Part shown: piece after piece, positions 1 through 54,842 of the stretch
How positions within the stretch are numbered: position 1 is the stretch's first letter
How the letters are laid out: each line of letters starts with the position of its first letter
Assembly: GCA_903959175.1 (NCBI GenBank)
Contig: CAJBVW010000102.1
Location: 1 to 54,842 of the forward strand
Direction: 5' to 3'
Source of the DNA: an uncultured Pseudomonadota bacterium
GTDB lineage: Bacteria; Myxococcota_A; UBA796; SXON01
DNA length: 54,842 nt
Position numbers and translations under genes: made by a program
The notes under the pieces: generated by a model
What the model was told of the DNA's origin: nothing
Database searches by the model: none
Seen by the model: the letters and a program-made list of their open reading frames with translations, nothing else

Positions 1-238
1 CGGCGTGGGCGTCCTGTTCGTGTACCTCAACTACAAGAACGAGATCGACGGTGCTGGCGGCTGGCAGAAGCTGATCATGACCGCCTCGGGCGATGTCTAC
101 ACCCAGACCATCCCCGGCGAGGACCACAACGGTGGCGGCGTGGACTACTACCTTGAGGCGATCGATCGCGTCCAGAACGCGGCCTATGCGCCGGATGACG
201 GGGAGTCCGACCCCTACCACTTCCGCATCTCCGAGTAG
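1..238 (+). CDS. C-terminal end of a secreted/surface protein (partial)
   Basis: Only the last ~78 codons are present; the frame is open to the left window edge and stops with TAG at 236-238. The visible part reads like the last beta-sandwich domain of an extracellular protein: a tract VDYYLEAIDRVQNAAYAPD resembles the closing strand of fibronectin type III or Ig-like domains in which a 'YY.EA.D..GN' strand is followed by an Asp-rich end. No catalytic motif is visible. It converges on the S41 protease gene with only 2 bp between the two stops. The function of the whole protein cannot be judged from this fragment. Confidence 0.6.
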   Translation, partial: GVGVLFVYLNYKNEIDGAGGWQKLIMTASGDVYTQTIPGEDHNGGGVDYYLEAIDRVQNAAYAPDDGESDPYHFRISE

Positions 239-240
239 CG

Positions 241-1560
241 CTAAGGCGTCGTAGGCGGGGTCGGAGGTTCGCGAAGGAACCTCCAGGCCAGCATCAGGGC
301 CGGATCGTGCGCGAGGCGCGCCTCAATCGGGCCGCTGAAGTCGATGCTCTGCGCCTCTGGTTCGGCCGGAATGCGGTCGACCAGGGCGAGCATCGCCGCG
401 CGCTCCTCCGACGGGAGGCTCGTGGTGCGATCGATCCGGGCGCGGAGGCTGGCCACCGCGCCAGCAGCGTTTGCGGGCGGAGCGGGGACGTCGGGCAGGA
501 GTCCCCGCCGGTCCTCGATCGGGCGGCCGGAGGGGAGATAGTATCGGGCAATCGTCAGCTTCAGCGCCGAGCCGTCCTCGTATTCGAAGACGCTCTGGAC
601 CGAGCCCTTTCCGTAGCTCGGCGCCCCGACCAGCCGGGCGCGGCCGTGTTCCTGGAGGGACCCCGCGAGGATCTCCGCGGCGCTCGCGCTCTGCCCGTCG
701 ATCAGCACGACGACCGGCCAGTCCCAGTCGGTGCGGGACGCGGTCGCGTCATGGACCTCGTCCGCGGCCGGCCCCCGCCCGTGGGTGCTCACGATGCGCC
801 CCTCGCGCAGGAACAGGTCGGCCGTAGCTACGGCCTCGTCGAGGCGGCCGCCCGGGTTGCCGCGCAGGTCGACGATGGCGCCGCGGATGGGGGTGCCCGC
901 GCCGAGGCGGCCTACCTGCGCCGTGAGCTCGGCGGCGGCGCCCTCGCGGAACTGCCGGATGCGCACGTAGGCCCACCCCGGGGCCAGCAGCGCGCTCTCC
1001 ACCGTCGCGTCGACGAGGCGCGTGCGCAGCACGGGGAGGACCCGCGTGACGCCGTCCCGGGCAACACCGAGGGACACGGCCTGCCCCTCGAGGCCGCGCA
1101 CGGTCGCCAAGGCCGCGTCGAGCGGCAGGTTGGCGAGCGGCGTTCCGTCGACCGTGGTGAGGCAGTCGCCAGTCAGGATTCCGGCGCGCTCCGCGGGGCC
1201 GTTCTCGAGGACGCCGGTGACGCGCAGGCCGCAGGAGTCCTGCCGCATCTGGGCGCCGATCCCTACGAATTGGCCTTCGGCCTCCTCGCGGAGCTGGCGG
1301 AGGGCCTGCGGGTCGAGGAAGCGGGAGTGCGCGTCCAGCGCGCCGCTCATCCCGGTGAGCGCGTGGTAGACGAGCTCCCGCTGCGACACGGGCTCGATGT
1401 AGGCCTCGCGGATCTGGGTCAGCACCCGGGCGAAGATATCGAGGGCCTCGTACGGGGGCTCGTCGGCGCGCGCGGCGCCGGAGACCCGCCCCGCGACCAG
1501 CCCCACGACGAGAGCGGCGCTGAGCGGAAGCGCGCGGGGGATCAGGGGCCGCCGAGCCAC
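241..1560 (-). CDS. ctpA: CtpA-type S41 carboxy-terminal processing protease
   Basis: A periplasmic serine protease of 439 residues. The GTG at 1560 gives a good signal peptide: Arg-rich start (MARRPLIPR), hydrophobic core, then a small-residue cleavage region near residue 30. The frame stays open far upstream but only as antisense-like sequence. A PDZ domain follows (about residues 95-180; GIGAQM, then NGPAERAGI). The protease core holds the Ser/Lys dyad typical of the family: Ser293 in GQSASAAEI and Lys318 in SYGKGSVQ, separated by 25 residues as in plant D1 protease. The tail (about 350-439) is Pro/Ala-rich. It is the last gene of ftsE-ftsX-envC-ctpA and overlaps the preceding gene by 19 bp. 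In proteobacteria such proteases trim murein hydrolases or their regulators; a role in division-site wall remodelling is inferred from context. Confidence 0.9.
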   Translation of the reverse strand: MARRPLIPRALPLSAALVVGLVAGRVSGAARADEPPYEALDIFARVLTQIREAYIEPVSQRELVYHALTGMSGALDAHSRFLDPQALRQLREEAEGQFVGIGAQMRQDSCGLRVTGVLENGPAERAGILTGDCLTTVDGTPLANLPLDAALATVRGLEGQAVSLGVARDGVTRVLPVLRTRLVDATVESALLAPGWAYVRIRQFREGAAAELTAQVGRLGAGTPIRGAIVDLRGNPGGRLDEAVATADLFLREGRIVSTHGRGPAADEVHDATASRTDWDWPVVVLIDGQSASAAEILAGSLQEHGRARLVGAPSYGKGSVQSVFEYEDGSALKLTIARYYLPSGRPIEDRRGLLPDVPAPPANAAGAVASLRARIDRTTSLPSEERAAMLALVDRIPAEPEAQSIDFSGPIEARLAHDPALMLAWRFLREPPTPPTTP

Positions 1561-2582
1561 GCGTCCGGATCCTGGGGGGTGTTGTTGTACCGGAGCTCGA
1601 AGTGGAGCCGCGCGTCGGCGTCCTCCACGAGGCCGGTGTTCCCGACGAGGCCGAGGACGTCGCCCTTCTGGACGCTCTGTCCCTGTGCCACCCGCAGCCC
1701 GTTGGCGTGCGCGTAGAGCGTGGTGTACGGGCCGTGTTGCAGCATCACGATCTGACCATAGCCGCGCAACCACCCCGAGCGTGTCACGACCCCGTCGAAG
1801 ACGGCGCGGAACGGGGTGCCGAGAGGCGCGGCGTAGTCGATGCCGAGGCTGGTGGCGTCGGCGCCGGTGTTGGGGTCCTTGTAGGGCCCGAAGGGGCGGA
1901 CCACGGCCCCGCGCACGGGAGGCGGGAGCTGACCTTTCGCGGCCCGGAAGCCAGCGGCTTCGCCCGGAGAGGAGGGCGCGGTCGCCTCGACGGTGCGGAT
2001 CGACGCGTCGAGGGCGATCGCGGCTTCGCCACGCTCGCGCAGCACCCGGGCCGCGAGCTCCGGGCGCGACTGCACGTCCCGCACGAGGGAGACGCGGCGC
2101 CCGCGCTCGGATTCCAGGGCGGCGAGCCGCGCCTGGAGGTCCGCCTCTACGCCGGCGAGCGCGGCCTGATCGGCGTCGAGCTTCGCGGCCGCCGCCTGCC
2201 TGGACGCCAGGCCCTCGGAGAAGGCGCGCGCAAGCGCGTCGTCGGCGCGGATCACCGCGAGGAGGTAGTGGACGCGACGGCGCAACTCGGTCGGGCTCTC
2301 GGCGTCGAACAGCAGGCGGGCGATCCCCCTGCGCTTGAGCCGGTAGAACGTGCGGAGGCGGGTGATGGTCGCGTCGCGCCGCCCGGTCAGCGAGGCCTCG
2401 GCGGCGTCGAGGGCGGCGCGGGTCGAGTCGCGTTCGGCCTCGACGGCGGCCGCGCGGGTGCGGAGGTCCTCCACCTGTCCGGAGAGGGCGTCGACCTGCT
2501 GCTCGATGGACTCGAGGTCCGCGAGGACCTGCGGGCGCGCTTGTCCGAAGAGCATCATCAGCCCGAGCGCCGTAAGGCTCAT
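1542..2582 (-). CDS. envC: EnvC-like murein hydrolase activator (coiled coil + degenerate LytM/M23)
   Basis: A 346-residue protein with an N-terminal hydrophobic segment, a long coiled coil (about residues 20-185, rich in Ala/Glu/Arg heptads) and a C-terminal LytM (peptidase M23) domain (about 225-340). Active LytM enzymes bind zinc through H-x-G-x-D and HxH. Here the first motif reads SLGID (His replaced by Ser) and the last reads RLHFE (first His replaced by Arg); the YAH histidine and the final His remain. Loss of ligands is the hallmark of EnvC/NlpD-type proteins, which activate amidases rather than cut peptidoglycan. It starts inside the end of ftsX (ATGA overlap), as expected for a partner gated by FtsEX. 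The absence of catalysis is inferred from the missing residues. Confidence 0.87.
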   Translation of the reverse strand: MSLTALGLMMLFGQARPQVLADLESIEQQVDALSGQVEDLRTRAAAVEAERDSTRAALDAAEASLTGRRDATITRLRTFYRLKRRGIARLLFDAESPTELRRRVHYLLAVIRADDALARAFSEGLASRQAAAAKLDADQAALAGVEADLQARLAALESERGRRVSLVRDVQSRPELAARVLRERGEAAIALDASIRTVEATAPSSPGEAAGFRAAKGQLPPPVRGAVVRPFGPYKDPNTGADATSLGIDYAAPLGTPFRAVFDGVVTRSGWLRGYGQIVMLQHGPYTTLYAHANGLRVAQGQSVQKGDVLGLVGNTGLVEDADARLHFELRYNNTPQDPDAWLGGP

Positions 2583-3469
2583 GGGAGGCGCCCGAGGAAG
2601 CGTCGCACGGCTCCCCAGGAGGCGCCGGTCCCGAGCAGCATGCCGGCGACGTACATCGCAGCAACCCCCCAGGCAGGCAGGTAGCGCAGGGACTCGCCGC
2701 CGAGGGCAAGGGCCAGTACGTCCTGGAGGCGGGACAGGAGGCCCCTGTGCGCAGCCCAGAGCGCGGCGTTCGCCAGCGTGGCGGCCACGGCGCCCTGCAG
2801 CGCCCCCTCGAGCAGGAAGGGCGCGAGGATGTAGCGATCCGTCGCGCCGACGAGCCGCATGATCTCGAGCTCGTCACGGCGCGCGTAGACGACGAGGTGG
2901 ATGGTGTTGGCGACCAGGAAGAGCGCCGCGATTCCGATGAACGAGCCGAGCGCCGCGCCGAGCGCGGAGAGCACGGAGAGGAAGGTGTCGATCCGCGTCA
3001 CCCACTCCTGACCGTAGTCCACGTCGTCGAAGGCGCCGATCGCGCTGATCGACGTGACGAAGGCGCCCATCGCCTCAGGCGAGGTGTGGCCCGGGCGCAG
3101 CGTGATCTCGACGGACGCCGGGAGCGCGTCCTTGCCGAGGTCGGTGAGGACGGGGCCGAGCTCGGGCATGCGCTCGACCATCCAGGCGCGCGCCTCCTCC
3201 TCGGAGACGTAGCGGACCTCGGCCACCTCGGGGCGGGCCGCGAGCGTGTGCACGACGACGGCGTGTGTCTCGGCAGAGCCGCCGGCGTGGAGGTAGGCGC
3301 TGACGTGGACGTCGCGCTCCCAGGAGCCGAGGATGAGCTGGATGTTCGTCGTCACCATCGCGAACATGCCGACGAGCACGAGCGCTGCGGCGATCACACC
3401 GGTGCTCACCGCGGTGAGGTAGGCGTGCTCACGGAGGGCCCGAAGCGTACGGAGGGCGGTCTGTTTCAC
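2579..3469 (-). CDS. ftsX: Cell division protein FtsX
   Basis: A 296-residue inner-membrane protein with the FtsX layout: a cytoplasmic N-terminus, a first membrane helix (about residues 18-40), a large periplasmic loop (about 45-165), and three further helices in a FtsX/MacB-type permease domain (about 170-285). With the ATPase FtsE it forms a complex that transmits ATP hydrolysis across the membrane to a LytM-type activator of wall hydrolases. The gene overlaps ftsE by 4 bp (ATGA at 3466-3469) and the EnvC-like gene by 4 bp (2579-2582), so the three are almost certainly translationally coupled. Confidence 0.93.
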   Translation of the reverse strand: MKQTALRTLRALREHAYLTAVSTGVIAAALVLVGMFAMVTTNIQLILGSWERDVHVSAYLHAGGSAETHAVVVHTLAARPEVAEVRYVSEEEARAWMVERMPELGPVLTDLGKDALPASVEITLRPGHTSPEAMGAFVTSISAIGAFDDVDYGQEWVTRIDTFLSVLSALGAALGSFIGIAALFLVANTIHLVVYARRDELEIMRLVGATDRYILAPFLLEGALQGAVAATLANAALWAAHRGLLSRLQDVLALALGGESLRYLPAWGVAAMYVAGMLLGTGASWGAVRRFLGRLP

Positions 3470-4137
3470 GAGCGGGCCCGCGTGGGGCTCGTGACGAGCC
3501 GGCCGCCCTCGAAGCGGATGCGCCGCTGCGGAAAGCGATCCATCAGGCCCGCGTCGTGCGTGGCGACGAGCACCGTGGTGCCGCGGAGGTTGATCGCCTG
3601 GAGGATCTCCATCACCTCGACCGCCATCGCGCCGTCGAGGTTGCCGGTGGGCTCGTCCGCGAAGAGGACGGCCGGATCGTTGACGATGGCCCGAGCGATC
3701 GCGACGCGCTGCTGCTCGCCGCCGGAGAGCTCACCGGCGAGCGAGTCCTGGCGCTCCTTGAGGCCGACGATGTTGAGCACGGCCGGCACCCGGCGGCGGA
3801 TCTGGTCGGCGGGCGCGCCGACGACCTCGAGGGCGAGCGCGACGTTGGCCGCCACGGTGCGACGGGGGAGCAGCTTGAAGTCCTGGAACACGATCCCAAC
3901 GTTCCGGCGCAGCTTGGGGAGGCGGTCCTGCGGTAGGGTCGCCACGTCCACGCCTCCGACGAGCAGCTTCCCGCTGGTCGGGCGCTCGGCGCCGTAGAGG
4001 AGCTTCAACAAGGTGGATTTCCCGGCGCCCGAGGGGCCCGTGACGTAGACGAACTCGCCCTTGTCGATCGTGAGGGACACGTCGTGCAGGGCGTCGTGCT
4101 CGCCGTACGACTTCACAACGTGGTAGAGCCGAATCAC
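3466..4137 (-). CDS. ftsE: Cell division ATP-binding protein FtsE
   Basis: A 223-residue ABC ATPase. The Walker A motif GPSGAGKST is at about residues 34-42, the signature LSGGEQQ at 137-143, and Walker B VLFADEPTGNLD at 157-168; length and motifs match FtsE. It works at the inner face of the membrane with FtsX, linking Z-ring activity to peptidoglycan cleavage. The start is GTG at 4137. It is the first gene of the ftsE-ftsX-envC-ctpA operon and is divergent from nadD, with a 46-bp intergenic space that contains a GATAAC hexamer on the minus strand (4164-4159) as a possible -10 element and a strong palindrome. Confidence 0.95.
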   Translation of the reverse strand: MIRLYHVVKSYGEHDALHDVSLTIDKGEFVYVTGPSGAGKSTLLKLLYGAERPTSGKLLVGGVDVATLPQDRLPKLRRNVGIVFQDFKLLPRRTVAANVALALEVVGAPADQIRRRVPAVLNIVGLKERQDSLAGELSGGEQQRVAIARAIVNDPAVLFADEPTGNLDGAMAVEVMEILQAINLRGTTVLVATHDAGLMDRFPQRRIRFEGGRLVTSPTRARS

Positions 4138-4165
4138 CGTGGTCCCGGGGCCTCACACGTTATCA

Positions 4166-4183
4166 CGCACCTCTGGAGGTGCG
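4166..4183. promoter_or_regulatory. 18-bp palindrome covering the nadD ribosome binding site
   Basis: CGCACCTC-TG-GAGGTGCG is a perfect inverted repeat with 8-bp arms. It ends exactly one base before the nadD GTG start and contains the GGAGGT Shine-Dalgarno at 4175-4180. As RNA it folds to a 7-bp stem with a CTGG loop that would hide the ribosome binding site; as DNA it has the symmetry of a dimeric repressor operator in the ftsE/nadD divergent region. Which of the two applies cannot be told from sequence. Confidence 0.5.
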
Positions 4184-4729
4184 GTGCGGGTCGCCATCTA
4201 CGGGGGGAGTTTCAACCCTCCGCACGTCGGTCACGCGATGGTCGCGTCCTGGATCCAGTGGACGAACCGCGCGGACGTTGTCTGGCTGCTGCCGACGTTC
4301 CGGCACGCCTTCGACAAGGCCCTCGCCCCCTGGGAGCTCCGGGTCCGGATGGCGCAGGCGCTCGCGGACACCGTCGGCGGCGGTTGTCGCGTCGAGCCCG
4401 TCGAGGCCGAGCTGCCGGTGCCCTCCTACACGGTTCGGACCCTCGAGGTGCTCGCCGCCCGCCACCCGGAGCACGAGCTTGCGCTGGTGGTCGGCGCGGA
4501 CGTGCTCCAGCAGCTGCCGCAGTGGCGCGAGATCGATCGCCTGCTGGCCCGTTTCCCGCTCATCGAGGTGGGCAGGCAGGGCTGGCCCGCGCTTCCCGAC
4601 ACGCCGAGCTTCCCGGACGTGAGCAGCACCGACGTCCGGGCCCGCATTGCGTCCGGCGTGCCGTATCGGCACCTGGTGCCCGTGGCCGTGGCCGCGATCG
4701 TGGACGCGGCCGGCCTCTATCGGCGTTAG
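4184..4729 (+). CDS. nadD: Nicotinate-nucleotide adenylyltransferase
   Basis: A 181-residue enzyme that adenylylates nicotinate mononucleotide to deamido-NAD in NAD biosynthesis. The nucleotidyltransferase signature GGSFNPPHVGH, with the HxGH adenylylation motif at residues 14-17, sits at the very N-terminus. The C-terminal SSTDVRARI matches the ISSTxIR phosphate-binding motif. The GTG at 4184 is chosen because the family begins with 'xVAxYGGSFNP'; the reading frame extends 15 codons upstream without similarity. A GGAGGT is 3 bases upstream, unusually close. The stop overlaps that of the convergent gene at 4726. In many bacteria nadD sits near obgE, rsfS or proA; that neighbourhood is absent here. 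Confidence 0.93.
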   Translation: MRVAIYGGSFNPPHVGHAMVASWIQWTNRADVVWLLPTFRHAFDKALAPWELRVRMAQALADTVGGGCRVEPVEAELPVPSYTVRTLEVLAARHPEHELALVVGADVLQQLPQWREIDRLLARFPLIEVGRQGWPALPDTPSFPDVSSTDVRARIASGVPYRHLVPVAVAAIVDAAGLYRR

Positions 4730-5193
4730 TCGGCGCCCATCGCGAACTCCGCCCAGCCGCCCGTGCCGTCCTCCGAGATGTCCGCGGCGACGAAGCTGCG
4801 GAGGCCGGGGTTCGGGCGGTCCAGCAGACGCAGCATCAGGCGTGTCCCGTGGGGCGCGTCCTGGAAGTCGAGCCATCGCAGGGCAACCGGGACCTTCACT
4901 CCGCCCGGGTGCACCTGGCCGAAGCGGATCCGGAGCGCGATGGCGGAGACGAGCGCGCGCTGGCCCTCGGGGGAGGGGGGCATCCGCCACGCGGAGTCGA
5001 TCCGGACCATCTCGTCACCGAGCAGCGAGATGTTCAGTGTCTCGTCCTGGAACTCGCGGACGGCCCGCGCGGCGCCGCGATTGAGGAGTGTGTAGTCCAC
5101 GCCCGCGGGGCGGTGGGTGCGCGCGTGGGTGCCGGCGGGGTCCAGCACGCGGTCCCACCAGGAGATCCGGTAGTCGGGGTGATAGATGCGCAC
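4726..5193 (-). CDS. Hypothetical protein, 155 aa
   Basis: A soluble-looking protein from a GTG at 5193 with no signal peptide or membrane segment. The middle part has alternating hydrophobic residues consistent with a beta-rich fold (about residues 50-140), and the N-terminus is rich in aromatic and charged residues (MRIYHPDYRISWWDRV). I do not recognise a family. It is convergent with nadD (stop codons overlap) and divergent from the HAD gene, whose start lies 29 bp away, so its promoter must be in or near that short space. Confidence 0.65.
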   Translation of the reverse strand: MRIYHPDYRISWWDRVLDPAGTHARTHRPAGVDYTLLNRGAARAVREFQDETLNISLLGDEMVRIDSAWRMPPSPEGQRALVSAIALRIRFGQVHPGGVKVPVALRWLDFQDAPHGTRLMLRLLDRPNPGLRSFVAADISEDGTGGWAEFAMGAD

Positions 5194-5222
5194 GTCTCAT
5201 CCTACCCTCGGACGGCCTCCCC

Positions 5223-5903
5223 GTGGACCTCCTCCTCTTCGATATCGACGGCACCCTCCTCCGCACGCGGGGGGCGGGCCGGGAGGCGCTCGACGAGGCC
5301 TTCTTCCGCGTGCTCGGCTGGCCTGACGCCACGGCGGGGATCTCCCTCGCGGGCGCCACCGACGGGGGCATCGTCCGCGGCGTCGCGGCGCGCTTCGGCG
5401 TCGCCTGGGACGGCGTGTCCCCGCCACCGTTCGACCTCGACGCGGTGCGCGAGGCCTACCTCTCCGCCCTCGCGCTGCGCCTCGCGCAGCCGGAGCGCGT
5501 CGCGCTCTGTCCAGGTGTCCGCGCGTTGGTGGACGGGCTCGCCGGTCGGGCGCATCTTGCGCTGCTGACCGGCAATTGGCGTGTGGGCGCGGCCATGAAG
5601 CTGGGAGCTGTCGATCTCTGGGGCGGTTGGCTCGACGGCGCGTACGGCGACGATCACACCGACCGCAACCGCCTCGTCCCGGTGGCGCGTGCGCGCGCCG
5701 AGGCCGCGGGCCTCAGCTTCCGGCGCATCATCGTCATCGGCGACACGCCTGCGGACGTCGAATGCGCCCGCGCCGGCGGTGCGCTGGTCGTCGCGGTCGA
5801 GACCGGGTTCGCGAGCGCGGACTCGCTCGCCGCCGCGCGCCCGGACCTCCTGCTGCCCGACCTCGAACGCGGTCGCCCGTGGTTCGAGGCCTTCGTGGCG
5901 TAA
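5223..5903 (+). CDS. HAD-superfamily hydrolase (subfamily IA phosphatase-like)
   Basis: A 226-residue cytoplasmic hydrolase. Motif I FDIDGTLL gives the nucleophile and acid Asp7/Asp9 immediately after the GTG start at 5223; motif II is LLTGNW; motif IV is IGDTPADVECARAGG, typical of the phosphoglycolate phosphatase/beta-phosphoglucomutase branch. A helical cap (about residues 20-90) separates motifs I and II. The start was placed here because motif I must lie near the N-terminus and the longer open frame upstream overlaps the divergent gene. The substrate is not determinable; Gph-like or general phosphatase activity are options. Confidence 0.85.
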   Translation: MDLLLFDIDGTLLRTRGAGREALDEAFFRVLGWPDATAGISLAGATDGGIVRGVAARFGVAWDGVSPPPFDLDAVREAYLSALALRLAQPERVALCPGVRALVDGLAGRAHLALLTGNWRVGAAMKLGAVDLWGGWLDGAYGDDHTDRNRLVPVARARAEAAGLSFRRIIVIGDTPADVECARAGGALVVAVETGFASADSLAAARPDLLLPDLERGRPWFEAFVA

Positions 5904-5904
5904 G

Positions 5905-7470
5905 CTACGGGCTCGGGACGAAGAGCGACACGCCGTCCTGGGCCGAGCCGTCGGCGCCGATCCCGCCGACGATGAGCACGCCGTAGTCCGGGTCGTAGGC
6001 CGCTTGAACGAGCTGGGTGGGCGCGAGCAGGCCGCCGGAGTCGTCCGTGGCCTCGCAGCCGTCGACCGAGGTGAAGGTGCCGTCGGTCGGGTCGTAGATC
6101 TCCAGGCAGCTCACGGGATCTTCCGCCGGCATCGTGACGTTGTACGTCTGCGCGCCGCCGATGATCAGCACCCGCCCGTCCGCGAGGGCGACCATGCGGT
6201 GGCCCACGCGCGGGATGTTCATCGTCTGTGCGAGCGAGCCCCACTGCTCGGTGGTGGGGTTGTAGAGCCAGGCCGAGGCCACGGCGTCTATCGACTCGTC
6301 GACCAGCGCGTCGGTGGCGGTCGCGCCGCCGGTGACGAGGACGCGCCCGTCCGGCAGGGTGGCGGAGGCGGCCCCGGCGAGCCCGCGGGGGAGGGACTCG
6401 AAGGCGTCGGCGGCGGAGCCGTCGAGCGTGACACGGCTGCATGCGTCCGAGCTGCTCCAGGCGCTGCCGTCGATGGCCGCGCCGCCGCAGATGAGGGTGC
6501 CTTCGGTGCCGAGGTCGGCGATGAGCGCGTCGAGCTGGCCGATGTCGGCGAGCACTTCGCCCCCGGTGAATTTGCCGGTGGCGCGCTCGTACACCTCCAC
6601 GGTGTTGGGGAGGTTGGTCTGGTTTTCGCGGTTGGTCGCGCCCAGCCCGCCCCAGATCACCACGTTCCCGAGCACGTTCTCGAGCGCGATGTGCCCGACG
6701 CGCGGCTCCTGCATGCCCTGCATCGCCGGGAGATCTTCCCAGGTGTCGGTGGCGGGATCGTACAGCGAGCTGGCGCTGGAGGCCTGGCCGTCGAACTGGA
6801 GCGGGTCGGAGGCGGCTCCGCCGGTGATGAGGAGCTTGCCTGCGTCCTCGCCGGTCACGGTGAGGCGGGTGCACGTCGCGCCCGTGCGCTCGGTGGTCGG
6901 GACGGCGTCCGAATCGAGGTAGGCGGGGAGGGAGGTGGCTGCGACGAACGAGAGGTCCGCTCCCGGAGGCGCGAGGCTCAGCGTGTACGCGAGATCCTGC
7001 CCCTTGCCCGGCTCGTTCGAGCGGTTGTTTGTCGCGCCGCCACCGAGCCAGAAGCGGCCCTCTCCGAGCGGCGCCAGCATGGGGTGATACAGGCCGACAT
7101 CCAGCGCACCTAGCCAGGCGGTTGCCTCCGTACTCGCGATGAACACGGTCGCCTCGACGACGCCGGAGGACGCGGTGAGCGGCTCAGTTCGTCCGCGCAT
7201 CACGATCTCGCCGTCACGGTAGCCCTCGACGGTGATCCGCGTGTTTACCAGCGGGGGGAGGCCCGTCACCTCGGGGGTCGTGCCCGAGGTGGCCCCGTCG
7301 AGCGGGACACGAAGCGGCTCGCCGTCGGCGGGGGTGAGCACGAGATCGATCCGTTCGAGGTCCTCGAAGGGCGTCTGCGGGGAGGCGACGAGGGGGGTGA
7401 GCTGCAGGGTGTACTCGGCACCCCCGCTGCCCGTGCATCCCAGGAGCAGGCTCGGAACGAACAGGAACAT
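5905..7470 (-). CDS. Kelch-repeat lipoprotein
   Basis: A 521-residue secreted protein. The N-terminus MFLFVPSLLLGC is a very short signal with a lipobox ending in Cys12, so it is probably a lipoprotein. After a ~100-residue beta-rich domain come repeated kelch-type units with a Gly-Gly pair after a hydrophobic strand and a later Trp/Tyr (for example LLITGGAAS, VVIWGGLG, LICGGAA, VLVTGGATA, VLIIGGAQT, VLIVGGIG), about six blades of a beta-propeller as in galactose-oxidase-like folds. No copper-site residues can be assigned. Such propellers bind ligands or partners at the cell surface. It is divergent from pgeF with 60 bp between, and its stop is 1 bp from the HAD gene stop. Confidence 0.82.
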   Translation of the reverse strand: MFLFVPSLLLGCTGSGGAEYTLQLTPLVASPQTPFEDLERIDLVLTPADGEPLRVPLDGATSGTTPEVTGLPPLVNTRITVEGYRDGEIVMRGRTEPLTASSGVVEATVFIASTEATAWLGALDVGLYHPMLAPLGEGRFWLGGGATNNRSNEPGKGQDLAYTLSLAPPGADLSFVAATSLPAYLDSDAVPTTERTGATCTRLTVTGEDAGKLLITGGAASDPLQFDGQASSASSLYDPATDTWEDLPAMQGMQEPRVGHIALENVLGNVVIWGGLGATNRENQTNLPNTVEVYERATGKFTGGEVLADIGQLDALIADLGTEGTLICGGAAIDGSAWSSSDACSRVTLDGSAADAFESLPRGLAGAASATLPDGRVLVTGGATATDALVDESIDAVASAWLYNPTTEQWGSLAQTMNIPRVGHRMVALADGRVLIIGGAQTYNVTMPAEDPVSCLEIYDPTDGTFTSVDGCEATDDSGGLLAPTQLVQAAYDPDYGVLIVGGIGADGSAQDGVSLFVPSP

Positions 7471-7530
7471 GGAGCGATCGTACCACCAACGAGGCTTGCC
7501 CGGCGCGCTCGCGAAGGGCACGTTGACGGC

Positions 7531-8187
7531 ATGTACGCGAGCGCCCTGCTTTCCCCCGTGCGTCATGCCTTCACCGGGGTGGCGGATGGCGACCACCGCC
7601 CGGGTTTCGACACGGCGGGCGCGGCGCGCCTGATCGCGGCGCTCGACGCGGTGGGGCCGGTCCGGGTGGTCTCGCAGGTGCACGGTGCGCGCGTGGTGCG
7701 CGCGGAGGACGCCAGCACGAGCATCGAAGCCGACGCCATCGTGTCCACCCTCCCCGGCATCGTCGTCGCGGTGCGGGTCGCGGACTGCGTGCCCATCCTG
7801 CTCGCTGCCCCCGGCGCCGTCGCGGCCGTGCACGCTGGATGGCGCGGCACCGCCGCCGACATCACGCGCGTCGCGTTGCGCGCCCTCTGCAGCGCGGCGG
7901 GTTGCGCGCCCAGCGAGGTGCGCGCGGCCATCGGCCCCTGCATCTGCGGCGCCTGCTACGAGGTCGGCGGCGAGGTCATCGACGGCGTCGCTGCCGTCGC
8001 GCCCGGCGCGTCGTGGAGGGTAGGGGAGCGCAACGTGGACCTCGGAGAGGCGAACGCCGCCATCCTCCGGCACGAGGGCGCGCAGGTCGAGCGCCTCGCG
8101 CTCTGTACGCGATGCGACGCGCGGTTCTGGTCGTTCCGCCGAGACGGCGCGTCGGGCGGCCGGCAGGTGGGGGCGATCCGCCTGTGA
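7531..8187 (+). CDS. pgeF: Multicopper polyphenol oxidase/purine nucleoside phosphorylase family protein (PgeF/YfiH)
   Basis: A 218-residue protein of the YfiH/PgeF (DUF152) family. The metal-site residues are in place: His51 in SQVHGA, Cys86 in VADCVPI and His101 in VHAGWRG, followed by the family motif IGPCICGACYEV. E. coli PgeF is reported to remove wrongly incorporated L-Ser from peptidoglycan precursors, and relatives act as purine nucleoside phosphorylases or oxidases; the activity here is open. A GAAGGG 12 bases upstream may serve as ribosome binding site. The stop TGA overlaps the ATG of the next gene (TGATG shape), so the two are coupled. Confidence 0.9.
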   Translation: MYASALLSPVRHAFTGVADGDHRPGFDTAGAARLIAALDAVGPVRVVSQVHGARVVRAEDASTSIEADAIVSTLPGIVVAVRVADCVPILLAAPGAVAAVHAGWRGTAADITRVALRALCSAAGCAPSEVRAAIGPCICGACYEVGGEVIDGVAAVAPGASWRVGERNVDLGEANAAILRHEGAQVERLALCTRCDARFWSFRRDGASGGRQVGAIRL

Positions 8188-9215
8188 TGCTCCTCCTCTC
8201 CCTCCTCGGCTGCGACGATCCCGCGTTGGAGCCCTTCGCCGCCTCGCTCTCCTCCTGGGACGAGGGCCGCACCGCGCTCGCCGCGGGCCACCCCGCCGAC
8301 GCCGTGACCGCATTCGCGGCCGCGCGCACCAGGGATCCGGGGAGCGTCGCCCTGCGCCTCTGGGAGGCGAAAGCGCTCGCGGACGCAGGACGGCTCGACG
8401 AGGCCGACGCCCGCCTCACCGAGCTCGTCCACGCGGACCCCAAGGTGGGAGAGGCCTGGTACAACCGTGCCGCTTATCGTGCCCGAACCGGCCGTCTCGC
8501 GGAGTCCGCAGCGGACCTCCGGGAGGCGCTCGCGCTGGGGACCCGCTCCGCCCTCGAAGCCGCGGACGACCCCGACTTTGCCGCGGCGCGCGAAGATGCG
8601 GCGTTCGCCGGCATCCTCCCCGCCCAACCGCTCGAAGCGAGCGCGCACGGGCCGGACGGGTCGGTCTTCGTCGGGAGCCGTTACACGCTTAGCCTCGCGA
8701 TCACGGCGCTCCCGAAGGCGGAGCTCGTCATCGAGCGGCTCGGCGTGGACCCCGGCTGCCTCCGCCTCCAGCGGATCGTCCAGGACGACCACGCCGAGGC
8801 CGGCCAGACGCAGCGGCAGTTCGCGGTCGACCTTCGCGCCGAGGGGCCGTGCGACGCGCCGATCGGGCCCTTCGCCGTGCGGGCGGGGGCGGCCCGCCTC
8901 GCGCTCGACCCCGTCGCGGTGAAGGTCGAGGCCCCCCCGGGCGCCACGGCCGCGGTCGGGCTGCCACCGCTCCCCACCCTCGTGCCGGTGCCCGGCGCCC
9001 TCGCCCCGCCCGACGGCGGCTTCCTCGCGCGTCGCGGTTCCGACGGCGTGGTGGCGATGGGGCCGCTCGACCGCGTCATCCTCGGCGGCGGACGCCCTCC
9101 CGACGTGGTGCTCGAGTGGCGGGTGGACGGGCAGGCGCGCGCGAACGGCGGCTGGTGGCGCACCTCCGAGCCGGTGGCGCTCTCGGCGGACGGGTGGAGC
9201 GAGACCGTCCCCTGA
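8187..9215 (+). CDS. TPR-containing putative lipoprotein
   Basis: A 342-residue protein starting at the ATG that overlaps the pgeF stop. The N-terminus MLLLSLLGCDD has a lipobox (LLGC, Cys9) but almost no n-region, unusually short for a signal peptide. Two to three tetratricopeptide-like helix pairs follow (about residues 20-120; AAGHPADAVTAFAAARTRDP, then DAGRLDEADARLTELVHADP), then a beta-rich C-terminal domain (about 145-342) with two cysteines that could pair. The role is unknown; TPR lipoproteins usually scaffold envelope complexes. A hairpin lies just after the stop. Confidence 0.75.
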   Translation: MLLLSLLGCDDPALEPFAASLSSWDEGRTALAAGHPADAVTAFAAARTRDPGSVALRLWEAKALADAGRLDEADARLTELVHADPKVGEAWYNRAAYRARTGRLAESAADLREALALGTRSALEAADDPDFAAAREDAAFAGILPAQPLEASAHGPDGSVFVGSRYTLSLAITALPKAELVIERLGVDPGCLRLQRIVQDDHAEAGQTQRQFAVDLRAEGPCDAPIGPFAVRAGAARLALDPVAVKVEAPPGATAAVGLPPLPTLVPVPGALAPPDGGFLARRGSDGVVAMGPLDRVILGGGRPPDVVLEWRVDGQARANGGWWRTSEPVALSADGWSETVP

Positions 9216-9225
9216 AAACGGCGAC

Positions 9226-9249
9226 GGGCGCCCCCTGGGAGGCGCCCGA
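9226..9249. terminator. Hairpin between convergent genes
   Basis: CGGGCGCC (9226-9233) and GGCGCCCG (9242-9249) form a perfect 8-bp stem with an 8-base loop between the convergent TPR and beta-helix genes. On the minus strand it is followed by a short T-run (GTTTTC); on the plus strand there is no T-run. It may terminate the minus-strand transcript mainly. Confidence 0.45.
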
Positions 9250-9284
9250 GGCGATGTCGGGGCCAGGAGCGCCCCGAAGCGGCC

Positions 9285-12245
9285 CTACTCGGCGCAGCTG
9301 TCCGCGCAGCCGAGGTGGGTCCCGAGGACGTTACCGGAGAGGTCGTTCGTCGAGCAGGAGGCGAGAGTGACGGTGCCGCTCTCGCAGCTCATCCCGTACG
9401 CGTCGTTGCCGGTGAAGGTGTTCCCGACGACCTCTGCGGTGACGTTCGACAGCTCGAGGCCACTCCCGCCGGCCGACGCGCCGCTGACGCCCGCGAGCGA
9501 CACGGTGCCGCCGTCGAACGAGAGCGCGTCCGAGTAGGTGTCGGTCACGGTCACGTTCGAGAGCGTGGCGACGGTGGCGGCCGCGACGGTGCTGTAGGTG
9601 TAGGTCTCGTAGCTGTAGTACGCGTAGCTGTCGGAGCTGCTGATCCCGCTCCCGCCGACTCCGGCGATGCTGGAGTCGCGGATCGACAGGCTGCTGAGGC
9701 CCTCCGCGCTCACTCCGTCGCCGGTGGCGCTCGCGACGGTCAACCCGTCGAGCGTGGCGCTGCCGCCCTGGAGCGTGAGGGCGTTCCCGTACACCGTGTC
9801 GAAGGAGAGCCCGTCGACCGTCACTTCGGTGGCGGCGTCGAGGTCGGTGTAGACGTAGCTGCCGGTGGTCGAGTCGTACGCGTAGTCGTAGCTGCGCGAG
9901 GCGGCGCTGATACCGGAGCCGTACACCGTCCCGAAGTCCACGTCCGCGAGGCTGAGCGTGCCGAGGGCCGTCGTCGAGATGCCGTTGCCGCTGGCGCTCT
10001 CCACGTCCACGTTCGAGAGGTAGACCGAGCCGGCGTCGGACGGGGTGTAGTTGTAGAACAGGAACGCGCCGCTCGACACCGCGCCCGCGGTCAACCCGTC
10101 GATCTCCACGTCCGGCGCGAAGCCGTCCCACGATCCGTACATCAAGTAGCTTCCGACGTCGCCCACGGAGAGCCCGCTCACGTCGACAGACGCATTGTAG
10201 CTGTAGAGGAGGATCGAATAGGAATTTCCGACGGTGACGTCGGAGATGCTCAACGAGGCGGGGTCCTCGGTGACGGTGCTACCGTCGTCGTAGTAGGAGC
10301 CGTACGCGTAGAACACGTAGGACGAGCTCGACGAGGTGTAGCTGCCCGAGAAGTCGTTCTCGTCGTTGGGGTAGTCGTAGGAGTAGGTGACGTCGATGGG
10401 GTCAGACGCGCGCGTGGTGCCGATCTGGACGTTGCTGACCTCCACGTCGGAGGCGCTCGCGTACACGGCGTACCCGGCGATGTCGTCGAGCGTATTGTTG
10501 GCGAAGATCGCGGTGTCCGTCAGGTAGGACGCAGAGAAGACGGTGCCTTCGTAGTCGGTCCAGGAGTTGCCCGTGACCTCCACGCTGCCGGCGAGGTAGG
10601 CCCCGACGCTGCTGTCGCCGCCGACGAACGTGTTGTTGGTCACGGTGAGGGCGGCCGTGCCGTAGGCGAAGAGGTCCTGCCCCTGGCCGCCGCTGGCCTC
10701 GTACGTGTAGATGTAGTCGCCGTAGTCGTACCGGGAGTAGGCGCCGGCGCTGTTGTCGACGAAGGAGTTCCCGTCCAGCGTGAGGACGCCCTCGCTGTCG
10801 TAGACGCCGCCGTTGGCCGCGCCGTGCGTGAACGTGTTTCCGGTGAGCGTCGCCGAGCTCTGGTAGTTCACGACGGTGTAGCAGCCGTTCCCGTCGAACG
10901 TGCTGTTGGTCACCACCGCGGAGCCGAACACGTTGCTCAGGCCCCACCCGGCGTTCCCGCTCACCACGAGCCCGTCGAACGTCACGTCGGACGAGTCGTT
11001 GAGCACGCCCGCCGACTGGTTGATGTAGCCGGCGCAGGGATCGACGATCTCCGGCTCGCGGCTGTTGGTCACGGTGAGGCCGGAGACGGTGCCGGTGGCC
11101 GAGGCCACGTACGCGCCCCACCTACCGACGTTGTCCACCACGCCGCCGTTGATGTCGACCGTGGTGAGGTCCTCAGAGTCCGGGGCGACCACCCAGCCGT
11201 AGTTGTTCCAGCCCGACACGTTCACGTCGGTCAGGGCGATGGTGTCCGCGACGATGTACATGCCGCCGCACCACGGTCCGTACTTCACGCCCCAGTCGGC
11301 GTAGGCGTAGCTGCAGGACAGCTCGGAGTCGGCGGAGACGGTCGAGTCCGCCATGGTGAAGCTCGAGCCGGTCGCGTAGATGCCCTGGAGCACCGTGCCG
11401 GTCACCGAGATGCCGGTGATGTCGTAGGTCGACGCGGTCGCGTAGATCGCGAGGTAGTACGCGTCCTGGAAGGTGGTGTCGGCGAGGGTGATGTCCGCTT
11501 CGTTCGCGAAGATGCCCATGCCGTCCGCGCCGGCGACGGTGCTGCCGGACATCGAGAAGGTGGCGCCCTCAACCTGGACGGCGAAGCCGTCGGACACGTC
11601 GTCCGAGAGCATCACGGTGCCGGTGATGGTCGTGCCGGAGACGGTCACCACGGCGTCGTCCGCGACGTCGATGCCGAAGCCGCCCGGGTACTCGAAGGAG
11701 GAGTCGGCGATGCTCACGTCGCCGCCGGAGATCTGGATGCCGCCGGAGGCGGGCTCGACGACGATGAGGCCGGTGATCGCCAGGGTGGCGCCGGTGGAGG
11801 AGACCCCCCAGCTGCCCGCAGCGCCGACGGTGACGTTGGTGAGCGTGGCCTCCGCGCCGCTGCCGATCACGATGCCGGTGCGGGCGGAGGAGAGCGTCAG
11901 GTTCTCGACGGTGACGCCCATGCCCGTGATGGTGAGCGGGATGTCGGAGCCGGGGCCGGAGAGGAAGGTCCCGGCGGTCGACGCGCCGCGGATCGTGACG
12001 GGCTTGTCGACCGTGACCGCCTCGTCGTAGTTCCCGTCACACAGCTCGATCACCGCGCCGTCGGGGGCGAGGGTGACGGCGTCCGCGAGCTTTGCGTAGC
12101 CACCGCCGCCGTCCACCGTGATGCAGCCGGAGTCGTACACGACCTCGGTGTCCGCGGTGTCGTCGGTGCCGTCTCCGGTCTCCTGCTTGTCGGTCGGATC
12201 CGGGCAACCGGTGAGGAGCACGAGGAAGAGGAAGGGGCTGCGCAT
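9285..12245 (-). CDS. Large Tyr-rich right-handed beta-helix lipoprotein
   Basis: A 986-residue secreted protein. The signal MRSPFLFLVLLTGCPDP has a lipobox with Cys14, followed by a Thr/Asp/Glu linker and then a domain like those of pectate-lyase folds (GGYAKLADAV, GTYxE-like DGNYDEAVTV, PVTIRGAS). Almost all the rest consists of parallel beta-helix coils of about 22-25 residues with repeating G.S.....ITG, VTV.N and LSL.DV patterns. Several coils carry inserted loops very rich in Tyr and Ser (SYDYAYDS, SYAYYSYETYTYS, GSYTSSSSSYVFYAYGSYY). No acidic catalytic cluster of a polysaccharide lyase could be assigned. It is likely a surface-anchored binding or adhesive protein. It is divergent from the carboxylase gene. 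Confidence 0.85.
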   Translation of the reverse strand: MRSPFLFLVLLTGCPDPTDKQETGDGTDDTADTEVVYDSGCITVDGGGGYAKLADAVTLAPDGAVIELCDGNYDEAVTVDKPVTIRGASTAGTFLSGPGSDIPLTITGMGVTVENLTLSSARTGIVIGSGAEATLTNVTVGAAGSWGVSSTGATLAITGLIVVEPASGGIQISGGDVSIADSSFEYPGGFGIDVADDAVVTVSGTTITGTVMLSDDVSDGFAVQVEGATFSMSGSTVAGADGMGIFANEADITLADTTFQDAYYLAIYATASTYDITGISVTGTVLQGIYATGSSFTMADSTVSADSELSCSYAYADWGVKYGPWCGGMYIVADTIALTDVNVSGWNNYGWVVAPDSEDLTTVDINGGVVDNVGRWGAYVASATGTVSGLTVTNSREPEIVDPCAGYINQSAGVLNDSSDVTFDGLVVSGNAGWGLSNVFGSAVVTNSTFDGNGCYTVVNYQSSATLTGNTFTHGAANGGVYDSEGVLTLDGNSFVDNSAGAYSRYDYGDYIYTYEASGGQGQDLFAYGTAALTVTNNTFVGGDSSVGAYLAGSVEVTGNSWTDYEGTVFSASYLTDTAIFANNTLDDIAGYAVYASASDVEVSNVQIGTTRASDPIDVTYSYDYPNDENDFSGSYTSSSSSYVFYAYGSYYDDGSTVTEDPASLSISDVTVGNSYSILLYSYNASVDVSGLSVGDVGSYLMYGSWDGFAPDVEIDGLTAGAVSSGAFLFYNYTPSDAGSVYLSNVDVESASGNGISTTALGTLSLADVDFGTVYGSGISAASRSYDYAYDSTTGSYVYTDLDAATEVTVDGLSFDTVYGNALTLQGGSATLDGLTVASATGDGVSAEGLSSLSIRDSSIAGVGGSGISSSDSYAYYSYETYTYSTVAAATVATLSNVTVTDTYSDALSFDGGTVSLAGVSGASAGGSGLELSNVTAEVVGNTFTGNDAYGMSCESGTVTLASCSTNDLSGNVLGTHLGCADSCAE

Positions 12246-12291
12246 GACAGAGGTCTCCACGACTCGGCACGGTACCGCCACACAGGCTGAT

Positions 12292-12331
12292 CCACAAGCG
12301 CACGCGCGTGCTACGTGGGCGCTCCTTGTGG
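12292..12331. promoter_or_regulatory. Nested inverted repeats in the leader of the acyl-CoA carboxylase gene
   Basis: CCACAAG (12292-12298) and CTTGTGG (12325-12331) are inverted repeats that flank a perfect 12-bp palindrome GCACGCGCGTGC (12300-12311). The right arm runs into the GGAAGG ribosome binding site (12330-12335). The arrangement sits in the 95-bp divergent space between the beta-helix lipoprotein and the carboxylase and could be an operator or an mRNA structure. Confidence 0.35.
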
Positions 12332-12340
12332 AAGGTGCGT

Positions 12341-13897
12341 GTGGACACCGAACGTCGTCAGATGCTGGACCGCCTCGAACGCTTGAACGCCCTCGCCGAG
12401 GAGGGAGGGGGAGTCGACGCCATCGAGCGTCAGCACGCCCGCGGGAAACTGACCGCGCGCGAGCGGGTCGATCGCCTGCTCGATCCTGGTACATTCCGTG
12501 AGCTGGACAAGTTCGTCGTGCACCGATGCAACGACTTCGGCATGGACCAGACGCGCATCCCCGGCGACGGCGTGGTCACCGGCTACGGCCGGATCGAGGG
12601 CCGGCTGGTCTACGTGTTCGCCCAGGACTTCACTGTCTTTGGCGGGTCGTTGTCCGGCGCGTACGCCAAGAAGATCTGTAAGGTGCTCGACCTCGCGCTG
12701 AAGAACGGCGCGCCGGTCATCGGCCTGAACGACTCCGGCGGCGCGCGCATCCAGGAAGGGGTGGAGAGCCTCGGCGGCTACGCCGACATCTTCCTGCGCA
12801 ACACCCTCGCCTCCGGCGTAGTGCCCCAGCTCTCCACGATCCTCGGCCCCTGCGCCGGCGGCGCGGTGTACAGCCCGGCGATCACCGACTTCATCGTGAT
12901 GACCCGCGCCACGAGCTTCATGTTCGTGACCGGGCCCGACGTGATCAAGGCCGTGACCCACGAAGAGGTCACCCAGGAGCGTCTCGGGGGCGCCGACACG
13001 CACACGCAGATCAGCGGCGTGGCGCACTTCGCGGCGATCGACGAAGCGGGAGCCATCGCGGTGACGCGAGAGATCCTCTCGTACATCCCCCAGAACAACC
13101 TGGAGGAAGCGCCCCGTAAGGCGACGGACGATCCCCCGGATCGCCTCATCCCGGCGCTCGACGAGCTCGTCCCGACGAACCCGAACAAGCCCTACGACAT
13201 CAAGGATCTCATCCACGCGGTCGCGGACGACGGCGGCTTCCTCGAGGTCCAGCCGGAGTACGCGGCGAACGTGGTGGTCGGCTTCTGCCGCCTCGGCGGG
13301 CGCAGCGTGGGCGTCATCGCGAACCAGCCCGCGGTGCTCGCGGGCGTGCTCGACGTGAACGCGTCGGTGAAGGCCGCGCGCTTCGTCCGCTTCTGCGACG
13401 CCTTCAACATCCCGCTCTGGGTCATCGAGGACGTGCCCGGCTTCCTCCCTGGCACCGCGCAGGAGTTCGGCGGCATCATCAAGCACGGCGCGAAGCTGCT
13501 CTACGCCTTCGCCGAGGCGACGGTGCCGAAGGTGACGCTCATCACCCGCAAGGCCTACGGCGGCGCGTACTGCGTGATGAACAGCAAGCACCTCCGCGCC
13601 GACCTCAACCTCGCCTGGCCGACCGCCGAGATCGCGGTCATGGGCGCGGACGGCGCGGTGAACATCATCCATCGCCGCGAGATCGCGGTGGCCACGGATC
13701 CGGTCGCCAAGAAGGCCGAGCTCGTCGCCACCTACAAGGAGCGTTTCGCGAACCCCTACCGCGCGGCCGAGCTCGGCTTCGTGGACGAGATCCTCGTGCC
13801 GCGCGAGACGCGGGCCCGGCTCGTCGAGGCATTCGACGCCCTCGAGAACAAGCGGGACTCCAACCCGCCCCGCAAGCACGGAAACATCCCCCTCTGA
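12341..13897 (+). CDS. pccB: Acyl-CoA (propionyl-/acetyl-CoA) carboxylase, carboxyltransferase beta subunit
   Basis: A 518-residue biotin-dependent carboxyltransferase that transfers CO2 from carboxybiotin to an acyl-CoA. The N-terminal half has the crotonase-like acyl-CoA site ([20 protein letters not shown]-type segment near residue 125, [12 protein letters not shown] near 165); the C-terminal half has the biotin-side motifs ([46 protein letters not shown]). Length and motifs fit PccB/AccD5-type subunits, not E. coli AccD, which has a zinc ribbon. Start: GTG 12341, 5 bases after GGAAGG. The biotinylated alpha subunit is not adjacent. Substrate specificity (propionyl, acetyl, methylmalonyl) is not certain. 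Confidence 0.92.
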
Positions 13898-13931
13898 GCG
13901 TCGATGCGCGCCTCGAAAGGGCTCGCGACGC

Positions 13932-13977
13932 TTGACGACAGAGCCTCGAGGTCATAATGGCCCGGGCTCGCAAGCCC
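13932..13977 (+). promoter_or_regulatory. Putative sigma-70 promoter and leader hairpin of rpsP operon
   Basis: TTGACG (13932-13937) and CATAAT (13953-13958), 15 bases apart, resemble -35 and -10 elements; transcription would start near 13965. A small hairpin GGGCT-CGCA-AGCCC (13964-13977) would then form the very 5' end of the mRNA, just before the AGGAAG ribosome binding site at 13978-13983. The AT-rich -10 stands out in this GC-rich DNA. Confidence 0.55.
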
Positions 13978-13988
13978 AGGAAGAATTC

Positions 13989-14252
13989 ATGGTCCGCATC
14001 CGCCTTACCCGCCTCGGCGCCAAGAAGAAGCCCTTCTACCGCGTCGTCGTCTCTGACTCCCGCTCGCCCCGCGACGGCCGCAGCATCGAGTCCATCGGTC
14101 ACTACAACCCGATGGTCGAGCCCCCGGTGGTCTCCATCGATCTCGCGCGCGCCGACTACTGGCTCTCCAAGGGCGCCCAGCCCTCCGAGACCGTGGGCAG
14201 CCTGCTCAAGAAGGCCCGCGCCGCCGCGCCCCCGGTCGAGAGCCAGGCGTGA
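13989..14252 (+). CDS. rpsP: 30S ribosomal protein S16
   Basis: An 87-residue ribosomal protein with the S16 core: [20 protein letters not shown], then [18 protein letters not shown] and a C-terminal segment ending in the Ala-rich tail. S16 binds 16S rRNA in the 5' domain and helps 30S assembly. ATG 13989 is preceded by AGGAAG at a spacing of 5. It leads the conserved rpsP-khpA-rimM-trmD cluster; its stop overlaps the khpA GTG by 4 bp. Confidence 0.97.
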
Positions 14253-14497
14253 AGGCGCTCGTCGACCACGTCGTCCGCCACCTCGTCGCTAACCCCGACG
14301 CGATGCGGCTGAACACGGTCGAAGGGGAGGCCTCTGTGCTCATCGAGCTCACGGTCGCTCCCGAGGACGTTGCGAAGGTCAAGGGGCCGGACGGCGAGAC
14401 GCTGCGGGCAATCCGCACCGTCCTCTCCGCGGCTGCTGGCCGGCGCAAGGCTGTCCTCGAGCTGCTCGAGCCCGGCGCAAGCCGCGGCGAAGAGTAG
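14249..14497 (+). CDS. khpA: KH-domain RNA-binding protein KhpA
   Basis: An 82-residue single KH-domain protein, usual between rpsP and rimM. The GXXG loop is GPDG in [16 protein letters not shown]. In Gram-positive bacteria KhpA pairs with KhpB/Jag and affects cell-wall growth and sRNA binding. It starts with GTG inside the rpsP stop (GTGA). The TAG stop at 14495-14497 is in the same frame as rimM and only 6 bases upstream of the likely rimM start. Confidence 0.93.
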
Positions 14498-14503
14498 CTT
14501 CCC

Positions 14504-15013
14504 CTGGACGAGGTCGTTCTCGGGGAAGTGAACGGCGTTTTCGGCGTTCACGGCGAGGTGCGGGTCATGCTGCACCACCGCGAAGGCCAGACGTTGTTCG
14601 CGGCGCGCTCCGTCACGCTCGTCTCTCCCACCGGAGAGCGGCGCACGGTGCGCGTCGTTGCGCGTCCGGGTGCCGGAAAACGCGTGCTCGCGCGGATCGA
14701 GGGGATCACCTCCCCGGAAGCGGCGGCCACCCTCATGGGCTGGGCCATCGTCGTCGACCGCACCGAGCTGCCTCCTGCCGCCGAGGGGGAGTACTACATC
14801 CACGATCTGCTCGACCTCCCCGTCTTCGACGACGCTGGTGTTTCCCTGGGAACCCTCGCGGACGTGGTGGCGGGTAAGGAGCGGGACATCTGGGTCATCC
14901 AGACCGACGCGGGGGAGGGGTTCGTGATCGCCTCGCCCGAGAACGTCGTGTCGGTGGATGTGCCGGGTCGTCGCCTCGTCGTCGCCGTCGGGGCCTTGAG
15001 CCTGGGCGAATGA
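14504..15013 (+). CDS. rimM: Ribosome maturation factor RimM
   Basis: A 16S rRNA processing factor that binds S19 and helps mature the 30S head. It has the N-terminal beta-barrel ending in HGEVRV and the C-terminal PRC-barrel (EYYIHDLLDLPVFDDAG, LADVVAGKERDIWVI). The first ordinary start, GTG 14528, would remove the opening strand. The family consensus 'VG.I...HG..GEV.V' is encoded upstream as VVLGEVNGVFGVHGEVRV, in frame from a CTG at 14504 directly after the khpA stop. I therefore place the start at CTG 14504 (169 aa); GTG 14528 (161 aa) is the alternative. A GAAGAG at the khpA end could act as ribosome binding site. Confidence 0.85.
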   Translation: MDEVVLGEVNGVFGVHGEVRVMLHHREGQTLFAARSVTLVSPTGERRTVRVVARPGAGKRVLARIEGITSPEAAATLMGWAIVVDRTELPPAAEGEYYIHDLLDLPVFDDAGVSLGTLADVVAGKERDIWVIQTDAGEGFVIASPENVVSVDVPGRRLVVAVGALSLGE

Positions 15014-15032
15014 CGACGGAGCGGACGGTCTG

Positions 15033-15710
15033 ATGCGGTTCGACGTGCTCACGCTCTTCCCCGAGATGGTGGAAGGGCCGCTGCGTCACTCGATGATCGG
15101 CCGCGGGATCGAGGCCGGTCGCCTCGAGCTCGGCGTGCACGACATCCGCACGCATGGACTCGGGCGCCACCGCACGGTGGACGATGCGCCCTTCGGCGGC
15201 GGCAGCGGCATGGTGATGCGGGTGGACGTGCTCGATCCCGCCATCGCCGCGGTGCGGCGGCCGGACAGCCATGTGGTGCTCTTCGAGCCCTCCGGTGCGC
15301 GGTTCGACCAGAGGATGGCAGAGCGCTTCGCGACGCTTCCGCACCTCGTGCTCATCTGCGGCCACTACGAGGGCATCGACGCGCGCGTGCGCGAGCACCT
15401 CGTCGACGAGACCGTGTCCATCGGCGACTACGTGCTCACCGGCGGCGAATACGCGGCGCTCGTCGTGGTCGACGCGACGGCGCGGCTGCTCCCGGGCGTG
15501 CTCGGGAACGCCACCAGCGCCATGGACGAGTCCTTCTCGTCGGGCACCCTCGAGTACCCGCACTACACGCGCCCCCGCGAGTACCGCGGGTGGCCGGTGC
15601 CCGACGTCCTTCTCTCGGGGAACCACGGGAAGGTCGAGAAGTGGCGCAGGGAGCAGTCGCTGCTGCGCACGGCCGCGATCCGGCCCGACCTGGCGCGTAA
15701 GGGCGACTGA
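15033..15710 (+). CDS. trmD: tRNA (guanine-37-N1)-methyltransferase
   Basis: A 225-residue SPOUT methyltransferase that methylates G37 in tRNAs to prevent +1 frameshifting. The N-terminus MRFDVLTLFPEM, the FGGGSGMVM motif, CGHYEGIDARV and the trefoil-knot SAM site IGDYVLTGGEYAALVVVDA are all present, as is the C-terminal SGNHGKVEKWRREQSL. It lies 19 bp after rimM. The usual next gene, rplS, is missing; the cluster is followed instead by rpsO and pnp. Confidence 0.97.
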   Translation: MRFDVLTLFPEMVEGPLRHSMIGRGIEAGRLELGVHDIRTHGLGRHRTVDDAPFGGGSGMVMRVDVLDPAIAAVRRPDSHVVLFEPSGARFDQRMAERFATLPHLVLICGHYEGIDARVREHLVDETVSIGDYVLTGGEYAALVVVDATARLLPGVLGNATSAMDESFSSGTLEYPHYTRPREYRGWPVPDVLLSGNHGKVEKWRREQSLLRTAAIRPDLARKGD

Positions 15711-15736
15711 ACCTGCCTGCGCCGGGGACTGAACAC

Positions 15737-15765
15737 TTGACGCCCTCGCGCTGCTGCGCTACATG
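15737..15765 (+). promoter_or_regulatory. Putative sigma-70 promoter of rpsO
   Basis: TTGACG (15737-15742) and TACATG (15760-15765) are 17 bases apart in the 175-bp trmD-rpsO gap, giving an mRNA leader of about 115 bases before rpsO. The -35 matches 5 of 6 consensus positions, the -10 only 3 of 6. Confidence 0.45.
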
Positions 15766-15885
15766 CCGCGGCCAACCCGATCGCTGCAACCAGGCGGGAT
15801 GGGGCGCCTCTCGAGTCGTAGTTTCGACCGATGTGCCCCAGGCCATGCCCACCCGGCAGTGGCGACGTAGACAAGGAGACTGACC

Positions 15886-16155
15886 ATGGCCATGACCGAC
15901 GAGCGGAAGGCGGAGATTATCGCCAACTTCCGCATCAATGAAGTTGACGCTGGATCCCCCGAAGTCCAGGTCGCGCTCCTCACCGAGCGCATCAACTACC
16001 TGCAGCCCCACTTCAAGGACCACTCCAAGGACCACCACTCCCGTCGTGGTCTCCTGAAGATGGTCGGTCAGCGCCGCCGCCTCCTCCGGTACCTCAAGGG
16101 TATCGACCGGGCGCGGTACGAGAGCGTGGTGGCCCGCCTGGGTCTCCGCCGCTGA
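15886..16155 (+). CDS. rpsO: 30S ribosomal protein S15
   Basis: An 89-residue S15. The four-helix rRNA-binding pattern is clear: [20 protein letters not shown], then [29 protein letters not shown] and [21 protein letters not shown]15 is a primary 16S rRNA binder at the 30S platform. An AAGGAG precedes ATG 15886. A clear intrinsic terminator follows 7 bases after the stop, so pnp is probably transcribed both by read-through and from its own signals. Confidence 0.97.
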
Positions 16156-16162
16156 ATCGGGA

Positions 16163-16194
16163 AACGGCAGCTTCGGCTGCCGTTCGTTCTTTTC
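16163..16194 (+). terminator. Rho-independent terminator after rpsO
   Basis: AACGGCAGC (16163-16171), loop TTCG, GCTGCCGTT (16176-16184) make a perfect 9-bp stem with a very stable tetraloop, followed by a T-rich run (CGTTCTTTT) to 16193. It is the clearest intrinsic terminator in the window. Confidence 0.85.
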
Positions 16195-16210
16195 GCTACA
16201 ACTAGTTTTC

Positions 16211-16227
16211 AACCCCCCGAAGGGGTT
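16211..16227 (+). promoter_or_regulatory. Short hairpin in the rpsO-pnp gap
   Basis: AACCCC (16211-16216) and GGGGTT (16222-16227) pair around a CCGAA loop. It has no T-run and lies in the 275-bp rpsO-pnp gap, so it may be a processing or leader element rather than a terminator. Confidence 0.35.
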
Positions 16228-16381
16228 CCTCCGCTTCGCAGACCTCCGCGGGCTGAGCGCGGCCACACCATCGAGGAATGGTGGGGGCTCGAGCTCATTC
16301 CGGGCAGGTCTACGGTGCCTGTGGACCGAGGGAACCTTCACGGTGGGTCAACCGCGCGCCCGGACGAACCGGTGCGCGCTC

Positions 16382-16411
16382 GCCCGATGCGGATCCGAGA
16401 TCCGTTCGGGC
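16382..16411 (+). promoter_or_regulatory. Stem-loop in the pnp leader
   Basis: An outer 6-bp stem GCCCGA/TCGGGC (16382-16387, 16406-16411) and an inner 5-bp stem GGATC/GATCC (16391-16395, 16399-16403) with a CGA loop form an interrupted hairpin 8 bases before the GAGGTT ribosome binding site of pnp. In E. coli pnp is autoregulated through RNase III cleavage of a leader hairpin; this structure is in the corresponding place. Confidence 0.4.
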
Positions 16412-16430
16412 CTACTCACGAGGTTCCACC

Positions 16431-18539
16431 ATGGACATCCAATCCGTTTCCGTCGAGATCGGCGGCAAGACCATCACCATCGAGACCGGTAAGTACGCCA
16501 AGCAGGCGCACGGCGCGGTCACCATCCGCCAGGGCGACTCCATCGTCCTCTGCACGGCCACGGCCGGCACGGCGCCCACGCGCTTCGACTTCATGCCGCT
16601 CACCTGCGAGTACATGGATCGCACCGGCGCCTACGGCAAGATCCCCGGCGGCTTCTTCAAGCGTGAAGGCCGCGCCAACGAGCGCGAGACGCTCGTGAGC
16701 CGCGTCATCGACCGCCCGATCCGCCCGCTCTTCCCGAAGACCTGGCGCTACGAGACCCAGGTCATCGCGACCGTGGTGTCGTTCGACCCCGCGAACGAGA
16801 CCGACGTGCTCTCGATCGCCGGCGCCTCCGCCGCCCTCCACATCTCGGACATCCCGGCGAAGCAGTCCTGCGCCGGCGTCCGCGTCTCCCGCGTCGAGGG
16901 GGCCTTCGTGGTCAACCCGACCCGCGAGCAGATCGACGCCGCGGACATGAGCCTCGTCGTGGCCGGCACCGCCGACTCGGTGTGCATGGTCGAAGGCGGC
17001 GGCAAGGAGGTCTCCGAGGCCGCCATGATGGACGCCCTCGACCTCGCCCACGGCGAGATCAAGAAGATCTGCGCCGCGATCGACGAGCTCCGTGCCAAAA
17101 CCGGCAACAAGGCCAAGCGCGAGGCCCCCGTGGCCGCCACGCTCGACGCCGCGACCGCTGAGAAGGTCAAGGCCGTGGCCGTCCCCGCTGTGCAGGCCGC
17201 CCTCAAGATCGCCGGCAAGGTCGAGCGCAAGGACGCCTTCGCCGCCGCCAAGGTGGCCGGTGTCGCCGCGGCGACCGCGGGCATCGACGACGACGCGAAG
17301 GCCGCCATCATCGGCGCCCAGGCCTCCGACGTGGTCGACAAGGTCGTCAAGACCGAGATGCGCAAGCGCGTCATCGACCAGGGCATCCGCATCGACGGCC
17401 GCGCCACCGACGAGATCCGCCCCATCTGGTGCGAAGTGGGCGTCTCGCCTCGCGCGCACGGCTCGGCGATCTTCACCCGCGGTGAGACCCAGGCCCTCGC
17501 GGTCGTGGCCCTCGGCGTGGAAGACGACGCCCAGCGCATCGACTCGGCCGGCTCGGTCGGCAGCTTCCGCCGCTGGATGCTCACCTACAACTTCCCGCCG
17601 TTCTGCACCGGCGAGGCCTACCCGATGCGCGGCCCCAAGCGCCGCGAGATCGGCCACGGCGCGCTCGCCCACCGCGCGGTCCAGTACGTCATGCCCGCCC
17701 AGGAGGCGTTCCCCTACGTCATCCGGTCGACCTGCGACGTGCTTGAGTCCAACGGCTCCTCCTCGATGGCCTCGGTGTGTGGCAGCACGCTCGCCCTCAT
17801 GGACGCCGGCGTCCCCATCAAGGCCCCGGTCGCGGGCATCGCGATGGGCCTCGTGAAGGAAGGCGACGAGTTCGCGGTCCTGTCCGACATCCTCGGCGAC
17901 GAGGATCACCTCGGCGACATGGACTTCAAGGTGACCGGCACCACCACCGGCATCACCGCCTTCCAGATGGACACGAAGATCTCGGGCGTCCCCCGTGAGG
18001 TCATGTCCCGCGCGCTCGCCCAGGCGCGCGAAGGCCGGCTCCACATCCTCGCCGAGATGATGAAGGCCCTCCCGGCCACGCGCCCCGAGCTCTCGGTGTA
18101 CGCGCCCCGGATCACGACCATCCACATCAAGTCGGACAAGATCCGCGAGCTCATCGGGCCGGGCGGCAAGGTCATCCGCGGCCTGCAGGACAAGACCGGC
18201 TGCCGCATCACGGTGGACGACTCCGGCAAGGTCGATGTTGCCTCGACCGACCAGGTCATGGCCGCCAAGTGCATCGCGATGATCCGCGAGATCACCGCCG
18301 AGGCCGAGATCGGCAAGCTCTACGTCGGCGTGGTCAAGCGCGTGACGGACTTCGGAGCCTTCGTCGAGATCTTCCCCGGCACGGACGGCCTGGTGCACAT
18401 CAGCCACCTCGCCAAGGAGCGCGTCAACAAGGTCACCGACGTGGTGAACGAGGGCGACGAGGTGCTCGTCCGCGTCATCGACATCGACAAGGCCGGCAAG
18501 ATCCGCCTCTCCCGCAAGGAAGCCCTCGAGGACACCTAG
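16431..18539 (+). CDS. pnp: Polyribonucleotide nucleotidyltransferase (PNPase)
   Basis: A 702-residue 3'-5' phosphorolytic exoribonuclease. Domains in order: first RNase PH (about 10-225; FFKREGRANERETLVSR, IDRPIRPLFP), an Ala/Lys-rich helical linker (about 230-320), the second, catalytic RNase PH (about 320-550; FPPFCTGEAYPMRGPKRREIGHG, SNGSSSMASVCG), a KH domain (IGPGGKVIRGLQ near 570) and an S1 domain (VGVVKRVTDFGAFVEIFPGTDG near 630) to the end. The ATG at 16431 begins the family-typical start and has GAGGTT 5 bases upstream. It follows rpsO, the classical order. Confidence 0.97.
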   Translation: MDIQSVSVEIGGKTITIETGKYAKQAHGAVTIRQGDSIVLCTATAGTAPTRFDFMPLTCEYMDRTGAYGKIPGGFFKREGRANERETLVSRVIDRPIRPLFPKTWRYETQVIATVVSFDPANETDVLSIAGASAALHISDIPAKQSCAGVRVSRVEGAFVVNPTREQIDAADMSLVVAGTADSVCMVEGGGKEVSEAAMMDALDLAHGEIKKICAAIDELRAKTGNKAKREAPVAATLDAATAEKVKAVAVPAVQAALKIAGKVERKDAFAAAKVAGVAAATAGIDDDAKAAIIGAQASDVVDKVVKTEMRKRVIDQGIRIDGRATDEIRPIWCEVGVSPRAHGSAIFTRGETQALAVVALGVEDDAQRIDSAGSVGSFRRWMLTYNFPPFCTGEAYPMRGPKRREIGHGALAHRAVQYVMPAQEAFPYVIRSTCDVLESNGSSSMASVCGSTLALMDAGVPIKAPVAGIAMGLVKEGDEFAVLSDILGDEDHLGDMDFKVTGTTTGITAFQMDTKISGVPREVMSRALAQAREGRLHILAEMMKALPATRPELSVYAPRITTIHIKSDKIRELIGPGGKVIRGLQDKTGCRITVDDSGKVDVASTDQVMAAKCIAMIREITAEAEIGKLYVGVVKRVTDFGAFVEIFPGTDGLVHISHLAKERVNKVTDVVNEGDEVLVRVIDIDKAGKIRLSRKEALEDT

Positions 18540-18588
18540 TCTTCCCGGGCCTCCAAGACCGATTGGGGCCCCCTCCTAGGAGACGTGA

Positions 18589-19029
18589 GTGCTGGTGATC
18601 GACGTGAAGCTCCTCCCGAACGGGGAGGGGCTCCCCCTGCCCGCTCGAGCCACCCCCGGCTCGGCGGGCTTCGATCTGCGTGCCGCCGCCGAGGTGACGA
18701 TCCCCTCCGGCGAGTGGCGCGTCGTCCCCACGGGCCTGGCGCTCGCCATCCCCGTGGGGTGGGAGGGCCAGGTGCGGCCCCGCTCGGGGCTCGCGGTGAA
18801 GCACGGCATCACCGTGCTCAACGGGCCCGGCACCATCGACGCGGACTACCGCGGCGAGATCCTCGTGCCGCTCGTCAACCACGGCCGGGAGCCCTTCATG
18901 CTCACGCGTGGGGAGCGCATCGCGCAGATCGTGTTCGCGCCGGTGCCGCAGGTCGAGCTCCGCGAGGTCGACGAACTGTCGGCCGCTCACCGCGGCGATC
19001 GCGGCTTTGGGAGCACGGGCCGGTCCTAG
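18589..19029 (+). CDS. dut: Deoxyuridine 5'-triphosphate nucleotidohydrolase
   Basis: A 146-residue trimeric dUTPase that removes dUTP and makes dUMP for thymidylate synthesis. Conserved motifs are in order: AGFDLRAA (1), [12 protein letters not shown] (2), [14 protein letters not shown] (3), ERIAQIVF (4) and the Gly-rich arm [10 protein letters not shown] (5) at the C-terminus. GTG 18589 follows AGGAG by 8 bases. It lies 49 bp after pnp on the same strand and may be co-transcribed; its stop is 4 bp from that of the convergent hydrolase. Confidence 0.96.
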
Positions 19030-19033
19030 GGAG

Positions 19034-19924
<891 letters not shown>

Positions 19925-20266
19925 CTAGGCGGCGGGGCCGGGGTTCGACAGGGTGACGGGCTTGCCCAGCCGCTTGGTGAACAGCGCCGAGAGCACCTTC
20001 TCCAGCGGCTCGTTCGTGTCGCGCTCGAACCAGGCGCCCGCCTCATAGCGGAAGTGCCAGGCCTTCGAGAACGCCGACAGCCAGAGCTCGCGTACGGGGA
20101 CCTGCTGCGAGAGGACGAAGACCCCGCCGGTCTCGAAGTCGACCTGGAACACGCCGTCCGTCAGCTTGGGATCGAGGTCGTCGGAGTCGATGACGTCGAC
20201 CTCGCGGGCGATGTTCTTGAGGGCGGTGACGACGATCTGGCGGAAGCGATGCTCTTCGATCTGCAT
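19925..20266 (-). CDS. cyaY: Frataxin-like iron donor protein CyaY
   Basis: A 113-residue protein with the frataxin fold pattern: an acidic first helix, then strands GVFQVDFETGGVFVLSQQ, PVRELWLSA and AWHFRYEAGAWFER, and the closing helix LEKVLSALFTKRLGKPV. These match the conserved 'VNRQ.P..EIWLAS..GG.HF.....W.D' core of CyaY. The family binds iron on acidic residues and modulates Fe-S cluster assembly by IscS. Bacterial CyaY is mostly known from proteobacteria. It is divergent from ffh with only 36 bp between the two start codons. Confidence 0.85.
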   Translation of the reverse strand: MQIEEHRFRQIVVTALKNIAREVDVIDSDDLDPKLTDGVFQVDFETGGVFVLSQQVPVRELWLSAFSKAWHFRYEAGAWFERDTNEPLEKVLSALFTKRLGKPVTLSNPGPAA

Positions 20267-20302
20267 GGTGTCGCCAGTAACCGCGACCGGTTAGACGCGC
20301 GC

Positions 20303-21832
20303 ATGCTCGAAACCCTCTCTCGCGGATTCCGTAACGCTCGCCTCAAGCTCCAGGGCAAGGCCGAGCTCAACGAGGAGAGCGTCTCCGACGCGCTCCGTGA
20401 CGTCCGTGTTTCCCTCATCGAAGCTGACGTTGAGCTCGATGTCGTCAAGGCCTTCCTCCAGCGCGTGAAGGAGCGGACCCTCGGCCGGGTCGTCCAGATC
20501 AAGGCGCCGAAGGGCTTCCAGGTCGGCCCCGCCGACTACTTCATCAAGGCCTGCTACGACGAGCTCGAAGAGCTCATGGGCGGGACCGACGCCACGCTCG
20601 ACCTCGACGGCAAGCCCACCCTCATCATGATGGTGGGTCTCCAGGGCTCCGGCAAGACGACGACCGCCGGAAAGCTGGCGCGCTTGCTGCAGAAGCAGGG
20701 CAAGAAGCCGATGCTCGTCGCGGCCGACATCTACCGCCCCGCCGCGGTCGATCAGCTCACGACCATCGGCCGCAAGATCAACGTGCCGGTCTTCTCCATC
20801 AAGGGGATGGACCCGGTGCAGCTCTGCGTGACCGCCGTGACCCAGGCCCGCAACGTCGGCCGGGACGTGGTCATCTTCGACACCGCCGGGCGCCTCGCCA
20901 TCGACGAGACGTTGATGCAGGAGCTCGAGGGCATCAAGTCCAAGACCAACCCGCAGAACGTGCTCTTCGTGTGCGACGCGATGATCGGCCAGGACGCCGT
21001 CCGCACCGCCGCCGAGTTCGACCGGCGGCTCTCCTTCTCCGGCTTCGTCCTCACCAAGTTCGACGGTGACGCCCGCGGCGGCGCCGCCCTCTCCATCAAG
21101 CACGTCACCGGCAAGCCCGTGATGTACCTCGGCATGGGCGAGGGGCTCGACAAGCTCGAGGAGTTCCGCCCCGCCGGCCTCGCGAGCCGCATCCTCGGCT
21201 TCGGCGACGTCGTGGGCCTGATGAAGGACTTCGAGCAGGTCGTCGACAAGGAGAAGGCCGAGAAGGACGCCGTGAAGATGCTGAAGGGGGACTTCACCTT
21301 CGACGACTTCGCGCAGCAGCTCAAGATGATCAAGTCCATGGGCAGCCTCAAGGACGTGATGTCCAAGCTCCCGATGATGGACGAGCTGATGTCCCAGGTG
21401 CCCGCCGAGGCCCTCGACGACTACGAGCTGGTCAAGGTCGAGGCCATGATCCAGTCCATGACCAACCAGGAGCGCCACAACCCCGACAAGATGAACGAGT
21501 CGCGGATGAAGCGCATCGCCAAGGGGTCGGGGCGCACCGTCGGCGAGGTCAAGGACCTCCTCGAGCGCTTCAAGATGACGCGCCAGATGATGAAGCAGGT
21601 CGGCACCATGTCCGGGCTCTTCGGGAACGCCAAGGAGGCGCGCCAGATGCAGCGCCAGATGGCGCAGATGGCGCAGGCCGCCGGCATGGGCGGCGCCGCG
21701 GGCGGGATGGGCGGGGGCATGGGCGGCGAAGGCGGATTGCCGGCGCTCCCGGCGTTCACCAAGGAAGACCTCGCCGCGCGCCGCGCGAAGACGAAGGACG
21801 CCCGCAAGGCCCGGAAGAAGCAGCGGAAGTAG
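20303..21832 (+). CDS. ffh: Signal recognition particle protein Ffh (SRP54)
   Basis: A 509-residue SRP GTPase that binds 4.5S/SRP RNA and signal sequences for co-translational targeting with FtsY. The N domain (MLETLSRGFRNARLKLQG) is followed by the G domain with G1 GLQGSGKTTTAGKLA (about 112-126), G3 DTAGRL and G4 TKFDGDARGG, then a Met-rich M domain (about 310-440) with the RNA-binding SGRTVGEV segment. The tail is Gly/Met-rich and ends in basic residues (about 450-509). The first ATG of the N domain is used; the frame is open far upstream but overlaps other genes. The SRP RNA gene was not found in this window. Confidence 0.96.
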   Translation: MLETLSRGFRNARLKLQGKAELNEESVSDALRDVRVSLIEADVELDVVKAFLQRVKERTLGRVVQIKAPKGFQVGPADYFIKACYDELEELMGGTDATLDLDGKPTLIMMVGLQGSGKTTTAGKLARLLQKQGKKPMLVAADIYRPAAVDQLTTIGRKINVPVFSIKGMDPVQLCVTAVTQARNVGRDVVIFDTAGRLAIDETLMQELEGIKSKTNPQNVLFVCDAMIGQDAVRTAAEFDRRLSFSGFVLTKFDGDARGGAALSIKHVTGKPVMYLGMGEGLDKLEEFRPAGLASRILGFGDVVGLMKDFEQVVDKEKAEKDAVKMLKGDFTFDDFAQQLKMIKSMGSLKDVMSKLPMMDELMSQVPAEALDDYELVKVEAMIQSMTNQERHNPDKMNESRMKRIAKGSGRTVGEVKDLLERFKMTRQMMKQVGTMSGLFGNAKEARQMQRQMAQMAQAAGMGGAAGGMGGGMGGEGGLPALPAFTKEDLAARRAKTKDARKARKKQRK

Positions 21833-21857
21833 GCGGTCGCGGAGGGGGGGCGACCGC
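21833..21857. terminator. Hairpin after ffh
   Basis: GCGGTCGC (21833-21840) and GCGACCGC (21850-21857) form a perfect 8-bp stem with a 9-base G-rich loop directly after the ffh stop, between convergent genes. There is no T-run, so termination without one, or Rho-dependent termination, is possible. Confidence 0.5.
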
Positions 21858-21883
21858 CCCTCCTGCTCCGACCGGGCCCCGCG

Positions 21884-24800
21884 CTACAGGCCGGGGCCGC
21901 CGGCGAGCACGTAGACGGCGCCCGCGTTCGTGGCGGCGCTGTCCTCGTCGGGCGCGCCGATGACGAGGTCGAGGAAGCCGTCCCCGTCGAGGTCTCCGGG
22001 GATCGCGAGCGATGCGCCGACGCTGTCGTTGGTGTCCTCGGCGCGGGTGATCGCTTCGGCGGCGCCGAGGCCGAGCACGCCGGTGAGCGGTCCGTACACG
22101 GTCCACACCGCGCCGCCACCGCCGTAGGACGCGCCCTCGCCCGCGACCGCGACATCGTCGTGGCCGTCGTCGTCGAGGTCTCCGACCGCGAGGGATAGGC
22201 CCGCGCCGTCTCCCGCGGTGTCCCCGAGGAGCGTCACGTCGCTGCCGAGCGTGCTGCTGCCGAGGAGTGGGCCGTGCGCGACGTAGACGGCGCCTGCGTT
22301 CGTGCCGGCGCGATCGTTGGTGAGGGCGCCCACGACCACGTCGCTGTGGCCGTCGGCGTCGATGTCTCCGGCGGCGAGCGTGAGGCCTGCACCCTCGCCG
22401 GAGCTGGCCCCGTACAGGGTGGCGTCCGCCGCGGCGGTCGTGATCCGCCCGGAGAAGGGGCCGAGGTAGAGGTAGACGGCACCGCCGTCCCGGACGCGGG
22501 TGTCGTCCGCGTAGGCGCCCACCGCGAGGTCGCCGAGTCCGTCTCCGTCGAGGTCAGAGAGACCCACGAGCGCGCGCCCGAAGTAGTCGCTGGCCGTGTC
22601 GCCGACGAGGAGGGCGGCGGCGTCTGCGAGGGCCCCGGTGCCCGTGGGCGCCGCGTCGAGCACGTAGACCGCTCCCGCGCCGAGGCTCTCGGTGGTCTCG
22701 CGGTAGGCGCCGACCGCCAGCTCCGCGTCGCCGTCGAGGTCGGCGTCGGGGATCGCGGCGAGGGCGATGCCGGCGTTGTCCCCGAGGTCGGTGCCGAGCC
22801 GGACGCCGTCTGCGGCGGAGAGCGCGGCGGAGGCGGGGGGCCCGCGGAAGAGGTAGACGCCGCCCGCGTTCGTGGCGGAGGCGTCGTCGTACGGGGCGCC
22901 GAGGACGAGGTCGGTGAGGCCGTCCCCGTCGAAGTCGCCCGCGGCGACCGCGCGCCCGAGGTAGTCGAGGGCGGCCCCGCCGAGCCACTGCTCGCCGGCG
23001 TCGGCCGCGGTGCCGGTATCCCCCAGCGGCCCGGAGAGCAGGTAGACGGCCCCTACGTAGAAGGCGGAGTCGTCCACGCCGGTGGCGCCCACGAGGAGGT
23101 CTGGGAGGCCGTCCCCGTCGAGGTCGCCGCAGGCAGCGACGGTGGTCCCGAACGCATCGGACTCGGCGACGCCGGTGAGCTTGCCGTCGGCGTCCGCGAG
23201 CGACCTGTCGCCGGCCACGCCGCAGCCGACCGCCACCGCGTCACAGTTGTTGTCGGCGCCGTCGCCGCAGACCTCGGTCCCGTCGGGGTTGACGGCCGCG
23301 TCGGAGTCGTCGCAGTCGCCGGGCACGGTCGCGGTCCACGGGGCCTCGGCCGCGCAAAGACAGGCCGCGGCGTCTCCGTAGGTGTCGCCGTCGGCGTCGG
23401 CGTAGAAGGCCACGCAGTCCACCGCGCCGGTGTTGGACGCGCCGTCGCAGTCGTCGTCCGCGGCGGTCGCGCAGGTCTCCTCGGCGGCGGGGGACACCGC
23501 GGCATCGCCGTCGTCGCAGTCCCGGTCGTCGGCGAGGTAGCCCGCGGGCTCTTCACAGGCGGCGAGTCCCTCGGCGGCGTCGCCGTAGCCGTCGCCGTCG
23601 GCGTCCGGGAACCAGGTGAGGGCGTCGGCGGCGTCGTCGTCGACCGCGGCGTTGCAGTCGTCGTCGACGTCGTTGCAGGTCTCGGCGGCGTCGGGTCGGA
23701 CGTCGCCGTCGGCGTCGTCGCAGTCCTGGCAGGCGACCCAGCCGTCCCCGTCGAGATCGTCGCGACCGGCCGACCCGTCGCAGTTGTAGTCGGCGGGGTC
23801 CAGGCAGTCGATCTCGAGGGCCCCCGGGTGGAACGCCACGTCCGCGTCGTCGCAGTCGCCGCCGAGGTCGACCCGGTCGGCCACTGCGTCGCAGGACACG
23901 ACGGCGTCGTCGTCGTCGCCCCAGCCGTCCCCGTCGAGGTCCGCGAACCAGCTCTCGCCGTCGACCGCGCCTCGCTCGTCGACGGCACCATCACAGTTGT
24001 CGTCGGCACCGTTGCAGCGTTCGTCCGCGTCGGGATGCGTGGCGGAGACGGCGTCGTTGCAGTCGCCTTCGATGCCGATGTAGCCGACCGGCGGGTCGCA
24101 GGTGAGGGACACGTCGAGGTCGGACCCCCAACCGTCGCGGTCGGCGTCCCGGTACCAGGTGCGGGGATCGGTGGGGTCCTCGTCCACGGTGCCGTCGCAG
24201 TCCTGGTCCACCCCGTCGCAGCGCTCGGCGGCGTCGGGGCTGCGCGCGGGGTCCGCGTCGTCGCAGTCGTCCCCCGCGGAGACGGTGTCCGCGATCGGGG
24301 TGCACGAGGCCTCCCAGACCGCCGGGTCGCCGTGCCCGTCGCCGTCGGCGTCCGTGTACCAGCGGTCGTTCCCGAACCGGTCGGGCTCGTCCACGAGGGC
24401 GTCGCAGTCGTTGTCGGCGCCGTCGCAGGCCTCGGCGGCGTCGGGGTGGAGGGCGGCGTCGGTGTCGTCGCAGTCGGTGTCCACGGCGCTGTACCCGTCG
24501 GGCCGGGTGCACGCGGCGAGCGAGGTCGAGGCGCGCCCCCAGCCGTCCCCGTCGAAGTCGAGCCACCACGTCTGGGTGGGGAGGCCGCCGTCGTCCACGA
24601 GGCCGTTGCAGTCGTCGTCGAGGGCGTTGCAGCGCTCGGCTGCGTCGGGGGACACGTCGGCGTCGGTGTCGTTGCAGTCGGCACAGGCGGCCCACCCGTC
24701 GCCGTCGTTGTCGAAGGCGGCGGGGAGGCCGTCGCAGTTGAGGTCCCGCATCTCGGTGCAGTCGTCCTCGACCGCGGCCGGCGAGATCGCGCTGTCCGCG

Positions 24801-25129
24801 TCGTCGCAGTCCAGCGGGAAGGCGACGTAGCCGAGGGGCTGATCGCAGGCCGCGACCCAGCCCACAGCCGAGCCGAACGCGTCCCCGTCGGCGTCCGGGT
24901 ACCAGACGGAGGTGCCCTCGGCGTCGTCCTCCGAGCCGGAGCAGTTGTTGTCGACGCCGTTGCAGGTCTCGTGCGCGAGCGGATGGACGTTGTCGTTGAA
25001 GTCGTCGCAGTCGACGGAGGAGTCCCAGCCGTCCTCGTCCAGGTCGTAGGTGGAGCCGTCGTCGGGGAGGCGCACCCACTCGCATCCGGTGAGCGCGAGG
25101 AGGCCGACGCCGAGCAGCCAGCGGGTCAT
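21884..25129 (-). CDS. Lipoprotein with ten MopE-type metal-binding repeats and FG-GAP propeller
   Basis: A 1081-residue secreted lipoprotein. The signal MTRWLLGVGLLALTGC ends in lipobox Cys16. Residues about 25-640 hold ten copies of the 'D.DGDG...DCDD.D....P...E.C.G.DNDCDG..D' unit (Pfam MopE-like metal-binding motif), each about 50-60 residues with paired Cys and Asp-rich Ca-loop-like stretches. The C-terminal half has seven FG-GAP/integrin-alpha-like repeats (DLDGDGLPDLLVGA and variants) that should fold as a beta-propeller. The MopE protein of Methylococcus binds copper; whether these repeats bind Cu or Ca is not known. It overlaps the upstream paralogue by 4 bp (ATGA, 25126-25129), so the two form one operon. 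Confidence 0.85.
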   Translation of the reverse strand: MTRWLLGVGLLALTGCEWVRLPDDGSTYDLDEDGWDSSVDCDDFNDNVHPLAHETCNGVDNNCSGSEDDAEGTSVWYPDADGDAFGSAVGWVAACDQPLGYVAFPLDCDDADSAISPAAVEDDCTEMRDLNCDGLPAAFDNDGDGWAACADCNDTDADVSPDAAERCNALDDDCNGLVDDGGLPTQTWWLDFDGDGWGRASTSLAACTRPDGYSAVDTDCDDTDAALHPDAAEACDGADNDCDALVDEPDRFGNDRWYTDADGDGHGDPAVWEASCTPIADTVSAGDDCDDADPARSPDAAERCDGVDQDCDGTVDEDPTDPRTWYRDADRDGWGSDLDVSLTCDPPVGYIGIEGDCNDAVSATHPDADERCNGADDNCDGAVDERGAVDGESWFADLDGDGWGDDDDAVVSCDAVADRVDLGGDCDDADVAFHPGALEIDCLDPADYNCDGSAGRDDLDGDGWVACQDCDDADGDVRPDAAETCNDVDDDCNAAVDDDAADALTWFPDADGDGYGDAAEGLAACEEPAGYLADDRDCDDGDAAVSPAAEETCATAADDDCDGASNTGAVDCVAFYADADGDTYGDAAACLCAAEAPWTATVPGDCDDSDAAVNPDGTEVCGDGADNNCDAVAVGCGVAGDRSLADADGKLTGVAESDAFGTTVAACGDLDGDGLPDLLVGATGVDDSAFYVGAVYLLSGPLGDTGTAADAGEQWLGGAALDYLGRAVAAGDFDGDGLTDLVLGAPYDDASATNAGGVYLFRGPPASAALSAADGVRLGTDLGDNAGIALAAIPDADLDGDAELAVGAYRETTESLGAGAVYVLDAAPTGTGALADAAALLVGDTASDYFGRALVGLSDLDGDGLGDLAVGAYADDTRVRDGGAVYLYLGPFSGRITTAAADATLYGASSGEGAGLTLAAGDIDADGHSDVVVGALTNDRAGTNAGAVYVAHGPLLGSSTLGSDVTLLGDTAGDGAGLSLAVGDLDDDGHDDVAVAGEGASYGGGGAVWTVYGPLTGVLGLGAAEAITRAEDTNDSVGASLAIPGDLDGDGFLDLVIGAPDEDSAATNAGAVYVLAGGPGL

Positions 25130-27033
25130 CGGGGACCTCCGTGGAGGACGACGGCGCCGCCGGCGTCCACGCCGCCGAGGTCCAGCCCGGGCACGCCGAC
25201 GAGGAGATCGTCGTAGCCGTCGCGATCGAGGTCGCCGACGCCCGCGAGGCCGGCGCCCGCGGCGTCTCCGGGCGCGCCGCCGTAGAGCCGCAGCCCGGCG
25301 TCGACGGTGCGGAGGCTGCCCGAGAGCGGCCCGAAGTAGAGCGCGGCGGCCCCGGCGTCGCTCGCGCCGGTGTCGTTGCCGGGGGCGCCGACGAGCACGT
25401 CGGCGAAGCCGTCGCCGTCGATGTCTCCCGCGGCGCTCACGAAGAACGCCTGATCCGACGCGGCGACCCCGTCCATGCGCGCTTCGGCGTCCGCGAGGGG
25501 CACGGTCCCGGCGACCGGCCCGAGCACGAGCCAGACGCTCCCGGCCTGCGGCAGATCTCCGACTGTGGCCGGCCCGCCGACCGCGACGTCGGCGTAGCCG
25601 TCCGCGTTCACGTCGCCCGCGCCCGCGACGGTCTGGCCGATCGACTGGTTCGGCGCGCCCCCGACGAGCATGGCGGTGGCGGCGTCCTCGGTGATCGTGC
25701 CCGTGGTCCCGCCCGCGACGAGCCAGGCCGCTCCCGAGCGCGCGGCCCCCCCGCCCGTCGCGCCGACGAGCAGGTCGGTGAGGCCGTCGCCGTCCACGTC
25801 TCCGGCGCTCGCGACGGACGCGCCGAGGTCGACGGCGTTCCCGGAGAGGGTGAGGGCCGCCGCAACGCCGTCGAGCCGGCCGCTGAGCGGGCCCGGGAGG
25901 AGCCAGGCGGCGTCGGTCCAGCGACCGCCGATCAGGAGGTCGCCGATGCCGTCCCCGTCGGCGTCGGGGAGGGTGGCGACGCGTAGGTCGAACGGGTTCG
26001 TGGTCCCGAGGCCCTCGAAGGTCGCCTGGGCGTCCGCGAGGTCCACCGTGTCCGCGACCGGACCGGAGACGACGTAGGCGATGCCCGTCCAGCGCGAGCT
26101 CGTGTCCGAACGGCCGTAGGCGGCGAGCACGAGGTCGTCCGCGCCGTCTCCCGTGAGGTCGACCCCTCCCGACATCGAGATCGAGCTGGCCGTCCCGAGC
26201 TCGTGATCTTCGAACACCGCGCTCGGCGCGCCCAGGTCGGCGTCGGCGCCGAGCGGGCCCCGTACCAGCCACCAGGCAGGGCGCCGGGTGTCGTTCGGGG
26301 CTCCGACGAGGAGGTCCAGCCACCCGTCGCCGTCGGTGTCTCCGGCGCCGGAGACCTCGCCCCCGGCGCGGTCCTCCGCCGATGCGCCGATGACCACCAC
26401 CTCCGCGTCGCCGAGGGTCCGGACGCCGCGCATCTCGCAGGGGGGCGTGGTGGCGGGGTCGGCGTCGTCGCAGTCCCCGGCGGTCGGCGCGCTCCACGCG
26501 TCCTCGGACGTGCAGAGGCAGGCCGAGAGCTCGATGCCGACGCCGTCGCCGTCGCCGTCCTCGTACCAGGGGACGCAGCCGATGGCGGCGGGGTCGTTGT
26601 TCGTGCCGTCACAGTCCTCGTCGGCGGGAGAGTCGCAGCGCTCCACGGCGCCGGGGTGGACGAGGGCGTCACTGTCGTCACAGTCGAGCGCGTTCGAGAC
26701 CCACGGGCGGCGGTCGGCCTCGGTGTCGCCGCACCAGAGGTCGGCGGTGGCGGGGTCTCCCCAGCCGTCCCGATCGAGGTCGAGCCAGGCGCTCAGGCCG
26801 TCGCTCGGGTGGTCGTCCGTGGTGCCGTCGCAGTCCTCGTCGACGAGGTCGCAGCGCTCGGCGGCGCCGGGGTGGATGGCGGCGCTGACGTCGTCACAGT
26901 CGAGTGGGAGCGCCCAGCCGTCGCCGTCGTCATCGACCAGCACCTTTTCCGCCGCGGTGCCGGTGGTCTCGTCCGGGGCGCACGCGGGCGCGAACGCGAG
27001 CCCGAGCGCGACCAGCGGGGCGAGGCGGCGCAT
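25126..27033 (-). CDS. Lipoprotein with three MopE-type repeats and FG-GAP propeller
   Basis: A 635-residue paralogue of the following gene. The signal MRRLAPLVALGLAFAPAC gives a lipobox Cys18. Three MopE-type metal-binding units (about residues 35-190; DCDDVSAAIHPGAAERCD, DCDDSDALVHPG and a third DCDD) precede seven FG-GAP-like repeats (DGDGWLDLLVGA, DGDGIGDLLIGG, NADGYADVAVGG and others) forming a predicted propeller to the C-terminus. It is the promoter-proximal gene of the pair and is divergent from a transmembrane Ser/Thr kinase 100 bp away. Surface ligand or metal binding is inferred. Confidence 0.85.
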   Translation of the reverse strand: MRRLAPLVALGLAFAPACAPDETTGTAAEKVLVDDDGDGWALPLDCDDVSAAIHPGAAERCDLVDEDCDGTTDDHPSDGLSAWLDLDRDGWGDPATADLWCGDTEADRRPWVSNALDCDDSDALVHPGAVERCDSPADEDCDGTNNDPAAIGCVPWYEDGDGDGVGIELSACLCTSEDAWSAPTAGDCDDADPATTPPCEMRGVRTLGDAEVVVIGASAEDRAGGEVSGAGDTDGDGWLDLLVGAPNDTRRPAWWLVRGPLGADADLGAPSAVFEDHELGTASSISMSGGVDLTGDGADDLVLAAYGRSDTSSRWTGIAYVVSGPVADTVDLADAQATFEGLGTTNPFDLRVATLPDADGDGIGDLLIGGRWTDAAWLLPGPLSGRLDGVAAALTLSGNAVDLGASVASAGDVDGDGLTDLLVGATGGGAARSGAAWLVAGGTTGTITEDAATAMLVGGAPNQSIGQTVAGAGDVNADGYADVAVGGPATVGDLPQAGSVWLVLGPVAGTVPLADAEARMDGVAASDQAFFVSAAGDIDGDGFADVLVGAPGNDTGASDAGAAALYFGPLSGSLRTVDAGLRLYGGAPGDAAGAGLAGVGDLDRDGYDDLLVGVPGLDLGGVDAGGAVVLHGGPR

Positions 27034-27133
27034 GGGGCTCCGGGGCGCGCGGGGAGGGGGAGGGCGACGAAGGGGCGGCGAAGCCGTACTGTACCCCAGC
27101 GGGCGGGCCGTCCGCATGGTAGCGTTCGGCCCG

Positions 27134-28747
<1,614 letters not shown>

Positions 28748-28772
28748 CCGAGCGTAGGCGCGGGGAGCGGGG

Positions 28773-28860
28773 CTACCAGCTGCCTTCGGGTCCGCCATAC
28801 GCGCCCATGTCGTTCACCGACCCATCCGCGTCGTTGTACGCCGCGTCCGGGTCCCCGGGT
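28773..28860 (-). other. Displaced C-terminal coding segment of the beta-helix gene (frameshift)
   Basis: After the GGGG run (plus-strand CCCC 28853-28856), the neighbouring frame encodes DPDAAYNDADGSVNDMGAYG and GGPEGSW before a TAG at 28775-28773. One extra G would fuse it in frame to the gene above, giving '...SSLVDPGDPDAAYND...'. This is the normal 'DPGDPD...N DMGAYGGP' ending in surface beta-helix proteins. Either a real mutation or a homopolymer sequencing error. Confidence 0.75.
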
Positions 28861-30715
28861 CGACGAGGCTGCTGCGGGACGAGAGGGAGAGGTCGTCCGC
28901 GTCGGCGTCGTAGTCGTCCGTGTACGACGTGAAGCTCGGATTGACCGACACGTTGCCGGCGGTGCCGGTCGGGTCGGACAGGCCGGAGTAGTTCGTGGAG
29001 TTGCCGTAGACGTCGTTGTAGCGGAGGCTCCAGGTGGTGGAGCCGCCGTCGCACAGGCCGCAAGTGGTGCCGTTGATCACGCTGTTCTGCATCGTGAGCA
29101 CACTGCCGTTGCCGTAGACGCCGTAGTCCGTGCTCACGATCGTGGCGTTGGTCAGCGCGACGGTGGTGTACTCGGCGTACAAGCCGCTGTACCCGTAGCT
29201 GCTGTAGTCGGCGTTGATCTCGAGGTTCTCGAAGTCGGCGTTCCCGCCGTAGGCGTACCAGGTGTAGTACTCGCCGGTGTTCTCGACCGAGCGCACGCGG
29301 GTGCCCGTGGTGGCACCGGCCGAGTCGTACATCGCGGCGCCGATGTACCCGGAGTTGCGGCTGATCTCGACGTCGAGGAGGGTGGGGTTCCCGCTGCTGT
29401 TGAAGAGGCCACCCCCGTAGCCGACGTACTGGTAGTAGTAGGTCCGGCTGCTGCTGGTGTACGAGGACAACGAGTAGCTGTAGACGGCGTTGCCGGTGAT
29501 CACGAGATCCTCGAGGGTGGGGCTCGACCCGGAGATGTAGATGCCGCCGCCGTACGCGTAGTAGTAGTAGTAGGTGTACGACGTGTCAGAGTAGGTGCTG
29601 GCGCTCAGTTGGCCTGCCCCGCCGGTGATCGTGAAGCCCTTGAGGACGGCGTCGGCCGACTCGCCGCCGTCGAAGGTGACCACGGAGTCGCTGCCCGTGC
29701 CGTAGATCGTGGTCTCGGCGGAGCCGTAGAGGCCCTCCACCCGGATGTTCCGCCCGCCGAAGTCGAGGTCCTCGAAGTAGCTGCCCGGGCCCACCGCCAC
29801 GCAGACGCTGGCCTTATCGATGCCGGCCTGCACGGAGCTGAACGGGCTGGTGACGCTGCCGGTGCCGCGGCTGCTGCCAGCGCTGTCGACGAAGACGGGC
29901 TCGTAGGGGTCGGCGTCGTCGCAGTCCCAGGCGTTGTCGGTGCCGCCGGCGGACGTCGCGTCGCAGCCGTACACGGCTTCGTCCGGATCGCCAGCGCCGT
30001 CGCTGTCGGCGTCGAGGTAGTAGGTGAGCCACGTCGTGGGGTCGTCGTCGGTGGCGCCGCTGCAGTCGTTGTCGCGGCCGTCGCACACGTCGGGGTTGCC
30101 GGGGGCGATGGCGGCGCGGGCGTCGTCACAGTCGTCGTTGTTGTCCACGTAGGCGCGCGAGCCGAGGTCGCACATCCGGGTGCCGGACGAAGTGTCGGCG
30201 CCGTAGCCGTCGCGATCCGCGTCGGGGTAGAGGAGGGTCCACACGGTGGGGTCGTCGTCGATCCCGCCGCTGCAGTCGTTGTCGACGCCGTCACACACGT
30301 CGTCCGCGCCGGGCCAGGCGGAGGCGTCCGTGTCGTCACAGTCGGTGTCGTTCGTGGCGAAGTCGAGCGCGCCGGGGTCGCAGGTGATCGTCGGCGTGGT
30401 GCCGATGGCGCCGTACCCGTCCCCGTCGGAGTCGGGGTACCACCGGAGGTCGGCGTTCTCGTCGACGCCGCCGTCGCAGTCGTCATCGCGATCGTTGCAG
30501 ACGTCCGCGACGACGCCCGGGTTCACGTCGGCGCGGGTGTCGTCACAGTCGACATCGGCGGTGTAGCCGTCACCGTCGCGATCGGCGGCGGGATCGGTGT
30601 CGACGTCGGTGTCGGTGTCGACGTCGGTGTCCGCGTCGGCATCGCTGGTGTCCTTCGGCGCGTCGTCCGAACCGGTGCAGCCGACGAGGAGGAGCAGGGC
30701 GAGCAGCGAGCGCAT
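28814..30715 (-). CDS. MopE-repeat/beta-helix lipoprotein, C-terminus frameshifted
   Basis: A 633-residue secreted lipoprotein as read. The signal MRSLLALLLLVGC ends in lipobox Cys13 (an in-frame GTG at 30727 is an alternative start). A Thr/Asp linker (DADADTDVDTDTDVDTD) leads to four MopE-type Cys/Asp repeats (about 45-265), then a right-handed beta-helix (about 270-600) with very Tyr-rich loops (YTYYYYYAYGGG, YYYQYVGYGGG). The last residues ([15 protein letters not shown]) are unlike the family; the -strand frame beside it continues as DPDAAYNDADGSVNDMGAYG to a stop at 28773, the normal ending of such beta-helix proteins. A missing G in the run at 28853-28856 explains this. Confidence 0.82.
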   Translation of the reverse strand: MRSLLALLLLVGCTGSDDAPKDTSDADADTDVDTDTDVDTDPAADRDGDGYTADVDCDDTRADVNPGVVADVCNDRDDDCDGGVDENADLRWYPDSDGDGYGAIGTTPTITCDPGALDFATNDTDCDDTDASAWPGADDVCDGVDNDCSGGIDDDPTVWTLLYPDADRDGYGADTSSGTRMCDLGSRAYVDNNDDCDDARAAIAPGNPDVCDGRDNDCSGATDDDPTTWLTYYLDADSDGAGDPDEAVYGCDATSAGGTDNAWDCDDADPYEPVFVDSAGSSRGTGSVTSPFSSVQAGIDKASVCVAVGPGSYFEDLDFGGRNIRVEGLYGSAETTIYGTGSDSVVTFDGGESADAVLKGFTITGGAGQLSASTYSDTSYTYYYYYAYGGGIYISGSSPTLEDLVITGNAVYSYSLSSYTSSSRTYYYQYVGYGGGLFNSSGNPTLLDVEISRNSGYIGAAMYDSAGATTGTRVRSVENTGEYYTWYAYGGNADFENLEINADYSSYGYSGLYAEYTTVALTNATIVSTDYGVYGNGSVLTMQNSVINGTTCGLCDGGSTTWSLRYNDVYGNSTNYSGLSDPTGTAGNVSVNPSFTSYTDDYDADADDLSLSSRSSLVDPGTRTRRTTTRMGR

Positions 30716-30791
30716 GGGGGTCTCCACGCGCGCACGGTAGCCGTTCGTCCGCCCGATCGCCAGCTACTCTCGCAGGCGACCGGGAGACGGC

Positions 30792-31484
30792 CTACTCTTC
30801 GAAGCGGTAGCCTGTGCCGTGCACGGTCAGGATGTGGCGGGGGTCCGCCGGGGTGTCCTCGACCTTCTTGCGCAGCTTGAGGATCTGGTTGTCGACCGTG
30901 CGCGTGGCCATGCTCGGCGAGTAGCCCCAGACGTGCTGCAGGAGCTCCTCCCGGCTCACGTCCTGACCGCGGTGCGAGATCAGGTAGGCGAGCACGCCGG
31001 CCTCGTGCGTGGTCATGCGGTGCTCGTCGCCGTCGCGCATGAGGATGCGCCGGCGGAGATCGACCTCGTTCTTCCCGAAGCGGTAGACCTCGGGGGCGCG
31101 GGGCGCCGCGGGGCGAGCGCGGAGACGGGCCTTCACGCGGGCGATGAGCTCGCGCAGGGAGAAGGGCTTCACCACGTAGTCGTCCGCGCCGAGCTCGAGG
31201 CCGAGCACGCGGTCGACCTCGGCGCTGCGGGCGGTGAGCAGGATGATCGGCAGCTCGGGGTGGTCGGCCTTCACGCGCTTGAGCACGGAGAGCCCGTCCA
31301 TCCCGGGGAGCATCACGTCGAGCACGAGCACGTCCGGCACGTCGTCCTCGATGGCGTCCAGCGCGGCCTCGCCGCTGTCACAGTGGGTCACCGTGAAGCG
31401 CTCGTGCTCCAGGGCGCTGGTCAAGCCCATCGCGAGCGTCTCGTCGTCTTCGACGACCAGGATGCTGGCCCCTAGGGTCTCCAT
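30792..31484 (-). CDS. OmpR/PhoB-family response regulator
   Basis: A 230-residue regulator. The receiver domain has the acidic pair Asp13/Asp14, the phosphoacceptor Asp56 in DVLVLDVMLPGMDG, and the Lys in VVKPFSLRE. The C-terminal winged-helix domain (about 130-230) carries the standard recognition segment TRTVDNQILKLRKKVEDTP and ends HGTGYRFEE. It is encoded 4 bp after the histidine kinase stop, so the two surely form a two-component pair. It is the last gene of the long cell-wall/signalling operon. Target genes are unknown; envelope or wall genes are a reasonable guess. Confidence 0.93.
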   Translation of the reverse strand: METLGASILVVEDDETLAMGLTSALEHERFTVTHCDSGEAALDAIEDDVPDVLVLDVMLPGMDGLSVLKRVKADHPELPIILLTARSAEVDRVLGLELGADDYVVKPFSLRELIARVKARLRARPAAPRAPEVYRFGKNEVDLRRRILMRDGDEHRMTTHEAGVLAYLISHRGQDVSREELLQHVWGYSPSMATRTVDNQILKLRKKVEDTPADPRHILTVHGTGYRFEE

Positions 31485-31488
31485 AAGA

Positions 31489-33441
31489 CTACCTCCGTCG
31501 CACTCGCAGGATGAATCGGGCGCCGCCGGCGACGCCCTCCCGACACTCTACTTTCCCGCCGTGCAGAAGCGCGGCCTCGGCGACAAATGCTAACCCGAGA
31601 CCGTGGCCCCCGGCGGTCCCACGGCCGGGTCCCTCGACGCGGCGGAACCGCTCGAAGATGCTCTTCCGCATCGCGGGGGGCACCCCGATCCCGTTGTCCT
31701 CGACCTCGAACTGTACCCACCGTCGCTCGACCTGGACACGGATCCAGACCTCGCCGCGGCGGTCCTTGTTCCGATACTTCAGGGCGTTGTCGACGAGGTT
31801 CGTGAGGGCGTCGCGCAGGAAGGACGGGCGGCCCGACATGCGCTCGCCGGGGGGCGGCCCCTCGACGTGGAGGGTGACGCCCTGCTGCTCGAACAGGGGC
31901 CTCCAGCGCTCCGCCACGCCCTGCGCGAGCTCGACCGGATCGAGGCTCTCGCTGCGCTCCTCGATGGGGCGGCTCGCGGCGCGGATGACCTCGTCGAGGC
32001 GCTGCCCGAGGCGCTCGGCCTCCTTCACGATCTGCCGCGCGAACCTTTCTCGCTGGGCGCTGTCGCGGAAGCTGCCCATCTCGAGGTTCTCGGCCATCAG
32101 GCGGATGCCGGCGAGGGGGGTCTTGAGCTCGTGGGTCACGCGCGTCATGAACTCGCGCTGCCGCTCGAGGAGGAGGGCCTGCTTGCGGTCGCTGTGGATG
32201 AGCCCGAGCAGCGAGAAGACGCCGATGAGGATGCCGATCGCGATCGGGAGGAGCTGGACGAAGGCCGTGCGGAGCCCGGTGTCCGGCGCGAGGGCCCCGG
32301 AGGCGACCCCGACGCGGAGGTGGGGGAGGATGCGGGTGAAGGCGGCGTCGGCGGCGAGGGGCTCGGTGGTGCCGCTCATCACGCGGCCTGTGGGGTCCCG
32401 CACGGAGACGTAGGGGCGCAGATCCCGGGGGACGGAGGCGAGGAAGTCCCGGATGAGCGCGGGCTGGTCGAGCTGCACGCCCGCGAGGAGCGCGCCCATC
32501 TCGAGGCGGCTGTAGAACAGCAGGTAGGGAGGATCGCCGTACTGATCGACGAGGAGCCGCGGCCCTTGCGCGATGGTGGGCGCGTCGCGGAGGTTCCACT
32601 CGCGGGTGCGGACCTCGTTGTAGACGGTGAGGCGGCGCTGGGCGCGGAGGTAGAGCTCGTCGTCCTCGCCGCCGAGCAGGGGGCCACCGTACTGCCGGAG
32701 GTCCCGCGCGATGGGGTAGACCCAGAGGTCGAGGACGGACGCCAGCGAGGCGCCGTCGAGGAACGCGATCTCGGAGGCGAGGACCGCCACGATGCGCTCG
32801 GCGAGGTCGGTGCGGCCGAGCATGTCGGCGGCGCGGGCGCGCTGGAGGCGGAGGTAGACGAGGCGGCGAGCGCTGACCCCGTAGTTGGCGGCCTCGTGGA
32901 GGGGGAGGAGCAGGAGCGGGCCGAGCTCGACGATGACGCGCTCGGCGGCGAGCGGCTGGTCGGCGTTGAGGAAGAGCTCGGCGGACTCCGAGGCGGCGAG
33001 GAGGGAGACGGAGGGGCTGCGGCCGATGCACGCGCGGTAGAGGAGGGCCGCCTGGACGGCGTCGACCCGGCCGGCCTCGTGCCCCGCGGTGGCGAGGCAC
33101 GGGTCCGAGCGGAGGAGCGCGAGGTCCTCTTCGAGCTGGGCGGGGGGCCAGCTCACCTCGGAGGGCTCCCAGATGTAGAAGGCGTCGAACCAGGGGCGGG
33201 TCGCGCGGAGGGCCTGCTCGCGCTCGCGGAGGCGCTCGGTGGACGCGAGCTCCTTGAGCCATTGGTCCACCGGCTCGGCGATGGCGTCCTCCCAGCGGTC
33301 GATGACGAGCACGAGCTGATCCTGGACGGCCCGCAGCTCCCGCTCCTCGCTCGCGCGGCGGAAGTTCACCGCCTCGCGCACCCCCACGATGCTCAGGAGC
33401 GCGAGGAGGATCGTGACCATGACGTAGATGACGGGACGCAT
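31489..33441 (-). CDS. Membrane sensor histidine kinase with large periplasmic domain
   Basis: A 650-residue kinase. One membrane helix is at about residues 4-21 and a second at about 394-415, enclosing a ~370-residue periplasmic sensor that is mostly helical and lacks a family I recognise. The cytoplasmic part has the H box FMTRVTHELKTPLAGIRL (His437), N box LTNLVDNALKYRNK, G1 VEDNGIGVPP and G2 GGHGLGLAFV, so it should be active. It overlaps the preceding kinase-like gene (ATGA at 33439-33443 region) and is followed after 4 bp by its regulator. The unusually large sensor may read a wall or lipoprotein signal. Confidence 0.92.
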   Translation of the reverse strand: MRPVIYVMVTILLALLSIVGVREAVNFRRASEERELRAVQDQLVLVIDRWEDAIAEPVDQWLKELASTERLREREQALRATRPWFDAFYIWEPSEVSWPPAQLEEDLALLRSDPCLATAGHEAGRVDAVQAALLYRACIGRSPSVSLLAASESAELFLNADQPLAAERVIVELGPLLLLPLHEAANYGVSARRLVYLRLQRARAADMLGRTDLAERIVAVLASEIAFLDGASLASVLDLWVYPIARDLRQYGGPLLGGEDDELYLRAQRRLTVYNEVRTREWNLRDAPTIAQGPRLLVDQYGDPPYLLFYSRLEMGALLAGVQLDQPALIRDFLASVPRDLRPYVSVRDPTGRVMSGTTEPLAADAAFTRILPHLRVGVASGALAPDTGLRTAFVQLLPIAIGILIGVFSLLGLIHSDRKQALLLERQREFMTRVTHELKTPLAGIRLMAENLEMGSFRDSAQRERFARQIVKEAERLGQRLDEVIRAASRPIEERSESLDPVELAQGVAERWRPLFEQQGVTLHVEGPPPGERMSGRPSFLRDALTNLVDNALKYRNKDRRGEVWIRVQVERRWVQFEVEDNGIGVPPAMRKSIFERFRRVEGPGRGTAGGHGLGLAFVAEAALLHGGKVECREGVAGGARFILRVRRR

Positions 33442-35417
33442 CAGCGCGCACACGTCTGGAGGGCGCCAGACCCGGCCGCGGCGAGCGCGGACCAGGGGTG
33501 GGCGGGGTCGGTGCCCTGGTCGCGCCAGAGGACGGCCTGGGCGTCCGTCCAGCAGCCGCGGGAGGCGTGGCCGAGCGCGAGGCACCACGGCGTGCCCTTG
33601 ATCTGCCAGTCCCCGCGCCGCTTGTCGACGCTCGCGCTCTCGCAGCCCACCCCGCCGGCGGTGTAGAGGTGGCGGAGGGTGCTCTCCTTGAGGGTGCCGT
33701 CCGCGAGGTCGGCGCGCACGAGCAGGTCGGCCCAGCGCAGGTAGTCCGGCACGTCCTCCGCCATGCCCGCGAGGCGGAGGCAGTCCTGGAGGAGCTCGGG
33801 GCCGTTCACCGGGGCGTAGGGCAACCACGGCTCGGCGGTCGTGCACGCCTTCTGTCCGGCGTCGAGCTCGGTGACGGCCGCGGGCAGCAGGGCGCGGCGG
33901 GCCTGGGCCACGAGCTCGTTGCGGACGAGCACCTCCGTCCACGTGGCCTCGACGCGAAGCCAGTTGTGCTCGGCCTCGTCGGGGAGGCGGGCCTGGACGG
34001 CGGCGAGGTCCTCGAGGGCGTCCGTGCAGTGCGTGGGGGCCGTCGTCTCGAGCTTGTTGAGGCGGCAGAAGGCGGCGTCGAGGGTGGCCGAGGCGAGGAG
34101 GGCCACCGGTTCGGTGCTGTCGGCGACGGGCTCGACGGCGGCGAGCGCGGTGTCGTAGGCGTCGGCGTGCCAGCCCGTGTTCGAGTCCTGGAATCCCAGG
34201 GACCACACCGTCGCGAGCGCGCGCACGGCGGCGGCGCGGGGGGTCTCCCGGATGGCGGCGGCGTCCTCGGCGAGGGCCCGGAGGGCCTTGCGCTGGGTCT
34301 TGTCCTTGTTCAGCTCGAAGCGGGTCTTGTTCGCCTTCATCGCGGCGAGGGCGTCCTCCGCGGCGGCGTTCGCCTCGCTGATCTTGGCGCGGTCCCACGC
34401 GATGCCGAGCCCGCCGCAGAGGACGGCGAAGGCGAGCGGGACGCCGAGGACGACGAAGAGGCACCCGCGGGTCGACGAGGCCTTCGCGGGGCGGGCGGTC
34501 GGCGGCGGCGGGACGAACGGCGCGCCGTCGGTGCGCTCGGGCACGCGCTCGGTCTGGAAGGCGGGGGCGGCGTCGAGGCTGCCCGTCGTCTCCGGGACCC
34601 GCTCGGTGTGGGTGCTCGCGGGCGGCGGGGTGGGGCGGTCGAGCCAGTCCACCAGCGGCGCGCCGAGCTCGAGGTGCGCGAGCAGCGCGTCCGTACGCGG
34701 GCGGCGGAGCGGATCGTGGAGGCGGCAGGCGAGGAGGGCGTCGCGCCACGCGGGCGGGGTGCCGGCGGGGAAGCTCTCCTCCACGAGGCGGGCCCACGAC
34801 CAGAGGTCGCTCGAGAGGTAGGTCCGCTGCTCGCGCTCCTGCTCGGGCGCGGCCCAGGACCGCGTGAGGTCCCGCGTGGGGGCGTATGCGGTGGGGTGGG
34901 CGACCTCGCGGAGGGTGTCGAGGTCGATGAGGGCGATGGTGCCGTCGGGCCGGAGGACGAGGTTCTCTGACTTGAAGTCGCCGTAGGTGATGTGGAGGGT
35001 GTGGAGCGCGAGCAGGATGCGGAGCGCGTCGAGCACGCGGGCGCGGGCGTCTTCGGGGGGCGGCACCGGGAGGTGGTGGAGCGGCTCCCCGTGGATCCAG
35101 CGCGTGGAGATGTAGACGCGGCCCTGCTCGTCCACGCCGGCGGCGACGGCTTGGGTCCACGGGAGGGGGGGGCCGAGGTCCCGCGGGAGGCGCGCGGCGA
35201 CGCGGTAGCCCTCGAGCGTGAGCTGGAGGTCCTCCGGGATCATCCCGATCATCGTGCCGTGCCCGTGCAGCACGATCTTCTCGACGAGGGGGCCGAGGTC
35301 GACCGGGAGGCGCGCGGTGAGGAGCACGCGGGTGACGCACTCCTCGCCGTCCACCCACGCCCGGGAGACGCGGCGGTGGCCGGGGACCTCGCGGAGGAGG
35401 ACGGGCGCGCCGCTCAC
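33441..35417 (-). CDS. Atypical membrane protein kinase-like protein
   Basis: A 658-residue protein, GTG start overlapping the SEDS-PBP stop (GTGA). Residues about 1-260 resemble a protein kinase, but no Gly-rich loop or VAIK Lys is evident. The catalytic loop is YGDFKSEN (Asp147, Lys149, Asn152) instead of HRDxKPxN, DFG is replaced by DLD (165-167), and APE is kept as APE (190-192). A Pro/Thr linker follows, then one membrane helix (about 319-341) and a helical extracytoplasmic domain (about 345-658) with several Cys. It occupies the place of PknA/PknB in the actinobacterial locus. It may be an active divergent kinase or a pseudokinase scaffold. Confidence 0.8.
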   Translation of the reverse strand: MSGAPVLLREVPGHRRVSRAWVDGEECVTRVLLTARLPVDLGPLVEKIVLHGHGTMIGMIPEDLQLTLEGYRVAARLPRDLGPPLPWTQAVAAGVDEQGRVYISTRWIHGEPLHHLPVPPPEDARARVLDALRILLALHTLHITYGDFKSENLVLRPDGTIALIDLDTLREVAHPTAYAPTRDLTRSWAAPEQEREQRTYLSSDLWSWARLVEESFPAGTPPAWRDALLACRLHDPLRRPRTDALLAHLELGAPLVDWLDRPTPPPASTHTERVPETTGSLDAAPAFQTERVPERTDGAPFVPPPPTARPAKASSTRGCLFVVLGVPLAFAVLCGGLGIAWDRAKISEANAAAEDALAAMKANKTRFELNKDKTQRKALRALAEDAAAIRETPRAAAVRALATVWSLGFQDSNTGWHADAYDTALAAVEPVADSTEPVALLASATLDAAFCRLNKLETTAPTHCTDALEDLAAVQARLPDEAEHNWLRVEATWTEVLVRNELVAQARRALLPAAVTELDAGQKACTTAEPWLPYAPVNGPELLQDCLRLAGMAEDVPDYLRWADLLVRADLADGTLKESTLRHLYTAGGVGCESASVDKRRGDWQIKGTPWCLALGHASRGCWTDAQAVLWRDQGTDPAHPWSALAAAGSGALQTCAR

Positions 35418-38400
35418 GGGGCCGCCACGGCCGAGGACGGGAGGAAGCCGAGGGCGCGGAGCTCCTTGATCGCCGCGAGGGCGAGGGGGCCCGCGGCGGA
35501 GGCGCCGAAGCCGCCGTGCGGGACGACGGCCGCGACGACGTAGCGGCCGGCGGTGTCGGGCGCGCAGGAGGTGGCGGCGTCGGGCTCGGCGATGGCGACG
35601 AACCAGGAGTGGGGGAGGGTGGTCTGCGCGGGCCGGATCTTCCAGGGGGCCTCGTCCCGCGTGCCCGGGGCGTCGGCGGTGCCGGTCTTGCCGTAGACGC
35701 GCACGCCCGGCACCTTCGGGAGCCGCGCGCCGGTGCCGGAGCGCATGACGCCCTCCATGCCGGCGAGGACGGGCGCGAGGCCGGAGGGGCTGTCGAGCAG
35801 GGCGTTGGCGGTGCAGGCGGCGCCGAGGAGCATGTCGGGCGGGCAGCGGCGGTAGGTGCCGCCGTTCGCGACGGCGCCGACGAGGCGCGCGGCCTGGGTG
35901 ACGTTCCACGAGCCCGCGCCCTGGCCGAAGCCGGTCTGCGCGAGGCGACGGCTGCCCGCGGCGCCGAGGCCGGTGAACGCGCCGTCCGTCTCGGCGTCGA
36001 GGCCGGGGTTGCCGAACTCGACGCCCGCCGCGCGCAGGCCGCGGTAGGCCTCGGGGCCGAGCGCGAGGGCGAGCTGCCCGAAGTAGACGTTGGAGCTCTT
36101 GGTGATGGCGGCGACGAGGTCGAGGTCTCCCCGGGCGCCGCCGTCGCCGTGGTCGTGGATGGGGCGGGACCACGACGGGAGGGTGAAGGAGGGGCGGCCG
36201 TCGTGCACCTGATTGCACGGGAAGCGCGGCTCGCTCGTGGTCGGGCAGGCGTCGGAGGGGGAGGGGGGCACGTTTCCTGTCTTGACCGCGGCGACGGCGC
36301 TCAGCAGCTTGAAGACGGAGCCGGCCTGCCAGATGCCGTGGGCGCCGGTCTTGTCGGACCACGCGCCGTAGATGCCCATGAACTTCGGGTCCGCGGCGAG
36401 GCGCTGCTTGCGCCAGGTCTCCCCGCCCGGGTCGTAGTCGGGCCACTGGGCACGCGCGAGGACCTCGCCGGTGGCGGGGTCGAGGATGACGAGGGCGGCG
36501 GCGCCCACGCTGCTCTTGCCGGCCGCGGCCTTGACCTGCGCGGCGACGGCGGCCTGGAGGCGCGCGTCGAGCGTGAGCTTCACGGAGCGGCTCGCGACGT
36601 CGTCCGAGAGCGCGGTGATGGCGGCCTCACGGTCGGCGAGGGGCATGCGCGCGAGGGGCAGGAGCGAGGCGAGGTCGGGCGTCGCGAGGGGGATGCGGCG
36701 GATGCCCGCCGAGCCGGTGGTGCCGCCGAGGCGGGCGTAGGCGGCGAGGGCGGCCACGGATTCGGAGGGGGCCTCGGTCGCGGCGGAGGGGGCGGCGAGG
36801 AGGAGGCGCTCGCCGTCGGCGGTGCGGCCGAGCCAGATCGCGGGGCCGTCGGTCTTGTCGGGGTAGCCGCGGAGGAACGACTCCTGCTGGCGTTCGAGGC
36901 TCCACTTCGCGCGGAGAAGCCCGCCGCCCGAGGGCCCGAGCACGGTGCCGAGGGCGTCTCCGAGGGGGTGCTCGCGCGTGCCGGCGACCGGGGACGTCGC
37001 GAGCGGGGCGCCGTTGCGATCCTGGATGTCGCCGCGGCGGATGCGGGCGGCGATGGAGGAGAGGCGGCGATCCTGGAGGAGGACGGGGGTGCCGTCTCCC
37101 AGTGTGGTCACGACGCCGCGGAGGGTGGTGGCGTCCCGGCCGATCACCGCGTGCTTCACGGTGAACCCGACGCCGAGGAGCGCGAGGAAGGCGACGGCGA
37201 GCTGCACATGGCGAACGCCGCCGGCGATCTCGCGCAGCTCGTCGGTCGCGACGCGGGCCTCGCCGTCGTCCCCGAGGCGGGCGATCAGCGCGGCGACGGC
37301 CCAGAAGGCGACCATGCTGGTCTTGCCGAACGAGAGGAACGGGACGACGACGCCGGTGAGGGGGAAGGCGCCGAAGGTGCCGCCGAGGATCGTGCCGGCC
37401 TGGGCCACGAGGAGCATGCCGAGGGCGGCCGCGGTGAGCGCGCGCTCCGGCGTGCGGTTGCGCGCGGCGACGCGGAGGCCGTCCGTCACGGCGACACCGA
37501 GGAGGACGAGCCAGGTGAGGGCGCCGGTGACGCCGAGCTCCTCGACGAGGTGGGCGTAGACGAGATCGGTGTGGCCCGCGGGGATGCCGCCCGGGAAGGC
37601 GGTGCCGAGGCCGCTTCCGTTCCAGCCGCCGGCGGCCATCGCCCAGAAGCCGAGCGCGAGCTGGTCGCCGTTGGGGAGCCCGTTGAGCCAGGGGTCCGAC
37701 CACATCCGGAGGCGGGTCTGCACGGTGGTGCTGGGGGCGAGCTCGGGCGCGAAGGCGAAGAGCGCGAGGGTGAGGCCGATGGTGCCGAGCGCGAGGAGCA
37801 CCCAGCCGGGGCTGCGCGTCACGACGTAGAACAGGCCGAGGAACACGGCGCCGAGGATGAGCGTGGGGCCGAGGTCCTTGACGAGGAAGAGGCCGGCCCA
37901 GGTCGCGACGAGGGCGACGAGCGCAGGGAGGAGCAGCGTGGCGCGCGGCAGGCGCAGGAAGCCGGCCCGCACGCGTTGGAAGCGGATCTTCGCCGCGCGG
38001 CGCCCGAGCGCGTCCGCCGCGAAGAGCACCGCGCCGATCTTCACGAGCTCGATGGGCTGGGTGCCGAAGAGGTTGATGCGCTGCCCGGAGTTGCCCGGCG
38101 CGTCGCCAAAGGCGGCGAGGGCGACGAGCACGGCGAGGGTGCCGCCGCCGACGATCCAGCGGCCGCGGGACATCCAGGCGCCGACATCGCCGGGGAGGGC
38201 GAGCACCGCCGCGGCGGCGACGCACGCGTAGAAGACGCCCTCGGCGAAGCCCGGCCCCGGCCAGTCCGGCCGGAAGGGGCTGCCGTAGCCGAGCTGGACG
38301 ACGAGCCCGAGCGCGCTGGCGGCGCCGACGGCGGGGAGGAGCAGGGGCGTACGGATGTGCTGCCCGCGACGGAGGCCGGTCGCCCCGCGCGCCACGGCGA

Positions 38401-38596
38401 GCAGGACGAGGCCGCCGGCGAACCACGCGCCTGCCGTGTGTCCAGCGGCGCGAACGAGCGCGATGTCACCGATGTCGCCGATGTCGCCGCGCGCCCCGGC
38501 GGCGGCGAGTGTTCCCTCTATCGCGACGCTGGCGCCGAACCAGCCGGCCACGGCGACCGCGAGGAGCAGCGCGAGCTCGACGAGCAGGAGGATCAC
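35414..38596 (-). CDS. SEDS glycosyltransferase-class B penicillin-binding protein fusion (RodA/FtsW-PbpA)
   Basis: A single 1060-residue polypeptide joining two normally separate wall synthases. Residues about 1-445 form a polytopic SEDS protein; the catalytic Asp is Asp344 in GIPAGHTDLVYA, and the late motif FPLTGVVVPFLSFGKTSM is present. A further membrane helix (about 463-482) leads into a class B PBP with the N-terminal RGDIQDRNGAPLA motif (521-533) and the transpeptidase triad: SVFK (Ser760-Lys763), SSN (834-836) and KTG (970-972). Both activities should be intact: glycan polymerisation and crosslinking. GTG start at 38596 overlaps the PP2C stop (GTGA). It lies between PP2C and kinase genes, as RodA-PbpA do in actinobacteria, which suggests phospho-control. 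Confidence 0.92.
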   Translation of the reverse strand: MILLLVELALLLAVAVAGWFGASVAIEGTLAAAGARGDIGDIGDIALVRAAGHTAGAWFAGGLVLLAVARGATGLRRGQHIRTPLLLPAVGAASALGLVVQLGYGSPFRPDWPGPGFAEGVFYACVAAAAVLALPGDVGAWMSRGRWIVGGGTLAVLVALAAFGDAPGNSGQRINLFGTQPIELVKIGAVLFAADALGRRAAKIRFQRVRAGFLRLPRATLLLPALVALVATWAGLFLVKDLGPTLILGAVFLGLFYVVTRSPGWVLLALGTIGLTLALFAFAPELAPSTTVQTRLRMWSDPWLNGLPNGDQLALGFWAMAAGGWNGSGLGTAFPGGIPAGHTDLVYAHLVEELGVTGALTWLVLLGVAVTDGLRVAARNRTPERALTAAALGMLLVAQAGTILGGTFGAFPLTGVVVPFLSFGKTSMVAFWAVAALIARLGDDGEARVATDELREIAGGVRHVQLAVAFLALLGVGFTVKHAVIGRDATTLRGVVTTLGDGTPVLLQDRRLSSIAARIRRGDIQDRNGAPLATSPVAGTREHPLGDALGTVLGPSGGGLLRAKWSLERQQESFLRGYPDKTDGPAIWLGRTADGERLLLAAPSAATEAPSESVAALAAYARLGGTTGSAGIRRIPLATPDLASLLPLARMPLADREAAITALSDDVASRSVKLTLDARLQAAVAAQVKAAAGKSSVGAAALVILDPATGEVLARAQWPDYDPGGETWRKQRLAADPKFMGIYGAWSDKTGAHGIWQAGSVFKLLSAVAAVKTGNVPPSPSDACPTTSEPRFPCNQVHDGRPSFTLPSWSRPIHDHGDGGARGDLDLVAAITKSSNVYFGQLALALGPEAYRGLRAAGVEFGNPGLDAETDGAFTGLGAAGSRRLAQTGFGQGAGSWNVTQAARLVGAVANGGTYRRCPPDMLLGAACTANALLDSPSGLAPVLAGMEGVMRSGTGARLPKVPGVRVYGKTGTADAPGTRDEAPWKIRPAQTTLPHSWFVAIAEPDAATSCAPDTAGRYVVAAVVPHGGFGASAAGPLALAAIKELRALGFLPSSAVAAP
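38462..38488. repeat. Three tandem 9-bp repeats in the SEDS-PBP gene
   Basis: GATGTCACC, GATGTCGCC, GATGTCGCC in a row (plus strand) encode the GDIGDIGDI tract at about residues 37-46 in the first loop of the SEDS part. Being a multiple of three, copy-number change would alter loop length without breaking the frame. Confidence 0.8.
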
Positions 38597-39909
38597 GGGG
38601 CGCCCGGGGCGACGGGGGCCGGCTTCGTGGGGGCCCCTTCGGTGGGGACGCCCTCGCTGGGGGCCGCGGGCGCGCCCTCGACCGCCGGAGGCCCGCCGAG
38701 GAGCGCCACGTTGGTCTCCCGCGCGGCGACCGGGCCCTCGTAGACGGCCGCGGTGCCGAGCCACACGTTCTTCAGGACGATGGCGCCGCCGCCGGTGCTC
38801 ACGACGCGGATCGACCCCGCCTCGAGCCGGCTGTCCTCGATCCGCAACGATGCGCCCTGCGCGAGCACCACGGTGAGCGCGCCGCTGAGCTGCACGGTCG
38901 TCTGCTCGAGGGCGAAGCTCCCGCCTTCGCCCACCTCGATCCGCCAGTCCACCCCGCGCACCTGCGTGCCGCGGACGTCGAAGGTGGAGCCGGCCGAGAT
39001 GGTCGTGGTCTTGCCGGCCTCGGCCTCGACGACGGGCATCGTGCCGAAGTCGGTGGCGACGGTGACGCGGTTGGGGAGGTCCGCCACGGGCGGGAGGCGG
39101 CGGCCGAAGAGTGTGAGCCCCGCGAGCACGGCCATCGCGAGGAAGAGCCCGACGGTGACGTTGAAGCCGAGGCGGCGCGGGTTGCGCCCGCGGTGGAAGC
39201 GGCCGATGCGGACGGCCACGACGGTCACGTTGTCGGGGCCGCCGCGCGCGAGGGCGAGCGCGATGAGGCGGCTGGTCACGGCGTCGGCGTCGCCGCCCTC
39301 GCGCCAGAGCCGCATGAACTCCTCCGTGAGCTCCTCCGCGGGCACGGCGTCGTGGAGGCCGTCGCTCGCGAGGAGGAGGAGGTCTCCGCGGGCGACGGGG
39401 AAGCGCCCCGTCTCCACCCACTCGCCGTCCATGACCTTGCGCCCGAGGTCCCGCGCGACGGGCCGCTTCGTGGAGGCAGGGTTCGCGCCCTCGGCCGCGG
39501 CGGTCGCCACGTGGTCGTGGGTGAGCTGCCGCACGCCCTTGGCGTTGACCAGCCACGCGCGGGTGTCGCCGACGTGCGCCACGGCCACGGCGCGGCCGCT
39601 GTCCTCGAGGCGGACGGCCGTCGCGACCGCGCCCATGTCCTTCTGGCCGGGCTCGGACTCGGCCTGCTTCAGGATGCGCGCCCGCGCCTCCTTCATGGCG
39701 GCGACGAGCACGGTCTCGCTCGCGATGCGGGGGAGGTTCGGCACCTCCGCGATGGCGACGGCGGCGATGGCGGCGGCGACCTCGCCGGCCTCCTGGCCGC
39801 CCATGCCGTCGATCACCGCGAAGAGCCCCTGCTCGGCGCGGCAGACGGCGGCGTCCTCGTTGTGGGGGCGCACGCGACCGGCGTGCGTTCGGGCGGAGGC
39901 GGACATCAT
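38593..39909 (-). CDS. Membrane-anchored PP2C-family serine/threonine phosphatase
   Basis: A 438-residue protein. The cytoplasmic PP2C domain (about 1-236) has the metal-binding Asp residues in HNEDA (Asp19), VIDGMGG (Asp34), LASDGLHD (Asp183) and GPDNVTVV (Asp226), like PstP/Stp. A basic stretch (RGRNPRR) precedes one membrane helix (about 249-268). The outside part (about 275-438) is made of short alternating strands typical of beta-helix-like stacks and ends in a Pro/Ala-rich tail, in contrast to the short tails of most PstP proteins. It overlaps the FHA gene upstream (4 bp) and the SEDS-PBP downstream (GTGA). It should oppose the kinases of this operon. Confidence 0.92.
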   Translation of the reverse strand: MMSASARTHAGRVRPHNEDAAVCRAEQGLFAVIDGMGGQEAGEVAAAIAAVAIAEVPNLPRIASETVLVAAMKEARARILKQAESEPGQKDMGAVATAVRLEDSGRAVAVAHVGDTRAWLVNAKGVRQLTHDHVATAAAEGANPASTKRPVARDLGRKVMDGEWVETGRFPVARGDLLLLASDGLHDAVPAEELTEEFMRLWREGGDADAVTSRLIALALARGGPDNVTVVAVRIGRFHRGRNPRRLGFNVTVGLFLAMAVLAGLTLFGRRLPPVADLPNRVTVATDFGTMPVVEAEAGKTTTISAGSTFDVRGTQVRGVDWRIEVGEGGSFALEQTTVQLSGALTVVLAQGASLRIEDSRLEAGSIRVVSTGGGAIVLKNVWLGTAAVYEGPVAARETNVALLGGPPAVEGAPAAPSEGVPTEGAPTKPAPVAPGAP

Positions 39910-40289
39910 GCGCGCGACACCGAGAGCTTCATCTCGCCTCCGGACAACACGATCTCGACGGGGAGCTTCTCGCGGACGGCCTGTCCCGGCGCGAGCGCGA
40001 CGCCGCCCACGGACACGGGGTTGCTGTCACCGGGCTCCCGGGAGACCTCGATGTGGTCCCCATCCACCTGCACGCTCGCCTGACGACGGTTGATGCGGGG
40101 GCCAGCGCCGGGGATCGCGATGTGGTCGGGCCCCGCGTCGGGGTGGGAGCGGCCGAGCACCTGCCGCGCGCCGCCGCGCAGGACGACCTCGCCGGAGGGG
40201 CTCCGCAGGACCGCCGCGCCGACCGGCACGGTGCCGACGACGCCCGGCGCGAGGCTCGGCCCCGCCGGCTTCTGCTTGTCGAGGCGCAC
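39906..40289 (-). CDS. FHA-domain protein, C-terminal part of a frameshifted FhaA-like gene
   Basis: As an independent gene the first start is GTG 40289, giving 127 residues with an FHA domain: GRSHPDAGPDHIAIP, then RINRRQASVQVDGDHIEVSR and NPVSVGG. FHA domains bind phosphothreonine. However, the same frame is open upstream to the stop of the next entry, and there encodes VDDADEVLPGGGVLHARHVPD, which completes the last strands of the DUF3662 domain begun in that entry. I therefore read 39906-40726 as one gene of about 270 codons broken by a one-base shift near 40385-40391. It overlaps the PP2C start by 4 bp. Confidence 0.75.
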   Translation of the reverse strand: MRLDKQKPAGPSLAPGVVGTVPVGAAVLRSPSGEVVLRGGARQVLGRSHPDAGPDHIAIPGAGPRINRRQASVQVDGDHIEVSREPGDSNPVSVGGVALAPGQAVREKLPVEIVLSGGEMKLSVSRA

Positions 40290-40384
40290 GGTGATCTCGC
40301 CGACGCCCGGCGGCGCGGCCTCGCGGTCCGGTACGTGCCGCGCGTGGAGGACGCCGCCGCCGGGGAGGACCTCGTCCGCGTCGT

Positions 40385-40726
40385 CTACGAGAGGCGCACG
40401 GTGAGCGCGCCGACCGTGACGGCGTCGATCCGGACGAGCTCCTCGTAGAGGATCGGGCCGAGGTCCTTCTGCAGGCTCGCCTCGATCGGGCGGAGGCGGT
40501 CGTGGTCGAGGCGGGACAGGAACACGCGGTACTCGTTCCACACCTGGGGCTGGCCGGTGGCGCTCTTGAAGGGGCAGGTGACCATGACCGCGCTGACCGC
40601 CTGGCCGATGGCCCACGCGTCCACGACGACCACCGCCTTCGGTTCGAACACCTTCCACCACGCGCCCTTCCGCTTGACCTTCGAGAAGTCGGCGCGGAAG
40701 CGATCCGGAGACAGGGGCTGAAGCAT
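40385..40726 (-). CDS. DUF3662-like N-terminal part of a frameshifted FhaA-like gene
   Basis: A 113-residue frame from ATG 40726 to TAG at 40385-40387. The pattern VWNEYRVFLSRLDHDRLRP, then LQKDLGPILYEELVRIDAVTVGALTVRL matches the N-terminal DUF3662 domain of FhaA ('NxYTVxLSPxDYERLxP...L.xEL...GPVxVxF'). The domain stops abruptly where one more strand is expected; this strand is present in the neighbouring frame. Shifting back one base after codon CTC (40393-40391) restores the reading. It is adjacent to the next FhaA-like gene (40727), whose stop abuts this ATG. Such proteins bind phosphorylated wall-synthesis partners in actinobacteria. Confidence 0.72.
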   Translation of the reverse strand: MLQPLSPDRFRADFSKVKRKGAWWKVFEPKAVVVVDAWAIGQAVSAVMVTCPFKSATGQPQVWNEYRVFLSRLDHDRLRPIEASLQKDLGPILYEELVRIDAVTVGALTVRLS

Positions 40727-41452
40727 CTACTCCTCCGTCGACACGAGTCGGAGCGCTACGCGCCCGTCGTGTCCGTCGTGCAGCTCGAGGCGGTCGCCCA
40801 CGCGCAGCGGCGCGCGCCCGGACGCGGTCATCGCGGGGCGGACCTGGGTGCCGTCGCGGCGGACGACGAGGAGGAACTCCCCCTGCTGCCGCACCTCGAC
40901 CTCGAAGAGGGCGCCGCTGCGGCGGAGGATCGCCGCCGCGCGGCTCACCCACGCGAGCGACTCGGTGAGGACGATGTCGTTCGGCAGCCGCTGGTCGTCG
41001 GGGCGCTCCTGGTGCCAGCGCCCGCGGCCGATCCGCCACTCGCGGCGCGCGAGGTCCACCGGAAAGCGGTGCCCGTCGTTGTCGCCGCCCTCCACCACCA
41101 ACACTCCGGCGAGGGCGTGCTCGTCCTCGTGCACGGTGACCCCGACGGGCTCGCCGCGCTCGACGTGGTAGCGCCGCGCCGGCAACAGGTCGGCGGCGAC
41201 GAGGCGGTTCTGGAGGCGCGCCTCGAGATCCCGCTCGAAGGCGGGGTCGGCCACGAAGGCGCGGAGCGGCACCAGCCCGCCCTCCGCCGCGCGGATCTGG
41301 ACGCGGACGCCCGCGGGGAAGACCTCGCGGCCGCGCTCGCCATGGCGCTTGAGGGCGAGGATGCCCTCTTCGACCTGGCGCAGGAGGTCGTCCCGGCCAA
41401 GCTCGTCGTCGCCGCCCGACAGGGAGCGACGAATCGTGTCCAGAATCCCCAT
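40727..41452 (-). CDS. FhaA-like protein (DUF3662 + FHA domain)
   Basis: A 241-residue cytoplasmic protein. The N-terminal half (about 1-130) is DUF3662-like (LRQVEEGILALKRHGERGREVFPAG, LRAFVADPAFERDLEARLQ, ARRYHVERGEPVGVTV). The C-terminal half is an FHA domain (about 140-241): WRIGRGR, RLPNDIVLTE, WVSRAAAIL where a typical SRRHAxI reads SRAAAIL, so the phosphothreonine pocket may be weakened, though the Arg of GR and the Asn of PNDI remain. Two such proteins in tandem upstream of PP2C recall fhaA and fhaB of Mycobacterium. The gap to the GGDEF gene upstream is 78 bp. Confidence 0.8.
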   Translation of the reverse strand: MGILDTIRRSLSGGDDELGRDDLLRQVEEGILALKRHGERGREVFPAGVRVQIRAAEGGLVPLRAFVADPAFERDLEARLQNRLVAADLLPARRYHVERGEPVGVTVHEDEHALAGVLVVEGGDNDGHRFPVDLARREWRIGRGRWHQERPDDQRLPNDIVLTESLAWVSRAAAILRRSGALFEVEVRQQGEFLLVVRRDGTQVRPAMTASGRAPLRVGDRLELHDGHDGRVALRLVSTEE

Positions 41453-41530
41453 TGGAACCGCCTCACGCCGCGAACCTATCCGTGTTCCGGGGTTCCCGTC
41501 GCGTTCCGTGCCCAGAGCCCGCGCTCAGCG

Positions 41531-42481
41531 CTACGTCGCGCGCATGACGCGGTTGCGCCCCGCTGCCTTCGCCGCGTACAGCGCGCGATCCGCGCGGTTG
41601 ATCCACTCCTTGACGCTCTCCCCCGCACGCACCCCCGCGACGCCCAACGAGGCCGTCACGCGCAGGCCGGGGTTGGTGCGCGCCCAATCGTGCCCCTCGA
41701 TCGCGCGCCGCACCCGCTCGCCGACCTCGATGGCGCCGGACTCGGGCGTGCCATGGAGGAACATCAGCAGCTCCTCGCCGCCGTACCGGACGCACGCGTC
41801 CGTCTCTCGCACGCCGACCATGAGGATGCGGGCGACGCCGACCAGAACGTCGTCACCGACCTGGTGGCCGAAGGTGTCGTTCACCTGCTTGAACGAGTCG
41901 ATATCCACGAACAGGCACGAGTAGTCCACGCCGAGGCGGGTGGCGGCGGCGAGGTGCACGGGCAGCTCGTCGTCCAGCCAGACGCGGTTCAGCAGCCCGG
42001 TCAGCGGGTCCCGGTTGTTGGACTCGAGGCGCTCGATGACGCTCTGGAGGTGCTCGACCTCCTCGAGGCTCAGCAGGTCCAGGCGCAGCGCGACCTGCCC
42101 GATCTCGAGGTGGTCCCCTGGGCGGAGCTCTGCGCTCTCGACCGGGGTCCCGTTGATGGCGGTGCCGTTGGTGGAGCCGAGGTCCTGCACGCGGAAGCTG
42201 CCGTCGGCGAGGCTGGTGACGCGGGCGTGCCGACGCGAGACCGACGCGTCGTCGAGGACGAGGCTGCCACCCTCGTCGCGACCGATCACGACGTCGTCGC
42301 TGTCGTGGAGCGTGACGTACCGGAGCATGTCGCGCCCGGCCACGACCCGAAGCGTCGGGACGACGACCCGGCGATCGGGGCCGTGGCGACGGACCTGGAT
42401 CTTACGCGTGCTCTCCACGCCCGGGAGGGGCGGCAGGCGCATCTCCCCCGCGTGCAGGGTGTCGTCTCGCTTGGAGGCCAT
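41531..42481 (-). CDS. FHA-domain diguanylate cyclase (GGDEF)
   Basis: A 316-residue soluble protein. The N-terminal FHA domain (about 43-135) has all key residues: GR at 67-68, SRRHA at 82-86 and STNGT at 103-107, so it should bind phosphothreonine. A short helix leads to a GGDEF domain (about 150-316) with the active-site GGEEL (234-238) and, five residues upstream, an RxxD inhibitory site (RETD, 225-228) for product feedback. It therefore should make cyclic di-GMP under control of a phosphorylated partner, perhaps from the kinases nearby. It lies at the head of the wall-synthesis operon; a putative promoter precedes it. Confidence 0.93.
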   Translation of the reverse strand: MASKRDDTLHAGEMRLPPLPGVESTRKIQVRRHGPDRRVVVPTLRVVAGRDMLRYVTLHDSDDVVIGRDEGGSLVLDDASVSRRHARVTSLADGSFRVQDLGSTNGTAINGTPVESAELRPGDHLEIGQVALRLDLLSLEEVEHLQSVIERLESNNRDPLTGLLNRVWLDDELPVHLAAATRLGVDYSCLFVDIDSFKQVNDTFGHQVGDDVLVGVARILMVGVRETDACVRYGGEELLMFLHGTPESGAIEVGERVRRAIEGHDWARTNPGLRVTASLGVAGVRAGESVKEWINRADRALYAAKAAGRNRVMRAT

Positions 42482-42548
42482 CCTGGATTGCCGTCGGGAG
42501 TGGGGAACGTGAAGCGCCCATGCTGGGACCGGGCAGCCCAGACGACCA

Positions 42549-42576
42549 TCTTTACACCCAGCTCCGCGATTTTCAA
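42549..42576 (-). promoter_or_regulatory. Putative promoter upstream of the GGDEF-FHA gene
   Basis: On the minus strand, TTGAAA (42576-42571) and TAAAGA (42554-42549) are 16 bases apart, in a short AT-rich island within the 118-bp gap between the OmpA-family gene and the GGDEF-FHA gene. It could start the long signalling/wall operon. The -10 is only a partial match. Confidence 0.35.
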
Positions 42577-42599
42577 CCTTCCCGGTGCCGCTCGCGGCT

Positions 42600-45500
42600 C
42601 TACCGCCCGCGCGGCCGTTCCTCGGGGCGGGGGGGCTTCCCCTGACCGCGGGTGCCGTCGCCCTTCGGCGGCGCGTCCGCAGGGCGCACGGTGGCGCCGC
42701 TGCCGCCCTTGCGGATCTGGAAGACGACGCGGCGGTTGGCCTCGCGGGCCTCCTCGCTGGTGCCGGGCTGGAGCGGCTCGGACTCGCCGTAGCCCTTCGC
42801 CTCGAGGCGCGCGGCTTCGACCCCGGCAGTCACGAGGTAGTCGCGCACGGCGGCGGCGCGGCGATCCGAGAGGCCGAGGTTGTAGGCGTCGGAGCCCTGG
42901 TCGTCCGTGTGGCCCTGCACCTCGACGAGCGTGATCTCGGGGTGGTTCAGGAGGATGGCGGCGACCTCGTCGAGGAGGCGGAAGCTCTCGGCCTTGATCG
43001 TGGCGCTGTCGAACTCGAAGAAGATCTTGTCGAGGATCTCGACGCGGTCTCCCTTGACGACGGCCCGCGCCTGCTTGAGGACGACCGAGACGCGCGCGGG
43101 CTGGTCCTTGCCGACCTGCGTCGTGACGCGCTCGGCCTGGTAGCCCTCCGCCCACACGGAGAGCTCCGCGGGACCGACGGGGATCCGCTCCTCGCCGACG
43201 CCGTCCGCGCCGGTGGTGAACTTCTTGCCGCCGCCGAGCACGGTCACGAGGGCCGCCACGGGGGCGCCGGCCTCGTTCGTCGCCGCGACGATGACGCGCC
43301 CCCCGAGGATCACGGGCTGCATCGTGAAGGTCTTCTCGAAGCGCTCGGCGTCGGGCACCTTCATCGCGCCGGCTTCGCTCTCGTAGCCCTCGGCCGCGGC
43401 CACGACCTTGTAGTCGCCGGGCGGGAGCGAGCGGGTCATCTCGCCGCTGCCGAGCACGTAGCGGCCCGACTCGGGGCCGGACTCGAGCTCCACCGAAGCG
43501 TTCGCGATGCGCTGGCCGCGCGGGTCGATGACCTGGAGGCGGGTGGGGGTGAGCCCGGCGTCGGGGCAGCCGTCCTCGTCGTTGCGGCCGTTGCGGTCCT
43601 CCGGCTGGCCGGGGCAGAGGTCCTTCGCGTCCTCGATGCCGTCGCCGTCGCGGTCCGGGCCCTTGGCGGAGGTGACGACGTCCGCGTCGCGCTTGACGAC
43701 GGGCACCCACGAGAGGCCGGCGATCGCGCGGAAGTCGGGGGCGCCCACGCCGGTGGTGAGGCCGGTGCCGAACGCGCCGCTCACGACGAGCTCGGGGCGG
43801 GGGTAGTACTTCACGCCCGCGTGCCACTCGATGGGGGCGGCGCCGAGCGCGTCGAGCTGGGTGAGGGAGAGCTCGCCGTCGATCTCGGCGAAGGCGTCGA
43901 GCTCCTCGACCACCGGGACCGCGCCGCCGAGGCCCCAGAGGAGGCGGGTGCCCCAGTTCAGGTCGGGGAGCAGGTCGGCGACGCCGCCGCCGCGCACACC
44001 CACGTTCGCCGAGACGATGCCGCGCTTGCGGCCCGCCGTCGCGATCACGCGGCCGCCGAAGGTGGGGGAGGGGTCTCCGAGCCAGGCGTCGGGGTTGCCG
44101 GTGGGCAGGCCGAGGTCGATGGCGGCGCCGACGCCGAAGCCCGTCTTGGCGCGGTCCACGAGGGTGGCCTTCAGGTCGAGGCGGAGGTCGCCGGGGTTGA
44201 AGCTGCCGCCCGTCGCGAGGTCGCTCCCGGACGCGAGGTGGAGCGGCATGTCGACCGCGAGGCGGAAGCGCGAGAGGGTGAAGAAGACCGCGAGGTTGGC
44301 CGTCGCGACGTCACCGGTGAGGCGGGTGTCCTCGGCGTCGCCGTCGTAGCGGTAGATCAGCGGATCCTTGGCGTAGTCGAACCAGAAGCCGCCGCCGATG
44401 CCCGGCCCGGGGACGGAGGCGTCCTCCACCGCGAGGAGCGAGCGGCCGTCCGCGACGGGGCGGAAGCGCTGGGCGTTGAACTGGTCCTGCGCGTGCGCGG
44501 TGCCGAGGCCGCCGAGGAGGGTGCCGCCGAGCGCCGCGGCCGTGACCTGACGCCGGCGCCGCCGGAGCACGCCGCCGAGCGCGAGGAGCGCGGGGAGGAG
44601 CGCCGTGCGGGGGTCGACCACGGAGCAGGCGCCGCCGGTGTAGTGGCCGCAGTCGAGGAAGGGGTCCTCGGTGTCGCAGTTCACCGTGTCGCCCGTGTCG
44701 TCCCCGGCGGGGTCGTCGCAGCCGTCGGCGTCGAATTCGTCGTCGTTGATGTCGGGGAGGCCGTCGCAGTCGGCGTCCTCGTCGCAGGACTCCTCACCGT
44801 CGGGGATACCGTCGCCGTCTGAGTCGGCGTTGTCCGTCTTCGACGCGCAGTCGGCCTCGGTGGCGTTGTCGAGGCCATCGCCGTCGGGGTCGGCGCAGGG
44901 GCCGTCCGTGTCGTCCGCGTCCTGGAAGTTGGGGAGGCCGTCGCAGTCGTCGTCCGCGGTGCCCTCGTCGACGTCGGGCTTGCCGTCGCCGTCGGCGTCC
45001 GTGTCGCGGTTGTCGGGGGCGCCGTCGCCGTCGGTGTCGCCGCCGCCCTCGGTGACGGTCGGGATGGTGTCGTCGTCGTCGTCGGGGTCGCAGAAGTCGG
45101 GGGCGCCGTCGCCGTCGGTGTCGCCGCGGCCCTCGTCGGCGTCGAGGATGCCGTCCCCGTCCTGATCGTCGGCGGTGCCGACCTCGGCGCAGGTGTCCTC
45201 GACCACGTCGGGGATGCCGTCGATGTCGCTGTCGAGGTCGTCCGCGGGGTCGTTGGGATCGGTCTCCCAGGGGTCGATGAAGCCGTCGCCGTCGAGGTCT
45301 TCGGCGCCGTCCGGCAGCGTGCCGCCGTCGGTGTCCTCGGACAGCGGGTTCGTCGTGGTGGTGGGGTCGGCGTCCGGGGTGAAGCAGCCGGCGGACACGT
45401 CGGTGCCCGCGCCCGCGTCGACCACGCCGGACTCGAGGCCGTCGGAGAGGCCGTCCCCGTCGCTGTCGCAGTCGAGGGCGTTCGTTCCGGCGTCGACCTC

Positions 45501-46340
45501 CTCCTGGTCGCCGAGGCCGTCGTCGTCGCTGTCTCCGTCCGTCGGGTCCGTGCCGAGGTCGCCTTCCTCGATGTCGGTCAGGCCGTCGCCGTCCTGGTCG
45601 ATGCCGATGAAGTCGGTGGTGACGTCCGGCATGGCGCCGGGGCCGGCCGTGCCGTCGTTCCCGGCGAGGTCGTTGTCGATGTCGAGCAGGCCGGGGCTGT
45701 GCTGAGTGCCGATCACGACGCCGAAGGTGCTGTCCAGGGCGTTCCCCGTTACGAAGTCGAGGGTCGCGCGGTCGAACTGCATGTCGATGAAGTAGTCGGT
45801 GGCGCTGTCGAGGTCGGTGCCGGCGTCCGTCACGCGGGCGAGGCCGCTGGTGAGCGGGTCGTACCAGGAGGAGGTGAAGGACTCGACGGGGTCGTACACG
45901 CCGAGGCCGTCGTCCAGCGTGTTCTCGTTCAGCTCGAGGATGCCGATCGGGCCAGTGATGCCGAGCTGGTACTCGTAGGTCGTGGGGTCGGCGTCGGTGT
46001 CGAGCAGGAACGCCCAGCTGCTCGCGCGGAAGCTCGTCGCGGTGAGGAGGGGGGACTCGTTGACCCGCATCCGCAGGTAGAAGGCGGCGTCGTCCGCGTA
46101 CCAGTAGGCGACGGGGGCGACGAGCGTGGCGTCTCCCACGAGGTCGATGCTCCCGTGCGTGCCGACGTCGTCGCCGGCGCCGCTGCCGTCGAGATCGGGG
46201 TTCTCGTCGAAGCTCGGATCGTAGAGATCCACACCGTCCTTCCGGAAGGCGACCCATGCGTCGTCCGCCGGCCAGGCAGCGAGGGCCTGCGACGGGGCCA
46301 GCAGGGCGAGGGCCAGCGGCAAGCGGTGTGCGTTCTTCAT
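42600..46340 (-). CDS. TSP3-repeat protein with MYXO-CTERM-like tail fused to an OmpA-family outer membrane protein
   Basis: A 1246-residue single reading frame with two apparent proteins. Part one (1-598): signal peptide ending near ALAA, a beta-rich domain (about 30-235), many thrombospondin type 3 Asp repeats (about 240-545; DGDGLTDIEEGDLGTDP), then CGHYTGGACSVVDP, a hydrophobic stretch and RRRRR (593-597), which looks like a MYXO-CTERM sorting tail. Part two begins right there: LRRRRRQVTAAALGGTLLGGLGTAHA is itself a good signal peptide; a beta-barrel domain, a TSP3 motif, two carboxypeptidase-regulatory-like beta sandwiches and a C-terminal OmpA peptidoglycan-binding domain (HTDDQGSDAYNLGLSDRRA) follow. 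An internal GTG at 44570 (codon 591) could start part two alone. Confidence 0.85.
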   Translation of the reverse strand: MKNAHRLPLALALLAPSQALAAWPADDAWVAFRKDGVDLYDPSFDENPDLDGSGAGDDVGTHGSIDLVGDATLVAPVAYWYADDAAFYLRMRVNESPLLTATSFRASSWAFLLDTDADPTTYEYQLGITGPIGILELNENTLDDGLGVYDPVESFTSSWYDPLTSGLARVTDAGTDLDSATDYFIDMQFDRATLDFVTGNALDSTFGVVIGTQHSPGLLDIDNDLAGNDGTAGPGAMPDVTTDFIGIDQDGDGLTDIEEGDLGTDPTDGDSDDDGLGDQEEVDAGTNALDCDSDGDGLSDGLESGVVDAGAGTDVSAGCFTPDADPTTTTNPLSEDTDGGTLPDGAEDLDGDGFIDPWETDPNDPADDLDSDIDGIPDVVEDTCAEVGTADDQDGDGILDADEGRGDTDGDGAPDFCDPDDDDDTIPTVTEGGGDTDGDGAPDNRDTDADGDGKPDVDEGTADDDCDGLPNFQDADDTDGPCADPDGDGLDNATEADCASKTDNADSDGDGIPDGEESCDEDADCDGLPDINDDEFDADGCDDPAGDDTGDTVNCDTEDPFLDCGHYTGGACSVVDPRTALLPALLALGGVLRRRRRQVTAAALGGTLLGGLGTAHAQDQFNAQRFRPVADGRSLLAVEDASVPGPGIGGGFWFDYAKDPLIYRYDGDAEDTRLTGDVATANLAVFFTLSRFRLAVDMPLHLASGSDLATGGSFNPGDLRLDLKATLVDRAKTGFGVGAAIDLGLPTGNPDAWLGDPSPTFGGRVIATAGRKRGIVSANVGVRGGGVADLLPDLNWGTRLLWGLGGAVPVVEELDAFAEIDGELSLTQLDALGAAPIEWHAGVKYYPRPELVVSGAFGTGLTTGVGAPDFRAIAGLSWVPVVKRDADVVTSAKGPDRDGDGIEDAKDLCPGQPEDRNGRNDEDGCPDAGLTPTRLQVIDPRGQRIANASVELESGPESGRYVLGSGEMTRSLPPGDYKVVAAAEGYESEAGAMKVPDAERFEKTFTMQPVILGGRVIVAATNEAGAPVAALVTVLGGGKKFTTGADGVGEERIPVGPAELSVWAEGYQAERVTTQVGKDQPARVSVVLKQARAVVKGDRVEILDKIFFEFDSATIKAESFRLLDEVAAILLNHPEITLVEVQGHTDDQGSDAYNLGLSDRRAAAVRDYLVTAGVEAARLEAKGYGESEPLQPGTSEEAREANRRVVFQIRKGGSGATVRPADAPPKGDGTRGQGKPPRPEERPRGR

Positions 46341-46389
46341 CCCTAACTCCAGCGGTGGTGTTGACAGCGCAAGCCTACAGGGCAGGCTA

Positions 46390-46405
46390 CCGGGTGTCCA
46401 CCCGG
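46390..46405. terminator. Hairpin between barrel-like gene and OmpA-family gene
   Basis: CCGGGTG (46390-46396), TC, CACCCGG (46399-46405) is a compact inverted repeat in the 112-bp space between two minus-strand genes, 47 bp past the stop of the upstream one. It may terminate that transcript; no T-run follows. Confidence 0.35.
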
Positions 46406-46452
46406 GAAATCCGGAGCCGGGTCGTGTTCGAGGGCCGGGTCGGGCACCGGAT

Positions 46453-47349
46453 CTAGGGGGAAACGTCGGGTGTGGGAGGCGTCCGGGCGCCGCCGTCCGG
46501 GCACCCGTCGGCGTCGTTCCCGCCGTCGAAGTCCTCGCGTGCCCGGGGGCAGGCGTCCACCGCGTCGGCGACCCGATCGCGGTCGCCGTCGGCGCCCTCC
46601 GTGCGGGGGCGGCGGGCCTTGTGGGGGGGGATCCACGCGGCACCGAGTGAAAGCGACGGGAAAGCGGAGTCGGGGGTGATGCCCACGGCCGCGCTGAGCA
46701 CGAGGGGACGTGCGCCCTCGGCGAAGCGGGGGGCGAGGTGGAGCCCGGAGCGCGCGCCGCGGATCGCGGGGGCGCCGAAGGTGGGCGGGAAGCCGGCGAC
46801 GCCGATCGGGCCCATCCCGTCGAGCTCCGCGAAGGCGCCGAGGCCCTCGGTGAGCGGCAACGCCCCGCCGATCGCCCAGGTGAACGCCTCCAGCGGCGGC
46901 CCGATCGGCGCCCCGAGGTTCACCGACACCACCGTGTCCTTCTTCCCGACGGCGAGGGCGATCCGACCCCGCGGCGCCCGATCGTCGCCGCGCACGAAGG
47001 GGAGGGGCGTGTCGACCCCACCGGCGACCCCGAGTCCGCCGTTCTTGCGGTCGTGGAGGACGAAGAGGAGGTCGATCCTTGGGAGACGACCAACGATGCG
47101 GTCCGCGCCCACGTCGGCGGGGAACACGAGCGCGAGCCGGAGGGGGCGGACGGTCCACCCCACCACCGCCGTGCCGGTGAGCGAGGAGGAGACGGCGCCG
47201 AGGCCGCGCCCCTCCACGAAGAGACCGCCGCCCGGCCCGTTCCCGTCGAGCGCGGGATCGAGGACCGTGTAGAGCGCACGCGCCTCGGGAGCGGGGGCGA
47301 CGTCGGCCGCCGTCGCGTCGAGCGCGGAGACGACCAGGAGCGCAAACAT
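46453..47349 (-). CDS. Barrel-like envelope protein related to the OmpA-family neighbour
   Basis: A 298-residue secreted protein with a short signal (MFALLVVSALDATAA). The main part (about 30-245) has regularly alternating strands and Gly/Ala turns consistent with an outer-membrane beta-barrel, and ends with a thrombospondin type 3-like Asp motif (DGDRDRVADAVDACP, NDADGCPDGG). The order 'GLxWxP...DGDxDxxxDxxDxCPxxxEDxxGxNDxDGCPD' repeats the one in the middle of the OmpA-family neighbour, so the two are likely paralogues, this one lacking the OmpA domain. ATG 47349 is used because a hydrophobic segment follows at once. Confidence 0.72.
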   Translation of the reverse strand: MFALLVVSALDATAADVAPAPEARALYTVLDPALDGNGPGGGLFVEGRGLGAVSSSLTGTAVVGWTVRPLRLALVFPADVGADRIVGRLPRIDLLFVLHDRKNGGLGVAGGVDTPLPFVRGDDRAPRGRIALAVGKKDTVVSVNLGAPIGPPLEAFTWAIGGALPLTEGLGAFAELDGMGPIGVAGFPPTFGAPAIRGARSGLHLAPRFAEGARPLVLSAAVGITPDSAFPSLSLGAAWIPPHKARRPRTEGADGDRDRVADAVDACPRAREDFDGGNDADGCPDGGARTPPTPDVSP

Positions 47350-47472
47350 GGCGTGAAACCTTTCTTTTGGTGACAGAGCGTGCGCACCTCCCGGCCGGGG
47401 TCCAGCCCCCGCGAGCGCCCGGCGCGCGAGAGGACCCTCCCCGTCCCGACGCCGCCGCGGTACACCGGGGGC

Positions 47473-48180
47473 ATGCCCGCCGAGCTCCGCCCCGCCGCAA
47501 CCGTCATCCTCCTCCGCGACACCCCCTCGGGCCCCGAGGTGTGGATGATGGAGCGGAGCCGCGCGGTCGGCTTCATGGGCGCCGCCTGGGTGTTCCCCGG
47601 CGGCCGCGTGGACCCGGGGGACGCCGAGCTCCCCGCGCGCTGCACCGTGGAGGACGGCATCCCCCGCGCCTTCCGCGCCGCCGCCGCCCGTGAGCTCTTC
47701 GAGGAGGCGGGCGTGCGCCTCTCCGCTCCCGACGAGGCGGACGTGCCCGACGACGCCTACGATCTCGACGGGCTCGTGCCGTGGTCGCACTGGATCACCC
47801 CGGAGATCGAGGCCCGCCGCTACGACACCTGGTTCTTCGTCACGCCGCTCCCGCCGGGCGCCGAGGCCCGCATCGATGGGCAGGAGGCGGTCGCGGGAGA
47901 CTGGCTCCGCCCGGCCGACGCCATCGCGCGCGCCGAGGCCGGGACGCTCCCCCTCGCCCCGCCGACCCTCCGCACCCTCGTCGAGCTGCTCCCGTACGCG
48001 GACGTCGCCGCCGCCGTGGCCGTCCGCCGGCCCCTCCCGCCCATCTGCCCGCGCTTCACGAAGGTCGAGGACGAGACCGTGTGGGTCCTCCTCCCGGGCG
48101 ACCCCGACTACCCCTCCGACGCCCCCGTGGAGCCGCCCACGCGCTTCCCGTTCCACGTCGGGCGGTGGTGGGCCCGATGA
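47473..48180 (+). CDS. Nudix hydrolase (NUDT19/CoA-diphosphatase-like)
   Basis: A 235-residue pyrophosphohydrolase. The fold begins RPAATVILLRD, then WVFPGGRVDPGD, and the Nudix helix AAAARELFEEAGVRL has the REx2EExGx core; between GG and RE there is an insertion of about 30 residues, characteristic of the NUDT19-like branch that acts on CoA and related diphosphates. No membrane segment. ATG 47473 was chosen over upstream codons because the family starts just before the first strand. Its stop overlaps the ATG of the subtilase gene (ATGA). The substrate is not determined. Confidence 0.88.
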   Translation: MPAELRPAATVILLRDTPSGPEVWMMERSRAVGFMGAAWVFPGGRVDPGDAELPARCTVEDGIPRAFRAAAARELFEEAGVRLSAPDEADVPDDAYDLDGLVPWSHWITPEIEARRYDTWFFVTPLPPGAEARIDGQEAVAGDWLRPADAIARAEAGTLPLAPPTLRTLVELLPYADVAAAVAVRRPLPPICPRFTKVEDETVWVLLPGDPDYPSDAPVEPPTRFPFHVGRWWAR

Positions 48181-49478
48181 TGCTCCTCCTCGTCGCCGAG
48201 GCGCTGGCGCGCCCGGACGTCGTGTACTGGGAGCCCGGCCGCCGCACGGACGTGCTCTTCGTCGAGCTCGCCGAGCCCGCCCCGCGCGACCGCGCCGTGT
48301 GGTCCGCGGACGTGAAGTGGCGAGACCTCGACCTCGTCCTGGGCCCCGCCCGTGTGCGCCCCGTCGCCGCCTCTCTCCCCCGCTTCCTCCGCGTCGACGT
48401 GCCGGACGCCGAGCTCGTCGCCACCGATCTCCTCGCCGACCCGCGGGTCAAGGACGCGTGGCTCGGCTTCGCGGCGATGCCGCCCCCCGCGGATCTCGAT
48501 CCGATCACCCCCGACTTCCGCCCCGATCAGACATGGCTCGACGCCTCTCCGGGGCTCGGCTTCACCGAGGCCGCGCGGTGGCCCGGCGGCACCGGCGCGA
48601 ACGTCACCATCGTCGACATCGAGTACGGCTGGGACGAGTCCCACGAGGACCTGGAGGCCGCCATCGGCGCGGGCGCGTGGGGGATGAACCAAGCGTTGTA
48701 CGCGTACCACGGGAACTCGGTGCTCGGGCAGCTCGTCGGCAGCGTGAACGGCTACGGCGTGGACGGCGCGGTCCCCGACGCGGTCCCCCTCGTCGTCTCG
48801 CCCTTCCGCGAGGACGGCGCCTACGACATCGCCGCCGCCGTCGCGGGGGCCACCGAGCTCCTCCGCCCCGGCGACGTGATCCTCATCGAGCAACAGTCCT
48901 ACGCCAACGGTAACTATTGCCCGGTGAGCGTGGATCCCGCCGTCTTCGCCGCGATCCAGGCCGCGGTGGCAGCGGGGATCGTCGTGGTGGAGCCCAGCGG
49001 CAACGGGGGCCAGGATCTCGACGCCGCCGCCTGGGACGGCTGGTTCGACCGCGATCACGACTCCGGCGCGATCCTCGTCGGCGGCGGCGCCTCCCCCGGG
49101 AGCGGCTTCCCCGCGCGGACGTGGTACCCGAGCGGGTCCTCCCACGGCGCGCGCATCGACGTGCAGGGGTGGTACGACGGCATCGTGACCGCCACGTCCG
49201 GCGAATACGGGACCTACCTCGCTGATCTCTACTACCCGGGCGAGGACGGACGGCAGGCGTACACGCGCAGCTTCGGCGGCACGTCGGGGGCCTCGCCGAT
49301 GATCACCGCGATGGTGGCCATCGCGCAGTCCGTCGCCATCGAGCTCACCGGAGAGCCGTGGACCCCCGCCCAGCTTCGGGCCGCGCTCGTGGTGACCGGC
49401 ACGCCGCAGGTGGGGGAGCGCCTCATCGGGCCGCAGCCGGATCTCCGGCGCCTGTTACGGACCTACTTCCTGCCGTAG
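48177..49478 (+). CDS. Subtilase-family (S8) serine protease, divergent
   Basis: A 433-residue protein from tandem ATG codons (48177, 48180). A short hydrophobic start (MMLLLVAEALA) could be a signal. An N-terminal prodomain-like region (about 15-105) precedes the peptidase: Asp in TIVDIEYGW, Ser in GGTSGASPM, and Asn in SGNGGQ (oxyanion). The His motif, usually HGTHVAG, reads YHGNSVLGQLVG, and the Asp is followed by IEYGW rather than TG. The triad seems complete but the environment is unusual. It follows the Nudix gene with a 4-bp overlap and converges on the PilZ-like gene, overlapping by 16 bp. Confidence 0.8.
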   Translation: MMLLLVAEALARPDVVYWEPGRRTDVLFVELAEPAPRDRAVWSADVKWRDLDLVLGPARVRPVAASLPRFLRVDVPDAELVATDLLADPRVKDAWLGFAAMPPPADLDPITPDFRPDQTWLDASPGLGFTEAARWPGGTGANVTIVDIEYGWDESHEDLEAAIGAGAWGMNQALYAYHGNSVLGQLVGSVNGYGVDGAVPDAVPLVVSPFREDGAYDIAAAVAGATELLRPGDVILIEQQSYANGNYCPVSVDPAVFAAIQAAVAAGIVVVEPSGNGGQDLDAAAWDGWFDRDHDSGAILVGGGASPGSGFPARTWYPSGSSHGARIDVQGWYDGIVTATSGEYGTYLADLYYPGEDGRQAYTRSFGGTSGASPMITAMVAIAQSVAIELTGEPWTPAQLRAALVVTGTPQVGERLIGPQPDLRRLLRTYFLP

Positions 49479-50533
49479 TCCGCCGCCCACTGGCGCAGTC
49501 GCTCGATCTGGAGCGGGTCGAGCAGGAGGCGGTACGTAGCGCTCTGCGGGCTGATGGCCTTGACCGTCGCCGCGCACTCGAGATGGAGCTCGTTGTGGCG
49601 GAGCATGATCCGGAGCGGCTCGAGGGCGGGGAGGGGCTCGGCGTCGCGTTGGAGGACCAGGAGGAAGTTCAGGAGATGGATGCGGGAGTCCCGGTCGAAG
49701 TTGGCCGAGGCGAACCACCGCACCTCCATCCACTGGGCGTGGTTGGTCAGGGTGGTGGCGTAGGCGGGGTCTGTGCCCGGGCGCGTGACGGAGGGCGCGG
49801 CGAACCCGGGGCTGGTGCCGCCGGTGGCGACGACGCGGCCGGGGCCCGGGCGGGCGCTGGAGGGTTCGGGCGGCGGGCTGCTCGGCGGGGAGGCCGGTGG
49901 GAGCTGAGCGGCGGGCGCGGGTGGGCGGCTCGGACCGGCGGCGGAACGGCCGGCCGTGCCCCGGGCGATGGCGCTGAGCAGCGCGTCGCGAACGGCGCCA
50001 CGACCGGCTCCGAGCTGCGCGCCGGTCACGAGGTCCGAGCGGACCCCGAACGGGTCGGTCTGGGGGGGAGGGACGGGGCTCGACCCCGAGGCGCTGAGGG
50101 GCTTGCGCGACATGCGCTCGAGCGCCTGACGGACCTCGGCGTTCGCTTGGCTGTCGTTCCGCTCCGCGGCGCGATGGCTGGAGACGACGGTTTCGAAGCG
50201 GGAGAAGGTCCCCCGGGTCTTCACGTTGCGCATCCACTCGTCGAGCAGGACGCGCTCGGAGACGCTCATCGTGAGGATATCCACGACGTACCGAGGGGTC
50301 TCCCCGTGCGCGGTCACCAGCGGCCGGGTGACCCGCGCGGTCAGGAGCGCGGTGTGGGACGTCGGCGCGAGGGTGATCCGGACGTCGATCTCCTCTCCGG
50401 GCTCGAGCTCGGCGTCGACCTCGATGAGGAGCCGCTTCGGCTCGATCCAGCGCAACGCCCCAAAAAAGAACCCGGAGTCTCCGCGTATCGCCACCGCGGC
50501 GCTGATCTCGATCCGCTCGTCGACGGCCCCCAC
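49463..50533 (-). CDS. PilZ-like domain protein with Pro-rich linker
   Basis: A 356-residue soluble protein. The N-terminal ~115 residues have a PilZ-like beta pattern (ISAAVAIRGDSGFFFGALRW, LEPGEEIDVRITL, TPRYVVDILTMSVSERVLLDEWM), but the RxxxR and D/NxSxxG c-di-GMP motifs are not clear. A long Pro/Ser/Ala-rich linker (about 150-255) leads to a second beta-rich domain (about 260-356). The GTG at 50533 was selected because a GGAGGGG lies 5 bases upstream; the frame is open 25 codons further. It may be an adaptor reading c-di-GMP made by the GGDEF protein, if binding is real. Confidence 0.6.
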   Translation of the reverse strand: MGAVDERIEISAAVAIRGDSGFFFGALRWIEPKRLLIEVDAELEPGEEIDVRITLAPTSHTALLTARVTRPLVTAHGETPRYVVDILTMSVSERVLLDEWMRNVKTRGTFSRFETVVSSHRAAERNDSQANAEVRQALERMSRKPLSASGSSPVPPPQTDPFGVRSDLVTGAQLGAGRGAVRDALLSAIARGTAGRSAAGPSRPPAPAAQLPPASPPSSPPPEPSSARPGPGRVVATGGTSPGFAAPSVTRPGTDPAYATTLTNHAQWMEVRWFASANFDRDSRIHLLNFLLVLQRDAEPLPALEPLRIMLRHNELHLECAATVKAISPQSATYRLLLDPLQIERLRQWAADYGRK

Positions 50534-50623
50534 ATGCCCCTCCGGCTCGATCGCGCACCTATCTGCACGGATCCCGCTCCGCCGCCCATAACTGCGACCT
50601 TGGCACAAATCCCGACGCTCGGG

Positions 50624-51694
50624 TCAGTCTTCCAGGTTCGGCAGCACGCTCGGCAGGGCGCGGACACCGGACGGCTTGTAGGGGTCGAGGAGCGTGTCTA
50701 GGGGCGTCTCTTCGGGCAAGCCCAACAGTCGTGCCAACGCGGCGGTCTCTCCGACGCGCCGGAAGGGGAGGCGGGTGATGCCTGGATCGTCGAGATACAT
50801 GGTGACAACCCCCGGATGGGGCGCCTCGCCGCGCAGGTGGGCGCGGGCCTCGCCGTAGGCGGGGAGGAAGTGGATGCCCTCGACTTCGTCGTAGATGGCG
50901 CCCGGGCGGCCCGGCCCGGTGAGCGTGGCGCCGAGTGTGAGTTGGACGATCGTGGGCTCGGACCCCTTCGCGACCCGGAAGGCCTCGGCGCGCGTTCGGC
51001 CTCCGAGCGAGGGAAACACATGCTCGTTGTTCAGGTGGCTCATGAAGGCCGCGAGGCGGCGCTCCATGTCGCGGGGGTCGTCGAAGAGGAGCTCGTCGGC
51101 GCCGAAGTGGGCGATCCACGCCTCGCGCTCCTCCCGCTGGCGGAGGAACCCGACGCGCAACGCAAGGAGGTGTTCGAGCAGCGCGGGCTCGGGGGTGGCC
51201 ATCCACTCCCGGAGGAAGTCCATCCGCGCGATCACGCCCATGGGCTCCCACACGTCGGGGGCGCCGGAGAAGCGGAGCGCGTCCCCCACGGGGATGACGC
51301 GCGCACGGACGACGGCGCGACGGGGCAGATCGGCCTGCATGCCGGGCGCGCTGACGGCGATCTCGGCCTCGGTGCGGATGTCGCGGAGGAGCACGAGGTC
51401 ACCCTCCCAGCCGTCCACCACCCACATCGCCGTGCGGACCTCGCGCGGCCAGCGGAGCGCGGCCTCGGGCAGCTCTCCGGCGCGGACGGCGTGGTCGACC
51501 TCGGTGAGGCCCGCGCCGTCCACCCACTCGATCGCGAAGAAGTCGAGGAAGTCGGTGTCGGGGAAGTCGGGGTACGCCTCGGGATCGGGCGGGCCGCCGT
51601 AGAGCGCGTGCGCGGCGGCGGCGAGCTCGTCGGGCCGGCGCGCGGCGCGGGCGTAGAGGTGGTGCTTCCAGGCGGGGACGGGATCGGTGGGCAC
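50624..51694 (-). CDS. Hypothetical protein, 356 aa
   Basis: A soluble-looking protein, rich in Glu, Arg and Trp, with no signal peptide or membrane segment and no motif I recognise. Features visible: an acidic-aromatic N-terminal part (DFPDTDFLDFFAIEWVDG), a central helical part (about residues 160-225; LLEHLLALRVGFLRQREEREAW) and a C-terminal mixed part with EVEGIHFLPAYGEARAHLRG. The layout resembles SEC-C-less proteins of unknown function encoded near peptidases, but this is a loose impression only. It lies 90 bp upstream of the PilZ-like gene on the same strand and may share its transcript. Confidence 0.65.
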   Translation of the reverse strand: MPTDPVPAWKHHLYARAARRPDELAAAAHALYGGPPDPEAYPDFPDTDFLDFFAIEWVDGAGLTEVDHAVRAGELPEAALRWPREVRTAMWVVDGWEGDLVLLRDIRTEAEIAVSAPGMQADLPRRAVVRARVIPVGDALRFSGAPDVWEPMGVIARMDFLREWMATPEPALLEHLLALRVGFLRQREEREAWIAHFGADELLFDDPRDMERRLAAFMSHLNNEHVFPSLGGRTRAEAFRVAKGSEPTIVQLTLGATLTGPGRPGAIYDEVEGIHFLPAYGEARAHLRGEAPHPGVVTMYLDDPGITRLPFRRVGETAALARLLGLPEETPLDTLLDPYKPSGVRALPSVLPNLED

Positions 51695-51771
51695 GGCGCG
51701 GTTTATCCCGATCGCGGCCCACGTGAGGCAGGCCGTGCGGCTGGTTAGGGGGTCGACGAGCTTGGGAACCG

Positions 51772-53151
51772 ATGCTGCTGCTCCTCTCCGCCTGCACCGA
51801 TGGACCGGCGCTCAACGCCGGGAAGCCGGAGATGGTCGTCACGCCCGCGCGCGTCGACTTCGGCGAGGTCGTGCTCGGCACGGAGGCGAAGCTCGGCCTG
51901 CGGGTCCGCAATGACGGCTACGGAGACCTCACCTTCGAGAGCGTCCTCCCCGGAGACGGCGCCTCGCTCGACTTCGGCGTCGTCGCTTTCCCCGAGGCGC
52001 TCGGCCACGACGAGGAGGGCGTCCTCGAGCTGCGCTACACCCCCGACGTCGAGGGCCAGGACTTCGGCACGGTCGTGCTCACCAGCAACGACAGCGTCGC
52101 GCCCGTGCTCACGCTCGACCTCGAGGGCACGGGCGTCCTTCCCCGCATCGACCTCGATCCGGAGGTGCTCTACTTCGGCACCGTGGCGCCCGGCGAGAGC
52201 CTGACGCTCACCGCGCGCGTCACCGCGGCCGGCTCGGGAAACCTCCGCATCGGGAGCGTGGACTTCGCGGGGGACGAGGCCCTCGCCTACACGGTCACCC
52301 TCCCGGACGACTGGGCCGAGCCCTACGTCGTGACGCGCGGCTTCTCGTTCCCCATCGACGTGACGTTCTCTCCACCGGACATCGCCGAATACACGGGCGA
52401 CCTCTACCTCTCCTCGAACGATCCCGAGGAGCCCCTCGCCGCCATCCACCTCTACGGCAACACGGTGGACGACCCGACGGAGAACACCGCCCCGGTGGTC
52501 GAGATCCTCGATCCCGACAACGGCGAATACTTCATGGACGACGTGAACGTTGCCCTCCACGGCTACGTGTACGACTCCGACGAAGTGGCCACTAATCTTC
52601 TTTGTGGTTGGTTCGCCGACGGGACGCGCATCGACACGGGCACCATCGACCCAACGGGGCACGTGAGCGGCGCAGGCCTCCTCCCGGTGGGCGAGGTCGA
52701 GGTGGCGCTCCGCTGCTACGACTCGGAGGGCCTCGTCGGCGAGGACAGCACCGAGGTGACCGTGTGGCCCCACGACGAGCCCGTCACCTACACGATCAGC
52801 GGCGGGGCCTCTCCCTTCGACTGGTTCGGCGTCGACGACGACGTGACCTTCACCGTCAACGGCGTGGTCGTCTTCGCGGACACCAACCGCACGAGCGACA
52901 CCCTGCCGCCGGTCACGATCGAGGCCGAGCGCGGGGACGTGATCGGCGTCACCGCGACCGACCAGAACTACTGCGACAAGGGCCTGGACGGCCTGTACCT
53001 CCACTGGGGCACCGGCGAGTCCCAGGCGCTCAACGAGGCCATCTGCGACTCGGCCTGCGGCGACTCGGCCTGCTACTCGGGCACGTACAACGGGCCGTGG
53101 CCGAGCGTCTTCGCGGACGAGACCTACACCATCGCGATCCCGGTGGAGTAG
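51772..53151 (+). CDS. ASPM-SPD-2-Hydin/choice-of-anchor-D-like lipoprotein
   Basis: A 459-residue secreted protein. The N-terminus MLLLLSACTDG has a lipobox Cys8 but an extremely short signal. Two Ig-like domains of the ASH type follow (about 25-230), each with the signature 'P..VDFGEVVLGTEA.L.LRVRNDGYGDL' and 'V.LTSND..APVLTLDLEGTG'; the second has TVAPGESLTLTARV and SSNDPEEPLAAIHLYG. A further Ig-like domain (about 240-335) and a C-terminal domain (about 335-459) with four Cys that may form disulfides complete it. Such domains are common in surface proteins of deltaproteobacteria and bind partners. It converges on the small gene at 53164 with 12 bp between. Confidence 0.82.
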   Translation: MLLLLSACTDGPALNAGKPEMVVTPARVDFGEVVLGTEAKLGLRVRNDGYGDLTFESVLPGDGASLDFGVVAFPEALGHDEEGVLELRYTPDVEGQDFGTVVLTSNDSVAPVLTLDLEGTGVLPRIDLDPEVLYFGTVAPGESLTLTARVTAAGSGNLRIGSVDFAGDEALAYTVTLPDDWAEPYVVTRGFSFPIDVTFSPPDIAEYTGDLYLSSNDPEEPLAAIHLYGNTVDDPTENTAPVVEILDPDNGEYFMDDVNVALHGYVYDSDEVATNLLCGWFADGTRIDTGTIDPTGHVSGAGLLPVGEVEVALRCYDSEGLVGEDSTEVTVWPHDEPVTYTISGGASPFDWFGVDDDVTFTVNGVVVFADTNRTSDTLPPVTIEAERGDVIGVTATDQNYCDKGLDGLYLHWGTGESQALNEAICDSACGDSACYSGTYNGPWPSVFADETYTIAIPVE

Positions 53152-53163
53152 GGGCGGCGCGCC

Positions 53164-53373
53164 CTACGCCTTCCGCACCGACTTCACGGTGATGGAGGTG
53201 CCGGCCATCGCGAAGCCGAAGGCCTCCTCGGCGACCCCCTCCACCTCGACCTGCTGCCCGTCGAGGTGCCTGGGCACGTCCCCGTAGAGGGAGAGCTCGC
53301 CCGCCGGCGTGCGCAGGACCCACACGCCGCCCTCGAGGTCGCGACGCTCGAGGCGCCCGGACCAGCGGCTCAC
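53164..53373 (-). CDS. Small OB-fold-like protein, 69 aa
   Basis: A 69-residue protein from a GTG that overlaps the subtilase stop (GTGA, 53370-53373). The pattern RWSGRLERRDLEGGVWVLRT, then DGQQVEVEGVAEE and ITVKSVRK looks like a small five-stranded barrel of the OB type ('G.L........L.T..G...L.G......G..V.V.G......I.V..I'). No signal peptide. It is translationally coupled to the membrane-bound subtilase, so a helper or regulator role is possible. Confidence 0.65.
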   Translation of the reverse strand: MSRWSGRLERRDLEGGVWVLRTPAGELSLYGDVPRHLDGQQVEVEGVAEEAFGFAMAGTSITVKSVRKA

Positions 53374-54842
53374 TCGGCCCTCCGACGCATCTTCTGCATG
53401 CCCGCGACCGCCATGCCCGCGAGGAGGCAGACGCTGCCGTTGACGGTGAGCCAGGTGCGGTCGAGGCCGAGCGGCATCCACCAGAGGTCCGTGCCGCCGG
53501 TAGCCGCGCCGTAGAACAGGTAGGCGCCGACGCCGCCACAGAGGCCGAGGGCGAGGGGGCCGAGCGCCTTGCTGGGCCCGAGGAGGACGGCGAAGCCGAG
53601 CGGCACGAGGCAGGACTGCCAGAGCGGGAAGCCCGACCAGAAGGGGCCCGGCCACGTCAGGAACGGGCGCGACAGGAGGCTCAGCCAGGCGCTCGGCGGC
53701 AGCGGGAGGAGCGGCACGAGGAAGAGGCCGCCGGCCATCGTCGCGCCGAAGAGGAGGGAGACGAGGCGGACGCGCCCGGGGAGCCCGCCGAGGAGGCCGA
53801 GGCCGAGGGTCACGAGCCCGCCGACGGCGAAGAGGAGGCCCTGCTTCGCGAAGAGGAGCGCGCGGACGGCGGCGCCGATGTCGAGGCGGCCCGCGCCGTA
53901 CTTGAGGGGCTCGTCGCGGGTGTCCGCGCCGGTCTTGAGGAAGCGCTCGACCTCGTCCGCGCTCTGGGCGCCTGCGCCGAGGAGGACGGCGGCGGCGCCG
54001 GCGACGTGCGGGGCCGCCATCGAGGTGCCCTGCCACTCCGCGAACTGCTGGGCGCCGCCCTTCTCGACGGTCGCCTGGACGATCCCGCCGCCCGGGACGG
54101 TCTTGTCGCCGCCGGGGGCCGCGATCTCGACGCCCTTGCCCCACGAGGAGTACGGCGCCAGCGCGTCTCCGGGGCCGACGGCGGTGACGGCGATGGCCGC
54201 GGGGGCGTCCGCCGGGGAGCCGATGCCCTGGCGCCCGGTGTTACCCGCCGCCGCGACCACGACGACGCCGGCCTTGCGGGCCTTCTCGACGGCCGTGACG
54301 ATGACGGAGGAGTGCCCGCCGCCGAGGGAGAGGTTGATGACGTCGGCGCCCTGGTCGACGGCCTCGTCGATCGCGGAGGCGATCCAGGTGGAGAGGCCGC
54401 CGCCCGAGGCGCTCAGCACCTTCATCGGGAGGATCGTGGCGTTCGGCGCGAGGCCCGCCGTGCCGATCCCGTTGTTCGTGGCCTGCGCGATCGTGCCGGC
54501 GACGTGCGTGCCGTGGCCGTGGTCGTCCGCGGCGGTCGACGCGCCGGGCACGAAGGAGCGGCCGGGGAGGATGCGATCCGCGGGGAGGTCGGGGAGGGGA
54601 GAGACGCCGGTGTCGATGACGGCGACGACCACGCCCTTGCCTCCGCCCACGCGCCACCCCACGGGGGCGCCGATGAGCGGGAAGTTCCATTGGCGGCCGT
54701 ACATCGGGTCGTTCGGGTAGCCGAAGACGCGGGGGGCCTGTTCGGGCGCGGGGCCGGCGGTGGGCGCGGGGAGGTCGCTCGGCGCGGCGGGGGCGGCGGC
54801 CTCGAGGGTGTCCCCCGCGGCGTCGGGGAGGGAGGGCGGGAC
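53370..54842 (-). CDS. Membrane-anchored subtilase (S8) serine protease, N-terminus outside window
   Basis: The frame is open to the right window edge, so the start is missing; the visible part has 490 codons. After a Pro/Ala-rich stretch comes VFGYPNDPMYGRQWNF, the usual lead into the S8 domain. The triad is complete: Asp in VAVIDTGVS, His in DHGHGTHVAGT and Ser in GTSMAAPHVAGA, with Asn in AAAGNTG. After the protease domain (about 330 residues) the chain continues as a membrane region with about four to five hydrophobic helices. An extracytoplasmic protease tethered at its C-terminus is the most likely reading. It is coupled by GTGA to the small downstream gene. Confidence 0.9.
   Translation of the reverse strand, partial: VPPSLPDAAGDTLEAAAPAAPSDLPAPTAGPAPEQAPRVFGYPNDPMYGRQWNFPLIGAPVGWRVGGGKGVVVAVIDTGVSPLPDLPADRILPGRSFVPGASTAADDHGHGTHVAGTIAQATNNGIGTAGLAPNATILPMKVLSASGGGLSTWIASAIDEAVDQGADVINLSLGGGHSSVIVTAVEKARKAGVVVVAAAGNTGRQGIGSPADAPAAIAVTAVGPGDALAPYSSWGKGVEIAAPGGDKTVPGGGIVQATVEKGGAQQFAEWQGTSMAAPHVAGAAAVLLGAGAQSADEVERFLKTGADTRDEPLKYGAGRLDIGAAVRALLFAKQGLLFAVGGLVTLGLGLLGGLPGRVRLVSLLFGATMAGGLFLVPLLPLPPSAWLSLLSRPFLTWPGPFWSGFPLWQSCLVPLGFAVLLGPSKALGPLALGLCGGVGAYLFYGAATGGTDLWWMPLGLDRTWLTVNGSVCLLAGMAVAGMQKMRRRAE

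Follow-up and report, generated by a model that had tools for sequence, protein, structure and literature searches.

Control of wall growth by phosphothreonine is known mainly from Gram-positive bacteria. In Actinobacteria, the locus fhaA-fhaB-pstP-rodA-pbpA-pknA-pknB (PMC6554272) brings together DUF3662-FHA, FHA, PP2C, SEDS, PBP and kinase genes, and the phosphorylated juxtamembrane segment of PknB recruits FhaA (PMC12077195, PMC6180346). A second related system is the Bdellovibrio diguanylate cyclase DgcB (6hbz, 6hc0, 6hc1; PMC6733907), which consists of a short tail with a conserved Thr, an FHA domain and a GGDEF domain, and in which the tail phosphothreonine, with Val at +3, is bound by the protein's own FHA domain. 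Single-ORF SEDS-PBP fusions have been stated to exist, and a fusion of RodA and PBP2 engineered in E. coli is functional (PMC10449877); in the literature searched, we found no earlier description of natural SEDS-PBP fusions joined to FHA and kinase genes.

Here we describe such a natural fusion from the window (the whole 54,842-nucleotide stretch of DNA that was analyzed), where it accompanies a putative phosphothreonine-type control set; the host lineage is uncultured and Gram-negative, has OmpA-type envelope proteins, and showed no MreC by profile search. We propose that the product of the locus is a peptidoglycan synthase under phosphothreonine control, a reading to which we assign a probability of roughly 0.55.

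Layout of the locus and conservation of its gene order

Domain searches and reading of open reading frames placed eight genes within positions 30,792–42,481, all on the minus strand (Table 1), with the domains that an earlier note on this DNA had claimed for them and, as it had also claimed, with rodA and pbpA fused in a single ORF. The 4-bp overlaps that it described from the last FHA gene to the histidine kinase (HK) are present at the FhaA-PP2C, PP2C-SEDS and SEDS-kinase junctions but not at the kinase-HK junction, which reads TGATG and overlaps by 1 bp counted from the ATG. No sigma-70 promoter match was found inside the locus.

Table 1. Genes of the locus, with positions in the window.
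Gene	Positions	Strand	Length	Domains and remarks
FHA-GGDEF diguanylate cyclase	41531..42481	-	316 aa	PF00498 + PF00990
FHA1	40727..41452	-	241 aa	no TM segment; FHA fold by AlphaFold2 model
FhaA-like DUF3662-FHA gene	39906..40726	-		PF12401 above cutoff; frame split in window
PP2C Ser/Thr phosphatase with TM and C-terminal domain	38593..39909	-	438 aa	PF00481, E 9e-16
SEDS-PBP fusion (RodA-type glycosyltransferase + transpeptidase)	35414..38596	-	1060 aa	PF01098 + PF00905
Atypical Ser/Thr kinase with linker, TM and helical C-terminal domain	33441..35417	-	658 aa	PF00069
Membrane histidine kinase (HK), large extracytoplasmic domain	31489..33441	-		HisKA + HATPase_c
OmpR/PhoB-type response regulator (RR)	30792..31484	-		PF00072 + PF00486

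A core of five genes, encoding FHA1, the DUF3662-FHA protein FhaA, PP2C, the SEDS-PBP fusion and the atypical membrane kinase, is found in unchanged order in four families of the host's order and in part in three more, with a patchy distribution of carriers that counts somewhat against the proposed reading. The earlier note had predicted that the order would recur in relatives, and the contrary outcome, an order kept in no relative, did not occur; since the same order is found in other genera and families, its conservation exceeds chance. Kinase, MopE and OmpA genes flanking the locus were also considered as parts of the module and were rejected: their matches lie in genus-mates only, apart from a single MopE match of 33% in another genome.

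The HK-RR pair was seen as an addition only in the window's family, where it comes immediately after the kinase gene in each of the 14 loci that extend far enough and where the RR is 79–97% identical; in other families it is absent from beside the core. The FHA-GGDEF gene lies near the core in 12 of 15 window-family loci, and in 5 of the 15 it is displaced by 0.7–2 kb or was not found nearby. These displaced or missing copies, together with the absence of both HK-RR and FHA-GGDEF beside the core in other families, are what would be expected if the added genes merely shared a transcription unit or neighborhood with the synthase and had no functional tie to it. We consider that explanation unlikely, given the unbroken HK-RR adjacency, the similarity of the RR across the family, and the logic of a tail threonine read by an FHA domain that the FHA-GGDEF protein has in common with the module.

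The kinase, its linker and the proteins of the proposed phosphothreonine control

The AlphaFold2 model of the kinase (pLDDT 88) has a complete kinase fold (Z 21 in a fold search that took in the kinase half only), followed by a disordered linker at residues 268–318, with TERV at 271 and 289, and a TM segment at about 319–337. The motif T-x-R-V is present in the linkers of 20 of 20 kinase homologues (39 copies vs. 0.86 expected) and nowhere else in these 20 proteins, so that the motifs look like candidate phosphorylation docking sites. There was no PASTA match in the locus kinase, and the sole match in the window's genome is in an ORF near FtsW that also encodes a class B PBP. A different membrane kinase, with a predicted helical, non-PASTA C-terminal domain, takes the place of the PASTA kinase. 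The earlier suggestion that an HK replaces or supplements the PASTA kinase therefore fails as to replacement, this other kinase standing in that place, and is right as to addition in the window's family only.

The kinase could be inactive, because the ATP-anchoring Lys of the VAIK motif (R30 in the window) is Arg in 18 of 20 sequences and Leu in the other two, and the 20 sequences have no conserved Lys in the N-lobe. The protein might then be a pseudokinase scaffold that docks FHA proteins, its TERV sites being phosphorylated by another Ser/Thr kinase; a canonical one is encoded nearby (26,207–28,747). However, D147, K149, N152, D165 (the DFG Asp) and the APE motif are invariant in the 20 sequences, as are subdomain IX/XI residues over four families, which is unusual for a pseudokinase; the fold is complete, and among the relatives with flanks read a single one had a match to the nearby kinase. 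We regard a pseudokinase scaffold as rather doubtful and retain a putatively active, atypical kinase in the proposed synthase system.

In the window, a 1-base deletion near position 40,391, followed by an in-frame TAG (about 40,387), breaks the FhaA frame; in 20 of 20 relatives compared, FhaA is one ORF of 270–299 aa, and none has the deletion. PF12401 (FhaA_N/DUF3662; cutoff 25 bits) matched FhaA with 25.7 bits in the window and up to 43 in relatives, and FhaA also matched actinobacterial and firmicute FhaA_N in a profile comparison (E 3.9e-8). FHA1, in contrast, matched no Pfam family. Its residues 111–241 form an FHA fold (AlphaFold2 pLDDT 87; Z 12.6 in a fold search limited to this half), its N-terminal half is weakly similar to FhaA_N (E 0.06), hhalign of the whole protein against FhaA gave no match, and a sequence search with its profile brought up no protein of solved structure. 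By these comparisons, the DUF3662 relationship that the earlier note had ascribed to both proteins appears demonstrable for FhaA only; the note's second refuting outcome, FHA proteins unrelated to DUF3662, thus did not occur either. R143, S170 and R171 of FHA1 are invariant among 19 aligned sequences, and the canonical FHA His and Asn are missing, a point against the proposed reading; in the FhaA alignment, T151, R153 and T170, between the two domains, are invariant.

The PP2C protein scored 133 bits against the Stp1/IreP model, under its cutoff of 230, and retains intact metal-binding motifs in sequence. In the FHA-GGDEF protein the active site is GGEEL, and the closest solved protein is DgcB (6hbz, E 2e-41), whose layout of tail Thr, FHA and GGDEF with catalytic motif it shares; the N-terminal tail Thr aligns in 12 of 13 homologues. 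By analogy with this architecture, a linkage of the module to c-di-GMP is plausible.

The SEDS-PBP fusion and its lineage

All relatives that were read over the full length of the gene have SEDS and PBP in a single ORF. The catalytic Asp in [HQK]TD, the SxxK and the SxN motifs are kept in all aligned fusion homologues, and KTG in all except one truncated row. In trees, the SEDS part falls, as the earlier note had anticipated, with the FHA-linked RodA of Actinobacteria, and also with the FHA-linked SEDS of two Clostridia (100/98, 100/99), apart from MreC-linked RodA and FtsW. A clade with MreC-linked RodA or with FtsW was rejected when Spirosoma was included (p 5e-7 and 3e-7) and also without it (AU p 0.021 for both). 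The PBP tree, which is unresolved, does not place the fusion with other FHA-linked PBPs (AU p 0.24 for one clade). This, the long stem branch of the fusions and the modest p of the tree without Spirosoma weigh against the proposed reading.

Given the same gene classes in near-identical order and a SEDS part on the actinobacterial FHA-linked side, a recent acquisition from Actinobacteria might be considered. The fusions, however, form their own clade on a long stem branch, spread over several families, and the kinase type, the fusion and FHA1 are unlike the actinobacterial set, all of which makes recent transfer very improbable.

Profile searches of fragmented draft assemblies detected no SEDS in the window's genome besides the fusion and FtsW, a full canonical FtsW-type SEDS in 20 of 22 window-family genomes, the fusion in 17 of the 22, and MreC in none. 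In the same kind of search, 4 of 63 draft genomes of the host's order had MreC matches, three of them over cutoff, and in each of these three the contig concerned also carries a second canonical SEDS. Most order-mates had neither fusion nor MreC and a single canonical SEDS, so a second SEDS may be dispensable in this order. The fusion might accordingly serve a specialized stage (resting cell, development or predation) and not vegetative growth, with FtsW carrying out routine synthesis; stage-specific roles are known for some SEDS proteins, such as SpoVE. Against this, the fusion or its neighbors were found in nearly all window-family genomes, and no other non-FtsW SEDS was detected in fusion carriers, save in a single genome, which has a second, divergent fusion. 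A stage-specific role is thus possible though not the reading we favor, which is that the synthase would serve growth.

Proposed mechanism and comparison with known systems

In the proposed phosphothreonine-controlled synthase, the SEDS half would use lipid II to build glycan strands, which the PBP half would cross-link. The membrane kinase would sense a periplasmic cue via its helical C-terminal domain and phosphorylate T-x-R-V in its own linker next to the membrane; probable further targets are the T-x-R sites of FhaA's linker and of the tail of the cyclase. FHA1, FhaA and FHA-GGDEF would bind these phosphothreonines and so be held close to the synthase, and PP2C would undo the phosphorylation. 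In the window's family, a phosphorylated tail would activate the cyclase in the manner of DgcB and connect wall growth with c-di-GMP; there, too, the HK-RR pair may act as a second envelope sensor.

More speculatively, and with considerable doubt, the SEDS proteins linked to FHA and kinase genes, as a lineage separate from both MreC-linked RodA and the FtsW of the divisome, might be the sole non-divisome wall synthase in an MreC-less Gram-negative group, with the T-x-R-V juxtamembrane sites recruiting both wall regulators and a DgcB-type cyclase. The kinase would then be linked directly to c-di-GMP and be a candidate for the DgcB kinase class that is missing. The question raised is whether FHA/kinase-linked SEDS are a third, kinase-controlled type, and T-x-R-V offers a short, testable motif.

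The locus shares with the actinobacterial one its gene classes in nearly the same order, the side of the tree on which its SEDS falls, and a kinase linker with candidate FHA-docking threonines. It differs in that rodA and pbpA are fused and not separate, that one non-PASTA kinase with an altered N-lobe stands in place of PknA/PknB, that FHA1 lacks a TM segment and lies ahead of FhaA, that HK-RR and FHA-GGDEF are added, and that the host has OmpA-type envelope proteins and MreB, with no MreC found. The label "Actinobacteria-style" given to the module by the earlier note is apt for gene classes, order and SEDS placement but not as an exclusive one, since related sets occur elsewhere. In Thermacetogenium, FHA, SEDS, PBP and Ser/Thr kinase genes also stand together (DUF3662-FHA / FHA-SEDS / PBP / PASTA-type kinase), but with no PP2C between FhaA and SEDS and with a kinase of PASTA-type architecture; Monoglobus has an FHA-SEDS-PBP locus. 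Spirosoma, with kinase, SEDS-PBP fusion and a gene annotated as FHA-domain, has the fusion in common with the window, but there it is 1323 aa long with an N-terminal extension, and no PP2C is among the three genes read.

As in the Rod complex (RodA-PBP2 with MreBCD), a SEDS glycosyltransferase is paired with a class B PBP; unlike in that complex, the SEDS is set apart by tree from MreC-linked RodA, and MreC was not found in carriers. Finally, DgcB has no known kinase in Bdellovibrio, whereas in the window a candidate kinase gene is clustered with a wall synthase, which makes the locus kinase a candidate for the FHA-gated cyclases.

Conservation of the gene cluster

The gene cluster carrying the SEDS-PBP fusion (a RodA-type glycosyltransferase joined to a transpeptidase) is real and conserved. 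The order FHA1, FhaA, PP2C, fusion, atypical kinase is kept in the window's family and in three other families of its taxonomic order (genomes G022, G038, and G060). Four further loci are incomplete or truncated: that of G059 reaches a contig end before FHA1, that of G041 lacks an FhaA match and its fusion extends to the contig end, that of G284 has a canonical kinase and no atypical-kinase homologue, and in that of G367, truncated on both sides, FhaA and the fusion are not separated by a PP2C. Across the phylum, PF12401 was matched in 20 of 379 genomes.

Features of the window and of other stretches read (L-numbers)
Feature	Position	Strand	Transcription order
FHA-GGDEF	42481-41531	minus	first
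FHA1	41452-40727	minus	second
DUF3662-FHA gene (FhaA)	40726-39906	minus	third
PP2C	39909-38593	minus	fourth
SEDS-PBP fusion, 1060 aa	38596-35414	minus	fifth
Atypical kinase	35417-33441	minus	sixth
Histidine kinase	33441-31489	minus	seventh
OmpR-type regulator	31484-30792	minus	eighth
Break in FhaA-like gene	40385-40400		
Canonical Ser/Thr kinase	26207-28747	plus	
Large ORF	21884-26608		
MreB genes, window's genome	L112 6674-7852; L113 6636-7691		
PASTA/class B PBP ORF, window's genome	L114 3158-5809		
Divergent SEDS-PBP-sized frames, G017/G020	L121 382-3696; L122 5957-9313		
Spirosoma plasmid genes	L139 1-6269		

In each of the 14 family loci that extend far enough, the histidine kinase and response regulator come directly after the atypical kinase; at the other end, 12 of 15 family loci have FHA-GGDEF upstream (ten directly, two at a distance of 0.7-2 kb). 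Scanned flanks held an aminotransferase, a TPR protein and a B12-binding/radical SAM protein in G022, and an acyl-CoA dehydrogenase in G038. The window's flanking kinase, MopE and OmpA genes had matches in genus-mates only, except for a 33% MopE match in G013. The canonical Ser/Thr kinase was matched in one relative among those with flanks read; the large ORF combines nine MopE-type metal-binding motifs with seven FG-GAP repeats. Three of the junctions for which the earlier note claimed 4-bp overlaps have them, but kinase and histidine kinase meet at TGATG, a 1-bp overlap.

Of the two proteins described as DUF3662/FHA, only the DUF3662-FHA gene product matches the FhaA_N family; FHA1 does belong to the FHA proteins, but its N-terminal half resembles FhaA_N only weakly. 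The window's FhaA has one base fewer than both aligned genus-mates, and the resulting in-frame TAG splits it. Because FhaA is a single ORF (270-299 aa) in all 20 relatives compared, this break, seen only in the window's genome, is either a mistake of the assembly or a mutation private to that genome. T151, R153, and T170, between the two domains of FhaA, are invariant in the alignment.

Affinities of the fused synthase

In a SEDS tree of 33 sequences, the fusions formed one side (100/98) with a Spirosoma fusion, the FHA-linked RodA of Nonomuraea and the FHA-linked SEDS of Thermacetogenium and Monoglobus; grouping the fusions with MreC-linked RodA (p 5e-7) or FtsW (p 3e-7) was rejected. With Spirosoma, a long branch, removed and Tsukamurella RodA and FtsW added, the split recurred at 100/99 and both alternatives were again rejected (p 0.021 each). 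The stem of the fusions is likewise long, and some RodA/FtsW labels were set by locus or by the analyst; the Aeromonas label was corrected to FtsW after the first run. A tree of the PBP parts gave no resolved grouping. The Spirosoma plasmid has genes for a Ser/Thr kinase and for a SEDS-PBP fusion of 1323 aa, together with one whose annotated product is an FHA-domain protein and which had no Pfam match here.

All aligned homologues of the fusion keep the catalytic Asp of the SEDS part as well as SxxK and SxN, and KTG is missing from a single truncated row. Absences below refer to draft genomes. Within the window's family, 20 of 22 genomes have a full canonical FtsW-type SEDS (about 315-354 bits); G008 has a contig-end fragment, and no SEDS was found in G014. 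The fusion occurs in 17 of the 22, partial copies included. Canonical SEDS alone was seen in G005 (whose contig ends after PP2C, hence the missing fusion), G007, and G018. Divergent fusion-sized frames (1104 and 1118 aa) with weak SEDS and transpeptidase matches occur in G017, in addition to its fusion, and in G020, beside FtsW only. MreC was not found in any of the 22 family drafts, and MreB matched strongly throughout. Four of 63 genomes of the order matched MreC; the three over cutoff (G023, G032, and G062) are those whose MreC contig also carries a second canonical SEDS (L142, L143, and L144). The window's genome has two strong MreB genes that are not accompanied by any mreC, mreD or rodA, and an ORF, roughly 4 kb ahead of FtsW, on which a PASTA match and a class B PBP occur together.

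The atypical kinase and a candidate docking motif

In the structural model of the kinase (pLDDT 88), the kinase fold is complete (Z about 21, and 20.1 for PknB 5u94); residues 268-318 form a disordered linker, which leads to a transmembrane segment around 319-337 and then to a C-terminal domain modeled as helical. Across 20 sequences D147, K149, N152, D165 and APE are invariant; at the position of the VAIK Lys, 18 of them have Arg and two have Leu. The linkers hold 39 copies of T-x-R-V, present in all 20 sequences (34 are T[EQD]RV), vs. 0.86 expected from shuffles that ignore relatedness among the sequences, and none was found elsewhere in these kinases. Support for selection on the motifs comes from the poor alignment of the linker around them.

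The earlier note's interpretation holds in outline but was too actinobacterial, and is better centered on this different kinase with its candidate docking motifs. By analogy with two precedents, the kinase would regulate the fused synthase together with PP2C and the FHA readers, a system to which the window's family would have attached the cyclase and a two-component pair; we infer all phosphorylation and binding steps. In M. tuberculosis, FhaA is recruited by the juxtamembrane segment of PknB once that segment is phosphorylated, a finding cited by PMC12077195 and PMC6180346. The FHA domain of the Bdellovibrio cyclase DgcB, whose kinase is unknown, binds a phosphothreonine with Val at +3 in its own tail (PMC6733907). 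Among 13 homologues of the FHA-GGDEF protein, 12 share an aligned Thr in the tail. The kinases used for comparison, four from Actinobacteria and one from Thermacetogenium, showed no T-x-R-[VLI].

Follow-up and report, generated by a model that had tools for sequence, protein, structure and literature searches.

The closest described counterpart of the gene analysed here is MXAN_5598 of Myxococcus xanthus, which, in the sections of Guo, Haft and Wall (2025, PMC11980579) that treat it, joins an internal MYXO-CTERM tag to a barrel and an OmpA region, like TraA plus TraB. The same sections state that myxosortase cleaves MYXO-CTERM, call internal tags of this type rare, propose for MXAN_5598 that genes were fused and that its N-terminal part is processed, and place its gene in the ftsA/ftsZ cluster. 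The same study employed laboratory E. coli as host for a MYXO-CTERM. The protein also appears in a table of vesicle cargo, the part of PMC4158809 that concerns us. The traA and traB genes of M. xanthus form one operon with a four-base overlap, as stated in the relevant portion of Pathak (2012, PMC3325183). Sorting of MYXO-CTERM proteins has been tied to an enzyme only recently.

We analysed a stretch of 54,842 nucleotides (hereafter the window) carrying a gene in which a MYXO-CTERM-like tail runs in frame into a second protein. Going by the published sections on MXAN_5598, the kind is already known, and what the present locus adds is a tandem signal peptide, its conservation, the recurrence and breadth of the arrangement, and a gene linkage. 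Because the same arrangement recurs among relatives, it is probably real, a way of making the pair together and not a sequencing error. As judged from sequence, the conserved fusion most likely encodes a polyprotein with two predicted cuts.

Parts of the fused gene

The coordinates of the gene and its parts are collected in Table 1. Foldseek comparison of the N-terminal domain with solved folds gave no match at E<=0.001, and the Asp-rich DxDxDG repeats that follow, which by eye we take to be thrombospondin-type-3-like, were without a match in a Pfam scan. Nearer the other end, PF13620 scored 58.7 bits (cut-off 32.3) and PF13715 fell under its cut-off. The AlphaFold model is informative for the barrel and uninformative on topology, with pLDDT below 50 across most of the junction.

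Table 1. Positions in the window of the fused gene and its parts
Feature	Coordinates	Strand	Basis or remark
Fused gene, 1246 aa	42600..46340	-	one open frame, ATG at 46340
N-terminal signal peptide, residues ~1-22, MKNAHRLPLALALLAPSQALAA	46275..46340	-	sequence; cut position inferred
Putative adhesin N-terminal domain, residues ~23-245, predicted beta-rich	45606..46274	-	model, mean pLDDT 81.8
Asp-rich DxDxDG repeats, residues ~246-568	44637..45605	-	sequence
Internal MYXO-CTERM tail, residues 569-597, GGAC572SVVDPR-TALLPALLALGGVL-RRRRR	44550..44636	-	
GTG, codon of Val591, possible internal start	44568..44570	-	unconserved as start
Second signal-peptide-like stretch, residues 598-617, Arg cluster as n-region	44490..44549	-	
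Outer-membrane beta-barrel, FapF/COG4313-like, residues ~618-890	43671..44489	-	structure model and Foldseek
Carboxypeptidase-regulatory-like domains, residues 936-1091	43068..43535	-	Pfam
OmpA peptidoglycan-binding domain, residues 1107-1203	42732..43022	-	PF00691, 78.9 bits, cut-off 27.2

At the junction, GGAC(572)S precedes a hydrophobic stretch (residues 579-592) and RRRRR (593-597, at 44550-44564), after which come a second hydrophobic stretch (598-612) and GTAHA (613-617), with zero stop codons between the MYXO-CTERM tail and the second hydrophobic stretch. The sequence-only reading had described just such a Cys motif, hydrophobic stretch and RRRRR running into a second signal peptide ending GTAHA, and its coordinates are exact. 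Signal peptidase I is predicted to cut after AHA617, which would leave a mature protein that begins QDQFNAQRF (residues 618-626, 44463-44489).

A second gene for a barrel of this family, with neither an OmpA domain nor a Pfam match, lies directly upstream (46453-47265, minus strand), and its counterparts share contigs with fused orthologues in two other genomes (G001 and G002). The same genome holds a second fused protein (L018, on contig C181) in a frame of 2066 aa, with differently composed repeats before the tail. It also holds a pair of fused frames, 765 and 772 aa long, that are nearly identical and have little adhesin ahead of the tail (L013 and L014, on contigs C70 and C597); they represent either two copies or two strains within one assembly.

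Fused and split forms among relatives

A query made from the junction and barrel found a match at E<=1e-15 in 37 of the 38 genomes searched, the gene's own included. Among the relatives, 29 of 30 loci, the window included, keep the junction in a single frame uninterrupted by a stop; at the remaining locus (L037) the contig begins inside the barrel. The tail Cys and one tail Arg are invariant in an alignment (A1) of 28 sequences, comprising the window and 27 loci, with L037 and L052 omitted as partial. Fusion is retained by orthologues in six families (f1 to f6) with one split exception. An ordinary linker, which the sequence-only reading had considered, might be expected to lack the hydrophobic and Arg stretch in orthologues; instead, the order of Cys, hydrophobic stretch, Arg cluster, hydrophobic stretch and AxA is kept and recurs beyond chance, and the segment joining the Arg cluster to the barrel differs among orthologues in both its length and its sequence.

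The named records that match closely are from metagenome assemblies, and several carry the name Myxococcota or Myxococcales; the organism is therefore probably an uncultured member of Myxococcota. Three relatives (L062, L063 and L097) come from public metagenome-assembled records whose titles, Klebsiella pneumoniae, Bifidobacterium breve and Acetofilamentum, look mislabelled.

On the matter of one gene or two, both forms occur. Of 162 distinct barrels, 47 have an in-frame tail fused to them, another 50 lie after a separate gene that itself ends in a tail (in the same frame for 16 and in a different one for 34) and for 65 no tail was found, after reassignment on reading of L228 and L245 to fused and of L169 to none; the loci were partly selected for long open frames, and the fused fraction is therefore not an estimate of frequency. 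When 40 additional loci were inspected by eye, 22 proved fused (including one duplicate), two were in-frame pairs and one was an oddity; no tail was seen in the rest. Thirty loci from nine more genomes, partly repeating earlier loci, yielded five fused (L371, L376, L385, L394 and L395), four of which come from G168 and G193, genomes that each consist of a single contig. Fused rows span 15 family groups (f1-f7, f12, f15, f23, f27, f36, f41, f42 and f44), nine of them beyond the original six and with single-contig genomes among them.

These observations bear on the possibility that the gene is an artefact of assembly or sequencing, or that a stop between two genes was recently lost. The window's assembly is fragmented (611 contigs, 7.2 Mb) and split pairs do occur, as such an explanation would allow. 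However, the same fusion is present in other assemblies from relatives as well as in the single-contig genomes named above, and we hold this explanation to be extremely improbable. For the family as a whole, orthologues in six families that read through the junction refute a lost stop. Of the idea that two former genes had lost a stop, the missed stop is rejected by the orthologues, but a two-gene ancestry is plausible, pairs being common.

In a tree of the 162 barrels, one clade of 41 consists of 39 fused rows plus a split one and a truncated one. In a larger tree of 199 barrels (L037 omitted, L303 dropped as identical to L093, and L302 counted as fused), the corresponding starred branch subtends 46 rows, of which 44 are fused and the others are the single-helix L302 and the split L248. 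Within the order, this main fused clade covers families f1 to f6. On the larger tree the fused label changes at least 14 times, and starred branches force at least 9 of these changes, although this count comes from a quick tree search with some fused rows on long branches and does not separate gain from loss. Set side by side, the fused and split forms suggest pairing of the TraA/TraB kind as a general theme of the phylum.

The relatives also allow an assessment of the GTG at 44570, which the sequence-only reading had offered as a start for the OmpA part alone. Were an internal start such as this one to give rise to the barrel-OmpA protein on its own, the fused frame would be incidental. The codon is indeed in frame and well placed, giving MLRRRRR and a normal signal peptide, and two genus relatives (L027 and L028) have GTG then ATG there. 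Yet 12 of 39 main-clade orthologues lack any ATG, GTG or TTG between 14 and 45 codons ahead of the cut, an ATG is missing there from 27 of 39, and a Shine-Dalgarno match of at least 5 of 6 serving such a codon occurs in 0 of 39, compared with 18 of 50 two-gene pairs. In many orthologues, therefore, the barrel half and its signal peptide can come only from the fused chain. With start codons and Shine-Dalgarno sequences absent as counted, we reject an internal start as a conserved mechanism, and separate synthesis of the barrel-OmpA protein seems to us a rather remote prospect.

The two signals and the enzymes that might act on them

Pieces of the tail ending at RRRRR contain the Cys motif, hydrophobic helix and Arg cluster of a MYXO-CTERM, and they score 21.3 bits (43-aa piece) and 20.6 bits (55-aa piece) against TIGR03901, whose cut-off is 20. 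The predicted N-terminal signal peptide expected of such proteins is found in the window protein and in its orthologues, which likewise have a hydrophobic leader at the N-terminus. With 649 residues after RRRRR, the tail is internal and departs from the C-terminal position of the class. The Cys is invariant in all 47 fused tails, a partly circular result given that the tail detector searched for one, and only 21 of the 47 match TIGR03901 at E<=0.001 in a scan for which the L245 tail had been cut at the wrong Arg pair.

When the second hydrophobic stretch is left attached, the tail scores 19.0 bits, just under the cut-off. This value, together with the fact that cleavage at both sites rests on inference, offers some encouragement to an account in which the chain is uncut, or cut once, and the two hydrophobic stretches form a hairpin that anchors or links the adhesin and the barrel. 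Against it, a hydrophobic core followed by AxA precedes the barrel in 45 of 47 fused junctions (38 of 39 in the main clade and 7 of 8 elsewhere), similar to the N-terminal signal peptides of two-gene pairs (44 of 50). Stand-alone barrels have the same features in 55 of 63 cases, a count that skips two rows with fewer than 15 upstream residues and still includes L037, and random windows drawn from the same proteins have them in 171 of 6440. L245 and L235, the two fused junctions that deviate, by eye have Thr where the first Ala would stand. Moreover, an inner-membrane hairpin and an outer-membrane barrel on one chain would have to span the periplasm. We consider the hairpin account unlikely, and favour cleavage at both signals.

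The sequence-only reading had attributed cleavage of MYXO-CTERM tails to a rhombosortase-like system, an assignment that the genome does not support. It encodes a myxosortase-core protein (L059, 110.5 bits, cut-off 100), whereas no rhombosortase exceeds the curated cut-off of 84, the best score being 44.1 bits, and we reject rhombosortase as the tail protease. The myxosortase-family proteins that were scanned reached none of the cut-offs for MrtX, MrtC and MrtP. A signal peptidase I over cut-off is present in the same genome, in which the type II secretion secretin is represented only by pieces, all under cut-off. Across the order, 59 of 63 genomes have a myxosortase-core gene over cut-off, and the four others (G301, G318, G037 and G026) are all incomplete assemblies.

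One locus deserves separate mention. L302 (G318:C25:24500-26600) is fused, yet has a single hydrophobic stretch between the Cys and AxA, which would not give the two-helix topology that we propose below. Its missing stretch tallies with the lack of a myxosortase-core gene over cut-off in G318, a single case that is suggestive only.

In eight of eight loci read, from families f4 (G028, G248, G024, G215 and G290) and f6 (G030, G035 and G326), the fused gene and larE are divergently oriented, with a myxosortase gene following larE; these genomes were selected for having the fused and myxosortase genes on one contig. The scan of adjoining proteases covered six of the eight, each of which exceeds the cut-off for the myxosortase core. 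Around 20 other myxosortase loci (families f1, f2, f3 and f5), no barrel lies within the 5 kb read, and in the window's own genome the fused gene and the myxosortase gene are on different contigs.

In the window's own genome, too, the gene for the sulfur transferase LarE is the immediate neighbour of the myxosortase-core gene (L341:2889-4456, G000:C19). This adjacency recurs in all eight neighbourhoods of fused genes (L333-L340) and in 11 of 20 further loci (L346-L365). LarE was identified with its NCBIfam model in the window's genome, and the copies in other genomes by their similarity to it. The neighbourhood could be a lead on the Cys-modifying step of MYXO-CTERM sorting.

A putative two-cut polyprotein and its known counterparts

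On grounds of sequence, we think it likely that the gene product is an outer-membrane polyprotein giving two proteins, a counterpart in one chain of the TraA/TraB pair, which would be cut by myxosortase and signal peptidase. The first signal peptide would initiate export of the adhesin, and the internal MYXO-CTERM helix would act as a stop-transfer sequence that keeps the Arg cluster on the cytoplasmic side. This cluster could then double as the n-region of the second hydrophobic stretch, permitting the chain to re-enter the Sec pathway. A protease of the myxosortase family, as opposed to a rhombosortase, would cleave just after Cys572, and the released adhesin would keep a modified Cys for surface anchoring. 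Cleavage by signal peptidase I after Ala617 would free the barrel-OmpA protein, which might insert into the outer membrane and bind peptidoglycan. A single translation event followed by two cuts would therefore supply the adhesin and its presumed membrane partner in equal number and in the same place. A polyprotein cut at the tail and again by signal peptidase was one of the two alternatives originally put forward, and it is well supported: the double signal is conserved and recurrent, and a myxosortase gene adjoins in two families, even if all of this support is drawn from sequence.

More broadly, we lean, if only slightly, towards the view that two-cut outer-membrane polyproteins form a widespread bacterial class, with a single Arg cluster both ending a myxosortase sorting tag and starting the next signal peptide. 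Such a genetic lock on equal numbers would have repeatedly arisen from, or been lost to, TraA/TraB-like pairs, and in some lineages would have been kept beside the myxosortase gene. If the chain is cut twice, the junction would serve as a natural reporter whose two sites lie about 45 residues from each other, and would predict which adhesins pair with which OmpA-type barrels.

Bacterial precursors split at an internal signal peptide do exist, an example being the fbcH polyprotein of the Bradyrhizobium cytochrome bc1 complex. Its proteins are, however, unrelated to those of the fused gene, and the sorting tag is absent. Literature searches at the level of titles and listings turned up no paper describing a two-cut precedent with an internal MYXO-CTERM and signal peptide. 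The modelled barrel has the same fold as FapF (5o65, 5o67 and 5o68) and a COG4313 channel (4rl8), with Foldseek E-values down to 2e-10, although identity is about 12-17%.

The likeness to TraA/TraB, as portrayed in the relevant portions of the published accounts, lies in the order of a MYXO-CTERM surface protein and then a protein with an OmpA domain. The best NCBIfam match of the OmpA half is the TraB model NF033763, but its 169.7 bits are far under the cut-off of 700. Two genes are used there and one gene here, and the adhesin half, unlike TraA, has no PA14 match at E<=0.001.

MXAN_5598, which we compare by its description only, differs in that the pertinent sections of PMC11980579 make no mention of a second signal peptide. 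It also adjoins ftsA/ftsZ, whereas here ftsZ is on contig C483 and the fused gene on C102, and we reject a link to the division cluster on this basis; no fused gene beside ftsZ was seen in the other genomes examined, among which we identified no MXAN_5598 orthologue. Nevertheless, what those sections describe for MXAN_5598 recurs in the window: an adhesin region, an internal MYXO-CTERM, an outer-membrane barrel and an OmpA domain, all in one frame.
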